Below are positions 1 through 64,000 of a DNA stretch of 64,000 bases, in pieces (the stretch's first letter is position 1; every line of letters starts with the position of its first letter). This DNA comes from Nitzschia sp. pyKryTriq1 (taxonomy: Eukaryota; Bacillariophyta; Bacillariophyceae; Bacillariales; Bacillariaceae). A program made the position numbers and the translations under genes. The notes below the pieces were generated by a model. It was not told where the DNA came from. It made no database searches and was given only the letters and a program-made list of their open reading frames with translations. The stretch spans positions 248,001-312,000 of the forward strand of contig OY101117.1 of NCBI GenBank assembly GCA_956465555.1, read 5' to 3'.

Positions 1-95
1 AACGCACCACAGTACCGAGAAACGTCAAAAGTTATCGCCCACAAAAAGGAATATGTTACTTTCCTCAGTTGCTTCGTACTACTTAGTTAGCTACG

Positions 96-836
96 CTAGA
101 AACAAAAGCTACTAGTAGATGAACTCTCGTCCAGAGTTTGCGAACGAGGATGATGGGCCGTTCTATCCGTGGATGGCTCCCCCCAACGCTCTTTTCGTTG
201 AGGCAAAGGAGGAGAAACGGTTGCATTATTCTTTTTCCGTGATTGATGATTCAGCCCCACAAGATCGTGAAAGAAGAAATTATCCCAGGATCGAGACGCA
301 GAAATTTGTCGTCGAGGCGGTGGAGCACCATCAGCAGTAGTAGTTGTTGCAGTTGCTGGCCGTGCTGGTGGTTTTGACGGCGGTATTTGTTTTTTCTCTT
401 TACTATCGTCTAATGCAAACAGAGCGCTGGAAAGTACTATTTGTGAAGTGAGGATTGTCGGCCTCCTCGTACTTGAAGCGCTATGCCAACGACTGATTCT
501 CCTGCTTGCAATATCACAATGGTAGCGAGGGACAGAAAGGGACGGCGTGGTGGACCCCACCCGGGGGGATTCCTTCACGCCCCCTCTGGAAGGGAAAGAT
601 GGTCGTCTGACTGGAGGTGATATTGGACTTTCGTGACATGGAAGCGTGATTGATATGGTTCGAACCGCCGTTCTTGATGATGAGGAGTCCTCGTTTGTTG
701 CATCATTGTTCACGACGACACGTCGCGGATTATCATTGACTAGTGTCGCTATGATTGCCTTCTTCTCCACTTTCAGTTGCGAGAAAAACTTCGATAGATG
801 TGCAGTGGCTTGCGTTTCCTCTCCATTTGAAATCAT
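96..836 (-). CDS. hypothetical Ser/Thr/Arg-rich protein
   Basis: An open frame of 246 codons with an ATG at 836 and a stop at 96. The product is rich in Ser, Thr, Arg and Pro, with no signal peptide or membrane segment and no domain I recognise. Its composition resembles the Ser/Arg-rich proteins encoded between 6.8 and 18.4 kb, including short R-R-x-S/T patches that could be phosphorylation sites. The C-terminal half contains a less repetitive stretch around S-W-D-N-F-F-F-H-D-L. The frame is longer than expected by chance in this stop-rich spacer, which is the main support. It could still be a chance frame or one exon of a larger gene running off the left edge. Confidence 0.4.
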   Translation of the reverse strand: MISNGEETQATAHLSKFFSQLKVEKKAIIATLVNDNPRRVVVNNDATNEDSSSSRTAVRTISITLPCHESPISPPVRRPSFPSRGGVKESPRVGSTTPSLSVPRYHCDIASRRISRWHSASSTRRPTILTSQIVLSSALFALDDSKEKKQIPPSKPPARPATATTTTADGAPPPRRQISASRSWDNFFFHDLVGLNHQSRKKNNATVSPPLPQRKERWGEPSTDRTAHHPRSQTLDESSSTSSFCF

Positions 837-2301
837 CGTGCGTGGCTTTGTGTCGTCTCTCTACTAGGAGAGGAGCTTGTTAGTGTTTGTAAATTTGTGC
901 TATCGCTTGGAATAACCTAATAGCTCGCCTATTACATTAGTACGGAGAGAATAAAAAAATTCTGCTCAAAGTTTTTGGTAGAACAGGACTATCGGCGACT
1001 TAAATGAAAGGGGATTGCCGTGGTTGTAGTTCGGATTTAATAGAGGCCGTTTCTCTCCCTCAACAACACTGAGGGCTTATAACGTTTCTGGCTCTTCACG
1101 TACCAGCATTCCATGGATCGAATTGAGAACTACCATTCATATGGAGAGGACGAAGATGTTGTGGCTAGGCTTGCAGCAGCTACTACTAGCTATCAGGTTG
1201 GTATTAATTAGTATTCTCGCTCTACCGAGTTCTTGAATAAGCCCAATCTTCGTACAGTACTAGATTGTATGGTAATATGTTGTACGTGCGTATGTACAAG
1301 TAGCGGCAGAACCGAGAACACCCGGGATTGACTTCCCAAGCGCGGCGGCATTTTAGTCAACTGTCTGTGAGCTTTATTTTTTTTGAACAAAAATACACAA
1401 ACCAATTTCTACCCAATCGAACCCCCAAGGTACAATAATGTTGTATTAGAGTCAACGACTAACAACAAGCAACACTATCATTGCAGAGGGGTAAAGGTAC
1501 GAGTGCTGGTAGTAGACCATGAAAATATCAACAAGCGATTTACTTCTGCGTGGATCGTCATCATCATCATGACCTTTTCGATCACAATCAATATTGACGT
1601 GCTATAACTCTTGCGGATTAACTATTGTGACCTCTGGAGCTCAAAGGCGCGTTCGTTTTGAGACGTCATCATAAATCGAGTCTGACCGCCGTACAGACTG
1701 TACTTGGAGTCATTGGAATCGACTCGTGCTCGGTGTTCCGCGTGAAGCTCGCGAACCCGTGAATCGATTCAACTGACAATTCTAATGAAGATACCTTGTC
1801 TCAGACTAAGGATCTATAACTATTGTAATCTTGTCAACAAAGCAAGATCGATGACAAGATAGTATCCAAGATTGCATTCGACGAATGGTCATCTCAGATG
1901 ATTTGTAGTTCTAAGAATCTAATCATAATTTCTACAAACCAAACTTTGTGAATCCCTAATTTATCGCTATCGTTACAAAGCACGCAGGCAACGTCAGTTC
2001 GCCCGTCAGCTTTGAGTTCATACTAGTGCTGGTACTTCAGGTGGAACTCGTGAATTGAGATGGGTAGTGGAGGGAATCCTTACCTGCAATCCATGGAACG
2101 ACGGATTGTGGCCCACCACTCTAATCAATCCAATTATTTGTTCTCCTATTTCCCGCCGCTTTACAAGGGAGAGAAGCTAAGGGCTTCCCATCTACTGTAA
2201 TAGTCTCTAGTCCCCACTCTACTAGTAGAGTAGAGAGCTGAATAGTAATAGTCATGGGGCGATCCCTTCGCGCCATTTTCCTTCTGGTGGTCGGGTTCTC
2301 T
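837..2301. other. gene-free spacer
   Basis: About 1.5 kb with only short frames of up to 78 codons. I see no domain-bearing peptide, RNA gene or mobile element. The last part is the 3' flank of the minus-strand gene ending at 2302. Confidence 0.5.
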
Positions 2302-4161
2302 CTAGTGTTGTTTAGCTTTCTTATTCTTTGATTTGGGTTTCCCAAAAAGAAGGCCAACGAGCCAGGCTATGGCTGCTAGAAAGAATGGGACGAGGTAATC
2401 AAAGAGCATGGAATGTAAGGTCGCGAGGACAACCGTCGAGTTTGAATCTGCTTTGTTCTCTGCCTTGCTCGATGAGGAGGATGCTTTAGTTGCCTTGGTC
2501 TTGTTTTTGTTGGAAACTTCTTGAGACGGTCGCTCTGTAATTGCTTCGTCCTCGATAGTTTTGACTCCGCCACTACTACCTTTTTTCTTTTTGTTCTTCT
2601 TCTTGGCCTTGCCACCGCTCTTTGCTTCGTTCGAAATTGCCACCGGGCCCTCGTTCTTTGCGTGACCTTGTTCCTTTTTGTCGCCTGGTCCTTGTTCTTC
2701 TTCTTCCTCGTCGCCCCCATCATCATCCTCGCCAGCATCGTCGTCGCTGCTGCTGTCATCGTCGTCGTTTGCCATCATGGCACCAAACACGTCACCCTTT
2801 TGGAGCCTGGCCTTTTTCTTGGCTTGTGCCGATTGTTTGGTTTCTGTCGGAGTGACCCATTTGGAGATGGGCACCCGAACCTTGGTTTTGGCGGATACCG
2901 TACTGCTGGCCCCGCCACTGGCCTTGCCACCGCCACTACCACTACCACCTATTGCAGCTCTCTTGGATCCACCAGCCCCACCACCACTGCCAATACCGAA
3001 TTGGGATTGAAATTGTTTTCGAGATGCTTTCAAGCGAGATTCAAAGATATCATCGTCTTCCAACCATCCTCGACTCGCCTGTTCTAAATCATGAATCTGT
3101 TCGAGCAATTCCATCTTTTTACCCAATAATTGGGTATCCGAAACACTCAATAATCGATTCGAATGCTCGTCCAAATGCTGGAGTGGTGCCAATTGTTTCC
3201 ATAACTTGCCCAACGCTGCATGATTTTGGAGTTGGGCAGGTTCCTTGGGTGTAATCTCGTGCAACTTGTCATGTCGCTCTTGGACTTTGGCAATCATGGC
3301 CTTGGTTTTCTTATTGCTGCCTCCTCCTGCTTGAGCTGCTTTCAACTCCTGGAGCCGTTGCTCATTTTGATGTTGCAAATATTCGAGCTCTGGTTTCGTC
3401 AAATCGCCTCGATCGACATGGGCTTGCGATTGACTTTGCAAATACTCTCGTTTGTCAGCTAATTCCCGACATGATTCATAAAAGGATTGTTGACTAGCGG
3501 ACAACAATTGACCAGTCATGAGTAGCTCATCGCATTCCTTCATTTGAGCTAGAATCGAATCGTCCAGTAACTGTAATAACGCCTTCTTTTGAGACCATGT
3601 CGGACATTTAGACTGGACCATGTTGGTAAAGACATTCAAGGTGGAGATGGCCACTTTGGACTCTAACGATCCTTGGGTGAGAAGAGCTCCCTCTTCGACA
3701 ACGTCCTCGTCATGGGTATTGCTACCGTCGGCGGCGGACTGGTTCTTGTTCTTTCCACCACCCACTTTGGGAAAGACAACGACAGTTTTGAGATTCTTAC
3801 CCGTATCGTGCTGTAGTTTGTACATACCGGCACACTCGACAATACAACTCGCTCCTCGATCTTCCGAAAAGCCCAAGGATTGCAAGGACGTTGTGACCAT
3901 TTTCAAGGCTTGAGCATCATATTTTTGTCTTGCTTGTTTCCCTGCTCCAACTACCAGCGTAATACGAATCATGTTGCCTTCTACTAGTAGCGGCAGTGGC
4001 TGTTGAAAGGCATCCTGCACAACAGCTTCAATCGTTGCCGCGGGCAAACCTCCCAAATCAAAGGTTTCCGATTCGGTCGAGTTCCGAATCGTCAACGCCA
4101 AACCATGCACTGGTGCTAATGATGATGACTGTGATGGCGGTGGTGGTGATGATTCTACCAT
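2302..4161 (-). CDS. coiled-coil, tail-anchored membrane protein of unknown function
   Basis: A 619-residue protein read as one exon from the ATG at 4161. Residues about 15-135 form a compact, non-repetitive region containing I-R-I-T-L-V-V-G-A-G-K and later V-E-C-A-G-M-Y-K-L. This looks like a folded domain, but I do not recognise the family. A helical, coiled-coil-prone part follows (about 165-370, rich in Gln, Glu, Leu and Lys). After it come Gly/Ser linkers, an acidic Asp/Glu run and Lys-rich patches. A single hydrophobic segment near the end (about 580-605, L-V-P-F-F-L-A-A-I-A-W-L-V-G) followed by a basic tail gives a tail-anchored topology with the bulk in the cytosol. The overall plan suggests a scaffold or tether on an internal membrane, but that is inference. 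It lies head to head with the plastid protein gene starting at 4738. Confidence 0.85.
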   Translation of the reverse strand: MVESSPPPPSQSSSLAPVHGLALTIRNSTESETFDLGGLPAATIEAVVQDAFQQPLPLLVEGNMIRITLVVGAGKQARQKYDAQALKMVTTSLQSLGFSEDRGASCIVECAGMYKLQHDTGKNLKTVVVFPKVGGGKNKNQSAADGSNTHDEDVVEEGALLTQGSLESKVAISTLNVFTNMVQSKCPTWSQKKALLQLLDDSILAQMKECDELLMTGQLLSASQQSFYESCRELADKREYLQSQSQAHVDRGDLTKPELEYLQHQNEQRLQELKAAQAGGGSNKKTKAMIAKVQERHDKLHEITPKEPAQLQNHAALGKLWKQLAPLQHLDEHSNRLLSVSDTQLLGKKMELLEQIHDLEQASRGWLEDDDIFESRLKASRKQFQSQFGIGSGGGAGGSKRAAIGGSGSGGGKASGGASSTVSAKTKVRVPISKWVTPTETKQSAQAKKKARLQKGDVFGAMMANDDDDSSSDDDAGEDDDGGDEEEEEQGPGDKKEQGHAKNEGPVAISNEAKSGGKAKKKNKKKKGSSGGVKTIEDEAITERPSQEVSNKNKTKATKASSSSSKAENKADSNSTVVLATLHSMLFDYLVPFFLAAIAWLVGLLFGKPKSKNKKAKQH

Positions 4162-4737
4162 GATGATTTTGATTTGAAACGACTCGAATCAGCTCTTTCT
4201 TAGCTGCCTAGTAGTAGTAGCAGTTCGAGGTAAAATAGTATGTAGTCGAACAATATATACAGGTACAAGCGAGGATGGGATGGTTGTGTGCTGTAGTGGA
4301 TGGGCATTGATGCGAACAAGGATCGCCTACTAGCCTAATGCGCAGGCTGAGTGCTCATGGTCATTATTTTGCTTGGCTTCGGAATACTACGTGCCTGCGT
4401 ATGTAGCACTTCTTTTTGGCTTCGCGATCTTCGCTTTTCCCGCCAGATTACTTTTTGGTATGATACATATTCATACCGGGAACTGCGACGCGACAGACGG
4501 ACGGTCGCGCTTTCATCGCGATCCGATCATCAGACAGGTTCCACTTGGAAGAAGATCAGAGGGAGAAGAAAGCGACGGACATATCACGCGTTCTGAAGAA
4601 TCGCATCGCGCCGCATCTATCTATTCACACCAAAAGACACATCAACAATCAACAACTAATAAAACCGAACGAACAACATGCTCTCCACAACATACACAAT
4701 GGCACTGCATGATTGGTAGATTGATTGGTAGGATACG
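4162..4737. promoter_or_regulatory. shared upstream region of two divergent genes
   Basis: A 576-bp spacer between the divergent starts at 4161 (minus) and 4738 (plus). It must hold both promoters and 5' leaders. A purine/CA-rich stretch just before 4738 looks like a leader. I see no certain core promoter element. Confidence 0.45.
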
Positions 4738-5673
4738 ATGATGAGGATGTACGACGACCGGAGACTCCCGTGTTCTTTTCTACCATCATCAGTCGTTATT
4801 TTTATGCTGCTGTTGCTGCTGTTGCTTGGTTCCTCGACGCCGCCTATTACGTGGGCGTTTGCCACACCACCCATCATCAAAGGAACGGCCGGTAGCACCA
4901 ACAGCGCCTTATCTTCTTCGCCCATCCCGCCGCCGCCGCCTATTTCCATGCCCGTCTGGTCCCTTGCCTGTCCTACGGCTGCCATTCATAGTGCTGCTGC
5001 TGCTGATGATGATGATGATGATAATAATACTGAAGATACGCAATTATTTTCAACTTCCATGAACATTATGACATTTTGTACTCCCGTTTCCATTTCACCC
5101 AAATTATGGGCCTTGGCCTTGTATCATGATACTCAAACCAAAGACTCCTTTCTCCATCATGGCAGGGGAATATTGCAATTGTTGACACGTCAACCCAGCC
5201 ATCATCATCATCAGGATCTAATTTCAATACTGGGAAAACAGTCAGGATATCAAGTGAATAAAGAAGAAGAATGCCGAAAAGTAGGGGTTGGATGGAAAGA
5301 GGCAACGCCTTCTCCTTCTTCCATGAGTGCTACTGATGCGGACGATGGCACAACTACTACCAACCTGCAAAGGCAACAACAACAACAACAACGACGACGA
5401 CGACATCACGTCTTGCCCCATTGTGCCACGTATTTGGAAATGACCGTCCAATCCACGGTAGATGCAGGAGATCATATAGTGGCAATTTGTCAAGTGACAA
5501 ATACGGGACGATGGAATGACGATACAGACGCCTTGGAATGGCTCAGTGGGGAGGATGATGATGATGATGATGATGATGAAGGACCACCACCACCACCACC
5601 ACCCCAGCAGGAGCCCTTGGATGCTCCCGAGGTACTTTACACTGGTTGGCTCCGAAAACAAGGAATATTATGA
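4738..5673 (+). CDS. plastid-targeted flavin reductase-like (FMN-binding split barrel) protein
   Basis: A 311-residue protein. The N-terminus has a hydrophobic signal core (residues about 17-31, a Leu run), then T-W-A-F-A-T-P at 38-44. This matches the A-F cleavage motif at the junction of signal and transit peptides in diatom plastid preproteins. From about residue 69 the sequence fits the flavin reductase-like domain: an opening strand M-P-V-W-S-L-A-C-P, then M-N-I-M-T-F-C-T-P-V, W-A-L-A-L-Y-H-D-T, and near the end A-G-D-H-I-V-A-I-C-Q-V, closing with L-Y-T-G-W-L-R-K-Q-G-I-L. Family members bind FMN and often reduce flavin with NAD(P)H; the substrate here is unknown. Low-complexity inserts (Asp, Gln/Arg, and Asp then Pro runs) interrupt the domain. 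The ATG is the first of three nearby Met codons. Confidence 0.8.
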   Translation: MMRMYDDRRLPCSFLPSSVVIFMLLLLLLLGSSTPPITWAFATPPIIKGTAGSTNSALSSSPIPPPPPISMPVWSLACPTAAIHSAAAADDDDDDNNTEDTQLFSTSMNIMTFCTPVSISPKLWALALYHDTQTKDSFLHHGRGILQLLTRQPSHHHHQDLISILGKQSGYQVNKEEECRKVGVGWKEATPSPSSMSATDADDGTTTTNLQRQQQQQQRRRRHHVLPHCATYLEMTVQSTVDAGDHIVAICQVTNTGRWNDDTDALEWLSGEDDDDDDDDEGPPPPPPPQQEPLDAPEVLYTGWLRKQGIL

Positions 5674-6858
5674 AAAAGGAGGATGACGCCCGTGCTGGCG
5701 TGGCATACTACTATCGGAACCAGCAGGTGCTGGACCAAGATTGGAAAATGTCGTAGGGGGAAGAAAACTCGGTGTATCGATGTTCCTGGTCCCGACTCCC
5801 AATACTACTACTACTACTACTACTACTACTACCAGAGGCAGTGGTCCACCGGAGATTAGAAGATACTTTCTCTGGACCCCCAACCCCGCTACACTTCTTG
5901 AATCATGTGCGACGGCAATACGTGGGTGTCACATCCAGATTAGTAGAGCTACCAGTACTACCGTGAGATTTTGGGACTACTGTACACGATCGTCTCCGCT
6001 CACAATACTAGTACTAGACTACCGGTAGATGTAGTATCTCGCCGAGGTGAGAGACGCTCTCGCAAGAACAATCATCATGCTTTCCTCCTCGCGGCGGCGG
6101 CGAATTGTAAAAACTCAGATCATGATCATACAGCAGCAGCTCTGAAAAACAATAAATATCATGGGAAGGAAGGATCTCGAAAAGTTAGCTACTGCATTGT
6201 ACAGGCAGGCCAGCTACTATGGCCACTCTCTACTATCTAGTAGTCAAAGTACTTTAGTACGAGTAGTAGAGCAAATCGCTCCCCTTAAAATATTATTTAT
6301 TATTCACTAACTCTCCAAATGCTTCGACTGATCCGACTAGCGAAGAGGGAAGCTGACGTCATTGTTGTTTGGACGAACCGAACCTGCGCCAGTCCGCGCG
6401 GGCTGGTCGTCATCGGAGAAATTAGAGGTCTCCCTACATACCGGTACATTATATATGCATATATATATGGTCTTTCCGGGCAACTGAAAGCTGTCACCTA
6501 TTTAACGACAGGAATTTTTTGTTATAGTGTTTGAATATCCGGCATATTTTTTCGCCTTTTTCCACCGCAATAATTATCACCCGGACGTTTCTTGCACTCC
6601 TGCTTTTAAAAAAATAAAAAAAATAATAGCATTACCAGTACTGTAATAGCGCTTCAATACCGCGCTGCAATAAATATGCGTTTTGCCCTCTCGGGTGGAA
6701 AAAACCAAAAATTGTGACACCAACGAATTCAGAAAACATTATTGTATGATGCTGCGACGAGAGCTGCTCGTAATTCCCCCCGCAATCTATTATTATCCAT
6801 CTCGACCGCATCCATCTTTCTCATATTGGTCTACTAGCATAGAGTTATATATTACACC
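5674..6858. other. gene-free spacer with microsatellite
   Basis: No supported gene. It contains a (TAC)n run at about 5803-5832, numerous stop codons, and AT-rich stretches at 6280-6310 and 6600-6640. The final 100 bases are the leader of the gene at 6859. Confidence 0.5.
5803..5832. repeat. (TAC)n microsatellite
   Basis: Ten uninterrupted TAC units in spacer DNA; other triplet runs in the window lie mostly inside coding frames. Confidence 0.95.
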
Positions 6859-8406
6859 ATGCCTCCATTCGACTTTCCTTCTGATGCTGATTTGGCGATG
6901 AGGAGCCCCCCTCCTCCTCAAGACTCATCTTCGCCGGGCATCAGTACTTGTAGCACCGGCAGCAGCAAGCAGCAGCAGCAACTCCCAAATGCATTCGAGA
7001 AGCTTCGAACAAAACTGGCATCTGCAGACACGCCAGCCATTGAGAAGAAAAAGCCAGTGAAAATTGACTTGACCAACGAAAAGCTGCTTTCCGCATTAGG
7101 TGTGAGACTGGCCCGGCAGGAGAGTACCAAAAGCTGCTTCAGCAGCAGCATGATTTCTTTTCCCGACGACGAGGGTTTTGGTGCATCATCCGCTAAGAGC
7201 AGCAGGAACCACCAGCAGCATGATGAGCATGATTTCCCTCTTCTTTCCAGGCGTTCCTGTTCCGTGGGCGATGCCAAAGTGTTGGAAAGGGCCAAATTGC
7301 CATCAGCCTCGTCGTCGTCGTCGTCGTCGCCGTCAAATACTGGAAGTTCTTGGCGACGAACCCGTCGAGACAATCTGTACAACAAGATGCAACGCCAAGG
7401 ATCCAACAAGGGTTCCAGTCTCCTCGCGGTGGAGGCGCCCACGACTCCCTCAAGCTGCTGTGCTGGCGCTCCTCGTCGTCGTTCGCGAAGTCTGAGCCGT
7501 TCTTCGGCACGACAACGGCCAACAAGCACGACAACTAGTACTACTAATACTGAAATGAACTCCTCGGCGAACTCTATTAATAGCAGAGGAAGAGGACGAC
7601 GCTCCGGTCGACGCTCGGAAGGAGAAGCTACTACAATAGAACAAGCGTCGCAGGAAAAGGACACGACGGGTCGACGCAGCAGCCGAGGTCGTTCTCGGAG
7701 CATGGCCCGTGCTAGTGGTGCTGGTGCTCGTTCAGCACGCTCCAGAAGTCTCGATGCGGCAACTCGCTCTTCTAATTATTTGGTGCGCGAAAGTCGTCTC
7801 GAGCCTACTACAACTCCTACTACGCCTACTACGCCTAGACGAGCCATGCGAGGAAGGAGGTCTTCCATGACGAACGGCACTACTAGCACCAACCAGCATG
7901 TAACGACGACGACGACCACCACCACCACCAGCTGCAGCGATGAACAACAACAAGATACCATTGGTCGTTCCTCTTCGCATTCCGCTATCGTCCGTCGCCG
8001 GAGATATCTACGTACAGAGAGTGGCAAGAGCATTGTTATGGCCGATAGTACTACTAGTGGTGAACAAGGAGAACCATCTTCCTCCTCCTCCATCTTTCCG
8101 CCACCGCCACCGGTAGCAACACCACCCCGCCCCGAACGTCGATACAGCGGAGGTGGTAGCAGGTCTGCTGGTTCTTCCTCGCCCCGTTGTTCCAGCAGGA
8201 GTCCTCGACGAGATCGACGCAGATCCATTAGTGGTGGAGCAGGGCGTCGGCAGCAGCTCTCGTCAGATACAAATAGTGCTGGTGGTTGTACTACTACAAT
8301 CAACAATAAGGATCGGCCAGTGCGAAGGGCATTCAAGCGAGTATCGTCGTCTGCTTCCAATAATATCGCCACCAGCAGCAGCGGTGAAAAGTGGCTGCTA
8401 GAGTAG
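6859..8406 (+). CDS. Ser/Arg-rich, largely disordered protein
   Basis: A 515-residue protein starting at the ATG in the context ACACC-ATG. Residues about 35-90 are the only non-repetitive part (F-E-K-L-R-T-K-L-A-S-A-D and L-L-S-A-L-G-V-R-L-A-R-Q). The rest is dominated by Ser, Arg, Thr and Gly, with R-S-R-S-L-S-R-S and R-G-R-S-R-S-M-A-R type patches, poly-Ser, poly-Thr and a Pro run. There is no RRM, signal peptide or membrane segment. RS patches resemble those of SR splicing factors, but without an RNA-binding domain that role cannot be assigned. It heads the Ser/Arg-rich cluster, though it lacks the boxes shared by the genes at 10519 and 13911. Confidence 0.7.
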   Translation: MPPFDFPSDADLAMRSPPPPQDSSSPGISTCSTGSSKQQQQLPNAFEKLRTKLASADTPAIEKKKPVKIDLTNEKLLSALGVRLARQESTKSCFSSSMISFPDDEGFGASSAKSSRNHQQHDEHDFPLLSRRSCSVGDAKVLERAKLPSASSSSSSSPSNTGSSWRRTRRDNLYNKMQRQGSNKGSSLLAVEAPTTPSSCCAGAPRRRSRSLSRSSARQRPTSTTTSTTNTEMNSSANSINSRGRGRRSGRRSEGEATTIEQASQEKDTTGRRSSRGRSRSMARASGAGARSARSRSLDAATRSSNYLVRESRLEPTTTPTTPTTPRRAMRGRRSSMTNGTTSTNQHVTTTTTTTTTSCSDEQQQDTIGRSSSHSAIVRRRRYLRTESGKSIVMADSTTSGEQGEPSSSSSIFPPPPPVATPPRPERRYSGGGSRSAGSSSPRCSSRSPRRDRRRSISGGAGRRQQLSSDTNSAGGCTTTINNKDRPVRRAFKRVSSSASNNIATSSSGEKWLLE

Positions 8407-9139
8407 AGACGACGACAAGGAGCAGTAGTAACAAGAAGAACAAATATCACTTTCTTCCTATTACACTATATACCACGTACTCCAGAACGCATGGCGTGAT
8501 CTCCTATACTCGGACTGTAATCGAGCAGGCTATATTGCAGCAGCATTAGTAATAGCCATCTCGCCACTCGTTCCTACTACTTGAGCTAGAGTAGAGGTGC
8601 GCCTCTGGTGGTACCACTTTTTTGCACTCTACCGGTAGTAAGTTGTTCTCGAACAGCTTTAATAGTTGATAGTGAGTCTACTATAGTATGTTGTTGCTGA
8701 AAGCGTATCGGTACAGTACTGTATCCTCCTCGTTGGTGGTGATCGGCAGTGAATTTAAAAGAAGCACCGGCCGCAGCACAGCCCGAAACCCAGACCTCCT
8801 CGAAGCAGGCGCAGTATTACCAAGTACAAATACTATAGACTTAGTACTACGGTCTTGTGAGATATTCTCGTAAAATAGATGATGCAAAAAGTGCTAATAG
8901 TATTAGTATGATAGTAGTGGTACAAACCTAGCGACACTAGTCCTAGAAGGCTTGTTGATTTGAGAATGGAAAAATGCTCGTCTGACAAAGAAGAAGAAGA
9001 AAATGGAAGAGACGAGATTTAGCCAGCACCAGAAGAATTTTTGCTAGCACCAGGACGAGCGACGATCGGCGGCGGATCAAATAGCAGCAAGGGCTTCTTT
9101 ATCATCAACCCCCCGAGAAAATGCGCGCATCCCTGTGTT
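8407..9139. other. gene-free spacer
   Basis: Spacer between convergent ends. Only short frames are seen. CTAG/GTAC-rich words are frequent near 8500-8650. Confidence 0.5.
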
Positions 9140-9826
9140 CTACTGCCGAGATTCTTGTAGTAGTACGCCTCGAAATTTGGATCTGCTAGCCGAAGAAAGG
9201 GGATTGTGCTGAAGTTCCAACCGATGATTGTGGCTAGGAGTAGCACCAGCAGAGGCAAGCTTGTTGTTGATGTGTGGCTTGGAGGACCCAGCACCACCAC
9301 TAGTAGTAGTAGTAGTACTAGTTTGACCCTTTTTACGATTTTCTTCCACGACTGGAGATAGCTGCTGGTGGATGGAAGTCGTCGGGGAGGAAGTCTTGCG
9401 TTCACGTTGCCGGTGTTGGCCAGCCTGATGGCGGCGTTCACGGGAGGGCGTCACCATCAGAACAGACGAACACAATCCGCTACTAGTACTAGTACTAGTA
9501 CTAGTCTTGTTCGCCGTCGTGGTCGACGACCCTGCCCCCCATCGTGATTCTCCTCGAGTATGGTCCGATACGTCCAGCGATTGCTTTCGGGTGAGACGAA
9601 CAGAAGGGTTCGTGGCTCGAGGGAGGCTCAACGGGGCAAGCGGCTGATGCTGTTGTTCAGGACGAAAACGTTCGCGAAGAGCTCGATTCTTGGGATTGTC
9701 CAGTGCCATTCTCGCATTATCCACCACCAGAGAAACTCCTCTCTCCCGTTGTTGTTGGCCTTTGCCGAATGCATCAGAGGTCGACAAAAGGTCTTGGATG
9801 AATGATCCTAGAGGATGCTGGCCCAT
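9140..9826 (-). CDS. Ser/Thr/Arg-rich protein, 5' end uncertain
   Basis: The open frame continues upstream of the chosen ATG (9826) to about 9900 without another ATG. That extension (S-I-D-N-T-L-L-E-H-Y-L-V-S-L-L) looks coding, so an upstream exon or a sequence error is possible. From the ATG the product has 228 residues: M-G-Q-H-P-L-G-S-F-I-Q-D-L-L, then a helical stretch with V-D-N-A-R-M-A-L-D-N-P-K-N-R-A-L-R-E-R, then a Ser/Thr/Arg-rich low-complexity tail including an alternating Thr-Ser run encoded by ACTAGT repeats near 9480-9502. The tail composition matches the surrounding Ser/Arg-rich genes; it is the one member of the cluster core on the minus strand. Function is unknown. Confidence 0.55.
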   Translation of the reverse strand: MGQHPLGSFIQDLLSTSDAFGKGQQQRERGVSLVVDNARMALDNPKNRALRERFRPEQQHQPLAPLSLPRATNPSVRLTRKQSLDVSDHTRGESRWGAGSSTTTANKTSTSTSTSSGLCSSVLMVTPSRERRHQAGQHRQRERKTSSPTTSIHQQLSPVVEENRKKGQTSTTTTTSGGAGSSKPHINNKLASAGATPSHNHRLELQHNPLSSASRSKFRGVLLQESRQ

Positions 9827-10518
9827 TTGTTCTAATTGCTCTACCGGTAATAGTGACACCAGATAGTGTTCCAATAGAGTGTTGTCGATGGAAACGAGAG
9901 GGGAAATATGAATTCAATGAAGAAGAAGCAAAAAAGGTTAGATCGCGCCAAATGAAGGCGAAACCGCGCCCACGCACCACGTTGAATGAATGAGCGGACT
10001 CCAGTTCCAGTCGCGTCAGTGCAATGATGTGGTCGCTGTTTTGTGGGTTCAAGCGTGTTTGAAATGATCTGAGGCTTCCGACTACTCCATGAGGCATATA
10101 TCGTTTGACGTTGCATTCGTGAAAGGAAACCTTCTCGCCACAAAATAGTAGATATCTTTTAAAAAGACATACCTACTACTAGTCATTAATTGGAAAACAT
10201 CAAATATGACTTCAATGAGTAATACTATGACTTCATGAGTGCCAGGGCTATTATAAATCGAATAGAAATACGAGTACAAGAGAGAGGAGAACTTCTTTTG
10301 CTTGTAGTAGAATAAGTACCGCTACTTGGTGGTACAGTACATACTACTAGAGTATAGTGTTGTGATATTACTATAGGTTCATCGCGCGGGCCGCCGCGAA
10401 CCGCATGGTGGAAACTTGTAATGGCAAAAAACAGCAACAGCCGCGGTAGATGAGAAAATATACAGTAACAACCATCATATTTTCCTCCTTCCATTTGTAT
10501 TATTGATTATTATTGATC
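9827..10518. other. spacer between divergent genes
   Basis: Holds the 5' regions of the minus gene ending near 9826-9900 and the plus gene at 10519. I see no further gene. Confidence 0.45.
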
Positions 10519-13245
10519 ATGGGCCAATCCAATGAGCAGGACCAAGAAGAGCCCAGCAGCGGGGGAGGAGGAGGAGGAGTCTTTGGGCACATGTCGTTTG
10601 ATACCATACCCGATTTTGGTGCTGGTTGTTTTTCTGCAGATGATGATGACGATGATGATGATGTTGCTGCGAGAAGAAGAAGAAGAAGAACCTGCTCTCA
10701 GGATATTCGTGCCCTCGCCGCCGACCTGGAAAAGAACCGTACTCATAGTAGTACTACTCGGAATGACTCTCCAACCAGTGATCATGCTGATGAGGTGGAG
10801 GAGGCCAGCAATGAGATGAATGATAGTATTAGTCCGATAGTATTAGTCGCGCAAAGCAGCACATCAGCCGAAAAACACCACAAGAATCATCGAGCGACGA
10901 TTCTCCCTCTGAAAGCCTCATTTGATCCCCCACCACCACTCGTGGAACTCTCCTCCAGTGGGGAGTCCTCCTCGCACGATATTAGCCCCTATGATGATTC
11001 TTCGCCTCGTAGACTAATAGTTCGGGCCGATCGGGGATTTCGAAATTATACAAACGACCAGCATGAACATGATGATGGTGGTGGTGGTGCGAAAACAGGA
11101 AGATCGGAATCTCCACATAGCAATAATGCTACTTTTCGACAAGCCAGTCGCCGCCGTTTGAATTCCAGAGAATTTGCCAGAGACAGTTCCAATACGGGTA
11201 CTTTCAGCACCGCGAGGCGATCATTGTCACTCCGAGATGCAGGTCACTCCGCTTCTCCCCACCGTCGTCCACAGCCGCAAGAACATGATGAGCCACCGCA
11301 GCAGGAGCCACGCCACAGCATCATGTCCTCCAGACGATTATTGAGCATCTCGAATCGAGCGGATTCTTCCTTATGGACCAGCAACAGGAGTGATCGAGTG
11401 GATATGGATGATGAGGAACAACCACCACCACCCGGAGGACAGCCGTTCCGGTCGTCTTCGATAACCACTCCGAGAAGACGATTGCTGAGCAATGTGGAAC
11501 TGGCGGGCGTATATTCGTCGAATCCTGCTCATCGTGAGGGCAGTAAAAGTCCTAGTCATCATCGTGACGGTAGTAAGAGTCCTGGTCATCATCATCGTGA
11601 CGGGAGCAAGAGTCCTAGTCATCGATCAGGCCGCAGACAAAGGCTCGTGGATGTGGGAGATGAACAACCAGCCGCAGTACTCTTGTCTCCTTCTCGACGA
11701 TCTTCTTCTCTTCGGGGCAGAGGAGGGTCTACTAGTACGATAACGCCAAATACTCGTGCCAAGTCTCGAAGATACTTGGTGACTTCCGAGCCACCACCAC
11801 CGCCTCCCCAAGCGTCAGATCTGGTGGATCAGTCCTCCTCGTATGTCTACGCTACTCCCAGTCCTCATGTCAGCAATCGAAAGTCATTACTAGTACTACC
11901 GCGATCCCACAGTGACAGTGAACAAGACGTCATCATGTGTACTTCTGATCATAGTCGAAGTCTTGCTGGTTTGGCACCGCCCAAATCCGATACTCCATCA
12001 GGCCGAAAACGAAGTTTGGTGCGAATGATGGTCGCCACAAGTAATAGTACGGAAGAAATCGAAGTATTACAGGCAAACCGCAATGCCGTCCTCAGTGCCT
12101 TGCGACGGACGACGACGACGACGACCCCTCAATCTTCACGACGCTTGCTAGTACAAAGCTCTGGCGGTGGCGGTGGTGGTGGCGGTGGTGGCAATATCAA
12201 CACCACCACTGCTACTACTCCGCAGCAGCAGCAGCAGCAAATGCGGCAGTCTTCCAGAGTACTTTCGTCTCCCACCCGTACCAGCCACCATCAGCCACGG
12301 ACGACGAGTAGCAGTCCAGTGCCGGGACGCCGCAGTCGCACCACCTCTCGCACCAACAGTAACGGAGAATCTTCCTCCTCGGGAGGAGGAGGATCGTCAT
12401 CCACATCCACACCCACACCACGAGAGTCGTCCTCGCGCAGGAGAAGTCGGTCAATGGAACGCAAAGCGTCGGTTGATGCACAGAGAAGGAGTCGGTCTTC
12501 GGATAGAGGAAGAAATACCAATCCAACAACAAAAAGCAGTCGAAATTTGAATGCTGCTACTGCTGCTGCTGGTAGTTCCTCTCGAAGTCATTCGAAGAGT
12601 CGGAGTCGAGGACGTTCCAACCACGATCCGAGTCATCGAATGACGACGTCCACGGCCACCAAACCCTCGAGTCCTTCCAAGTCCTACAGTGGTAGAAGTC
12701 GCTCCAAGAGTCGTTCCAGTAGGAATTCCTCAAACCGGTCGTCCAAAAAAGAACAGCAAGATAATAATCATACTACAAATAGTAGTAATAATGGCCAGGA
12801 GGCTTTGACCACCATGCTGGCTTTGGCACTGGGACAAAGGACGACGCATCCATCATCCATGATGGGCCAGGATCATCCGACGGAGGAGGAGGGGAGGGTG
12901 TCCTCGTCCCCACCACCACAGAGGCGACCATCCTCCCACCACCAGCATCAGAGACACGATTATTCGATGGCGTCTCCCACTCCTGCATCTCCCCGAGTAC
13001 GTCCTGGTGTTGTCTTTTCTCCAGGTTCTGCTTACGTCGTGAGCAACAAAGCCTACAAGAGCAAAAAGGACGAATCCAAAGCTCGGCGATCGGAAATTAT
13101 GAAGTCCTTGAAGGATTTGTTGCTGGAAGATTCGGATCAAGCCCACCTCAAGCTCGAAGTCCAGCAAGATGGTACCCGACGATTGGTGGTCGATTTGAGC
13201 GATCTCAGTGTGATGGAAGAGTTTTCGTCTCTAGTAGGACATTAA
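10519..13245 (+). CDS. Ser/Arg-rich disordered protein with conserved terminal boxes (paralog 1)
   Basis: A 908-residue protein; the first ATG in frame is at 10519. An N-terminal box reads F-G-H-M-S-F-D-T-I-P-D-F, followed by an Asp run. A second conserved stretch (F-D-P-P-P-P-L-V-E-L-S-S, then R-A-D-R-G-F-R-N) lies at about 135-180. The centre is repetitive: Arg/Ser/Lys motifs such as R-S-R-S-M-E-R-K, repeats of D-G-S-K-S-P, Gly and Gln runs, and S-D-T-P-S-G-R. The last 75 residues are well ordered: V-V-S-N-K-A-Y-K-S-K-K, S-E-I-M-K-S-L-K-D-L-L and R-R-L-V-V-D-L-S-D-L. The same boxes recur in the next gene, so the two are tandem duplicates. Nothing shows the function; no RRM, kinase or membrane segment is seen. 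Confidence 0.85.
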   Translation: MGQSNEQDQEEPSSGGGGGGVFGHMSFDTIPDFGAGCFSADDDDDDDDVAARRRRRRTCSQDIRALAADLEKNRTHSSTTRNDSPTSDHADEVEEASNEMNDSISPIVLVAQSSTSAEKHHKNHRATILPLKASFDPPPPLVELSSSGESSSHDISPYDDSSPRRLIVRADRGFRNYTNDQHEHDDGGGGAKTGRSESPHSNNATFRQASRRRLNSREFARDSSNTGTFSTARRSLSLRDAGHSASPHRRPQPQEHDEPPQQEPRHSIMSSRRLLSISNRADSSLWTSNRSDRVDMDDEEQPPPPGGQPFRSSSITTPRRRLLSNVELAGVYSSNPAHREGSKSPSHHRDGSKSPGHHHRDGSKSPSHRSGRRQRLVDVGDEQPAAVLLSPSRRSSSLRGRGGSTSTITPNTRAKSRRYLVTSEPPPPPPQASDLVDQSSSYVYATPSPHVSNRKSLLVLPRSHSDSEQDVIMCTSDHSRSLAGLAPPKSDTPSGRKRSLVRMMVATSNSTEEIEVLQANRNAVLSALRRTTTTTTPQSSRRLLVQSSGGGGGGGGGGNINTTTATTPQQQQQQMRQSSRVLSSPTRTSHHQPRTTSSSPVPGRRSRTTSRTNSNGESSSSGGGGSSSTSTPTPRESSSRRRSRSMERKASVDAQRRSRSSDRGRNTNPTTKSSRNLNAATAAAGSSSRSHSKSRSRGRSNHDPSHRMTTSTATKPSSPSKSYSGRSRSKSRSSRNSSNRSSKKEQQDNNHTTNSSNNGQEALTTMLALALGQRTTHPSSMMGQDHPTEEEGRVSSSPPPQRRPSSHHQHQRHDYSMASPTPASPRVRPGVVFSPGSAYVVSNKAYKSKKDESKARRSEIMKSLKDLLLEDSDQAHLKLEVQQDGTRRLVVDLSDLSVMEEFSSLVGH

Positions 13246-13910
13246 TTTTTAACTAAGTTTTGAATCTTTTTGTTGTTGGTGTTGCTGCTCCGTTGCTTTA
13301 TTCGTAGTCTACTATTAGTCCTGTAGGAATACCTCTTCTACGAGTAACTCGTGGTTCAAGGTTGTATGTGAACTCTCGTTCTTGGATATAAATCAATAAC
13401 GCCCATGCAACCAACCACTGTTCTTGGGGGCTTTTCATTATTCCAGGCATCGACGAGGGCGCGAACGAAAGAGACTACGAGTAAGCGGGCGGGTACAGTA
13501 CAACAACATTCACGACTACTACACTATTGGTACTGGTACCGCGGTAGACGACCTGCACCTAAGACGATATCAAGCGAGCGATTGTTTGGTCGTATTATGA
13601 CTTCCCAAAATGTACATTCAATATTGCCCCTTCGATTTTTACTTAAGAAGAACGGAAACGCGCTCTTCGATAGTCATTCGGGCGAGAATTGAAGGAACTT
13701 TCATCGCAACCTTCGCTTCTGCGCTATTACTGTATTCATCATCGTGCGCGTGCTCGCAAAGCTCAAAACCATACTCACCATCACTCACACATACGAACAT
13801 AATATCACTGGAGAGCAACAAGAAGTAGTATAGTCTCTTCCCCATGACAATCCAAAGGCTGGTATTCCCTTGGTGACTTCATTGATTGCTATAGTATTAG
13901 AGAGTCCACC
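13246..13910. other. spacer between tandem paralogs
   Basis: A 665-bp spacer holding the 3' flank of paralog 1 and the promoter region of paralog 2. No gene is supported; the short frames lack any recognisable content. Confidence 0.5.
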
Positions 13911-16136
13911 ATGGTGTTTAATCCCAGCAGCAGCGGATTTTTTGGGCACATGTCCTTTGATGTTCCGGATTTTGATGCCTCCGTGAGAACATCTATCGCC
14001 CATCTGGCCCAACCTCGAGGTGCGGACTTTGAGATTGACCCGAACGAACATTTTCCCTTACAGGAACATGATGAGGCAGATGATATGAACGATACTCCCG
14101 TGATCGAAAAACAGCATCATCGAGCGGTTCACGTAGAAGACTTTGATCCTCCGCCACTGGCGGAACTCTCCAGCCCTGAATCGTCGCCGGAAGGCCCCGA
14201 AACACCTCGTATGTTGAAGCGGGCGGACAAGGGATTTCGCAATCAAGATGCTCCGGGATCTAGCGATCAATACCGTCGAGATGGGTCTCCAAATAGGTCT
14301 GCGGCTGCTCCTGGTAGGAAGGAATTGAGGCGATCCTCGAGTAGCAACAATGGCTCGTATCGAAAGTCAGCAAGGCGACTGAGTAGTACTTTCGGCGAAG
14401 GAGAAGAGGATCCAAGAACTCCCAATGAGACAACCTCGTCCCGTCGACTCTCGGTCACTGCTTCGAGACGAAGCCTCCTGAAATCGGCCGCCCTTACGGG
14501 GGTATATCCTACCACTCCTTCTTCGCGAGAGGCGAGTGCCAGTCCAGCAGGTCAGTTCCGAACTCCCACTCGCAACCGAACAATAACATCCGAGGAAGAA
14601 CCAGGAAGCCGAGACTCCAATACTCGTTCCAAGTCTCGGAGAAATCTAGCTCTTGCTTCGCCAGATCCTGCCGCGCCTCCAGCCCCACCAGAGATTGATT
14701 TTGCGACTCCTAGTCCTCATGCCAACACCCATCGGAAAACATTGGTACGGTGCCAAAGCGATGATGTTACAAATACGCCGACAAGTAGTAGTCATAGGGT
14801 GACGCGGAAAAGCAGTTTTCAAATTACACCGTCCAAGTCGGATACTCCCAGTGGACGGACCAGCCGACGCGTAGAACGAACGGTCAGCGATAATACTTCA
14901 GATACCTCCACGAGCCAACACAACAAGAATACTTCTGGTGGTGGACGGCAAGCAACACGACTCAGTTTGCTTCAAACTGCTATCATTTCGGCTTCCAAGA
15001 CATCCAGACAGCAGGTACAAGCACAACGACAATGGTCTTCCGCTAATACTAGCAGCAAGCCTGTTTCACCATCAGTAGGCAAGGCTGATCGCGGCAAGAA
15101 TCACCAAAATCANNNNNNNNNNNNNNNNNNNNNNNNNNNNNNNNNNNNNNNNNNNNNNNNNNNNNNNNNNNNNNNNNNNNNNNNNNNNNNNNNNNNNNNN
15201 NNNNNNNNNNNNNNNNNNNNNNNNNNNNNNNNNNNNNNNNNNNNNNNNNNNNNNNNNNNNNNNNNNNNNNNNNNNNNNNNNNNNNNNNNNNNNNNNNNNN
15301 NNNNNNNNNNNNAACAACGGGAGAACAACGGAGTAATAGTCGGAGCCCCTCGCGAAGTCGTCGTGGTAGGATCCTCGCGTCTCGACAGCATAGCAGCAGG
15401 AGCGGCAACGTGGAGCCAGCCTCCTCTTCCACACCTTCCGCATCAACAGCACGCGAACCTCGGAGTCGGTCCATGGAACGCAAGGCGGAAAGAAGTAAAC
15501 AAAGAAGAAGTCGTTCTTCGGATCGAAAGAATAGCAGTCGGAATCTTACTTCTTCTTCTTCTCTAAGTCGTTCCAAGAGTCGAAGGCGACGTTCCAACAC
15601 GAATTCTCAGCGGGGGTCGACCACGAGCAACGAGTCCTTCGGGGGAAGCGAATAATATTACCTCCGAAACAACAACAAAAACCCGAGCTCGTTCCAAAAG
15701 TGCCTCGGCTCGGGGAAGACGCCGGGGCTCGGCACCGACATCCAAGTCCAAGAAAGAGACTAGTACTACTAGTGAAGAAAACTCCCGCCAACTAGTACAA
15801 CGTGCTGCAACGGGTGTCCCGCAGCGTCGCGATCATCAGTATTTCTCGACCTTCCCGACTGCACTGATATCGCCACCCCGTGAGGAGCAGGGTGTTGTCT
15901 TTTCGCAAGGCGATGGATATGTCGTGAACAATGAAGCCTACAAGAGTAAAAAAGAAGAGTCCAAGGCTCGACGATCAGGCATTATGAAATCCTTGAAGGA
16001 TTTGCTAGTGGAACTTGATTCGGATGATCAAGCCAGTCTCAAGTTCGAAATTCAACCAGATGGTACCAAGCGTCTTGTGATGGATCTGAGCGACCTCAAT
16101 ACTGTCATGGAAGAATTTTCCGCTCTCAGAAGATAA
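13911..16136 (+). CDS. Ser/Arg-rich disordered protein (paralog 2), interrupted by gap and frameshift
   Basis: Starts at ATG 13911 (context CCACC-ATG) with the box F-G-H-M-S-F-D-V-P-D-F, then F-D-P-P-P-L-A-E-L-S-S and R-A-D-K-G-F-R-N, matching the gene at 10519. The frame runs to the 200-N gap. After the gap the homologous reading (R-S-R-S-M-E-R-K, R-R-S-R-S-S-D-R) lies in a different frame, which hits TAA at about 15653. The original frame is open from about 15603 and encodes the conserved end (V-V-N-N-E-A-Y-K-S-K-K, G-I-M-K-S-L-K-D-L-L, L-V-M-D-L-S-D-L) to the stop at 16136. The switch fits one extra G in the run of five G at about 15611-15615. If the gene is intact, the true gap length must be a multiple of three. 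A sequence error is more likely than a real break because the C-terminus is well kept. Confidence 0.8.
15113..15312. other. assembly gap (200 N)
   Basis: Exactly 200 unknown bases inside the coding region of paralog 2. It falls in the most repetitive Ser/Arg part, where assembly would be expected to fail. Confidence 1.
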
Positions 16137-16684
16137 GTTCATTGTCATGATGATTCTATTAGCCTGGTAGTACTACTACTAGCTAGAGAGACGAAGCCTA
16201 ATGTTAAGCTACTACTACTACTACTAGCTAGAGAGAGCAGCTACTCTACTAGAGTAGAGTAGATAGTAGATTCTATAGTCCACTTCTCAACTCTTCTAGC
16301 TAGAAGAGTAGTAGTGGAGAGTACGAGAGAGAAGGGATGCGTACTACAGAGTACAGTGTATCGTATACGCATTCTTTGGGATCGCCTCTCGCTCGATCGG
16401 CGCGCGTTCTCTTCGAGTGGTGAGTCGCAACGACATTCTGAGCGGTCATCAGGCCCAAGCTACTTAGGGGGCAACGCGAAGTTGAAGGTTAAAGGTTTTA
16501 TCAACACTATTTAATTAGATATGGCGGAAAGCTTTGTGGTCTTGCGTTCTCGTCTTCTTCAAACATCCAAGACCCAAGACTCACTTCCTCTCCGAAAGCG
16601 CAGATCGAACACAACACCAAAGCCCTCTATTATTTCATGACGACGACAAAGTATATTGTGTTGTCAATCAATCATTCCTGAACC
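16137..16684. other. CTAG-rich spacer with palindrome and direct repeats
   Basis: Holds two copies of a TAC-rich word ending CTAGCTAGAGAGA or similar (about 16171-16191 and 16210-16236). It also holds a perfect 20-bp palindrome at 16290-16309 (ACTCTTCTAG and its complement). The part from 16500 on is the leader of the next gene. No coding frame is supported. Confidence 0.7.
16290..16309. repeat. 20-bp perfect palindrome
   Basis: ACTCTTCTAG followed directly by its reverse complement, with no loop. It could form a cruciform or be a binding site, or be a by-product of the CTAG-rich spacer composition. Confidence 0.9.
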
Positions 16685-18394
16685 ATGTCATTCCAACAAA
16701 ACAAGGATGAAGAGGCCGAATTCTCCTGGGACACTTCGTTCCCCCCGCCGATCCACGTTGCAGACGCCATTGGAGGAACGCACTCTTTGCTCATGAAAAA
16801 ATCGCAGTTTTCCGACGTTGAGATCGAACCGAACATCCCAATGGGCGATGTCGTGAATGAGGAAAGGATCCAACGCAACCGCGATCGCCCAGTCTCAGAC
16901 CTTTCAGACTCCGATCTTTCAAATCCAGAGTGTCACGCCTTGTCCGGCAAGAAGAAATTGACCCCAACGGACAGAGGAGGCTCCTATTCCAGCCCAAAGA
17001 AAAAGCCATCGAGCAGTCGCCGCGATCATCTATATAGAAGGCAATCGAGCCGCCCCCGTCGTGTCAAATCTTCTCCCGCCCCAGGCTACAGTGGGAGTAC
17101 TTCTTCCGGCAGTTCCTCTCCTCCTAATTTGCATTCCTCGTCAAAACGAGGGATCACTTCCCACCAGGACGACGAGCCGTTGGGAATAAGCCCTATTAGC
17201 AGTGGATGTCGAGAAAGGACAGAGTTCGATTCGTTGAAGATTCCGGATGGAAAGACCAACCCCGATCCACAAATCTATGCTTCTCGAGACTCGTCTGTTT
17301 ATAGCACACCACCTCGAGCCACCAGCACCAAGAAGAAGTCTCGAAAACATCATTCGGTAGTAGCAGCACCTCCAACCCCTCCAACCGTCATTCGATCTCC
17401 GAGTCCCCGTCTCTCAAGCACGAGCCGCAAATCAATTGGACGATCTAGTAGTAGTAGTGGTGAGGCTCATCCGAGATCTCAACGAAGCCCTATAACCCCA
17501 CCTCCCCCTCCTCCCGAAGAGGATACTCAGACGCCCAGTCCTCCTCCCCCAGCAACAAATAATAGTGCTCCCCCAAGCAGCACTGCTACTCCTACTCGCA
17601 AGTCCTTCTTGTTGGAACCATCCAAAAGCAGCAGTGACGACGCAGCCCTAGAGGACGTATGGTGGAAGCGTAGCGGCGGCACCACAAGCAGCAAGAATAA
17701 TATCGTGATGACCCCATCCAGATTGGATACACCCCCAGTCAGCAGACGAAAGCTGTTGATCAATAGTAGCAGTCAACCAGTAATACCTTCTTCATCCTCG
17801 AGACGCAATCTCTTGCAAACAACAACGCCCACAACATCAACCCCACCAGCAAGTCGTGCTGCTGTTCCTTCCTCATTTCGATGGCGCCGAAACCGGGTGG
17901 TTGAACAGCTTCAGCAAACGGGGGCTCCTGTACTCCAAGAGCAGCAGCAGCAGCAGCAGCGTACTAGGCGTCCTCGGCCCACCAAACAGAAAAGTATACC
18001 ACGACGCAGTTCGTCCGCCAAAGAATACGCATCGGCACAAGAAAAGGAGGATGCCATAGCATTGTTATTGACCGCCCTTGGAACGATTCTGGGAACCACC
18101 AGTACGCAGGATCATGAGGAGGGCGGTGATACTACCTTGTTGCCAGAAGCACTACCACCACCACTACCGGATTCCTTCATTCGCGACAGAGTGAACATGA
18201 GAAGGAAACTTTTGGCAGAGTTGCAGGAATCCAGAGCAGCAAGACGATCCCATACTCGAAAGTCGTCTTCGTCGAGAGATCTTTCTTCTTCGTTCCAGCA
18301 GCAGCAGCAGCAGCGGCAACAACAGCGACAGCGACAGGAGCAAGGCGAAGAAGATCAAGAATCATCCGATGATCTTTCTGGCTCCAATCGTTAA
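16685..18394 (+). CDS. Ser/Arg-rich disordered protein, third in the plus-strand run
   Basis: A 569-residue protein from ATG 16685. The N-terminus (residues 1-75) is ordered and not obviously shared with the two preceding genes: F-S-W-D-T-S-F-P-P-P-I-H-V-A-D-A-I-G, then L-S-D-S-D-L-S-N. The centre is rich in Ser, Arg, Lys and Pro and includes M-T-P-S-R-L-D-T-P-P-V-S-R-R-K. That resembles I-T-P-S-K-S-D-T-P-S-G-R of paralog 2 and supports a distant relationship. A helical stretch at about 445-470 (E-K-E-D-A-I-A-L-L-L-T-A-L-G) echoes L-T-T-M-L-A-L-A-L-G in the gene at 10519. The C-terminus has Gln runs. Function is unknown. Confidence 0.8.
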   Translation: MSFQQNKDEEAEFSWDTSFPPPIHVADAIGGTHSLLMKKSQFSDVEIEPNIPMGDVVNEERIQRNRDRPVSDLSDSDLSNPECHALSGKKKLTPTDRGGSYSSPKKKPSSSRRDHLYRRQSSRPRRVKSSPAPGYSGSTSSGSSSPPNLHSSSKRGITSHQDDEPLGISPISSGCRERTEFDSLKIPDGKTNPDPQIYASRDSSVYSTPPRATSTKKKSRKHHSVVAAPPTPPTVIRSPSPRLSSTSRKSIGRSSSSSGEAHPRSQRSPITPPPPPPEEDTQTPSPPPPATNNSAPPSSTATPTRKSFLLEPSKSSSDDAALEDVWWKRSGGTTSSKNNIVMTPSRLDTPPVSRRKLLINSSSQPVIPSSSSRRNLLQTTTPTTSTPPASRAAVPSSFRWRRNRVVEQLQQTGAPVLQEQQQQQQRTRRPRPTKQKSIPRRSSSAKEYASAQEKEDAIALLLTALGTILGTTSTQDHEEGGDTTLLPEALPPPLPDSFIRDRVNMRRKLLAELQESRAARRSHTRKSSSSRDLSSSFQQQQQQRQQQRQRQEQGEEDQESSDDLSGSNR

Positions 18395-19066
18395 AGAATA
18401 ATACCCCACGATGATAGCATCGATTTCGCACATCATATTGATATTCGAAGGATACGAAAATATTGTATGCGGCTCGCTTTATTAGAGTCTTCCAAAGGAG
18501 GATTTATCTCGTCATCATATATCTCACATCTTCTATGGTGCTCTCCTCGAGGATCGTCCTCCACCACGATTCTTCTTCTTCATTCCATATGTAGACTAAT
18601 AATTAATAGATCCCCGCATCGATGGAGATATCCAAAGACAACACATCCAACAAACATTCCAGCGATCGATGGTCATCGTAGTACGTACTACCGCGGTACG
18701 TGCGCCCATCATTGCTTTGAGAAAACGTTCCCGCAAAAAAATGAGGCTGGCGCACCGCCATCCGTTCTGCGCGCGCGTCCACCTATTCGAGCTCGCAATG
18801 CCATATACTCCGACCAAAGCGGAAGCTCGGCAGTTAGCTTTTGATAGCTAAAAAAATACGTACGATTCAATCATTCGCGACCTGAGAAAAAAAGGACAAA
18901 GGAAAACCGATTATCGGCTTTTCAACATGCTAGAGCGCAACAACAACATACATGCACATCCTCTTCTCACCATTCCTTTTGGTGTATGTATGTGGATGGG
19001 AACTGCATTACTTGCTTGCTCTAAGATTATAGGCTTTATCCTTCATAGTCAGGATCAGCAGCTAAA
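18395..19066. other. gene-free spacer
   Basis: A 672-bp spacer containing the upstream region of the protease gene. Only short frames without recognisable content are present. Confidence 0.5.
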
Positions 19067-21346
19067 ATGATGCCAACAAAGAAGAATGACACCGGTTCAA
19101 GACGAAGTATCTCATGCAGCTCTGGCGCTCCTTTCCCAACATTAGCGCTGCTCTGCTTGATGCTTTCTCTGTTGTTTACTTTGTCCACTTGTTCGGCAGA
19201 GGTTGTGGATGTGGTGGCTGCTACTCCCGATGGTGCTAGTAGTGAGCCATTGATTCGTGTCATCGTCGGCTTTGAGTCCTCTCAAGATCAAGATTCCTAC
19301 GTTCAGGAATCGCCGTTGGTGGTCACAGATCGAGCCTCGACGATTGGTCAGCAGCAGCTTGTGTATCGGTATCAACGAAGTGCCGCCATTGCAATGACGA
19401 TTCCTGCGAGTCAACTCGAGCAACTCCAACAAGATCCTCGGGTCACTTATGTCAATCCGGATCAACAATTTGTCTTGTTTCAAGCAGATGGAGGTAATGA
19501 CGGGCAAGGAAATGGAGAAGCCACACCGCCTGTGGTAGACGTGAATTCGGGAGGAGAGGAGATTTTGCCGTATGGGATTCAAGTGGTACAAGGAGCGAGT
19601 TCCAAGATTCCTCCTCCACAAGTGACGGACAGTAGTTGTCAGAATCCAGATTCCTTCAAGGTCTGCGTCGTCGATTCGGGCTTGCTGGTCGGTCATACGG
19701 ATATTCCGTACGCCTCCTCTGTGGCGCAAAATATTCGAGGAGAAGTCTTTGGCCTTCCCAACGATTTGAATTGGTATGAACCCTCGGCCGGTTCCTCTCA
19801 TGGAACGCACGTGACGGGAACAATTTTGGCACAAGCAAATAATGGATTGGGAGTAGTGGGAGTCGTACCGAATGCCGCCTCCGAAGGGATCTGTCTGCTG
19901 GTAGCAAGGACGTTTGATGCAACGGGCTTTCAAGATGCTTCCTTTATTACAGAAGCGGTGGAATGGTGTGCCCAGCAAGGCGCCAAAGTAATCAGTATGA
20001 GTTTGGGAAGCAACGCAGGTCTTGATCAGGCCGATGCAGATGTCTACGATCGATTGTGGGGAGACGAAGATGTGTTGATCATTGCGGCTGCTGGAAATGC
20101 AGGGAACGACAAGTTGGCCTATCCAGCCTCGTTGGATTCGGTGATGAGTATAGCTGCCACGGATGAGTTCATGAAACGTGCCGATTTCTCGCAATTCAAC
20201 AACCAAGTCGATTTGACTGCACCCGGTGTCAACATTTTGAGTACGACCAGTTCCAATGCTCTCTTCGTGAGCTCTCTCAATGCGAAGGTGGATGCTGCCT
20301 TGATGCAATTCTCTCCCGATGCGCCCGATTCATTCTTGCTGGAATCTCTAGAGCTGGTTGATTGTGGCTTCGGCTTTGCTCCGTGCACCGATGCCAAGGA
20401 TAAAGCTTGTCTTATCGAACGTGGGACTACCTTCTTTTGGGAAAAGGCATTGAATTGTCAAGCCGGCGATGGAGTCGCCGTCTTTGTTTACAACAACGAG
20501 GGAGGAAAGTATGGAGGCAGTCTCACGGATCAAAACCATGGAGTCAAAATTCCTACTTACGCCATGGCACGAAAAGATGGCTTGCTCATCTTGGAACAAG
20601 GTTTGCCAACGTCAGTCCTCTTGCAAGCTGCCGCAGCCTCGTATGGCTTTTTGGATGGTACGAGCATGGCCACGCCCCATGTATCCGGAGTCGCGGCCAA
20701 GATTTGGGCGGCTCGTCCATCCTGTACGAATCGTCAAATTCGAGAAGCCTTAGTGGGAAGTGCCATTGATTTGGGAGACGCTGGCAGGGACGATGAATTT
20801 GGATTTGGATTGGTCCAAGCCGAAGCGGCTTTTGACTACATCCAGACTCAATTCGATCCACCGTGTGGAGGAGTGTTGGAGGTTACGCCGCCACCACCCG
20901 CTCGCAATTGTACGGAAAACTTTATAAGCTGTGCTCGAGCAGAAGACTGTTGTTCCGGTCGCTGTGTACCGGTATCCTTTCAAGGACCTTTGACATGTCG
21001 GGCAGTGCAGAAAAACACCAAGAATAAGATAAGCGGCGATATACGGGGAGGGTCGGCCTCGGGAGGTCGGCGGTATCTGGGACAAAGTACTGATGTTGGT
21101 AGTCTTCAACGGATACGGGGAGCTTCTTCTTCGTCGTCGTCGTCCAAGGGACAACTCAACGAAGAAAGGGAGCCAGAACCCACGGAGCTTGTGAACGACG
21201 AAGAATCATCTCACCATCAGGCAAAACTACCCCCATCCCAAGATCGACACCACCACCCTTTGGCTCCTCTTCGAAACCACACGACGCCAGAGTTTCTTGC
21301 CTCGTCCTTTCGAAAGAAGAGGTTCGAGGCGTCTGTGACCAAGTAA
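19067..21346 (+). CDS. secreted subtilisin-like serine protease (S8) with PA insert
   Basis: A 759-residue preproprotein. The hydrophobic segment at about 25-44 (L-A-L-L-C-L-M-L-S-L-L-F) is a signal peptide or anchor. Residues about 62-138 form an I9-type propeptide inhibitor ending P-R-V-T-Y-V-N-P-D. The catalytic residues are all present: Asp203 in V-V-D-S-G, His245 in S-H-G-T-H-V-T-G, Asn344 of the oxyanion hole in A-A-G-N-A-G, and Ser533 in G-T-S-M-A-T-P-H. Between Asn and Ser lies an insert (about 425-520) with the look of a protease-associated domain, including paired Cys and V-F-V-Y-N-N-E-G-G. The tail has a Cys-rich module at about 613-645 (C-A-R-A-E-D-C-C-S-G-R-C) and then a Ser-rich extension. 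It probably acts outside the cell or in the secretory system; the substrate is unknown. AATAAA overlaps the end of the frame. The next gene is convergent. Confidence 0.93.
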   Translation: MMPTKKNDTGSRRSISCSSGAPFPTLALLCLMLSLLFTLSTCSAEVVDVVAATPDGASSEPLIRVIVGFESSQDQDSYVQESPLVVTDRASTIGQQQLVYRYQRSAAIAMTIPASQLEQLQQDPRVTYVNPDQQFVLFQADGGNDGQGNGEATPPVVDVNSGGEEILPYGIQVVQGASSKIPPPQVTDSSCQNPDSFKVCVVDSGLLVGHTDIPYASSVAQNIRGEVFGLPNDLNWYEPSAGSSHGTHVTGTILAQANNGLGVVGVVPNAASEGICLLVARTFDATGFQDASFITEAVEWCAQQGAKVISMSLGSNAGLDQADADVYDRLWGDEDVLIIAAAGNAGNDKLAYPASLDSVMSIAATDEFMKRADFSQFNNQVDLTAPGVNILSTTSSNALFVSSLNAKVDAALMQFSPDAPDSFLLESLELVDCGFGFAPCTDAKDKACLIERGTTFFWEKALNCQAGDGVAVFVYNNEGGKYGGSLTDQNHGVKIPTYAMARKDGLLILEQGLPTSVLLQAAAASYGFLDGTSMATPHVSGVAAKIWAARPSCTNRQIREALVGSAIDLGDAGRDDEFGFGLVQAEAAFDYIQTQFDPPCGGVLEVTPPPPARNCTENFISCARAEDCCSGRCVPVSFQGPLTCRAVQKNTKNKISGDIRGGSASGGRRYLGQSTDVGSLQRIRGASSSSSSSKGQLNEEREPEPTELVNDEESSHHQAKLPPSQDRHHHPLAPLRNHTTPEFLASSFRKKRFEASVTK

Positions 21347-21669
21347 TAAAGAAAAGAAAAGGGGAGGGAGCGATGGCGACTACCACTCGGACTGCTCGAG
21401 TAGGGGGTCCGCTGCAAGTCCAAAGTACCATATATTCATAAGCTAAATCGGCTATTGTTGCTACGACGTAGTCGACTACCACTGAATTTATACGAATGCA
21501 GCGACAGAAACATATTACTCATCCGACTCATGCGCATACTAGTTCGATAAAAAGATATATTATCTCTAGCTGGACAGAGTAAAAAACATATTCCCTATTG
21601 TACATTATCTGCATTATTGGGGGCAGTCGCACTGTATATCCCAATTAATGCCCCATTGTTCTTCTCTCA
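21347..21669. other. spacer between convergent genes
   Basis: A 323-bp 3' region shared by the protease gene (plus) and the secreted-protein gene (minus). No gene is seen. Confidence 0.6.
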
Positions 21670-22851
21670 TTAAAGCAAAGCGGCAGCCGCACCCAAAGCG
21701 GCCAAAGTCATCGCAGCAACACTCGTTGATGAAGTGGAAGCTCCCGAGTAAGATGCTCGGACAATTGCTCGATTGACATCAAAGGTCAAGTCGAACTCGG
21801 CCGCACCGGCTCCTTCCACTTGCAAGTCACGGTCGGCAGCTCGAAGTCGACGACGACTGTTTCCGAATTGCATCGATGCCACACCAGCACCATCCACTGT
21901 TCCTACGTCGGCATAGAACTGGGCGAACAAGATCGTCGAGAAACGGCAGGTCTGCTGACCGATGCACGCAGCGGGGTCGAAGCTGGTCAACAAGTTGCCG
22001 GCAGCAAGGCCGTCAGCAATCGCAAGTTGGTTGATGCCTCCTGCCTTGGTGAACGTGAAGTCGTCAATCGAACGCATGTAGATACCATCGGCCTTGGCTT
22101 CGTCTTCGGGGGTAACACAGACGTGGATGATTTGACCTTGGTTTCGGGGAAGAACACGTGTGGCTTCGTCCAAAGGAGCAAAGGAGTTTTCAGTGCACTC
22201 GAATCCACGAACCTCGTAGGCTTGGTTGGCAGTACGGACGAGACGGTTCTTGGGGGCAACGTTGATGGTACCGATCTGGAATCCGTCGGTCAAGTCAACG
22301 GTGAGAGTAATGAGAGTCTCAAGAAAATTGACTTCGACAGGAGTGGAGATGCCCAACCTGGTATCGGTCCACAATCCGAATCGAACGCAGAAACGGACTT
22401 CGGCAATCAATTGGTTGTCGATGGTAGTTTCGTTGTAGATATCGCTTGTTTGCTGCGAGATGGTTTGGGGGTCGAATTCAGCGACAATGGTGGCTTCACG
22501 ACCATTGAAAGCACCACTATTCAGCATGGTGGCGCTGGGGTTGGCGAAGTCGGCGGCAGCTGCAAGCAGCGCGCTTTCGACAAGGAAGGGCCCGGGAGCA
22601 GCCCACATGGAACTGCTGTCGAGCGAGGCGGTCGGATTGGCAACAGTGTCCACCTGACAGTCCGGTGCTTTCCACAAAGTAAACTTCGGCATGCCCGAGT
22701 TGATGTAGTCAGTGACTGGGAAGGTGAGATTAAAAGTATTCGAGTCGAATTTGAAGAGCGGCTCTTGCAGAGCCCATTTCTCAGCGAGTGTAGCACCTTG
22801 AGCAGAGGCAACAGCGGCAATGGAGGCGGCGATGAGGGCGGTGAGCTGCAT
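21670..22851 (-). CDS. secreted, probably GPI-anchored protein of unknown function
   Basis: I chose the ATG at 22851 (393 residues) because it begins a clean signal peptide, M-Q-L-T-A-L-I-A-A-S-I-A-A-V-A-S-A-Q-G. The frame is open further upstream, but that extension would bury the signal. The mature part is non-repetitive, with scattered Cys (for example F-C-V-R-F-G-L-W and A-C-I-G-Q-Q-T-C). Near the end comes a basic stretch R-R-R-L-R with an R-x-L match. After it comes a small-residue region and a hydrophobic end (A-A-M-T-L-A-A-L-G-A-A-A-A-L-L) typical of a GPI attachment signal. The plan (signal, ectodomain, R-x-L, hydrophobic end) is the same as in the eight array genes at 42-63 kb, but I see no convincing sequence identity in the ectodomain. 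Function is unknown. Confidence 0.85.
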   Translation of the reverse strand: MQLTALIAASIAAVASAQGATLAEKWALQEPLFKFDSNTFNLTFPVTDYINSGMPKFTLWKAPDCQVDTVANPTASLDSSSMWAAPGPFLVESALLAAAADFANPSATMLNSGAFNGREATIVAEFDPQTISQQTSDIYNETTIDNQLIAEVRFCVRFGLWTDTRLGISTPVEVNFLETLITLTVDLTDGFQIGTINVAPKNRLVRTANQAYEVRGFECTENSFAPLDEATRVLPRNQGQIIHVCVTPEDEAKADGIYMRSIDDFTFTKAGGINQLAIADGLAAGNLLTSFDPAACIGQQTCRFSTILFAQFYADVGTVDGAGVASMQFGNSRRRLRAADRDLQVEGAGAAEFDLTFDVNRAIVRASYSGASTSSTSVAAMTLAALGAAAALL

Positions 22852-23502
22852 TCTTGATGATATGATACTGATTGAAAAGCAAAGTAAAAGACGAAGAAGA
22901 ATTGTGCTTCTCGTTGATGTTGTTGTTTGGTTGTCGTCTTCGTCGGATTGTGAGAAAAGAAGTTGCAGGGATTGCACAGGATGATTCGAGGTTTTTCGGT
23001 TCGAGGCATGACGACCCAAACGCCCCTGTTCCAGTGGGGTCATGATGGGAATAAGCCATTCTGGACATTGATTGATTTTAGATATGCCTTCTGGTCATTC
23101 CACTCAGTCATTCCGCGAAATAGATTCGCCGATTATCCGACCTTGCGACAATGACGGCGAACCAACATTCGTCACGGACGACTGACCGACTGATCTTGCA
23201 CCAAACTTCGCCTCCGAACTGGGATCTGCTGACTCAGGTTTGCTTATTGCCGACAACCCGGATGGGGACCGATTAAACTTAATGACCAAGTTGGAAGATG
23301 ACCTCATGAATAAGCCTATGACATTTCAGTTTTATCAGGCCCAAAGAATCTTGACGTGGTTGGACGCTGAATCTTGAGATGGGCGTGGTAATTATTCATG
23401 CTGTTTATTGGAAAATAATCCCCAAAGAGAATTGGCGGCGAAGAGGACAAAGATTGCGTGAAGTTGAACTGAAAAAACCAATGGTTTCATAACATCATCA
23501 CG
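22852..23502. other. spacer between divergent genes
   Basis: A 651-bp region upstream of both the minus gene starting at 22851 and the plus gene at 23503. It must hold both promoters. No gene is supported. Confidence 0.5.
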
Positions 23503-23949
23503 ATGTGTCATAAAAGTCTAAACCAAAAGCACAAGTCGAACAAGATGGACATCGTCAAATCCAGTGGCCAAGAGAAAGAAGAACGAACGGTACAATGGGG
23601 TGCGACATGCCAAATTCGGTTTGTTTCTAGTCCCTCGACGACTAAAGAAAGAAAAGCCGTTTGGTATGATTCCACTGATTTCAGTCTTTTCCGTGACCTC
23701 GAGGCAGAGTCCGGTGCGTGTGGTGCAGAGTGTCTCGAGGGATCTAAACAAGAGAAGAAACGGAGAAGGCGTCGTCAGCATACGGCTCGTTTTGCTGTAT
23801 TTGAAGAGCAACGGTATCAGCAGACAGTAGGGAGGAATCGCCCAGAAATGATCGCACGCTCCTATCACCACGCATCACGGGCCGCTCAAGATGAAGCACA
23901 TGAACGTGCTCAGAGCATTGCTTTGCTTCTTGACCAAGAAAGCTCTTGA
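23503..23949 (+). CDS. small basic protein, likely diatom-restricted family
   Basis: 148 residues from ATG 23503; a second ATG at 23545 (M-D-I-V-K-S-S) is an equally good start. Recognisable pieces are V-W-Y-D-S-T-D-F-S-L-F-R-D-L, a poly-Arg/Lys patch, then F-A-V-F-E-E-Q-R-Y-Q-Q and I-A-R-S-Y-H-H-A-S-R-A-A-Q-D-E-A. From memory this order (Trp-Tyr in an acidic context, A-V-x-x-E-Q-x-x-Q, I-A-x-x-Y) recurs in many uncharacterised diatom proteins; that recollection is the only family evidence. No signal peptide or membrane segment. Role unknown. Confidence 0.65.
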   Translation: MCHKSLNQKHKSNKMDIVKSSGQEKEERTVQWGATCQIRFVSSPSTTKERKAVWYDSTDFSLFRDLEAESGACGAECLEGSKQEKKRRRRRQHTARFAVFEEQRYQQTVGRNRPEMIARSYHHASRAAQDEAHERAQSIALLLDQESS

Positions 23950-24441
23950 GACGATTTCTAGTCTCCCTACAAGAGGGAACGGGGGGAGGAAGATGACGAA
24001 GAAGAACAGCCCAAGACTGGGCTTTCGCGCAGTATAAAGAAGCTTCATCTTCATCCGTTCACCCCATGAGCGTGGCTTACTGCTTCAGATCGAAACCACA
24101 AGTTGATCAGATCAAGCATCCGTCGTCAAGAAGCAGTAGCAAGTGGAAGAATAACATGGGTACTACCGTCCACGTCCCTGCACCAGCACTACAATCATCG
24201 GAAGTAGGATAGACAACTGCTACAAGTGTCGATCGCAAGACTTCGTCTATCCCTACCACCAGGTACATCATGCAATGTGACGAATGCCCCCATGCTCAAG
24301 GGGAAACGCTTCGACAAGTCACCTCCAGCATCAGCAGAATAGCTTAACATAGCTTGCTTCTCCATAGGAGTACCACCAATACTCCGTCACATAGTGAAGA
24401 AAGTAGCATGATGATTAGCTAAGCAGTATTATGAAAATGAG
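23950..24441. other. spacer between convergent genes
   Basis: A 492-bp 3' region between convergent genes. I see no coding or RNA feature in it. Confidence 0.5.
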
Positions 24442-26766
24442 TTATTGTGTCGATTGAGTCTGTGTTTCAGGAATTTGCTGCTGCTGCGGTGATTGAATTC
24501 GATATAGTTTCGTCCTCAATTCTTTCATTGGAATCGGCTTGGGAAGCCAGTCATCGAAACCCAACTCGGCAAAATCAGAACGGGCAACGCTAGCCGTCAA
24601 TCCAAAGATGGGTAGATGTGCATGTCCCATACTTCGTATTCTTCGTGTCGCTTCCAAGCCGTCCATGACGGGCATTTGAATATCCATGAGTACGACATCG
24701 TAGTGGCATGGATTATTTTGCTCCAACATTTCGATCGCCTGCTTCCCATTCATGGCAATTTCACAGGTGTGGCCCATCCGTTTTAGCATGTTGGCGAGTA
24801 GCTTTTGATTGACCTTGTTGTCTTCGGCCACCAAAATATGAAGGACGGCCTCATCGCGAAACGAGGCGTCCAATTCGTCTCTCCCGATATAGCCCTCCGA
24901 GGGTGCCTCTGCCGGTAGGGTGAACCAAAAGCTGGACCCATTCCCCTGCAGACTATACACCCCAATCGAACCACCCATGTTTTGAACTAGGAGCTTGCAA
25001 ATCGATAGACCAAGACCTGTGCCTCCAAAGTTCCGAGCTACGGACGCAGATCCTTGTTGATATTGATTGAAAATGAGTCTCTTGTGTTCATCTGTAATAC
25101 CCCGTCCTGTGTCGGTGACTACAAATTTGATCATGCAGCGACACGATGATGATAACGACGATGATGATGCAGTTATGATAGGATCCGACTTCCATGGATA
25201 GGCTTTGATTTGAATCCCCCCTTGGTTGGTGAATTTGACCGCATTCGACAATAGATTGAGTAATATTTGACGCACACGGTTGGGATCACCCATGACTTTG
25301 AATGGAATGTCCTTGTCCCAGTCCATCTTGAGGTATAGCTTCTTTTCTTCACAACTACCTCGCACAGCTGCCATGGACCCCTCCAGGACACTCCGCGGCT
25401 CATAGGGTATCGTCTCTAGCTTCATTTTTCCAGCCTCCAACTTGCTGTAATCCAAGACGTCATTAATGACGGTCATGAGTCCTTGAGCGCTGGATTTTAG
25501 CAACTTGACAAAAGATCGTTGTTCCGTGTCTAGTTCCGTTTGATCTAAAAGATCAATAAAGCCAGTGACTTGGTGAAGAGGCGTACGAATCTCATGTGCC
25601 ATAATCGCCAGAAACTCGGACTTTTTGATACTTGCTTCTCGATCTTTTTGGGCTTGAATGGCATCCGACAGGTCTCGAGAACTATACAATATGACAGGCT
25701 TTCCCGTCACGGGATCCGAGGTTTGCCGTAACTGCACCGCGGACCATCGATGGCCATTCCGCGTTCTCATATTCGCTTGAATATTCAATGTATGGCTGCT
25801 GCCGCTATTATGATTGCTGGTGTCCAGGCTGCTGCTGCTGTTGTTGCTGTTGTTGCTGTTGTTGCTGTTGTTGCTGTCACTTATAAGCTCTCGCCCTTGC
25901 TGCATCTTCAAAAGCACTTCTTCTCCCAATTTGGGGTCGACAAAGCGAGACACAAAATCATCCCTATCCGAGGAGGTCGAGGACGACGACGGCGATGCTG
26001 TTTCTATTTCGGTTTTGGGTGATGATGTTGAAGAGTGTTTTGACGAAGAGGAGCCAGTCGCAGTAGTACTCGTAGTAGTAGTACCGGTAGCACCATTACC
26101 CAGCAGCAGGGTACCTTCGGGATTCTTGAACATGATGTTCCCATCCATATCAAATTGACAGACTGGGACCGGCAAGTGGCGTAGCATCTCCACACCGCGG
26201 AGGGTTTCAGGATGCAATTCTTCGTTCATGACCGTGACCCCTTCACACAGCATGCTCGGATTCGGTTCGCCGGCCGAAAGCCGAATGCCACTGAACGACA
26301 TTCGTGCCGTTTTCGCTTCTCCCTTGGGATAAAACGTCCACTGGTCCGTCACCCGTTGACCTTGATTGAACTTGCTTTGATAGACTTGTAATCGAGTCAC
26401 TGTCGACTCCGTCATGTCACTGAAATCTCGATCCAACAAGTCCTCGAGGCTGCTCGCGTTCCAGAGTTCGACTGCGGCGGTATTGGCCCATCGCATGCAC
26501 TGATGATCGATATCAAAGACCCACACGGGATGTACCAAAATGTTCAGAACGTCCAATTGTTGCTTGGAAAAGACTCGATTGGGTGGATACAACGGCGTCG
26601 GCGGCGGCAACAACGATTCGTTGTCAGCCATGGTGTGCTGCGGCTGCTGCGGCTGCTGCTGCCCCGTTCCCTCCTGGATGGTGGACATGCTGCTGCCCGG
26701 AGAGGAAGGCTCGTTCTTCTGGTTGGAGGAGGAGGATGCCCTTTGACTATTGATGCTCGGACACAT
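24442..26766 (-). CDS. PAS-PAS hybrid histidine kinase with receiver domain (copy 1)
   Basis: A 774-residue soluble hybrid sensor kinase. A disordered Ser/Gln-rich start is followed by a PAS domain (about 65-180, V-W-V-F-D-I-D-H-Q-C-M-R-W-A-N) and a second PAS (about 195-370, V-C-Q-F-D-M-D-G-N-I-M-F-K-N). The second PAS is interrupted by Ser/Thr and Asn-Ser runs. HisKA follows with His391 in M-A-H-E-I-R-T-P as the phosphorylation site. The ATPase domain has N-L-L-S-N-A-V-K-F-T (N box), D-T-G-R-G-I (G1) and G-T-G-L-G-L-S-I-C-K (G2). The C-terminal receiver has A-E-D-N, the phospho-acceptor Asp695 in L-M-D-I-Q-M-P-V-M-D-G, and K-P-I-P. No membrane segment is visible, so the signal is probably sensed inside the cell. 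All catalytic motifs are intact. The output partner (HPt, response regulator) is not in this window. Confidence 0.95.
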   Translation of the reverse strand: MCPSINSQRASSSSNQKNEPSSPGSSMSTIQEGTGQQQPQQPQHTMADNESLLPPPTPLYPPNRVFSKQQLDVLNILVHPVWVFDIDHQCMRWANTAAVELWNASSLEDLLDRDFSDMTESTVTRLQVYQSKFNQGQRVTDQWTFYPKGEAKTARMSFSGIRLSAGEPNPSMLCEGVTVMNEELHPETLRGVEMLRHLPVPVCQFDMDGNIMFKNPEGTLLLGNGATGTTTTSTTATGSSSSKHSSTSSPKTEIETASPSSSSTSSDRDDFVSRFVDPKLGEEVLLKMQQGRELISDSNNSNNSNNSNNSSSSLDTSNHNSGSSHTLNIQANMRTRNGHRWSAVQLRQTSDPVTGKPVILYSSRDLSDAIQAQKDREASIKKSEFLAIMAHEIRTPLHQVTGFIDLLDQTELDTEQRSFVKLLKSSAQGLMTVINDVLDYSKLEAGKMKLETIPYEPRSVLEGSMAAVRGSCEEKKLYLKMDWDKDIPFKVMGDPNRVRQILLNLLSNAVKFTNQGGIQIKAYPWKSDPIITASSSSLSSSCRCMIKFVVTDTGRGITDEHKRLIFNQYQQGSASVARNFGGTGLGLSICKLLVQNMGGSIGVYSLQGNGSSFWFTLPAEAPSEGYIGRDELDASFRDEAVLHILVAEDNKVNQKLLANMLKRMGHTCEIAMNGKQAIEMLEQNNPCHYDVVLMDIQMPVMDGLEATRRIRSMGHAHLPIFGLTASVARSDFAELGFDDWLPKPIPMKELRTKLYRIQSPQQQQIPETQTQSTQ

Positions 26767-27915
26767 AACAAAACAACTACTGGAATCAGTGATGACAATA
26801 ACTCTCTCCCTCTCTTGCTTTCTCCTGGCTCTACTAGCTAGTAGCGATTAATCGATATTATTATGGTGTAAATAATAAGCGGACAGTCTTAATCGCAGTG
26901 TGATGCGGTGCGGCTCGACGACGACACAAGTACTGTACTGTAGTGACAAAAAGGTATTCATGTGCCCGGCACTTCTTCGTAACTTATTTTACATTCTGTG
27001 ATAGCGTTCGGACGCACGGAGTAATTAAAATGCCGGAACCGGGAGAAGACTATAGGGCATATGTGCGAGCGCTTATTCTTTGTTACGGCGTACTATATAG
27101 TTTCGCAACAACAACTATATGTAAAAACTGCATATCGCCACAGATAGCGGATGATCCAATTGTCCATTATTGTGAAGTTCAAGGCCAGCATAGAGGGACC
27201 GTCGGGTCCGAAAAAAGTACATACAGGTACAGTACTTATTGTACTGCAGTAGACGCCATTACAGAGGCCGAAATCTATTAGCAATTTTAAACTGCTTTAC
27301 ATAGCTCTTCGCGCGCTACGAGTATGGACCCCTGTTGACGTCAGCCCGGTGCTCACAGCAACTACTACAGCAACAACAACTGTCTACGCGGTTCGGGTTT
27401 ACAGAGTCCACTGAGTCAATCTATGGACTGTCGTCTATCTGGGGTCGGTGTCTGCTGGTGATGTGGCCGTTGTCGTTGCGGCGCAAGCGAGAGCGTCAAG
27501 GTACCTGGTAGTATCATGTTTAAAAATTAGACGAGCACTCCTGTTTCGCAGCTTTACGATATTCTACTACTAGTAGTAGTTCGGTCGTCGGAAGAATCAT
27601 CTGAAGATACAGTAGCGTCGCTACAGTACTTTTAGTACCGTCCGGTACCCCTATCTACTATATTAGTATTGTGAAGAATCGATGCAATGAAATGATAATA
27701 GTCTACGTGGCTCTACTATTGATTGGTATGAGTATGCTCCTTGATTAGGAACCACCTTATCGTATTCTACAGTAGTACGTATCTGCGAAGCGCAGAGGAC
27801 GAGAGAGCTCAAGTCGATAGCTATACCGGGGCTATGTGATGTCTGCCATCGGTCCGAGTGTTGGTCCATGGCAGTGCAGGAGCTAGTAGTAGTAGTACTA
27901 CAAGGAGTCCTCGGG
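26767..27915. other. spacer between tandem kinase genes
   Basis: About 1.15 kb with no supported gene. It contains the promoter of kinase copy 1 and the 3' flank of copy 2, plus CTAG/GTAC-rich patches near 27565-27680. Confidence 0.5.
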
Positions 27916-30153
27916 CTATTGTTTCTCTTGGATTGGCAAAGGCGGATGGAGAACATGCTGCTGCTGCTGCTGCTGCTGTTCTTTATGCTGGATTCGATAA
28001 AGTTTCGTTCTCAGTTCCTTCATGGGAATTGGTTTCGGTAACCAGTCGTTGAAACCCAGCTCTGTAAAATCAGACCGAGCCACACTCGCCGTCAGACCTA
28101 GAATCGGCAGGTCGGTGTATCCCATACTCCGAATTCTTCGAGTGGCCTCGAGACCATCCATGACTGGCATTTGAATATCCATGAGTACGGCATTGTAGTC
28201 ATTCGGCTTTTCCTCCAACATTTTAATCGCAATCTTCCCATTTAGAGCAATCTCACAGGTATGACCCATACGTTTCAACATACTCGTGAGAAGCTTCTGG
28301 TTGACTTTGTTGTCTTCAGCCACCAATATATGAAGTGCGGCCTCATCTCGAAATGATGCCTCCAAAGGCACTTTTTCGATGACTTCGCATTCCGTGGGAA
28401 CTTCTGCTGGTAAAGTGAACCAAAAGCTAGATCCTTTCCCTTCTTGACTTTCCATTCCAATCGAACCGCCCATGTTTTGAACTAGGAGCTTGCAAATGGA
28501 GAGTCCAAGCCCCGTTCCTCCAAAGTTCCTTGCCACAGTGACAGATCCCTGCTGATACTGGTCAAAAATAATGTCCTTATGTGCCGGGTTGATTCCCCGC
28601 CCGGTATCATCCACAATAAATTTGACCATGGAACCATCGACCAACCCGGGAGAACTGGATTTCCATGGAACGGCCTGGACGTGAATACCCCCCTGCTTGG
28701 TGAATTTGACTGCGTTCGACAAGAGATTCAGTAATATCTGTCTAAGTCGATTCGGATCGCCCATTACTTTGAAAGGAATGTCTTTATCCCAACTCATCTT
28801 GAGGTAGAGTTTCTTTTCTTCACAGCTACCTTGCACAGCTGCCATGGTGCCTTCTAGAACACTACGCGGTTCGTACGGTATCGTCTCCAACTTCATCTTT
28901 CCTGCTTCGAGCTTGCTGTAGTCCAGGACGTCGTTGATGACGGTCATCAGACCTTGAGCACTCGATTTCATCAGTTTGACAAATGATCGTTGTTCCGTGT
29001 CTAATTCCGTTTGATCCAAAAGATCAATAAAACCAGTTACTTGATGCAATGGCGTGCGAATCTCATGGGCCATGATAGCTAGGAATTCGGACTTTTTGAT
29101 CCGCGCTTCTCGTTCCTTTTGGGCTTGGATAGCATCCGACATGTCTCGAGAACTGTACAATATGGCGGGCTTTCCCGTCAATGGGTCGAAGGTTCTTCTT
29201 AGCTGAATCGCGGACCATCGGGGCCCCACGCGAGTTCGGACGTTGGCTTGAAGGTTGAGCGTCGGTTCGGCATGATCGGTAGTAGTAGTAGTATCAAGGA
29301 TATTTCTCATCTTTTCAAGAGCTTCTTGCCCCACTTTTCGATCGACAAATCGACTCACAAAATCTTCGTGATGGGTGTCTGTGGAAGGTGTGCTAGTAGT
29401 TCTTTCGTTTGCTGTTGCGGCTTGGCCTTCTCCACCACCCTGTGTGGGTCTTGGTGTAATATGAGGTAGAGTTCCTTCGGGGTTCTTGTATATTAGCTTT
29501 CCATTCATATCGAACTGACAAACCGGCACAGGCAAGTGGCGTAACATCTCGACTCCTCGCAGTGTTTCGGGTTGTATTTTATCGCTCAAAACAGGCCGGC
29601 CTTCACACAACATACTCGGATTGGGTTCCCCCGCGGAGAGTCGTATGCCACTAATGGTAATATGTACAGTTTTGGCTTCTCCCTTGGGGTACAATGTCGA
29701 TTGATCAAAGATTCGCTGACCTTGATTGAATTCAGGTTGGTAGCTTTTTAACCGTGTGAAAGTCGCGTCCGTCATGTCGCCGTAGTTTCGATCCAACAAT
29801 TCTTGTAGGGAGCTGGCGTTCCATAGCTCGACGGCAGCTTCGTTGGCCCATTTCATACATTTGTTATCGATATCAAAGATCCAAACGGGCTGCACTAGCA
29901 CGTTCAAGACCTCCAGTTGCTCCTGAGAAAAGACTCGATTCGGGGGATACAAAGGCGTCGGTGGTGACAATTCCGTATCTGGCGGTTGTTCTTGTTGTTC
30001 TTCGACTGATCTTTTACTATTGGACTGTGACGCTGCAGTACTACGATCCTGGTGCTCCTCCGTAGCAGTCTTAACTTCGCCGTCATTGTTGTTGTTAGCT
30101 ACCATTGTTCCTTTTGTATCGTTAGTAGGAGTGGTAAAGCACATTGCTGACAT
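27916..30153 (-). CDS. PAS-PAS hybrid histidine kinase with receiver domain (copy 2)
   Basis: A 745-residue paralog of the upstream-numbered kinase, same strand and same domain order. His363 lies in M-A-H-E-I-R-T-P. The N, G1 and G2 boxes are intact (N-L-L-S-N-A-V-K-F-T, D-T-G-R-G-I, G-T-G-L-G-L-S-I-C-K). The receiver Asp659 lies in L-M-D-I-Q-M-P. HisKA and receiver are almost identical to copy 1. The linker inside the second PAS and both termini differ in length and in their homopeptide runs; this copy ends with a Gln run. Duplication with divergence of the sensory part suggests different inputs feeding a shared output, which is inference. Confidence 0.95.
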   Translation of the reverse strand: MSAMCFTTPTNDTKGTMVANNNNDGEVKTATEEHQDRSTAASQSNSKRSVEEQQEQPPDTELSPPTPLYPPNRVFSQEQLEVLNVLVQPVWIFDIDNKCMKWANEAAVELWNASSLQELLDRNYGDMTDATFTRLKSYQPEFNQGQRIFDQSTLYPKGEAKTVHITISGIRLSAGEPNPSMLCEGRPVLSDKIQPETLRGVEMLRHLPVPVCQFDMNGKLIYKNPEGTLPHITPRPTQGGGEGQAATANERTTSTPSTDTHHEDFVSRFVDRKVGQEALEKMRNILDTTTTTDHAEPTLNLQANVRTRVGPRWSAIQLRRTFDPLTGKPAILYSSRDMSDAIQAQKEREARIKKSEFLAIMAHEIRTPLHQVTGFIDLLDQTELDTEQRSFVKLMKSSAQGLMTVINDVLDYSKLEAGKMKLETIPYEPRSVLEGTMAAVQGSCEEKKLYLKMSWDKDIPFKVMGDPNRLRQILLNLLSNAVKFTKQGGIHVQAVPWKSSSPGLVDGSMVKFIVDDTGRGINPAHKDIIFDQYQQGSVTVARNFGGTGLGLSICKLLVQNMGGSIGMESQEGKGSSFWFTLPAEVPTECEVIEKVPLEASFRDEAALHILVAEDNKVNQKLLTSMLKRMGHTCEIALNGKIAIKMLEEKPNDYNAVLMDIQMPVMDGLEATRRIRSMGYTDLPILGLTASVARSDFTELGFNDWLPKPIPMKELRTKLYRIQHKEQQQQQQQHVLHPPLPIQEKQ

Positions 30154-31060
30154 ACTCTAGAGGGGAGAGGAAGGCGGTGTATGCGAGAAGACGCACCTCC
30201 TCGTTGTCATACCGCGTGTTTTTACGCATACATCGTAGATGCGTCGGCCAAAAAAGAAGCCACCACCACGCACCTGCGAATACGTGTGCGGTCGGAGTGG
30301 AGAAAAAATAATGTCTTGACATTGCATCACAAGATTGAAGAAGGGGGTTCTCTTTATCAATTTCCACCCCCGCCCCTAGGCGACCCAGTGCTCGCCAGTG
30401 TTCTTCGCCAGGACGGTCCATGCTAGATGCCAACTCTCGAATTGAGTTGCCGCACTCTCGATGTCGTTCCGAGTATCCAGACTGCTACCGGTACGTGGAC
30501 CTCGATCACGAGCTGTCGACACATTCGATTCGTTACGTCTGGCCTTCTGTCCAGCACGATTTCCGACAGAAGTACGGTACAGTACAGGAGGGCTTCAGAC
30601 ACGAGTTAGGCAAGAACGCGCCGTCAAAGTCAGAATGAATGTGAACCTTCTGTAATACAAATCTGGAGGCAATGTATGTTACTATTCCCGACCTATCCAC
30701 CCTGGCCTTTCAATGGCAATGCGTAAGTTGGGGAATTTCCAGCTGGCCCGCCGAATGAATGGACTTCCCTGCACTACATCGAATCCGTGTATGACTAGTT
30801 TATGCCCCTGACTAAAAAGTCAGAGTATTTCTATTATTGTTGTTGTCGTTTATTCATTGAGGACCAACCACATCGGTAACAGGATGAGGCGTCACGCCTC
30901 GCTCCATCGTCCTCGGCTACTGTCTGTGCCTAGTCTACAGTAGAGCTACTACAAGGCCTGTCTGTCGTTCTTGGTGTCATTTTTTCTAGTAATGTTTGGT
31001 TTAGAAACGTTGGCGCCTCCAAGACGCTGTTTCGTTTCAGTATTGGAGCTCGCTTCTTTA
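30154..31060. other. gene-free spacer
   Basis: About 0.9 kb upstream of kinase copy 2 and downstream of the next minus-strand gene. Short frames near 30420-30655 have no recognisable content. Confidence 0.5.
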
Positions 31061-32260
31061 TTAGTTTAGTACCGAACAGATTTTCTTAATGGCCTTGTCC
31101 ACTGATTCCATGGTATCCATTGGAAACTTTTCCACAAAGCTATCCGGAACGGACCCAGCGGCTGCACCCATGATGGCACCAATCATAATAGCACGGAGAC
31201 AAGTTTCACCACCGGCATTCATGTTGCTTCGGAGAGCCTTAATATAGGCCGCTTCGTCCACATCTCCATCTGCCATGGATTTGTAAAAGAGATACATGGG
31301 GATCTCAAAGACCGATGGGAACCGTGCGGAATTTCCTCCGTGTTCTTCGTCTTCTTCTTTCATGCCTTCCACCAACGAAGGTAAGTCCTTCATTTTGGCT
31401 TCCATGAGAGCATACAAACAGGCATCTCCAATGTCGTGATCGTCGGTGGAATAGTTGGTCGTGCCGCTCATTGCATGATTGACCAGTTCTTCCATGGATT
31501 CTTTGAGGGATTTGCCCAAGAGAATGTTCTGCAATATGGATGCGGCAGCGCAACAGAATCGAACGGCCTTTGGGTTCCTTTGGTAAATCATGACCGTCTC
31601 CTTGACACGTTCAATCATGTCGACTTCGCCGGCATACAAGCAGACAGTAGGGATTATCCTTGCCAAAGCGCAAGCTAATAGTACGAGTAGGATAGGATAC
31701 AACATATTCGCAAAGTAGAGGAAGAAGTGATTGAGAAAATGAATGAGAACAACAAGATCAAACAATAACAATCCGAAAGCAAATACTTAAAAAGCAGTCG
31801 AGGCATCGACTTTCCTCTTCCACAAACCGCCATGATTTGATGCGATCTTTGAGTTACAGTACATACCTCGGTCATCGGCCTCGCCGCAAATCTCCACACT
31901 GCGATCGCCCGCCTTCATGCACGTCAAAAATTCTTCGACGCCCTTATCTTGGTATCCACCGTTGGTCTCGGCCCATTTCATCAAGGCCACACTCATGCCT
32001 CCCGCAGTGACCAGTTGCTCCTTGCCCACGTATTCCGTCGCAAAGAGCAGTTGTTCGCCCCACGGACTCAACATGCCGGCTCTTTCGTAGTGACCGGGAT
32101 AGTCGGCGGAAGAGTACCCGACGGGAGCGGGAGGATCTTGAAATTCCGGGGCCTCGGGGTTGGCGGGCGTTCCATTGTGACATCCCATACTCGCAGCATC
32201 GGCAAGAAGGGCACCTTTGATGGCGGCGGCCACGCGAGATTCATCCACTTTGCCTGGCAT
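31061..32260 (-). CDS. ADP-ribosylglycohydrolase-like (J1-crystallin/SelJ type) protein, two exons
   Basis: Exon 1 is 31867-32260 and exon 2 is 31061-31674, with a 192-bp phase-1 GT-AG intron. The spliced product has 335 residues. The splice restores E-A-D-D-R-A-C-A-L-A-R-I-I-P-T-V-C, which fits the D-D-x-x-N/R-A-x-A-L-A-R-I-x-P stretch of the J1-crystallin/SelJ branch. Other family marks are G-A-L-L-A-D-A-A-S-M-G near the N-terminus, S-P-W-G-E-Q, and G-G-E-T-C-L-R-A-I-M-I-G-A-I-M-G near the end. Classical members cleave ADP-ribose from proteins, while the J1-crystallin branch has uncertain activity. Oddly, the usual His-Trp-Ile-Tyr-Asp after the first motif is replaced by C-H-N-G-T-P, as if several residues were lost. 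No signal peptide. Activity is not assured. Confidence 0.85.
31675..31866 (-). other. intron of the ADP-ribosylglycohydrolase-like gene
   Basis: Donor GTATGT after a phase-1 G, acceptor TTAG. Reading through it gives a stop, while removing it joins two halves of one conserved motif. Confidence 0.85.
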
Positions 32261-32997
32261 TTTGATAACGATTCAGGGAATAATCCTATTTTTTGTTGAG
32301 GCGGGCGACTCCAAAATTGCACTTTTATGGATGAATCGGAAAATGAAACAAATACTTTCGACGACTGATCGAAATTTATAATCAAACCAGGTCGAGAGAA
32401 AGAGCAAACTATCTCAGAGCGAGGTCTGGGATACGCTTTAGATGCCACTTCCGACAACAAAATTATAAGATGTGTTGTAACCGTTGCTGATGACGCGCGA
32501 GACCCGAGATGAGAAAGCGGCAAAAGATCGGGCCTTTCCCTCTTCTTGTGACCAAAAGAGATACTCCTCTTACCCCCAATGAATAATGGGAACATTATAG
32601 TACCGAGTGAGGGAGCAGCATCCTCGGGGGTAACCAAATCCCTGACCATGGGCAGGCAGGCATAAGCGACAGGTCATAGCGCTAACTAAGTACTTTTGGG
32701 AGATAAAAAAGCTCGCTCGCGCTCGCGTCACCAAGATTTTGTGCGTGACCGAAGAATCGTGACCCAAATTACCCGCGAAAAATCGTTTGAGCGGCACTCG
32801 CGGGATATAAAACGCACATATCATTCATCTCGCATCATCGCATCAAGACACAAACTTTCCTTTCAAAACTCTCTCCACTAGTAATAGTAGAGTCACTAAT
32901 ACCACCGAGGTGCAATGACAGTTTATAGTCAAGACAAATCAAGAAGAATCATATGTACATAATGAATGAATTCCGCCGGCGGTAAACGACGAGGAGG
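32261..32997. promoter_or_regulatory. spacer between divergent genes
   Basis: A 737-bp region between the start at 32260 (minus) and the start at 32998 (plus), holding both upstream regions. No gene is supported. Confidence 0.45.
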
Positions 32998-33689
32998 ATG
33001 AGACGACGGTCGCTGCTGTACCGAATCTTTGTCGCGATAACGGGGATCTTTTTGATTCTTCAGATTTCATTGCTAGCCTGGCATCCAGCCGGCGAGGACT
33101 TACAGCTCCCTCATTTGGGGACAACTGGACGATTGACCCATGAAGCTTTCTATACGACGTTCAAGAAAAACAAGGAAGAGCAGAAACGAAATAATGACGA
33201 CGAGAATCGGACGACTACTGTTAGTATTTGTTCGAGATTTGAAAGAGGCACGTTGGCCGCCACGATATGGCGTCAGCTTCGTCCCCAACTTTTGGAGGTC
33301 TTGCGTCATCCTCGCGATACTCAAGGCCTTCATGACCACTGGACACGGGATCTTCTCGATTTATTGACGCCCCATGTCTTGGAATATTCCATCGAGGGAC
33401 ACCCTCATTTGGACATTCTTCGTTCGCTGATGGACAAACTATCCAAACGAATTCATCGGCTATTGCGGTCATCATCATCATCATCCTCATCCTCATCATC
33501 TTCAACTCCATTCAAAATTGTCGTTTTCGGAGGCAGTATTGTGGAAGGTACGGGATGTATGCGATCACCAATACCCGGTGGAAAACTCGAATTCGAGTCG
33601 CTTCAAGAATGTGCCTGGCCCTTTCGATTGGAACAAGCTTTGAATCAATTGATGGATTATCTACTTCTTGGACCCTCCTCGCCATCATC

Positions 33690-33722
<33 letters not shown>

Positions 33723-34579
33723 CAAACACAAACGGCGCTGGATTGAAATTCACAACTTAGCTGCGGGTGGTACCAATAGTGAAGCTGCGATACCCATGCT
33801 CCGATATTGGTTAAGTCCCGTCCTGTATCCCAAGGGTGCCGATGTGATTGTCAATGCCTACTCGGCCAACGACAACTTGGCTCCGGCCTTTCACGCCACT
33901 ACCAACACGACCGTGGACAGCTTTCATCTGGCAAGGATTTGGCAGCGAAATCTACAATTTGTACAAGAGGCACGATTTCACAAGAATCATCATCACGACG
34001 ACGACCATGTTGGCGACGACGAGGCATGTCAGGAAAGAGAACAACCCATGATTCTTTATGTCAATGATTATTTGGGGAATCAGCAGCAATCTATTGTAGG
34101 AGAAGGACAGCTCGATCAAGCTATTCAGTGGATAGCCGACTTTGAGTCAACCATGGGATATGTTTCGGTATCGCATGCGGTACGACGGTGGGTCTTGGCG
34201 GATACCTCGGAAGACTTCTTTTCGGGGCAGTGGATCGATCGAAAAGGACGCCCTGCGATCAATGTCCATTATGGCATGGCGGGCCATGTCACTACTACCA
34301 TTGCTCTTCTGTACTACTTTTTAAAAGTCATTCTGAACTTTTGTGACGACTTGGCGTTTGTGCAAGACGATGTCAATACTGCTTTTGATGATACGACCAA
34401 TACTGTCAGGAGGAGGAGGAGGAGGAGGAGGAGAATGTTATATCCAGAAGATTACGTTGCAATCGAGATCCCCACCAAGGAATGGGTCCAGCACCATCAA
34501 CCAGCAATCATTCTTCCGAACCTTACGGAATACTGGATACAACATTCTACACTGCTTTCCGACCAGTCCCATCAGCAAT

Positions 34580-34611
<32 letters not shown>

Positions 34612-35310
34612 TCATCATCAAATGCCAACCATCATACGAATTGCAAGGACAGGACGATGGCCCAACTGTCCTCGCCTTGCGCCTTTGCCTTTTTGGCAGC
34701 ACCCTTGGGCACCCACCAACAACAAGATTTGCTGGCCGCCTTTTTGGCACCCTTTACACTTCCAGCACCAGCAGAAAATAATAATGATGATGATAATCGT
34801 GGAGGATGGTCAGTACAAAATGATTTTCGTCAAGGTGGTTTTCAGAACAAGTTGGGATTGGTAGCTCACAAGCCTGGAGCGACCATGACACTCCAAGTAG
34901 GAGGAGGAGGAGGAGTGACTAACAACGCGTCTTCGATCCGAGTGGTGACGATTCAGTACCTGAAATCCTACGGAGATCTTTGGAAGGATAGTCGGGTCGA
35001 GTTTCGAGCTCAAATCTTGTCAAACAACAACAGCAACAACAACACCAACCAAGTTGTAGTTCTTCATGAACAAGTCTGGGAGTTGGAGGGATTTCATGAG
35101 CAATCTGTCAGCATTTCTTATTTTCATCATGTCGAACTGACGTATCGACGAGTCCCAGCAGCAGCAGCAGCAGCAGCAGCAGTACCGCCGGAGGATCATG
35201 GCGGTGGATCGTCGTCGTCGTCGTCGTCGTCGTTGTCCTTTCAATTACAAATGAAACTCGTGGGAGGCCAAATGTTCAAGATAAATGCGCTCATGTTTTG
35301 TAGTCGATGA
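32998..35310 (+). CDS. type II membrane-anchored SGNH hydrolase-like protein
   Basis: 770 residues. A basic start (M-R-R-R-S-L-L-Y-R) precedes one hydrophobic segment (about 10-28), giving a signal-anchor with a lumenal or external body. The SGNH marks are F-G-G-S-I-V-E-G (block I, Ser180 as nucleophile), L-A-A-G-G-T-N-S (block II Gly), and N-A-Y-S-A-N-D (block III, Asn291). The last is I-N-V-H-Y-G-M-A-G-H, with His424 or His430 as block V His. The usual Asp three residues before that His is absent. The C-terminal 200 residues form a second beta-rich domain (G-G-F-Q-N-K-L-G-L-V-A-H-K-P-G, Y-L-K-S-Y-G-D-L-W-K-D-S). Gln, Ser and Ala runs separate the parts. SGNH enzymes are esterases or acetyl-transferases acting on lipids or glycans; a glycan-related Golgi role fits the topology but is inference. 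Confidence 0.85.
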
Positions 35311-36057
35311 TGATAGTAGATGATGAGCTCCTCTATGGTAGTATATGAATAATCATCACGACTCTTTCCCTCGCTCGCTCCACCACCTGCTAGTCGACAT
35401 TCTTCCGTCGTCTCGCCGCTAGTATGTACGTGTAGTACTAGTAGTACTAGGCTACTAGTACGTGTAGTAGTTCTATCATATCTCTTTTAAAATCCTCCTT
35501 TCAAAAGGTTATCAGCATCATCATCATCATCAACATCATCATTGCAACCGCATACAGGATTAGATACTAGCTAGTATACCCTCTCGTAGCTACGTATAGA
35601 GTAGTAGAGCAGGCTGATGCTTCTGAGGAGGACGAGGAGGAGTCTTTTGACGAGGACGGTACAGGAGGTACCGTTACGGTCCTACTACACTAGTAGTAGG
35701 AGGGACGGACACAACATGACTCGAGGTAGTCAAACTTGAATCCTGCGTCAGCCACAATATAGTGACTCCTCCACTCACACGTGACGCGTCAGCAAGAATT
35801 CGAAAAACAGCTGTCAAAAAAATGAGAACCTCGCCTTTTTTCGAATGCAGCGGAAGCGAAGATCTGCGAGACGAAGAAGAATATAAGCATCTGCTCTACA
35901 GTAGTATGCAACCATGGACGACTGCTGCGGTGTGCTATCATACACATAATATATGCTGTGAACACATCCAAGTTCCCGCACTCATTCCCCACATCACACA
36001 GTAACGGTACCATACACCACAATCCAAACCAAAGCAACAATCGCAATAACGACTACG
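35311..36057. other. CTAG/GTAC-rich spacer
   Basis: Spacer of 747 bp. It contains a dense run of TAC/TAG words at about 35420-35475 and an ATC triplet run at about 35516-35540. No coding feature is supported before 36058. Confidence 0.55.
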
Positions 36058-37110
36058 ATGACGACTACGATGACGACACCCTTTGCTTGTTACTTGGAGA
36101 CATCAACAAGTGCAAGCACTACCAGTACAAATCTAATAGTAGTGTGCCCGATTCGATCCCAAGTCCAAGTGCCGATGCTGCTGGCTGAGGATGCTGCTGC
36201 TGATAATGATGATGATGACGATCCATTCGTATTCACAATGATGACCTTGGAGGGCCGGCTGTCTTGTCCAGTGCCAATGTCGACATCCCCACTCACCCGC
36301 CATGGAGAGGAGGAGGAGGAGGAGGAGTCGTCAACAGCAGCGGCAGCAGCAGCAACAACACATCAGGGTTGTTCCTGTGAGGGAGGAGTAATATCCCCAT
36401 TATCCTCGTCCAAAAGAAAAAGACAGCAGCAGCAGCAGCAGCCGCAAGAAGAAGAAGGAGAAGGAAAAGGAGAAGAAGCCACAAAAAACAGCAACAGCAA
36501 CAGCAACAGCAACCTTTTCTGTCAATGTTCCGCTTGTCCCGCCCCATCGTCGTCGTCGTCATCATCGTCATCGTCGTCGTCGTCGTCGTATCCCTTCTTT
36601 TCATGGGAATGCAACCATCCTATTGCGGGAGGACAATGCTGGGGCTTTGATTGCCAAGGAAACTGTCTCCTCAAGAAGGAGGAGTCGCTAGAAATAGTAG
36701 CAGCAGCAACAGCAGCAGCAGCAGCACCTGTACTGGAACTACTACTAGCGAGAGAGAAAGAGGAGAAGGAACAAGAAAAAGCACAAGAAAGAGGAGAAGA
36801 AGCACTTGGAATAGTGGACGACGATCGATGGAACGATCATGATGATTCGGAATATCCGCATTGCCATCCTCTTCATTGTTCATCCGGTGCGGAAGGATCG
36901 CCGACCATGGTGCCAACCATGTACTATGCTGATACAACAAAGTCGTCATCATCATCACCATCATCATCATCAGACAACAACAACAAGACAGTCCTAGTCG
37001 CCCAATCGGCGTCCTTGATGTGGATGTTAGGCTTTTTGGCAGTCACGCGAAATGACACGGACATTTGGTCTGTATCGTCGTCATCGGACCCTTATACTCT
37101 AGTAATCTAA
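36058..37110 (+). CDS. hypothetical low-complexity protein with clustered Cys
   Basis: A 350-residue frame from ATG 36058; the true start could be one of several later Met codons. It is made of Asp, Glu, Ala, Gln, Asn-Ser and poly-Ser runs. Between them are short Cys-bearing pieces: G-C-S-C-E-G-G, F-C-Q-C-S-A-C-P and W-E-C-N-H-P-I-A-G-G-Q-C-W-G-F-D-C-Q-G-N-C. The last is Cys/Trp-rich and may be a small metal-binding or disulfide module. The C-terminus is hydrophobic (S-L-M-W-M-L-G-F-L-A-V) and ends D-P-Y-T-L-V-I. I do not recognise a family. Confidence 0.6.
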   Translation: MTTTMTTPFACYLETSTSASTTSTNLIVVCPIRSQVQVPMLLAEDAAADNDDDDDPFVFTMMTLEGRLSCPVPMSTSPLTRHGEEEEEEESSTAAAAAATTHQGCSCEGGVISPLSSSKRKRQQQQQQPQEEEGEGKGEEATKNSNSNSNSNLFCQCSACPAPSSSSSSSSSSSSSSYPFFSWECNHPIAGGQCWGFDCQGNCLLKKEESLEIVAAATAAAAAPVLELLLAREKEEKEQEKAQERGEEALGIVDDDRWNDHDDSEYPHCHPLHCSSGAEGSPTMVPTMYYADTTKSSSSSPSSSSDNNNKTVLVAQSASLMWMLGFLAVTRNDTDIWSVSSSSDPYTLVI

Positions 37111-37335
37111 TGTAATCGTAGAAGAAGTGGGCGGGTGTGCAGGGTGGATTGGGGGTGAGTCTAATCTAATCTAAAATGCTGACAAAAAGGTGGAAAAAGC
37201 TACACTACTAGTGCGTCTACTAGCATTCATCTTTTACTTTGACGAGACGTATCATAATAATATGTAAAAGGATACATGGTGGAATGCCACGTGAGTATAA
37301 TAGTAAGTTTCAATGCTCCACTCAACACCACAACA
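37111..37335. other. short spacer between convergent genes
   Basis: A 225-bp 3' region; nothing else is seen. Confidence 0.6.
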
Positions 37336-39657
37336 TTACTCTTCCTTCTTGTGGACCGCGGTACTTGTACTGGCCCCTGCTCGTTCTTGTTCTTGTTCTT
37401 GTTCCATGGTTTCTACCATTCGATCCATAACTCGAAATTGTCTTGGCCATTTGGTATTGTACAAGAATTGACGCAAATCAAATCGATTGTCATCGGGAGA
37501 ATATCCTTCGGCATGATAACTCGGCGTCAAGGTACACATCTTGTGCCGATTCACACTGTAATAAAAGAAAAAGCGCTGGACATTTTGCGCAATTTCACGG
37601 GGCGAATAGGGTTGATCGGCCCAGGCGACAGTCAGCTTGCGAAACATGCTCACGGGACCACAACGACTCAATTTTCGCAATCGTCCAAACCAACCCAATT
37701 CTTCATACGTCATGCCCATTTCCTCTTCATCCAATTGAGAATGTTCGGCCGACATCGTCTTGTCCGTATTTTTATCGTCACCACCGCCTATTGCTCGTAA
37801 TACTGCTTGAGGACGCAATTCGGCCGTGGGTGGAGCACCGGCTATTTCTTTCAAGACACTATCCAATTCTCCTCCATACCGATCCGAAGCCCACAGAAGC
37901 ATGCGTTTCAAATCTCCTTTGGAAATGGCACCAATGGGATTCAAATCGGCACTGCTACAATCATACTTTGTCATGTATCCGCGTAATCCTTCATCAACAT
38001 TGGCCGATCCCAACACCAGCAGAAATCCGGTCCGATCTCGGACCCATGGCAAGAGTTGAGCAAACAAATAGGCCGTGACCATACGAAGCCGAGCTTGAAT
38101 GTTTTGCAAGGCCAAATCTTCCGCCATGGTACCCCCACGGGATTCAAATCGGGGTGTTTTGCCGCCCGTCGCCAAGGAAAAGACACGAATGACTGATCGG
38201 ACCATGAGATCAATAGGAACAGTCAAATGATACGATCCAATGGCTTGGCCCAAGCGTTTGGCTCTGGATGTCGTAATATCCGACGAGTTCTCGGTCCCCA
38301 TAAAGACAGTATGCAAGACATGAGAGGCAATTTCTTGGGGTGAGCTGGGCAACCAACAGGGCGCGTCATCAGTGTTATTGTTGTTGCTATCTTCGGCGTT
38401 GGGAGCAAGGGCCTCCTTGCGACAGACGCGTCGCAGATCGGCCGCCACTTGAGGATCTTTCAAGGCTGCGTCGTGGACCAAATGACACATGGCACCGACA
38501 ATAGTGGCCACACTAGAAGAATCGGCTCCACCGCTCAAGGGAAGCAAGAAACCTGCTGCGCCACTTCGACGCAAATAGTCCCACAACCAACAAGCGGGGC
38601 CCAAACAACATTCTTCTTCCGGACTGGAAAACTGGAGTTGACAGGTCGGAGTCGTTTTCACAAAGGCATCTCCTGGCAACAAGATGTGAGCCTGGGGACA
38701 ATCAATCATGATATCGCTCGAATGTTCTTGGAGTGGATTATGGACGGCTTGAATCCCAAACGAGGGAAGGGATGCCCGGTAACTTCGCACATCGTCCAAA
38801 TCCACCGTGGCAGTAATGACTTGGACGTCTTGAATTTGAAACTGGGGCGCTTGCGCCAACAACTGCCCATTCGACACAATGATTGCACCTCCATCATAAT
38901 ACAACCGTCCGCCATCACACCCTCGTTGATTGGCATACAAATAAATGCCTCCACATTTCCGCGTCGCACTCATCATCAATTCCAATCGTTGATCCAATTT
39001 GCGCAACTCATGATGCGATCCACTTCCGTTGCCAATAATTTCAACACCCCTGAGTGCCAAGTCAATATGGGACGATTGGGGCGTCCACAATTCCTCGCAC
39101 GATTCGCATCCCAATCGTACTCCGTCATTCGTCTGGACAAATCCCAAACCAAAGGGAACGGTACGTTGTCCCAACGCTTCTTGAACAAAGGGAGGCAGCA
39201 GCAGTTCATCACCTCGAGGCTTGTTGGGATTGCGTCGATAGGCGGTAAAGTATCGGGATTCTCGGTAATTTCCATTGTCGGCCAGTGCAATCTTGGGTCT
39301 CACCAGCAAGATTTGGCGCTCATAACACAAAATCCGACAATTGTATCGAATCCCGCCGTATAACACGGGCATTCCCAAATCACACAACAATCCATCGTCG
39401 GAAATCCCACGTTCGACCAACAATTCGACGAGGGATTCCCAACAATGCGCAAACGTATCGGCTTCTAAAAAGTGATCTTCGCACCCATATCCCGACACTT
39501 CCAGTTCGGGACCCAATCGGTACGTGGCGCCAGCGCGTTTGGCCAGGGCACAACTTTCGGCAATCCGATCGACGTTGCCGTCAAAATCCAACGCCCATTG
39601 ATTGAGCGTACAAGTCGCGACTGTCATCAAAGACGCACTTCCGTTCGGGCCTGTCAT
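37336..39657 (-). CDS. NADSYN1: glutamine-dependent NAD+ synthetase
   Basis: A 773-residue cytosolic enzyme that makes NAD+ from nicotinic acid adenine dinucleotide, ATP and glutamine. The N-terminal nitrilase-fold glutaminase has the Glu-Lys-Cys triad: Glu51 in G-P-E-L-E-V-S-G-Y-G, Lys122 in R-P-K-I-A-L-A, Cys187 in S-C-E-E-L-W-T-P. The C-terminal synthetase has the pyrophosphate loop S-G-G-A-D-S at 375-380 (F-L-L-P-L-S-G-G-A-D-S-S-S). Later come G-S-A-N-V-D-E-G-L-R-G-Y, K-Y-D-C-S-S-A-D-L-N-P-I-G and, near the end, the P-S-Y-H-A-E-G-Y-S-P-D-D-N-R-F-D-L-R motif. Length and order match eukaryotic enzymes. Met11 (M-T-V-A-T-C) aligns better with the usual N-terminus, so the first ten residues may be non-coding. 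The last 40 residues are an extra Gln/Glu-rich tail. Confidence 0.97.
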   Translation of the reverse strand: MTGPNGSASLMTVATCTLNQWALDFDGNVDRIAESCALAKRAGATYRLGPELEVSGYGCEDHFLEADTFAHCWESLVELLVERGISDDGLLCDLGMPVLYGGIRYNCRILCYERQILLVRPKIALADNGNYRESRYFTAYRRNPNKPRGDELLLPPFVQEALGQRTVPFGLGFVQTNDGVRLGCESCEELWTPQSSHIDLALRGVEIIGNGSGSHHELRKLDQRLELMMSATRKCGGIYLYANQRGCDGGRLYYDGGAIIVSNGQLLAQAPQFQIQDVQVITATVDLDDVRSYRASLPSFGIQAVHNPLQEHSSDIMIDCPQAHILLPGDAFVKTTPTCQLQFSSPEEECCLGPACWLWDYLRRSGAAGFLLPLSGGADSSSVATIVGAMCHLVHDAALKDPQVAADLRRVCRKEALAPNAEDSNNNNTDDAPCWLPSSPQEIASHVLHTVFMGTENSSDITTSRAKRLGQAIGSYHLTVPIDLMVRSVIRVFSLATGGKTPRFESRGGTMAEDLALQNIQARLRMVTAYLFAQLLPWVRDRTGFLLVLGSANVDEGLRGYMTKYDCSSADLNPIGAISKGDLKRMLLWASDRYGGELDSVLKEIAGAPPTAELRPQAVLRAIGGGDDKNTDKTMSAEHSQLDEEEMGMTYEELGWFGRLRKLSRCGPVSMFRKLTVAWADQPYSPREIAQNVQRFFFYYSVNRHKMCTLTPSYHAEGYSPDDNRFDLRQFLYNTKWPRQFRVMDRMVETMEQEQEQERAGASTSTAVHKKEE

Positions 39658-39794
39658 GATTATTGTGACTATTGTGACTATGCTGATGAATAGCAGAGAG
39701 CAGAATAATAAGGAGCAGGACTTCTACAAATAAAGTACAATATAGCGCATCCCGGTAGTAAAAATTAGATGATGCGACGCCGCACATAAAGAAA

Positions 39795-39818
39795 CACGAC
39801 AAAATGAATGTGCGCGAA
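39795..39818 (+). repeat. left terminal inverted repeat
   Basis: 24 bp, perfect inverted match to 41444-41467; imperfect pairing extends roughly 45 bp further inward. Confidence 0.9.
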
Positions 39819-39827
39819 AACCCCCCC

Positions 39828-40085
39828 ATTCTCGCCCTTTTTTGGCCCGCATTCGCGCACCTGCGCAAATGCCATCCCATTCTCGCACTTCATTCTCGCA
39901 CTTTTTTATATTCATTCGCGCCCCTCTTGAGAAGGCGCGAATCCCCCCCCATTCTCGCCAACCTTTCGCGCCCGGTCGCGAATCCCCCACCATTCTCGCC
40001 TCACATCCTCGCCCTCACCAAAGTACGCGAATGCCATCCCATTCTCGCCCGTTTTCACACTCATTCTCGCCCTCCATCCGCGCCC
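39828..40085. repeat. ATTCTCGC short-repeat zone
   Basis: The octamer ATTCTCGC occurs at 39828, 39879, 39892, 39951, 39992, 40041 and 40063, often as CCATCCCATTCTCGC or CCCCCCCATTCTCGCC. GCGCGAAT-type words alternate with it. Subterminal short repeats are common transposase binding sites in DNA transposons, which fits their place next to the left inverted repeat. Confidence 0.8.
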
Positions 40086-40309
40086 CGGATCCTCTCTCAT
40101 ATTCCATTATTGCGATGCTCTTCATTATAATAATAATACAACCGTTGCATTCACATCGCATTATTATATCTCTACTCTAACACCGCGTCGCTTGCGTATT
40201 ACCGGTAACAATAATATTTTCCGTTACAATCATCGCAAACGGACGACACATTCATCGCACAGCGCTATAATAAAATACAACGCCAATCACCGCTCATATC
40301 GCATCCAAC

Positions 40310-40475
40310 AATAAACCGTTTGATTCCTTATCGCATCACCCGTTTCCGAAACCGCTATATCGTCCCAACGGTTCTTACGATTGTTGTCGGCAAATAAACC
40401 GTTTGATTCCTTATCGCACCACCCGTTTCCGAAACCGCTATATCGTCCCAACGGTTCTTATGATTGTTGTCGGCA
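40310..40475. repeat. 83-bp tandem duplication, two copies
   Basis: Copies at 40310-40392 and 40393-40475 differ at only two positions. They lie just upstream of the element's ORF and start with AATAAACCGTTTG. Confidence 0.95.
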
Positions 40476-40534
40476 AGTCTCGCTCTAATCATTATTTCAC
40501 TGCTCATTTTCTTCCTCGAGAATAATTTTTAATC

Positions 40535-41381
40535 ATGTCACTCACCATGTACCTCACCTCCACCGATCTTGCGCCCATCGACTCCGTCTTCTCGCTACTC
40601 TGCCGCCCCGGCTGCCACTGCGACGAAGACTACGCCGTCGATCATTCTGAACACATCATTCAGAAAATCGACTTTTATTTTGCTACTCTTTCCTCCCATC
40701 TTGTTGCCCAGCGTGCCGTCGACGACGAAGACGGTACCCTTATCCGGTGTCTCCAAGACATTCCCGACTGGGAATTCAAAAAAAACCATGCCCCCGCCCA
40801 TCTCTCAGCCGGACCCCCTCCATATCACACCCGGCAAACGCATCCCATATCCCATTCTTCACAACTCTGTTTTACAAAAACTCTTGCCCTCTTCTTCCAA
40901 ACACAACCAATCCATCCTTCTCAACCCATACTACTATTATCTCTCCAGCAGCAGCCGCGCGTCATCTAATGCTTCCAACATGCCTCCTGGTAGACCCAAA
41001 AAAATCTCACTACCCACAACGCCGCTCACCCACCGTTACCCACTCCGCCCGCAACAATCTTCCCAACCCGACCTTTCCCACCATCCCACAGAACCCTCCC
41101 CACGTACAATGGATTCGGTTAGACTAAACGGGTTGTGTGCTACACTCGAAGAAGAAGAATCTCATCAAACAGATGACTCTACCGGTAACATCGTCTTCCC
41201 CCAAAATCTTGTTGTTCCAACCCAACCACCCAGAATGAACGAACAGGCCTTTCAAGCCTACAACTCCTTTCCCAGAGACTATTGCAAAAGTGCGCAAATG
41301 ACAGGTGAAGTTTGGAATTTGAGTACCGTTGAGACATTTTTTGTGACACGGGGTGATCCGCGGAGGGTTCCGCCCCGGTGA
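40535..41381 (+). pseudogene. element-encoded AT-hook-like ORF with frameshift at an A8 run
   Basis: An ATG at 40535 opens a frame of about 80 good codons (M-S-L-T-M-Y-L-T-S-T-D-L-A-P, then L-I-R-C-L-Q-D-I-P-D-W-E-F). Directly after the run of eight A at 40778-40785 the coding-like frame shifts, and the new frame runs from about 40788 to the stop at 41381. That second part carries P-P-G-R-P-K-K, an AT-hook-like motif, and a more ordered C-terminal half (M-N-E-Q-A-F-Q-A-Y-N-S-F-P-R-D-Y). Dropping one A would join them into one protein of about 280 residues. The second frame has no ATG at its beginning before 40788. It could be a decayed element gene, a sequencing slip or slippage-based expression. 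No transposase signature is seen. Confidence 0.5.
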
Positions 41382-41443
41382 AAGAGATTTAAAATGTTTC
41401 GTTAAGTAGAAGGGCGCGAATGCGGGCGGCAGATGGGGGGGGA

Positions 41444-41467
41444 TTCGCGCACATTCATTTTGTCGTG
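41444..41467 (-). repeat. right terminal inverted repeat
   Basis: 24 bp, perfect reverse complement of 39795-39818. Confidence 0.9.
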
Positions 41468-42170
41468 AAGGCGCGAAACAGCACGAAAAAGATCCGCCGA
41501 ACGCGCGTATTATGTATGTACTGTATCTCTTCAGACATGCGTACAGTACAAACTAATAAAGGGGGCGTTGAACATCATAAAAATAATTGCAATAGCAAAA
41601 TATGAATAAGGTCGAGATATCGCGTATCGTGGAACTGTTCTCCTCTACTAATTCCCCCTTAGTTATCCGTTAAAAGAGCTGTTTTGCAAGAAACTATAGA
41701 AGCCTACCCCTCACCCCGGTGACTCAATGAAATGTCGACTGGCTCGAATAAGAGCATGATGGTAAAAGGGGATACCCCCCAACTCTAGCCCCCCCCAAGG
41801 CATTAACACCCATAATTGCTCTGCGCTATACCGGTAGTACTTGTACTGTAAGTACTACTGGTACCCTACCAGGTACGTTACCCACGCATCCACCATACTA
41901 CAAGTATTATCCCAGGAAACCAAAAGAATGTGCTGCTATGTTGTTGTTTCGTAAAATACACGTGAATGGAAGTATTTATTATTCTTATACTTTGTCTTTT
42001 ACTTTATCTCTCTAGAGTAGAGTCAAAATGTATTTATGTCAAATAATATGCATGTAGTGCTGTACTCGATACAACGATACACAGATACACCGATGACCGA
42101 TGCAACCGCACGTGGTGATGGCCGCAGCATCTTTTTGGGAATGGTGAATGCTGCGCTGAACAACAACTTC
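41468..42170. other. left flank of the tandem array
   Basis: Homology with the inter-unit spacer begins at about 41573 (CATCATAAAAATAAT). Compared with the equivalent spacers it lacks about 130 bp around 41620 and has many substitutions up to about 41900. No gene. Confidence 0.7.
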
Positions 42171-43368
42171 TTAGATGAGAAGAGCGGCTCCAGCAGCCAA
42201 AGCCGCGGTGGCGGAAACAATCGAATACGAGGATACGTAGACGCAACCAGAGTCGTCCGTGGCAAACGTAACCTTGGCAACAAGCTCGGAGGTACCTGGT
42301 TCGCTGCTTCCGTTTTGTTCAAGTTCTTGAGTGTTTTGGAGTCCACGAAGTGCGCGAAGAGCTCCAAAATCGTTGCTGGCATCACGATGGTGGACAGTGA
42401 TTTTGACATAGATTGTTGCATAGTCGAAGATGACGACGGGGACGGATTTCAAAGTGATGGTCACGGACGTAGTCTTGGGTCCAGCTGGAACGGAGGAGGT
42501 ATCAGATTCTTGGGTGGACTCGACAGCTAAGTTGGGCCATTCGTATTGGTCAGCGACGAAAGTCGCATCCGAAGAGGCAATGATGTTATCGGTCGTTACC
42601 ACCCAAATGGAGTGGTCTCCCCCACTGACAGTGGCAGAAAGAACAATATCTGCACCAAAGGCAACGTTCGATGAAGTTGCGGCAAGTGTGATAGTAGGAT
42701 TAGCAGATGTAACAGAACCATTTCCCTCGGAATCATCTTGTTGTGCACCAGCTTGAAAACTGCCAGCGGAAGTGGCAGCGTCACCGTTTGCTGTCGAGAT
42801 TTCCACGGAGGATGCGATACCTGCGACATTCACCTTGAAGGTGTAGTTCACTTCGTCCATTTTCACGTCAGTGCCTGAATTTCGGTACCACAAGATACAT
42901 TTGACGACCACGTTGTAATCTTGGACGCTTGGGACGTCGGTATCTCTGGGAAGCGCGATAGTGAAGTGAGTAGCGTCGGTAACCGTGATGTCGTTGGTTG
43001 CATCTGTTGCGCCGTAGAAGGCGTCTCCGTTAGCTCCACTCGCAATCGAATAGTCAAGCCAAGCCGTGTTATCGGCTGGAGCGTTTACAGCGTTACCAAA
43101 GTCCGAGACGTATTGTATGCCGATATCGAGTGGCATCCCGTACTCATCGGCATCGTTGATGGTGATCTCACTAAGGGTTTCAGTAAGCTAAGGAACAGAA
43201 GAAGATGACGCGATTGTTGTTAGGGACACCGCTGTTTGGGTTTATTCAAAGGACAACGAAAGATTGTTGATCGATGGGCTTACGTACCTGAGTTGCTCCA
43301 AGAGCTTCATGAATGGCACCGAGGCACATGGCCAGTAGGAACAAAGGCTGAGAAGTGAAAAGCTTCAT
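42171..43368 (-). CDS. array family member A1: secreted, probably GPI-anchored beta-rich protein
   Basis: Exon 1 (43288-43368) encodes the signal peptide M-K-L-F-T-S-Q-P-L-F-L-L-A-M-C-L-G-A ending E-A-L-G-A-T-Q. A 100-bp phase-0 intron (donor GTACGT, acceptor TTAG) follows. Exon 2 (42171-43187) opens with L-T-E-T-L-S-E-I-T. The spliced product has 365 residues. The ectodomain is rich in Thr, Ser, Val and Asp with alternating hydrophobic pattern, suggesting two beta-sandwich-like halves. Landmarks are I-Q-Y-V-S-D-F-G, C-I-L-W-Y, M-D-E-V-N-Y-T-F, F-G-A-D-I-V-L, Y-E-W-P, T-I-Y-V-K-I-T-V-H-H-R-D, then R-A-L-R-G-L-Q with R-x-L matches. The end, A-K-V-T-F-A-T-D-D-S-G-C followed by a hydrophobic tail A-A-L-A-A-G-A-A-L-L-I, fits a GPI signal. 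I do not recognise the family. Confidence 0.9.
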
Positions 43369-45614
43369 GTTCTTTGTTTGAGACGAGGCGGGGTTTTGTG
43401 GGTGTAAAGGAAGTACTGTAGTATTGAAGACTGATGCGGTTGCTGTTTTGCAATCTGTAGATTTTGATTTTATGAGAAGATTGATCGGGTTGGGTTTTGA
43501 TTTTTTGCACTTTGGACGAGGACGGGCCCTGCCGGAAATCAGGTGTCGAGGAACAACAACAAACCCCCGAACGGAGATCCTCTCAAAGACCTCTGTGGTT
43601 CGCCTTTCCTGATCCACGTACATAGGGACAATAGAAATTGAGACTACAAGTACTACTACAGTACTAACTGGAGAATCCAGAAGGGGGTTAGTTGTTAGAC
43701 TACTAGCGGTAGTTTCAAGGCTCGCCGCAGGTTGGGTTCGGTTTTTTGAATGGGCTCCTTTTCAGGGCGGAATGACCTTCGATTTTGCTGCTACTATACT
43801 ACCGCAGTACTCGTAAACCTTGTTGGTTTTTCGAATCAGAACAGGATGGAGTTCATGACCTCGAGTCGAAAGATTATAGCCCCTTGATAGCTATGAATAC
43901 CGAGGAAGGGCCTTATGCAAATTGAGATCTCCGGATCTCCAAATTAAAGCTCCACACGCTTTGGGACCTGTGCGCGTAGTAATAATTATTATTATTGTAC
44001 TCTTATTACTGGTCATAGCGCATAATATGACGAGAGCATTGAGATCTCCGGTTCTCCCGATTTGAGAACTATCGTGATATATATTATTGTACTACTTCTA
44101 ATAGAAAGAGTCATGGTCTTTGCGATCCTCCTCGATACGGTAGGTGCTCTGAGATCCCTGGTTCTCCAGAGGTGACATTTCCAAAGAACAACTGATCATG
44201 GACGATAAAGATTGCGATCATGATGATTCCAAACGGTTCGTCGAAGTAGGTCTACTAGTAGTAGTAGATCTCTGGGTCGCCTACTAAGTTCTACTCCGTG
44301 ACAATTTCTCCGCAGATCTCTTTCTTTCCCAAATAATTATTGTACTCGTCTAAGCATGGATACCGTAGCAGCTGCATGGGCCTTTTGCAATCCGAAGCCA
44401 TTATGGGATCGATTCAGTGCGCTGAGATTTCTGGTTCTCCACCAGATAGAGTTGACATATATATATTTTCGAAAGAATGATATTCGCAGATGATAAAGTG
44501 GGGATTCCAAATCATTCCTCATCAGAATAGGAAGATCTCGGGATCGCCGCCTATTCGTATTGTTTTCCTTGGAATTTATACGAATGCCGGTCCTGTATTC
44601 CTGCTGCTCCAGCAATGACCCCGTGGAATAAGAAGGTAAACAAGATAGGGCCTTTGCAAGACAAGAACCATGTCCATGTCAGTTCGAGGAGAAGGACGGC
44701 TTCCTCGCCCCCCTCTAACATGCCCCCACTTGGGGAAGAACGACCTTCACAGTACTAGTAGTCAAGGTGGTGGTATTAGTTTGCCTTACCTAGTAGTACT
44801 AGCTAGACTAAGAATACTAAGAATGCACCCTCTAGTAGTAGGACTACTACTAGTTGATCTCTGGATCGCCTACTAAGTTAATGTTCTTTTTCTTTCTAAT
44901 TGACCAGCACCAATACCAATACCGCCAAGGCGTCCATCTCTAGTAAAGTGGTGATCGTAACTCGACGACTTCTTGTAGCAGATACTAGTAGGCACTAGTC
45001 CTGGTGCGCTGCCGCGAAGATGATGAGCAGCAGCAGCAGCAGCACCAGCATTCGCAAAAATTTATCTTCTTAGTAGTGTAGTATGAGGAGGTCGTCGTCG
45101 ACCTCGGGCTGTCGCTACTCTAGAGTACGACTACTAGCAAATGGATATTTTTATATTGAAGAGGTAGTACCTATCCAAAGCACGATAACTGTCACCTATA
45201 GTAGACTACTACTAGTAAACGGATATGGCGGAGGCGAAAGAGAGGCCACCAGCTTCGTCGCAAGGGCCCCCAAGAAAGCTAGTATACTAAGCTTCACTTC
45301 ATTTCTTTACATTCTCCACTCGTCCTCTCTCAAGTAGTAGAGTATACTAGTAGAGAGCAGGAGCAGTAAAGTAATATATCATGAGTTCGTAGTTCTCTAA
45401 ATTAATTGATTTTTTATATTCGGACAATGATTGTTATCAAAAGAGGGAACATGATGTCTCTATTCGAATGTGATGCTGCTCTATCTGTCCGTGTTATGGA
45501 GCCCCTGGTAGAGATATTCCTTGTATATCGGATGTGTAATAGTCTATTGGATGGTTGTGCTGGGACGTCGTCGGGGGATGTCCTGGTTGCTTGTTTATGC
45601 TTGTTGTTTCTTTA
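43369..45614. other. A1-B1 spacer with degenerate GAGATCTCCGG repeats
   Basis: Contains related words resembling GAGATCTCCGGTTCTCC at about 43925, 44041, 44151, 44424 and variants (GATCTCTGGGTCGCC) near 44265, 44532 and 44859. Several are followed by AT-rich TATATATTATTGTAC-like stretches. It looks like a decayed tandem repeat. Small frames here, such as 44337-44615, are conserved between units only because the whole DNA is duplicated. A CTAG/GTAC-rich zone spans 44750-45370. Confidence 0.6.
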
Positions 45615-46837
45615 TTAGATGAGAAGAGCAGCAGCAGCTCCAGCAGCCAATGTGGTTGAGGAAACTATCATAAAGGATGAAACTGTGACGCAGCCAGAAT
45701 CATCCGTAGCAAAAGTAACCTTGGCAATCAAATCGGCGGCTCCAGCTGCGGTGACCTCTTCTTGAGGGATGCTGCCGACTTCTTGTTGTTGGAGTCCTCG
45801 AAGGACGCGGCGGGTCGGCATGTCGTTTCTGACATCTCTAAAGTGGACGGTCAATCGGACATAGATAACTCCCCAATTAAAAATATAGACGGGGACAGAT
45901 TTCAAATGAATTGTGACGAGAGTGGTGATGGCCGTCTCGGTGGTAATATCCGCGCTGACCGCAGCGTTGGGCCATTCGTAGTCCTCTGGGTCGGTAAAGG
46001 ACAGGGAATCCTGAGAGGCAATGATATCCTCGTCGGTGTCTACCCACAGGGTATCGGTGGTTCCCTCGACACTTGCCTGCAGAACAATGTCGGCGCCAAA
46101 AGGAATGTCACTTCCTAATTGGGAAATAATAAGAGAGCCGGGCTTCTGCGACACAACACCTCCGGCACTAATTTCATCTTCTTCTTGTGCACCAGCTTGA
46201 AAACTGCCAGCAGAAGAGGCACCGTCACCGTTTGCTGTCGAGACTTCCACGGAGGATGCGGTACCTGCGACATTCACCTTGAAGGTGTAGCTCACTTCGT
46301 CCATTTTCACGTTAGTGCCTGAATTTCGGTACCACAAGATACATTTGACGACCACGTCGTAATCTTGGACGCTTGGGACGTCGGCATCTCTGGGAAGCGC
46401 GATAGTGAAGTGAGTAGCGTCGGTAACCGTGATATGGGTTCCTGTAGTCGAACCGTAGAAGGCGGCTCCGTTAGCTCCACTGTCAATCGAATACTCAAGC
46501 CAAGCCTTGTTATCGGTTTCAACGTTTACAGCGTCACCAAAGTCCGAGACGTATTTTAGTTCGATCTTGGTTGGCATCCCGTACTCATCGGCAGTGACGA
46601 TGTTAATATCAGTAAGGGTTTCGGTGAGCTATACGTAGAGAAAAATCATTATCGGACAAGGGTTTAGAAGAAATTAATCAATCTGGCTGGTAGGACCATC
46701 GACACCTGCACGGCTGGTCGTGATCCATCATGCGTATTACGTACTTGCGTCTCTCCAAGACTTTCGTGCACAGTGCAGAGGCAGATTGCCAATAAGAGGG
46801 CTGGCCAGCAGGACTTGTTCAAAGTGAAAATCTTCAT
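45615..46837 (-). CDS. array family member B1
   Basis: Exon 1 (46745-46837) encodes M-K-I-F-T-L-N-K-S-C-W-P-A-L-L-L-A and ends S-L-G-E-T-Q. The intron is 116 bp (46629-46744, donor GTACGT, acceptor ATAG, phase 0). Exon 2 is 45615-46628; the product has 368 residues. I chose the start at 46837 over an in-frame Met 13 codons upstream because it gives a clean signal peptide. It is closely related to A over the first half (F-T-I-A-L-P-R-D, V-P-S-V-Q-D-Y-D-V-V-V-K-C) and more diverged in the second (P-F-G-A-D-I-V-L-Q-A-S-V-E-G). The basic site reads T-R-R-V-L-R-G-L-Q. Like A, it has Cys in the C-I-L-W-Y strand and in D-D-S-G-C. Confidence 0.9.
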
Positions 46838-48044
46838 TGTTGTTTTAGAGGATGAGTGCTCCACAAGTCGGCGCAAGGAGGATCATAAATTTTCGTTTTG
46901 TTTTCAAATGCTTTGATCGCGGATATTGTGTTTCGTTTTTATGGATACTACACTGGCGAGTGGCGAGGCGAGCGGTGACGCCATGAGGCCCTGCACATTC
47001 TCACTACTCGCGTAACCCGAACGCGGTCGCACCGCACCGGTACATCGACTTCTCATTTTTATTCTACGAGTTAGGTTGCGTGCTCGCGAGTGGGGGTTGA
47101 CGTAGAATTCTACACGTGCAGTACCAGGACGCACAATCGAATTGGTCAATCGCGCCGAACGCCCGCCATTCGCCTCATGACGACATTGAGAGAAGCGCGG
47201 CAACAAAACACAACACATGCATCATCCATTCAGTCATTCAGAACCTCAAATAATGGGTGCTTTTTCTCGTGCTTCATGATATAGTAATAATGCGTGCTTT
47301 TTCTCGTGCTTCACGACATCATAAAAATAATAGCAATAGCAATATCAATAAGGTCGAGATGGTTCTAAGCGCTATCGCGTATTATTGTTGATGATACTAA
47401 TATTTCTGACCACTACGGTAGAAGCACGCGTTATTTTCATCATGACTCTACTAGCGCTATCGCATACTATTATTATTATTATTATTATTCTACTAGCGCT
47501 ATCGCGTATCGTGGAACTGTTCTCCTCTACTAATTCCCCCTTAGTTATGCGTTAAAAGAGCTGTTTTGCAAGAAACTATAGAAGCCTACCCCTCACCCCG
47601 GTGACTCAATGAAATGTCGACTGACTCGAATAAGAGCATGATGGTAAAAGGGGATACCCCCAACTCTAGCCCCCCCAAGGCATTTACACCCAATTGCTCT
47701 GCGCTATACCGGTAGTACGTGTACTGTAAGCACTACCCTACCATAGGTACGTTACGCACGCATCCACCATACTACAAGTATTATCCCAGGAAACCAAAAG
47801 AATGTGCTGCTATGTTGTTGTTTCGTAAAATACACGTGAATGGAAGTATTTATTATTCTTATACTTTGTCTTTTACTTTATCTCTCTAGAGTAGAGTCAA
47901 AATGTATTTATGTCAAATAATATGCATGTAGTGCTGTACTCGATACAACGATACACAGATACACCGATGACCGATGCAACCGCACGTGGTGATGGCCGCA
48001 GCATCTTTTTGGGAATGGTGAATGCTGCGCTGAACAACAACTTC
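46838..48044. other. inter-unit spacer B1-A2
   Basis: Contains three copies of a word close to CTAGCGCTATCGCGTA (about 47370-47505) separated by ATT-triplet and other AT-rich DNA. The first unit lacks this block, so it marks a likely deletion or expansion site. No gene. Confidence 0.6.
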
Positions 48045-49242
48045 TTAGATGAGAAGAGCGGCTCCAGCAGCCAAAGCCGCGGTGGCGGAAACAATCGAAT
48101 ACGAGGATACGTAGACGCAACCAGAGTCGTCCGTGGCAAACGTAACCTTGGCAACAAGCTCGGAGGTACCTGGTTCGCTGCTTCCGTTTTGTTCAAGTTC
48201 TTGAGTGTTTTGGAGTCCACGAAGTGCGCGAAGAGCTCCAAAATCGTTGCTGGCATCACGATGGTGGACAGTGATTTTGACATAGATTGTTGCATAGTCG
48301 AAGATGACGACGGGGACGGATTTCAAAGTGATGGTCACGGACGTAGTCTTGGGTCCAGCTGGAACGGAGGAGGTATCAGATTCTTGGGTGGACTCGACAG
48401 CTAAGTTGGGCCATTCGTATTGGTCAGCGACGAAAGTCGCATCCGAAGAGGCAATGATGTTATCGGTCGTTACCACCCAAATGGAGTGGTCTCCCCCACT
48501 GACAGTGGCAGAAAGAACAATATCTGCACCAAAGGCAACGTTCGATGAAGTTGCGGCAAGTGTGATAGTAGGATTAGCAGATGTAACAGAACCATTTCCC
48601 TCGGAATCATCTTGTTGTGCACCAGCTTGAAAACTGCCAGCGGAAGTGGCAGCGTCACCGTTTGCTGTCGAGATTTCCACGGAGGATGCGATACCTGCGA
48701 CATTCACCTTGAAGGTGTAGTTCACTTCGTCCATTTTCACGTCAGTGCCTGAATTTCGGTACCACAAGATACATTTGACGACCACGTTGTAATCTTGGAC
48801 GCTTGGGACGTCGGTATCTCTGGGAAGCGCGATAGTGAAGTGAGTAGCGTCGGTAACCGTGATGTCGTTGGTTGCATCTGTTGCGCCGTAGAAGGCGTCT
48901 CCGTTAGCTCCACTCGCAATCGAATAGTCAAGCCAAGCCGTGTTATCGGCTGGAGCGTTTACAGCGTTACCAAAGTCCGAGACGTATTGTATGCCGATAT
49001 CGAGTGGCATCCCGTACTCATCGGCATCGTTGATGGTGATCTCACTAAGGGTTTCAGTAAGCTAAGGAACAGAAGAAGATGACGCGATTGTTGTTAGGGA
49101 CACCGCTGTTTGGGTTTATTCAAAGGACAACGAAAGATTGTTGATCGATGGGCTTACGTACCTGAGTTGCTCCAAGAGCTTCATGAATGGCACCGAGGCA
49201 CATGGCCAGTAGGAACAAAGGCTGAGAAGTGAAAAGCTTCAT
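48045..49242 (-). CDS. array family member A2 (copy of A1)
   Basis: Exon 1 49162-49242, intron 49062-49161, exon 2 48045-49061. The encoded protein is identical to A1, and by eye the nucleotide sequence is too, intron included. All splice sites and the stop are intact, so the copy should be functional if transcribed. Identity extends through the flanking spacer, so regulation is presumably the same. Confidence 0.9.
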
Positions 49243-51488
49243 GTTCTTTGTTTGAGACGAGGCGGGGTTTTGTGGGTGTAAAGGAAGTACTGTAGTATTG
49301 AAGACTGATGCGGTTGCTGTTTTGCAATCTGTAGATTTTGATTTTATGAGAAGATTGATCGGGTTGGGTTTTGATTTTTTGCACTTTGGACGAGGACGGG
49401 CCCTGCCGGAAATCAGGTGTCGAGGAACAACAACAAACCCCCGAACGGAGATCCTCTCAAAGACCTCTGTGGTTCGCCTTTCCTGATCCACGTACATAGG
49501 GACAATAGAAATTGAGACTACAAGTACTACTACAGTACTAACTGGAGAATCCAGAAGGGGGTTAGTTGTTAGACTACTAGCGGTAGTTTCAAGGCTCGCC
49601 GCAGGTTGGGTTCGGTTTTTTGAATGGGCTCCTTTTCAGGGCGGAATGACCTTCGATTTTGCTGCTACTATACTACCGCAGTACTCGTAAACCTTGTTGG
49701 TTTTTCGAATCAGAACAGGATGGAGTTCATGACCTCGAGTCGAAAGATTATAGCCCCTTGATAGCTATGAATACCGAGGAAGGGCCTTATGCAAATTGAG
49801 ATCTCCGGATCTCCAAATTAAAGCTCCACACGCTTTGGGACCTGTGCGCGTAGTAATAATTATTATAATTGTACTCTTATTACTGGTCATAGCGCATAAT
49901 ATGACGAGAGCATTGAGATCTCCGGTTCTCCCGATTTGAGAACTATCGTGATATATATTATTGTACTACTTCTAATAGAAAGAGTCATGGTCTTTGCGAT
50001 CCTCCTCGATACGGTAGGTGCTCTGAGATCCCTGGTTCTCCAGAGGTGACATTTCCAAAGAACAACTGATCATGGACGATAAAGATTGCGATCATGATGA
50101 TTCCAAACGGTTCGTCGAAGTAGGTCTACTAGTAGTAGTAGATCTCTGGGTCGCCTACTAAGTTCTACTCCGTGACAATTTCTCCGCAGATCTCTTTCTT
50201 TCCCAAATAATTATTGTACTCGTCTAAGCATGGATACCGTAGCAGCTGCATGGGCCTTTTGCAATCCGAAGCCATTATGGGATCGATTCAGTGCGCTGAG
50301 ATTTCTGGTTCTCCACCAGATAGAGTTGACATATATATATTTTCGAAAGAATGATATTCGCAGATGATAAAGTGGGGATTCCAAATCATTCCTCATCAGA
50401 ATAGGAAGATCTCGGGATCGCCGCCTATTCGTATTGTTTTCCTTGGAATTTATACGAATGCCGGTCCTGTATTCCTGCTGCTCCAGCAATGACCCCGTGG
50501 AATAAGAAGGTAAACAAGATAGGGCCTTTGCAAGACAAGAACCATGTCCATGTCAGTTCGAGGAGAAGGACGGCTTCCTCGCCCCCCTCTAACATGCCCC
50601 CACTTGGGGAAGAACGACCTTCACAGTACTAGTAGTCAAGGTGGTGGTATTAGTTTGCCTTACCTAGTAGTACTAGCTAGACTAAGAATACTAAGAATGC
50701 ACCCTCTAGTAGTAGGACTACTACTAGTTGATCTCTGGATCGCCTACTAAGTTAATGTTCTTTTTCTTTCTAATTGACCAGCACCAATACCAATACCGCC
50801 AAGGCGTCCATCTCTAGTAAAGTGGTGATCGTAACTCGACGACTTCTTGTAGCAGATACTAGTAGGCACTAGTCCTGGTGCGCTGCCGCGAAGATGATGA
50901 GCAGCAGCAGCAGCAGCACCAGCATTCGCAAAAATTTATCTTCTTAGTAGTGTAGTATGAGGAGGTCGTCGTCGACCTCGGGCTGTCGCTACTCTAGAGT
51001 ACGACTACTAGCAAATGGATATTTTTATATTGAAGAGGTAGTACCTATCCAAAGCACGATAACTGTCACCTATAGTAGACTACTACTAGTAAACGGATAT
51101 GGCGGAGGCGAAAGAGAGGCCACCAGCTTCGTCGCAAGGGCCCCCAAGAAAGCTAGTATACTAAGCTTCACTTCATTTCTTTACATTCTCCACTCGTCCT
51201 CTCTCAAGTAGTAGAGTATACTAGTAGAGAGCAGGAGCAGTAAAGTAATATATCATGAGTTCGTAGTTCTCTAAATTAATTGATTTTTTATATTCGGACA
51301 ATGATTGTTATCAAAAGAGGGAACATGATGTCTCTATTCGAATGTGATGCTGCTCTATCTGTCCGTGTTATGGAGCCCCTGGTAGAGATATTCCTTGTAT
51401 ATCGGATGTGTAATAGTCTATTGGATGGTTGTGCTGGGACGTCGTCGGGGGATGTCCTGGTTGCTTGTTTATGCTTGTTGTTTCTTTA
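49243..51488. other. A2-B2 spacer
   Basis: Near-identical copy of the A1-B1 spacer, including the degenerate GAGATCTCC repeats. One visible difference is ATTATAATTGTAC in place of ATTATTATTGTAC near 49861. Confidence 0.6.
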
Positions 51489-52711
51489 TTAGATGAGAAG
51501 AGCAGCAGCAGCTCCAGCAGCCAATGTGGTTGAGGAAACTATCATAAAGGATGAAACTGTGACGCAGCCAGAATCATCCGTAGCAAAAGTAACCTTGGCA
51601 ATCAAATCGGCGGCTCCAGCTGCGGTGACCTCTTCTTGAGGGATGCTGCCGACTTCTTGTTGTTGGAGTCCTCGAAGGACGCGGCGGGTCGGCATGTCGT
51701 TTCTGACATCTCTAAAGTGGACGGTCAATCGGACATAGATAACTCCCCAATTAAAAATATAGACGGGGACAGATTTCAAATGAATTGTGACGAGAGTGGT
51801 GATGGCCGTCTCGGTGGTAATATCCGCGCTGACCGCAGCGTTGGGCCATTCGTAGTCCTCTGGGTCGGTAAAGGACAGGGAATCCTGAGAGGCAATGATA
51901 TCCTCGTCGGTGTCTACCCACAGGGTATCGGTGGTTCCCTCGACACTTGCCTGCAGAACAATGTCGGCGCCAAAAGGAATGTCACTTCCTAATTGGGAAA
52001 TAATAAGAGAGCCGGGCTTCTGCGACACAACACCTCCGGCACTAATTTCATCTTCTTCTTGTGCACCAGCTTGAAAACTGCCAGCAGAAGAGGCACCGTC
52101 ACCGTTTGCTGTCGAGACTTCCACGGAGGATGCGGTACCTGCGACATTCACCTTGAAGGTGTAGCTCACTTCGTCCATTTTCACGTTAGTGCCTGAATTT
52201 CGGTACCACAAGATACATTTGACGACCACGTCGTAATCTTGGACGCTTGGGACGTCGGCATCTCTGGGAAGCGCGATAGTGAAGTGAGTAGCGTCGGTAA
52301 CCGTGATATGGGTTCCTGTAGTCGAACCGTAGAAGGCGGCTCCGTTAGCTCCACTGTCAATCGAATACTCAAGCCAAGCCTTGTTATCGGTTTCAACGTT
52401 TACAGCGTCACCAAAGTCCGAGACGTATTTTAGTTCGATCTTGGTTGGCATCCCGTACTCATCGGCAGTGACGATGTTAATATCAGTAAGGGTTTCGGTG
52501 AGCTATACGTAGAGAAAAATCATTATCGGACAAGGGTTTAGAAGAAATTAATCAATCTGGCTGGTAGGACCATCGACACCTGCACGGCTGGTCGTGATCC
52601 ATCATGCGTATTACGTACTTGCGTCTCTCCAAGACTTTCGTGCACAGTGCAGAGGCAGATTGCCAATAAGAGGGCTGGCCAGCAGGACTTGTTCAAAGTG
52701 AAAATCTTCAT
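51489..52711 (-). CDS. array family member B2 (copy of B1)
   Basis: Exon 1 52619-52711, intron 52503-52618, exon 2 51489-52502. The protein is identical to B1. Together with A2 it forms the second complete A-B pair. Confidence 0.9.
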
Positions 52712-53921
52712 TGTTGTTTTAGAGGATGAGTGCTCCACAAGTCGGCGCAAGGAGGATCATAAATTTTCGTTTTGTTTTCAAATGCTTTGATCGCGGATAT
52801 TGTGTTTCGTTTTTATGGATACTACACTGGCGACGAGTGGCGAGGCGAGCGGTGACGCCATGAGGCCCTGCACATTCTCACTACTCGCGTAACCCGAACG
52901 CGGTCGCACCGCACCGGTACATCGACTTCTCATTTTTATTCTACGAGTTAGGTTGCGTGCTCGCGAGTGGGGGTTGACGTAGAATTCTACACGTGCAGTA
53001 CCAGGACGCACAATCGAATTGGTCAATCGCGCCGAACGCCCGCCATTCGCCTCATGACGACATTGAGAGAAGCGCGGCAACAAAACACAACACATGCATC
53101 ATCCATTCAGTCATTCAGAACCTCAAATAATGGGTGCTTTTTCTCGTGCTTCATGATATAGTAATAATGCGTGCTTTTTCTCGTGCTTCACGACATCATA
53201 AAAATAATAGCAATAGCAATATCAATAAGGTCGAGATGGTTCTAAGCGCTATCGCGTATTATTGTTGATGATACTAATATTTCTGACCACTACGGTAGAA
53301 GCACGCGTTATTTTCATCATGACTCTACTAGCGCTATCGCATACTATTATTATTATTATTATTATTCTACTAGCGCTATCGCGTATCGTGGAACTGTTCT
53401 CCTCTACTAATTCCCCCTTAGTTATGCGTTAAAAGAGCTGTTTTGCAAGAAACTATAGAAGCCTACCCCTCACCCCGGTGACTCAATGAAATGTCGACTG
53501 ACTCGAATAAGAGCATGATGGTAAAAGGGGATACCCCCAACTCTAGCCCCCCCAAGGCATTTACACCCAATTGCTCTGCGCTATACCGGTAGTACGTGTA
53601 CTGTAAGCACTACCCTACCATAGGTACGTTACGCACGCATCCACCATACTACAAGTATTATCCCAGGAAACCAAAAGAATGTGCTGCTATGTTGTTGTTT
53701 CGTAAAATACACGTGAATGGAAGTATTTATTATTCTTATACTTTGTCTTTTACTTTATCTCTCTAGAGTAGAGTCAAAATGTATTTATGTCAAATAATAT
53801 GCATGTAGTGCTGTACTCGATACAACGATACACAGATACACCGATGACCGATGCAACCGCACGTGGTGATGGCCGCAGCATCTTTTTGGGAATGGTGAAT
53901 GCTGCGCTGAACAACAACTTC
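52712..53921. other. inter-unit spacer B2-A3
   Basis: Copy of the B1-A2 spacer with a 3-bp insertion near 52834. Contains the same triple CTAGCGCTATCGC block. No gene. Confidence 0.6.
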
Positions 53922-56575
53922 TTAGATGAGAAGAGCGGCTCCAGCAGCCAAAGCCGCGGTGGCGGAAACAATCGAATACGAGGATACGTAGACGCAACCA
54001 GAGTCGTCCGTGGCAAACGTAACCTTGGCAACAAGCTCGGAGGTACCTGGTTCGCTGCTTCCGTTTTGTTCAAGTTCTTGAGTGTTTTGGAGTCCACGAA
54101 GTGCGCGAAGAGCTCCAAAATCGTTGCTGGCATCACGATGGTGGACAGTGATTTTGACATAGATTGTTGCATAGTCGAAGATGACGACGGGGACGGATTT
54201 CAAAGTGATGGTCACGGACGTAGTCTTGGGTCCAGCTGGAACGGAGGAGGTATCAGATTCTTGGGTGGACTCGACAGCTAAGTTGGGCCATTCGTATTGG
54301 TCAGCGACGAAAGTCGCATCCGAAGAGGCAATGATGTTATCGGTCGTTACCACCCAAATGGAGTGGTCTCCCCCACTGACAGTGGCAGAAAGAACAATAT
54401 CTGCACCAAAGGCAACGTTCGATGAAGTTGCGGCAAGTGTGATAGTAGGATTAGCAGATGTAACAGAACCATTTCCCTCGGAATCATCTTGTTGTGCACC
54501 AGCTTGAAAACTGCCAGCGGAAGTGGCAGCGTCACCGTTTGCTGTCGAGATTTCCACGGAGGATGCGATACCTGCGACATTCACCTTGAAGGTGTAGTTC
54601 ACTTCGTCCATTTTCACGTCAGTGCCTGAATTTCGGTACCACAAGATACATTTGACGACCACGTTGTAATCTTGGACGCTTGGGACGTCGGTATCTCTGG
54701 GAAGCGCGATAGTGAAGTGAGTAGCGTCGGTAACCGTGATGTCGTTGGTTGCATCTGTTGCGCCGTAGAAGGCGTCTCCGTTAGCTCCACTCGCAATCGA
54801 ATAGTCAAGCCAAGCCGTGTTATCGGCTGGAGCGTTTACAGCGTTACCAAAGTCCGAGACGTATTGTATGCCGATATCGAGTGGCATCCCGTACTCATCG
54901 GCATCGTTGATGGTGATCTCACTAAGGGTTTCAGTAAGCTAAGGAACAGAAGAAGATGACGCGATTGTTGTTAGGGACACCGCTGTTTGGGTTTATTCAA
55001 AGGACAACGAAAGATTGTTGATCGATGGGCTTACGTACCTGAGTTGCTCCAAGAGCTTCATGAATGGCACCGAGGCACATGGCCAGTAGGAACAAAGGCT
55101 GAGAAGTGAAAAGCTTCATGTTCTTTGTTTGAGACGAGGCGGGGTTTTGTGGGTGTAAAGGAAGTACTGTAGTATTGAAGACTGATGCGGTTGCTGTTTT
55201 GCAATCTGTAGATTTTGATTTTATGAGAAGATTGATCGGGTTGGGTTTTGATTTTTTGCACTTTGGACGAGGACGGGCCCTGCCGGAAATCAGGTGTCGA
55301 GGAACAACAACAAACCCCCGAACGGAGATCCTCTCAAAGACCTCTGTGGTTCGCCTTTCCTGATCCACGTACATAGGGACAATAGAAATTGAGACTACAA
55401 GTACTACTACAGTACTAACTGGAGAATCCAGAAGGGGGTTAGTTGTTAGACTACTAGCGGTAGTTTCAAGGCTCGCCGCAGGTTGGGTTCGGTTTTTTGA
55501 ATGGGCTCCTTTTCAGGGCGGAATGACCTTCGATTTTGCTGCTACTATACTACCGCAGTACTCGTAAACCTTGTTGGTTTTTCGAATCAGAACAGGATGG
55601 AGTTCATGACCTCGAGTCGAAAGATTATAGCCCCTTGATAGCTATGAATACCGAGGAAGGGCCTTATGCAAATTGAGATCTCCGGATCTCCAAATTAAAG
55701 CTCCACACGCTTTGGGACCTGTGCGCGTAGTAATAATTATTATTATTGTACTCTTATTACTGGTCATAGCGCATAATATGACGAGAGCATTGAGATCTCC
55801 GGTTCTTCCGATTTGAGAACTATCGTGATATATATTATTGTACTACTTCTAATAGAAAGAGTCATGGTCTTTGCGATCCTCCCCGATACGGTAGGTGCTC
55901 TGAGATCCCTGGTTCTCCAGAGGTGACATTTCCAAAGAACAACTGATCATGGACGATAAAGATTGCGATCATGATGATTCCAAACGGTTCGTCGAAGTAG
56001 GTCTACTAGTAGTAGTAGATCTCTGGATCGCCTACTAAGTTCAACTCCGTGACAATTTCTCCGCAGGTCTCTTTCTTTCCCAAATAATTATTGTACTCGT
56101 CTAAGCATGGATACCGTAGCAGCTGCATGGGCCTTTTGCAATCCGAAGCCATTATGGGATCGATTCAGTGCGCTGAGATTTCTGGTTCTCCACCACCAGG
56201 TAGAGTTGACATATATATATTTTCGAAAGAATGATATTCGCAGATGATAAAGTGGGGATTCCAAATCATTCCTCATCAGAATAGGAAGATCTCGGGATCG
56301 CCGCCTATTCGTATTGTTTTCCTTGGAATTTATACGAATGCCGGTCCTGTATTCCTGCTGCTCCAGCAATGACCCCGTGGAATAAGAAGGTAAACAAGAT
56401 AGGGCCTTTGCAAGACAAGAACCATGTCCATGTCAGTTCGAGGAGAAGGACGGCTTCCTCGCCCCCCTCTAACATACCCCCACTTGGGGAAGAACGACCT
56501 TCACAGTACTAGTAGTAAAGGTGGTGGTATTAGTTTGCCCTACCTAGTAGTAGTACTAGACTAAGAATGCACCAT
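53194..56575. repeat. tandem array unit 3, partial (gene A3 only)
   Basis: Matches units 1 and 2 until about 56575, with substitutions becoming frequent from about 55800 on. It then breaks into unrelated sequence before the B gene would start. The position of a B gene is taken by the diverged member C. Confidence 0.95.
53922..55119 (-). CDS. array family member A3 (copy of A1)
   Basis: Exon 1 55039-55119, intron 54939-55038, exon 2 53922-54938. The protein is identical to A1 and A2. It is the last near-identical copy; its upstream spacer is the part of the array that starts to diverge. Confidence 0.9.
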
Positions 56576-56968
56576 GGAATTGGTGCTCCATGCACCAAGC
56601 TTTGCTACTCCTTACGTTGACCGGCAAGAAGACTCCGGAACTATCCCTCTTGAGTACTAGACAATGCTAATTGTAGTGTCGACAGCTTAATCTTCGCCTT
56701 CTAGAGTAGTAGAAAACCAATTTCCACGAATTCATTCGAAAAGAAATGGCGATGTTTGGTCTTGGATCAAGCTTTCTAGAGGACGTAGTTTTGTATCTCG
56801 GTTAGGCCTGGCGCCCGAGTTTTTTTGATTCAATCTATTGTGTTCGTTCTCAATCAAGAGAGGAGTCTTCGATGTGCTAGCCACAGCTGGGGGAGTTTGA
56901 TCCTTTTGCTTCGAGGAGCGCCCGCAAGCAGATCGCTAACGATTTTATATACCAACTTTCCTGGGCCT
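55120..56968. other. A3-C spacer, right edge of the array
   Basis: Follows the unit sequence to about 56575 with a rising number of substitutions (for example near 55806, 55882, 56029 and 56195, the last a 3-bp insertion). Then it is unique sequence. No gene is supported. Confidence 0.6.
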
Positions 56969-58148
56969 TTAGAGAAGGAAAAGTGCTCCAGTAGCTAATA
57001 TCGAGGTAGAAGCTAGCATGGACGATGATATCGAAACGGACCCAGAATTATCCGTAGCAAAAGTGACCTTTGCAAAAAGTTGGGCTGACCCTTCTTCTCC
57101 ACCAGCAGACGAGCCGGATGAGCTACTATCGTCTTGAAGTCCGCGGCGGAGGGTACGGACACGACGCAAATCGTTCGTGATGTCTCTAAAGTGCACCGGC
57201 ACTTGGATGTAGATAGTCCCCAGATCAAAGAGAATAATGGGAACAGCTTTCAAAGTAATGGTGACGGTTGTTGTTTTTGTCGGACTGGTATCAGTAGATA
57301 CCGACGAAGTAGCCGTAGTGTCCGGCCACTCGTAATCACCACCTCCAACATCAAAGTCTGTATCGCTAGAAGCTATGATGGTCTCCGTGGGAATGACCCA
57401 AATAGTATGCGAATTGCCACTCACGGTTGCTTCAAGAATAATATCGGCACCTGCAGCGATGTTGCTGCCACTCTGTGACAGTGAGACACTAGGTGTTGCC
57501 GAAAGGATGGATCCGTCTCCCAGGGTATTTTCAGTGATTTCGGCAGCAGTTATACTACCTCCATTGGTAGCGGATCCAACTGCTGTGTCAACAGTTGTCT
57601 CCGCTCCACCGACATGTATATTGAATGTGTATACGATATTGCTGACGATAAATTCCGTCCCGTCGTTGTTGTAGGTTAATACAATATCAAATTCCAAAGT
57701 GTAGTCACCAGCTGAAGGCTCGTTAGTATCTCGGGTAAGGGCAATGCTGAATATCGTAGTACTATCGACCGTCAACGTTCCACCGGTGTAGTAGTCAGCT
57801 CCGTTAGTGGACGACATCGACCATGATAACCACGCCTTGTCGTTTGAAGAAGAATCTACAGCTTGACCCAAATCTGATTCATAGACGATGGAGATACTTG
57901 TCGGCATCCCAAAAATATCTTCAGTATTTATGGTCACATCGTTTGGATCCTCAGTGAGCTGCAAGGAAACGAACGAAGAGGAACGGGCAGTTTGAGCACA
58001 TCACGTAAATACGCGGCAGATCGTCACAAGCATGAATAATATTGATCTCTCGCACCTTGGTGGCTCCATAACTCCCTTGGAGGCACCCAAGTAGGCAGAT
58101 ACCCAGTGCTAGTAGTTTCCGACGTCTTGATGGGGCAGGGGGGTTCAT
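56969..58148 (-). CDS. array family member C, diverged
   Basis: Exon 1 (58056-58148) encodes M-N-P-P-A-P-S-R-R-R-K-L-L-A-L-G and ends G-S-Y-G-A-T-K. The intron is 97 bp (57959-58055) with an unusual donor GTGCGA and acceptor GCAG. Exon 2 (56969-57958) opens L-T-E-D-P-N-D-V. The product has 360 residues. Family landmarks are kept: I-V-Y-E-S-D-L-G, A-W-L-S-W-S-M, Y-E-W-P, T-I-Y-I-Q-V-P-V-H-F-R-D, R-T-L-R-R-G-L-Q, A-K-V-T-F-A-T-D-N-S-G. The ectodomain strand reads F-D-I-V-L-T-Y with no Cys, and the end has D-N-S-G-S, so the Cys pair of A and B is missing. The position after A3 corresponds to where a B gene would be. Confidence 0.88.
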
Positions 58149-59293
58149 CGTGAAAACGTAACGAGATATTCAGAGTCTTTGGGCGATTGATGATGGAGCC
58201 AATCCGCGGGCATTCGTATATTAATGTACGAATATGATGAGAGAGGGTGCATTGTATGCTGGGGAGATATGCGCTACTACGACGAGAACTTCGTGCTACT
58301 GTATAAATTTGCGAACCCCGCGCTTCGCCCGACGACTTGCGGATATTCCACGGACACGCGTTTAATAGCGTCACGCGTACCGGTATGCGTTTTGGTACCA
58401 TTGAAACATGAGGCGACGTCACGGCAAAAAAGCAAGATCTTCCATCTCGCGGCATCTATTCTAGTGACCGCAATACAATATCCTTGCTACAACATTGCGA
58501 TCATATTATTATGACATGTCAACAATGACAACCCCTCGAATCATCATCATCATCGTAGTTACGCGTTTTCAATGCACCGTATTGAACTTATTTGTTCGAA
58601 GGAAGAAGGAGCGGGCGGAAAAGATTTTGCCTCTTGTTTGCCTGGCGATGAAATATCACGCGTAAAGAAACCTTCTGCTTGGCATCTGCTCGTACCATAC
58701 CGGAAGAAGATCTGGGGTCTCCTCCTACAAGATTGGCTGCCACATGGATAGTATGCCACTGATGACTGCCCTTCACCGCGGTGCGATGTGTTCCCGAACG
58801 AGACTGTAAGTGCTACTATGGTGGCGGTGTCGACTGTCAAGGAATCTAGCAGCCTCAAATAATACTCGGTCCGCAGCATCAGGTGCTGTTTTTCTCGCTC
58901 CATCTTTACAGCATCATCATTATTCTCTTGACCGTGTCTATCGGGGGCTCGAACGATCTTATTTCTCATACTAGCCTCCGACCACCAGCACAATGTCTTG
59001 AAGCTTCTCGTTCCCGGATGAGTCGCTGTGGATAGTATGAAGAAAGATGGACGACAAATTGGGCAAAGAAGCCAATCAATCAACTTTCGTTTTAATCTAG
59101 TTGGTCTACCATAGATGAAAAAACCAACAATATGATACTACACAATCACTGAATTTATGTTTTAACGCAGTGCGAACATGATGCATGATGGAGAAAATCG
59201 GAAAGAGCAGCCATCGAAACGACAACTCACCATACAAGATCTGGCTGACAGTCGACTTTATTATTTTCCTTGGTTACTGACTGCCCCTCTCCT
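58149..59293. other. C-D spacer
   Basis: About 1.1 kb. A 174-codon minus-strand frame at 58559-59083 has no recognisable content or signal peptide, so I do not call it a gene. Confidence 0.5.
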
Positions 59294-60498
59294 CTAAATT
59301 AAAAGGGCCGCCCCCGCACCTACTGCTGTGGTTGATATTATCGTAAAGACGGATGTCGCAACGGAGCCTGAATCGACAGCACGACCAAAAGTAACCTTGC
59401 CGACAATGTCTACGGCGCCCCCCTCCCTGGCAAGCACGGCAGTATGCCCACCCTCCAAACTGCGACGAAGAGCACGGCGGGTGCCAAAATCATGGCTGAT
59501 ATCTCGATAGTGGACCGTCAATCGGATGTAGATAGTTTGCAAATCGAAAACTTCCACTGGGACGGATTTCAAATGGATTGTGACAGTACTTTGGGTGCCC
59601 GTCTCACTGGTGACATCGGAGGCGACCGCCGGCTTGGGCCACTCGTAGTCACTTTCGTCGAAGGTCGTATCACCAGAGGCAATGACGGGATCGGTAGGAA
59701 CTACCCAAAGGGTGTGCGTACCACTTGCAGTTGTTGCAAGAAGGATAACATCCGAACCAACGGCGACATTGCTACCCGATTGTGCAAGCGATATGCTCGG
59801 TGCGGCAGAAACAACAGATCCGTTGCCTACCGAGTTCTCGGTTATACTTGGAGCGTTGAAGCTTCCCCCCGTAGTTGCTCCGCTTCCCGTGGAGACTATC
59901 GTGGACGAAGCGGCACCAGCAATTTTCACGTTGAACGTGTAGTCAACCTCGTCCATCTTGAAATCGGTTTCAGCAGTATGGTACCACAGCTTGATATTCA
60001 GCACAATGGCATAGTCGCCCACTACTGGAGCTGCGCCACTTCGGGTGAGAGCAATGCTGAATTGGGTTGTACTGTCGACAGTCAATGCGCCTGGAGGGGA
60101 GCCAGTGTAATACGCGTTGCCATTGGTCATGGACCACTCAACCCAAACTTTGCCGGAGGCTGACGATGTTACAGCCTGGCCAAAGTCACATATATATTGT
60201 ATGCTGATATCGGTCGGCATCGCAAAACTATCCTCCGCAGTAACGGATATCTCCCCAGTATCTTTTGTGAGCTTTAAACAAGAACGATTTGGAAAACAAA
60301 ACACAATGAAAACATCACAAGCACGTTAGAATACAGCCGAGAAGAGAACTATAAAAGAGTTTGGGTTGTCGAGTATCGAGGCCACCGAAATAATGTCGAT
60401 TGATTCCTATTACCTACCTGTGTTGCTCCAAGACTATCGCGGATAGCGACGAGGCAGATAACCAGCCAAAGCATATTGATAATAAGAAACGCCATCAT
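59294..60498 (-). CDS. array family member D, diverged
   Basis: Exon 1 (60418-60498) encodes M-M-A-F-L-I-I-N-M-L-W-L-V-I-C-L-V and ends S-L-G-A-T-Q. The intron is 146 bp (60272-60417, donor GTAGGT, acceptor AAAG), the longest in the family. Exon 2 (59294-60271) opens L-T-K-D-T-G-E-I. The product has 352 residues. Landmarks: I-Q-Y-I-C-D-F-G-Q-A-V, F-K-M-D-E-V-D-Y-T-F, V-G-S-D-V-I-L, Y-E-W-P, T-I-Y-I-R-L-T-V-H-Y-R-D, then R-R-A-L-R-R-S-L. The pre-anchor region is shorter than in A and B and reads D-S-G-S. There is one Cys in the mature part. Confidence 0.88.
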
Positions 60499-61593
60499 GA
60501 AAATTTGGTGATGGAGGTACGTTGTTAGGAGTCGGCCGATGCAACAAGTTTCATTTGAAGAAATTCGTCTGATGAGAATTGTGAGAACCACTTCTTTTTT
60601 TAAAAATAAAAAAGGATTGTGAGATTTGCGGTTCGCCTATCAGTAGCGCAACCAGTCCCATCAACTGTGGTTCTTCCATCAACAATGAGAAACCGCTGCA
60701 CTCTCAAGAAGGCCAAAGGGCTTATGCGACGCGAATTCTAAACTTAATAGAGTAGTTCTTTGCAAGCTAATACTCCGAACATCCAACATCTGGGCAGATA
60801 AAAATAAGAGTTGGTCCAAGCAAGCAGCCAAGAAAGTAGTCCCAAAGACTAAAAACTGTATTAATACGTTCGTCGAAGCTTCGATTTTGTTCCTGCGCTG
60901 GCACATCGGTTTTGTTCTTTCTCATCCAACAAGAAAGGGCTTGTATTTTGCTGGTCCATCATACCGCATATTTAGGAAGGTTCTTTCGACGCCCTTCGCG
61001 ATCATCATGGGTCTTGGTTCGGGCGAATTGGCGATGCGATCCTTCAATCTCAACGTTCGCCGCGCACCTGGTGGTGGTCTTGCTCTCTACTACTAGCTAG
61101 AGTAGCTCTAGCAGTAGCTGGTAGTACGAATAGAGGTACAACGCTACTACTAGCTCTTAGTAGTAGAGACTAGTATATCGTAGAGCAGCGAAACTCTTAG
61201 AACGGTAGCTACTAGTAGAGGCGAAGAGCAGTTTCGCGTACTACTAGTAGTAATGGAGTAGCGAGGTCGTGCTGTTTCCACGACTGCCACAAAGAAATTT
61301 TCTATGCGAAAGCTTCTGTTCTGGTGGTTCGGAATTATTTTAATTGACGAGGAGATTTTTATGAGAAGTCTCGTCGATCTTATGTATCGAAGCGCCATGC
61401 CGACTACTCTCTCCTCATTCATGATCCTCAGCATGAAAGAATCATGATAAGTTGTTGAAACTATCATATTTGAAGTCGCATGAAGCAGCGGGTTTAGTCG
61501 TCAAACGCCGTAGCGGCCTTCCGCTAGTTGACTGAGTGAGAAGTAGTCTTTGACTACCCATGGTGGTTGCTGTCGCAGTAAAGACGTTCTTTA
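60499..61593. other. D-E spacer
   Basis: About 1.1 kb. Dense CTAG/TAC-rich DNA spans 61080-61260. Short frames near 60890-61100 have no recognisable content. Confidence 0.5.
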
Positions 61594-62849
61594 CTAGATC
61601 AGTAGAGCAGCGCCAGCCGCCAATGCTGTCGTAGCGGAGACGACCATGAAGGACGAAACAATAGTAGAACCAGAATCATCAGTAGCAAAAGTAACTTTGG
61701 CGACAAATCGAGCGGAACCGTCTTCCATCTCGTTCCCGGTAGTTTCTTGGGATCCGGTGGAATCATCACCCGTACGAGTACCGACATCGCGGAATATGCT
61801 ACCGTCTTCAAGTCCACGAAGGAAGCGACGGGTGCGGCGCGCATCGTTGCTGTTGTCTCTAAAGTGCACGGTCAGTTGGACATAGATAGTTCCGAGTTCA
61901 AAAATTGCCACAGGGATAGATTTCAAATTGACTGTGACGGTGGTTGTTGTCGTTGGACTTGAATCGGCAGAAACCGAGGAAGTAACCGCAGTATTAGGCC
62001 ATTCGTAGTCCAATTCGTCGGCGAAATTCAAATTCGCGGAGGCAATGATATTTTCAGTGGGATCCACCCAAAGCGTGTGAGAACTGCTTCCAGTAGTCGC
62101 CTCGAGGACAATGTCAGTACCAAACGCAACATTGCTTCCCGTTTGAGCAAGTGTGATAGTTGGAGTGGGCGAAGTTATCTCCCCGATTCCGACATCAGTT
62201 TCTTCGACAGTGGGAACGCTGAATGACCCACTTGTAGTGGCTCCGGTTGTCGTATGAACCAAGGTGGAGCCGGGGGCACCAGCAATATTCACAATGAATG
62301 TGTAGTCAACCTCGTCCATCTGGAATTCTTGGCCACCATTGTTATACCATAATTTGACTTTGATACCGATCATATAGTCTCCAACCCCAGTGGGATCTAC
62401 GCCACTTCGGGCCAAGGTCAGGGTGAATTGTGTTGCGCTCTGTACCGTCAAGGTACCTGGAGTGGCCTCGTAGTATGTGTCCCCATTTATCATGGACCAC
62501 TCAAGCCAAGCCTTGCCTTGGGATGTTGCCGTTTCGGCTTGCCCAAAATCTGACACATAGTCGATTGTGATAGTTGTCGGCATGCCGAAAGAACCATCCG
62601 TTGCGGTGACCGCAACCTCGTTGGCAGCATCTTTCGTAAGCTAAAAGAAGACGACAATAAAAACGGTGAGACAGGTAAAATGCCGCTCGTTAAAGATCTG
62701 CAGTTGGCGTTGTTCTTTCAAACGCACCGAAAGAACGTGCTCGTCCGTACCTGTGTTGCTCCAAGGGTCTCGTCAAACAAAGCTCCGAAAAAGAGAGCAA
62801 GTACTAGGATTATGCAATGGCGAGAAGTTGGAAAATTCATCATTGTCAT
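61594..62849 (-). CDS. array family member E, diverged
   Basis: Exon 1 (62751-62849) encodes a signal peptide with core C-I-I-L-V-L-A-L-F-F-G-A-L-F, ending T-L-G-A-T-Q. Met codons at 62849, 62843 and 62840 are all possible starts. The intron is 110 bp (62641-62750, donor GTACGG, acceptor TTAG). Exon 2 (61594-62640) opens L-T-K-D-A-A-N-E-V. The product has 381 residues, the longest member, because of an extended region after the basic site (R-R-F-L-R-G-L-E-D-G, then a Thr/Gly/Asp-rich stretch). Other landmarks: V-S-D-F-G-Q-A, F-Q-M-D-E-V-D-Y-T-F, F-G-T-D-I-V-L, Y-E-W-P, T-I-Y-V-Q-L-T-V-H-F-R-D, A-K-V-T-F-A-T-D-D-S-G-S. There is no Cys in the mature part. Confidence 0.88.
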
Positions 62850-63095
62850 ATTAGTGTCTCTGTTGTGGTACTATCGTCTTAGAGTTTACTTTATTATACT
62901 GTTGTGGGATGATTGTGTCGTCGCGGATGGAGTGATTTTATGTGATGTGGTCTTGTGATGACTTCGGAGAAAAAAGAAGCTGCGACTCCAGGTTCGCTTC
63001 CGTTTTGTTGGTGTAGAGCGTGCCCCCTGCCTTCTTTGCCAACGTATAGGGCCTGTTCGCGCAAAGAACAATGGAAATGTTATTGTTGATGCATA
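62850..63095. other. spacer upstream of member E
   Basis: A 246-bp region holding the promoter of member E and the 3' flank of the next minus-strand frame. Nothing else is seen. Confidence 0.5.
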
Positions 63096-63811
63096 CTATG
63101 TCATATTAACGCCATGTGTAGAACATCTCTTGGTTGATCCTTTTGCAGGAGGACCGGGTTTGGCACCGGTGCAGGAGAATGCCTTACACACGGGGCAAGT
63201 GCGCTTCTTACGCGGTTGCTTGTCTTTCTTGCGTGGCGGGCGACTGGTTGGAGGAGCCGGTTGCTTCTGGATGTTGTTCATCGAATGGCCAGCCACAACC
63301 GTATTCAACAAATAAACCGGCTGGAACATCGCTGGTGATATTGTGGGCAGGCAGCTTGCCATGGCTGGTACTTGCTCGGTCACCGGGCCGAAATGAGCCG
63401 TTGCCACGGCAGCCAGCGCTGGCTCGTTGGCGCTCCCTTGACCTGTAAGTAAATTCACAAACTCACAGTTCTTTGTCAAAGTCAGGGTCGTCATCATCTC
63501 CATTACCCCCCCCAGTCTCCTGAAAAGAGATATGAGCGATCTTCTTTTCTTTCACGGTGATTCATATCCCGATTACGGATAGAATCCCATGGAACTGTAA
63601 GCGTCCGTTTGATAGCACTAGCGCTAGTAGCAAGCACCTCGTTGACAGTAGTAACGCCCGTGGTTACAGCATCCGCTGCAGTCGAGAAAAGACGAGTCAT
63701 GAGACTGGCTTGGCGGCGCCGCTCCATCTCAATTGCTTTGCCGTCTGCTGCAATTTGAGCATTTGTGCGCCTCACTCGTTTTCTTGGCGCCAAAGGCGGT
63801 ACCATCGTCAT
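63096..63811 (-). pseudogene. basic protein with C-terminal Cys motif, split by a frameshift at a G8 run
   Basis: The ATG at 63811 opens a basic helical frame (R-K-R-V-R-R-T-N-A-Q-I-A-A-D-G, then S-L-M-T-R-L-F-S-T-A-A-D-A-V) ending at a TAA just after a run of eight G at about 63507-63514. A second frame starts beside that run and continues to 63096. It carries a Pro/Lys-rich stretch and R-T-C-P-V-C-K-A-F-S-C-T-G-A-K-P-G-P, with a fourth Cys 15 residues on. The C-x2-C-x4-C-x15-C spacing suggests a zinc-binding end. One more G would join the frames into about 238 residues. Such Cys-terminated basic proteins occur in transposon genes, but nothing here proves that. It may be two frames of one gene, a decayed gene or a sequence error; an upstream exon is possible. 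Confidence 0.45.
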
Positions 63812-64000
63812 CCAATGAGTTTCTTGTACTTGAATGAGCTATTTGCACTTGAACGAGTCCAATCTGTTCGTTTTTTTCTTTTTCTTTTTGCTGCTTTCGT
63901 TGTTGTTTGCGTAAGCAGTCCGCAGTCGATGCATGCACGTTTTGTTCGTTTATTCTTTTCGTTTGTGGCGGCGCGCGCCAGTTGTGTCCCTCCACTGGGG
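63812..64000. other. window edge
   Basis: 189 bp upstream of the previous frame. A minus-strand open frame to 63995 overlaps it but has no recognisable content. Confidence 0.4.

Follow-up and report, generated by a model that had tools for sequence, protein, structure and literature searches.

The RXL motif recurs in diatom proteins associated with silica. It occurs in silaffins, cingulins, silacidins, and frustulins (PMC4557024) and is regarded, for proteins associated with silica, as a potential or likely site of processing (PMC4557024, PMC5647440, PMC5525289), although its role in precursor processing is described as still to be proven (PMC5647440). In Silicanin-1 (Sin1), a cut has been proposed between the luminal domain and the membrane helix, with the luminal part passing into the silica (PMC5525289), and in the silicalemma-associated protein TpSAP3, the cytoplasmic part is cut off and the luminal part is kept in the silica (PMC5647440). 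Proteolysis is also described for zona pellucida (ZP) modules. Uromodulin is made as a GPI-anchored precursor whose last strand lies within a polymerization-blocking propeptide that is freed by a protease, and the linker of a neighboring molecule fills the gap left by the released strand (PMC7737619). In the ZP-C domain of betaglycan, the FG loop (711-746) contains a helix and a point of proteolysis, and strand G (745-757) bears an external hydrophobic patch (PMC3695229). Some animal ZP-C domains lack particular disulfides, but none of those described in the available part of PMC7456536 lacks all of them.

Against this background, we analyzed a stretch of 64,000 nucleotides (the window) from a diatom, positions 248001-312000 of contig C3 in a genome of 40.65 Mb and 20 contigs. 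A first-pass annotation had proposed that the window contains a row of eight genes for an unrecognized family of secreted proteins. All eight are present on the minus strand and share a common layout, as the following gene models, read from the sequence, show.

43368-42171, minus strand: gene A1; exon 1 43368-43288, intron 43287-43188, exon 2 43187-42171; 365 aa
46837-45615, minus strand: gene B1; exon 1 46837-46745, intron 46744-46629, exon 2 46628-45615; 368 aa
49242-48045, minus strand: gene A2; exon 1 49242-49162, intron 49161-49062, exon 2 49061-48045; encodes the same protein as A1
52711-51489, minus strand: gene B2; exon 1 52711-52619, intron 52618-52503, exon 2 52502-51489; encodes the same protein as B1
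55119-53922, minus strand: gene A3; exon 1 55119-55039, intron 55038-54939, exon 2 54938-53922; encodes the same protein as A1
58148-56969, minus strand: gene C; exon 1 58148-58056, intron 58055-57959, exon 2 57958-56969; 360 aa
60498-59294, minus strand: gene D; exon 1 60498-60418, intron 60417-60272, exon 2 60271-59294; 352 aa
62849-61594, minus strand: gene E; exon 1 62849-62751, intron 62750-62641, exon 2 62640-61594; 381 aa

Since A1, A2, and A3 encode the same protein, as do B1 and B2, the eight copies correspond to five distinct proteins, so that the "row of eight genes" holds for gene copies but not for different products. In every copy, a first exon of 81 to 99 nt ends in codons for GATQ, GETQ (B), or GATK (C) and is followed by a GT-AG intron of 97 to 146 nt in phase 0, as had been claimed, and by a second exon of ~1 kb that is free of internal stops. 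The description of this exon as carrying a beta-rich ectodomain, an R-x-L site, and a GPI-like tail agrees with the sequence, the hydropathy, and the predicted fold. The proteins stop at a C-terminal tail that is hydrophobic by hydropathy. Given that the signal peptide and the GPI signal were assigned from sequence and hydropathy only, we consider the array proteins to be probably secreted and membrane tethered.

Several other features were recorded in and around the window. A subtilisin-family protease gene with an I9 propeptide and a PA domain (19067-21346, plus strand) lies ~21 kb from the array, and two adjacent hybrid histidine kinases (24442-26766 and 27916-30153, both minus strand) each have HisKA, HATPase, and receiver domains but match PAS only weakly. 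There is an assembly gap of 200 N at 15113-15312, and an 84-bp direct repeat of 97.6% identity (40310-40476, plus strand) lies past the low-coordinate end of the array. In C3:311000-320900, just outside the window, similar open frames at 4712-6649 and 9170-9901 (plus strand) both carry FTRSIGPKADVAELEYVAALHQTC and represent a further local duplication. Across the genome, the silicon-transporter family gave eight matches, seven of them nearly full length, and the chlorophyll-binding family gave 72, fragments of split genes included. When two light-harvesting proteins were compared with PDB sequences, one was nearest to fucoxanthin chlorophyll a/c-binding proteins, entries that we take to be of diatom origin, and the other was nearest to a chain named LHCI-11. 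On these grounds, the host is a diatom. Chlorophyll-binding matches with equal scores occurred in two pairs on C1 (~4.28-4.32 Mb) and C3 (~3.14-3.19 Mb), which suggests either that a segment was duplicated or that the assembly contains copies from both haplotypes.

The distinct array proteins are 41 to 60% identical in pairwise BLASTP comparisons (E of 8e-71 or better) and are thus homologous rather than alike by chance. Searching the genome with the exon 2 proteins of D, C, and a ninth gene, F, recovered the same eight array places and a single place on C16, where F lies; these match counts are lower bounds.

C16:987830-989022 (stop codon excluded): gene F; first exon ending in GATQ, phase-0 intron of 128 nt

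The D query alone added two weak matches, on C9 (E of 0.0175), within a 1,300-aa frame in which the family marks were not seen by eye, and on C11 (E of 0.997, with one stop); both were set aside as chance. The sequence marks named by the first-pass annotation were then tallied over the nine genes known in the genome (the array and F), and they were shared unequally. YEWP occurs in eight of them (F carries YIWP) and AKVTF in seven (GKVTF in D, AKVDF in F), whereas TIYxxxxVHxRD is limited to six, being missing from B1, B2, and F. The double basic motif R-x(1,2)-L-R-x(1,2)-L is found in all nine, compared with two matches in 12,875 aa of background, defined as the 34 stop-to-stop frames of ≥150 aa on both strands of window positions 1-41500, gene or not. 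Cysteines are few in exon 2 (two each in A and B, one in D, none in C, E, or F), and none is common to all.

Searches of Pfam, NCBIfam, PHROGs, and PDB sequences gave no convincing match, whether to an intracellular or enzymatic family or to any other, in line with the earlier view of the family as unrecognized. Among six members searched against Pfam, DUF3762 (E of 0.0071) and GD_AH_C (E of 0.031) were each matched by one, both under the curated cutoffs, and the best PHROGs (E of 0.019) and NCBIfam (E of 0.014) matches were likewise to one member of six each; as only weak matches appeared, the idea that these proteins belong to a known sequence family was rejected. The best match among PDB sequences had an E of 0.67, none of 207 pattern matches in IMG/VR was confirmed as a relative, and a viral fold search returned nothing at an E of ≤0.001. 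No ZP family, including Pfam Zona_pellucida (PF00100), was matched by any of the six members up to an E of 10, a range in which the search filters remove most matches above ~0.1. Two further searches were uninformative: a genome-wide PF00100 profile search, in which none of the control genomes gave a signal, and a DNA pattern search, which yielded 8 matches, none in the array, versus 11 for the reversed control. Among the matches listed in the openly licensed literature, neither the family nor a diatom ZP module is described, two papers pairing algae with "zona pellucida" were irrelevant in the text inspected, and none of six terms sought occurred in a paper on diatom sex. Judged by sequence, then, the family is real and well conserved, and it is without a convincing match in the libraries searched.

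Structure models were made for A (model 1) and D (model 2) and compared with known structures. The predicted ectodomain consists of two immunoglobulin-like sandwiches and a Gly/Ser/Thr-rich linker, and predicted domain 2, itself a ZP-C-like immunoglobulin sandwich, is nearest to ZP-C. Among the matches listed, ZP-C chains exceeded the best non-ZP match by 2.3 Z for model 1 and by 1.9 and 1.2 Z for model 2, and many of the other matches listed were antibodies, T-cell receptors, and other immunoglobulin proteins. Internal duplication of the two domains was unsupported by hhalign (probability of 0.2%, E of 0.37). The RxL sites and last strands are placed by the models as follows.

42339-42356, minus strand: RxL site R-A-L-R-G-L of A1, exon 2 residues 278-283, in a loop ahead of the last strand that is predicted to bear a helix (273-282, low pLDDT)
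42264-42296, minus strand: final strand predicted in domain 2 of A1, residues 298-308, containing AKVTF
59456-59479, minus strand: RxL site R-R-A-L-R-R-S-L of D, exon 2 residues 265-272, in a predicted helix (262-274, low pLDDT)
59387-59419, minus strand: final strand predicted in domain 2 of D, residues 285-295, containing GKVTF

The cleavage-like motif stands just before the last predicted strand in all eight array genes, but not in F. The KVTF strand is predicted in both models with a pLDDT of 43 to 63, and it and the RxL loop are the low-confidence part of each. Judged from its end points, the alignment of model 1 to 4ajv stops at model residue 309 and 4ajv residue 757, so that the KVTF strand (298-308) would lie at strand G.

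The predicted proteins share with the ZP modules of betaglycan (TGFBR3), endoglin, and uromodulin two immunoglobulin-like sandwiches in order and a domain 2 nearest to ZP-C. As far as the sources describe those modules, they would also share a predicted helix-bearing loop with a cleavage-like site, then a predicted hydrophobic last strand and a putative C-terminal membrane anchor. By analogy, this layout, with the predicted cut site just before the last strand, resembles that of animal coat- and filament-forming proteins. In contrast to ZP modules, the diatom family has no conserved cysteines and no Pfam ZP match, and we do not class it as a ZP module for these two reasons; moreover, RxL replaces the animal cleavage site, and the host is a diatom. 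We regard the predicted ZP likeness as a testable hypothesis of moderate strength.

The comparison with silica-associated proteins is less close. The first-pass annotation had called R-x-L a known processing site in silaffin-type precursors; the precedent exists in the three papers cited above, but those papers, in the parts available, call the site likely. The implied kinship with silaffins is not supported: silaffins, cingulins, and silacidins are predicted to be random coil (PMC5525289), whereas the array proteins are predicted to form two folded sandwiches with one RxL cluster, so that they share the RxL motif (all nine genes) but not a repetitive or random-coil mature peptide. Sin1 is similar in its signal peptide, RxL element, membrane anchor, and luminal domain; as described, it differs in that its NQ-rich domain contains 18 conserved cysteines, compared with zero to two per exon 2 in the array proteins and F, that it has both a transmembrane helix and a cytosolic tail, and that its RXL domain lies within ~30 residues of the signal peptide (PMC5525289). 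TpSAP1-3 likewise have a signal peptide, RxL sites, and an anchor, and we count as a further likeness the reported cleavage of TpSAP3, which is of its cytoplasmic part; however, the serine-rich regions, transmembrane domain, and conserved cytoplasmic domain described for SAPs (PMC5647440) were not seen in the array family, whose proteins end at the hydrophobic tail. RxL aside, none of the silaffin, Sin1, or SAP features that were tested applies to the family.

Gene F departs from this arrangement. Most of its interdomain linker is absent. When F is aligned with D and referred to the D model, its RxL cassette, which has an acidic tail, sits in an insertion that separates strands two and three of domain 2. 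The insertion is most like the RxL loop of A (score of 41, reached by none of 2,000 shuffles); the likeness is weaker to the loops of B, D, and C (6, 7, and 65 shuffles of 2,000 reaching the score) and absent for E (679). Since the insertion has possible GT and AG ends, it might be read as an unspliced intron; we set this aside and took it as probably coding because its translation resembles the A loop and its 3' end is purine rich. In an immunoglobulin sandwich, one end carries both the BC and the FG loop, so the RxL site of F may be kept at the same tip as in the array proteins; a cut at the F site, however, would not free the last strand.

Part of the array is built from tandem units.

41618-47499, no strand: tandem-duplication unit 1, genes A1 and B1, ~5.88 kb
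47500-53376, no strand: tandem-duplication unit 2, genes A2 and B2
53377-56568, no strand: tandem-duplication unit 3 (partial), gene A3

Alignments of the units showed 99.6% (9,080 columns) and 99.0% (3,203 columns) identity. Units 1 and 2 differ at 13 places (7 substitutions and 6 indels) and units 2 and 3 at 14 (11 substitutions and 3 indels), all outside genes, and the coding sequence compared is identical. Given that these differences are concentrated toward the unit edges, the noncoding-only pattern is accounted for equally well by selection and by gene conversion or unequal crossing over, and we make no claim of selection from it. Between A and B, the silent difference is 0.10 in domain 1 and 0.58 in domain 2, and a DNA stretch of 462 columns and 89% identity (42732-43190 and 46176-46631, minus strand) spans domain 1, extends over much of the linker, and leaves out domain 2. 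This stretch is likely a conversion tract, and, as judged from these sequences, domain 1 is homogenized between A and B and domain 2 is not. The pN/pS ratio for domain 1 of A and B is ~1.2 to 1.3 (bootstrap range of 0.72 to 2.65, residues 1-152), which does not demonstrate positive selection (binomial P of 0.47 for residues 1-125 and 0.28 for residues 1-152).

Bringing together strand G of betaglycan, the last strand of uromodulin, the RxL precedent, and the processing of Sin1 and TpSAP3, we infer, tentatively, the following course of secretion, anchoring, cleavage, release, and assembly. A secreted precursor would be tethered to the membrane by its C-terminal GPI-type signal, and its two sandwiches and linker would be ordered and arranged as in a ZP module. 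An RxL protease of the diatom would cut domain 2 in the loop that separates its two last strands, leaving the conserved last strand (K-V-T-F) and the anchor at the membrane. The freed ectodomain, one strand short, would join a matrix of the wall or surface, where it might borrow a strand from a neighbor in the manner of uromodulin. We hold this proposal to be possible but short of probable, and the same can be said of the proteins being GPI-anchored adhesion or recognition proteins with two ordinary immunoglobulin-like domains, whose ZP-C likeness is that of one immunoglobulin fold to another and in which an RxL cut, if any, sheds the ectodomain. The many antibody and T-cell receptor matches fit such proteins, as does the homogenized domain 1 of A and B, in which replacements now accumulate at about the silent rate, as could happen on a weakly constrained surface; the lead of the ZP-C chains among the matches listed (1.2 to 2.3 Z) does not, nor does the conserved strand between the basic site and the anchor, which a ZP layout needs and which would be superfluous for a plain immunoglobulin protein. 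Two points move a little weight from the ZP-like explanation to that of plain immunoglobulin domains: the RxL loop and last strand are modeled with low confidence, and in TpSAP3 it is the cytoplasmic part, not the anchor, that is lost.

It is quite unlikely that the family acts as Sin1- or SAP-style proteins of the silica deposition vesicle or frustule, tethered and RxL processed, with the luminal part buried in silica and no strand exchange: the host is a diatom and RxL sites are described in biosilica-associated proteins (PMC4557024, PMC5525289, PMC5647440), but no serine-rich or NQ-rich region or SAP- or Sin1-like cytoplasmic tail was seen in the sequences. An assembly artefact behind part of the copy number, with haplotypes or repeats placed in tandem and fewer true genes, would leave the family itself untouched. 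The near identity of the units and the equal-score light-harvesting pairs on C1 and C3, which hint at more duplicated stretches, speak for it, but each of the three units has distinct differences and C, D, E, and F are clearly separate genes, and we judge it very unlikely. In its broadest form, the ZP-like proposal would make the family a disulfide-free ZP-type polymerization module in diatoms, convergent with or far older than that of animals, in which an RxL protease frees the blocking last strand so that filaments of the wall or surface form by strand exchange, and which tandem duplication and domain-wise gene conversion diversify in the host species; this extension we consider unlikely.

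If the proposed release is correct, the diatom RxL site would gain a concrete role beyond peptide trimming, namely, freeing a folded structural protein from its membrane tether. Should the ZP likeness also be true, protease-triggered strand exchange would reach a silica-walled alga; should it fail, the family would still provide a small group of candidate surface proteins of diatoms.
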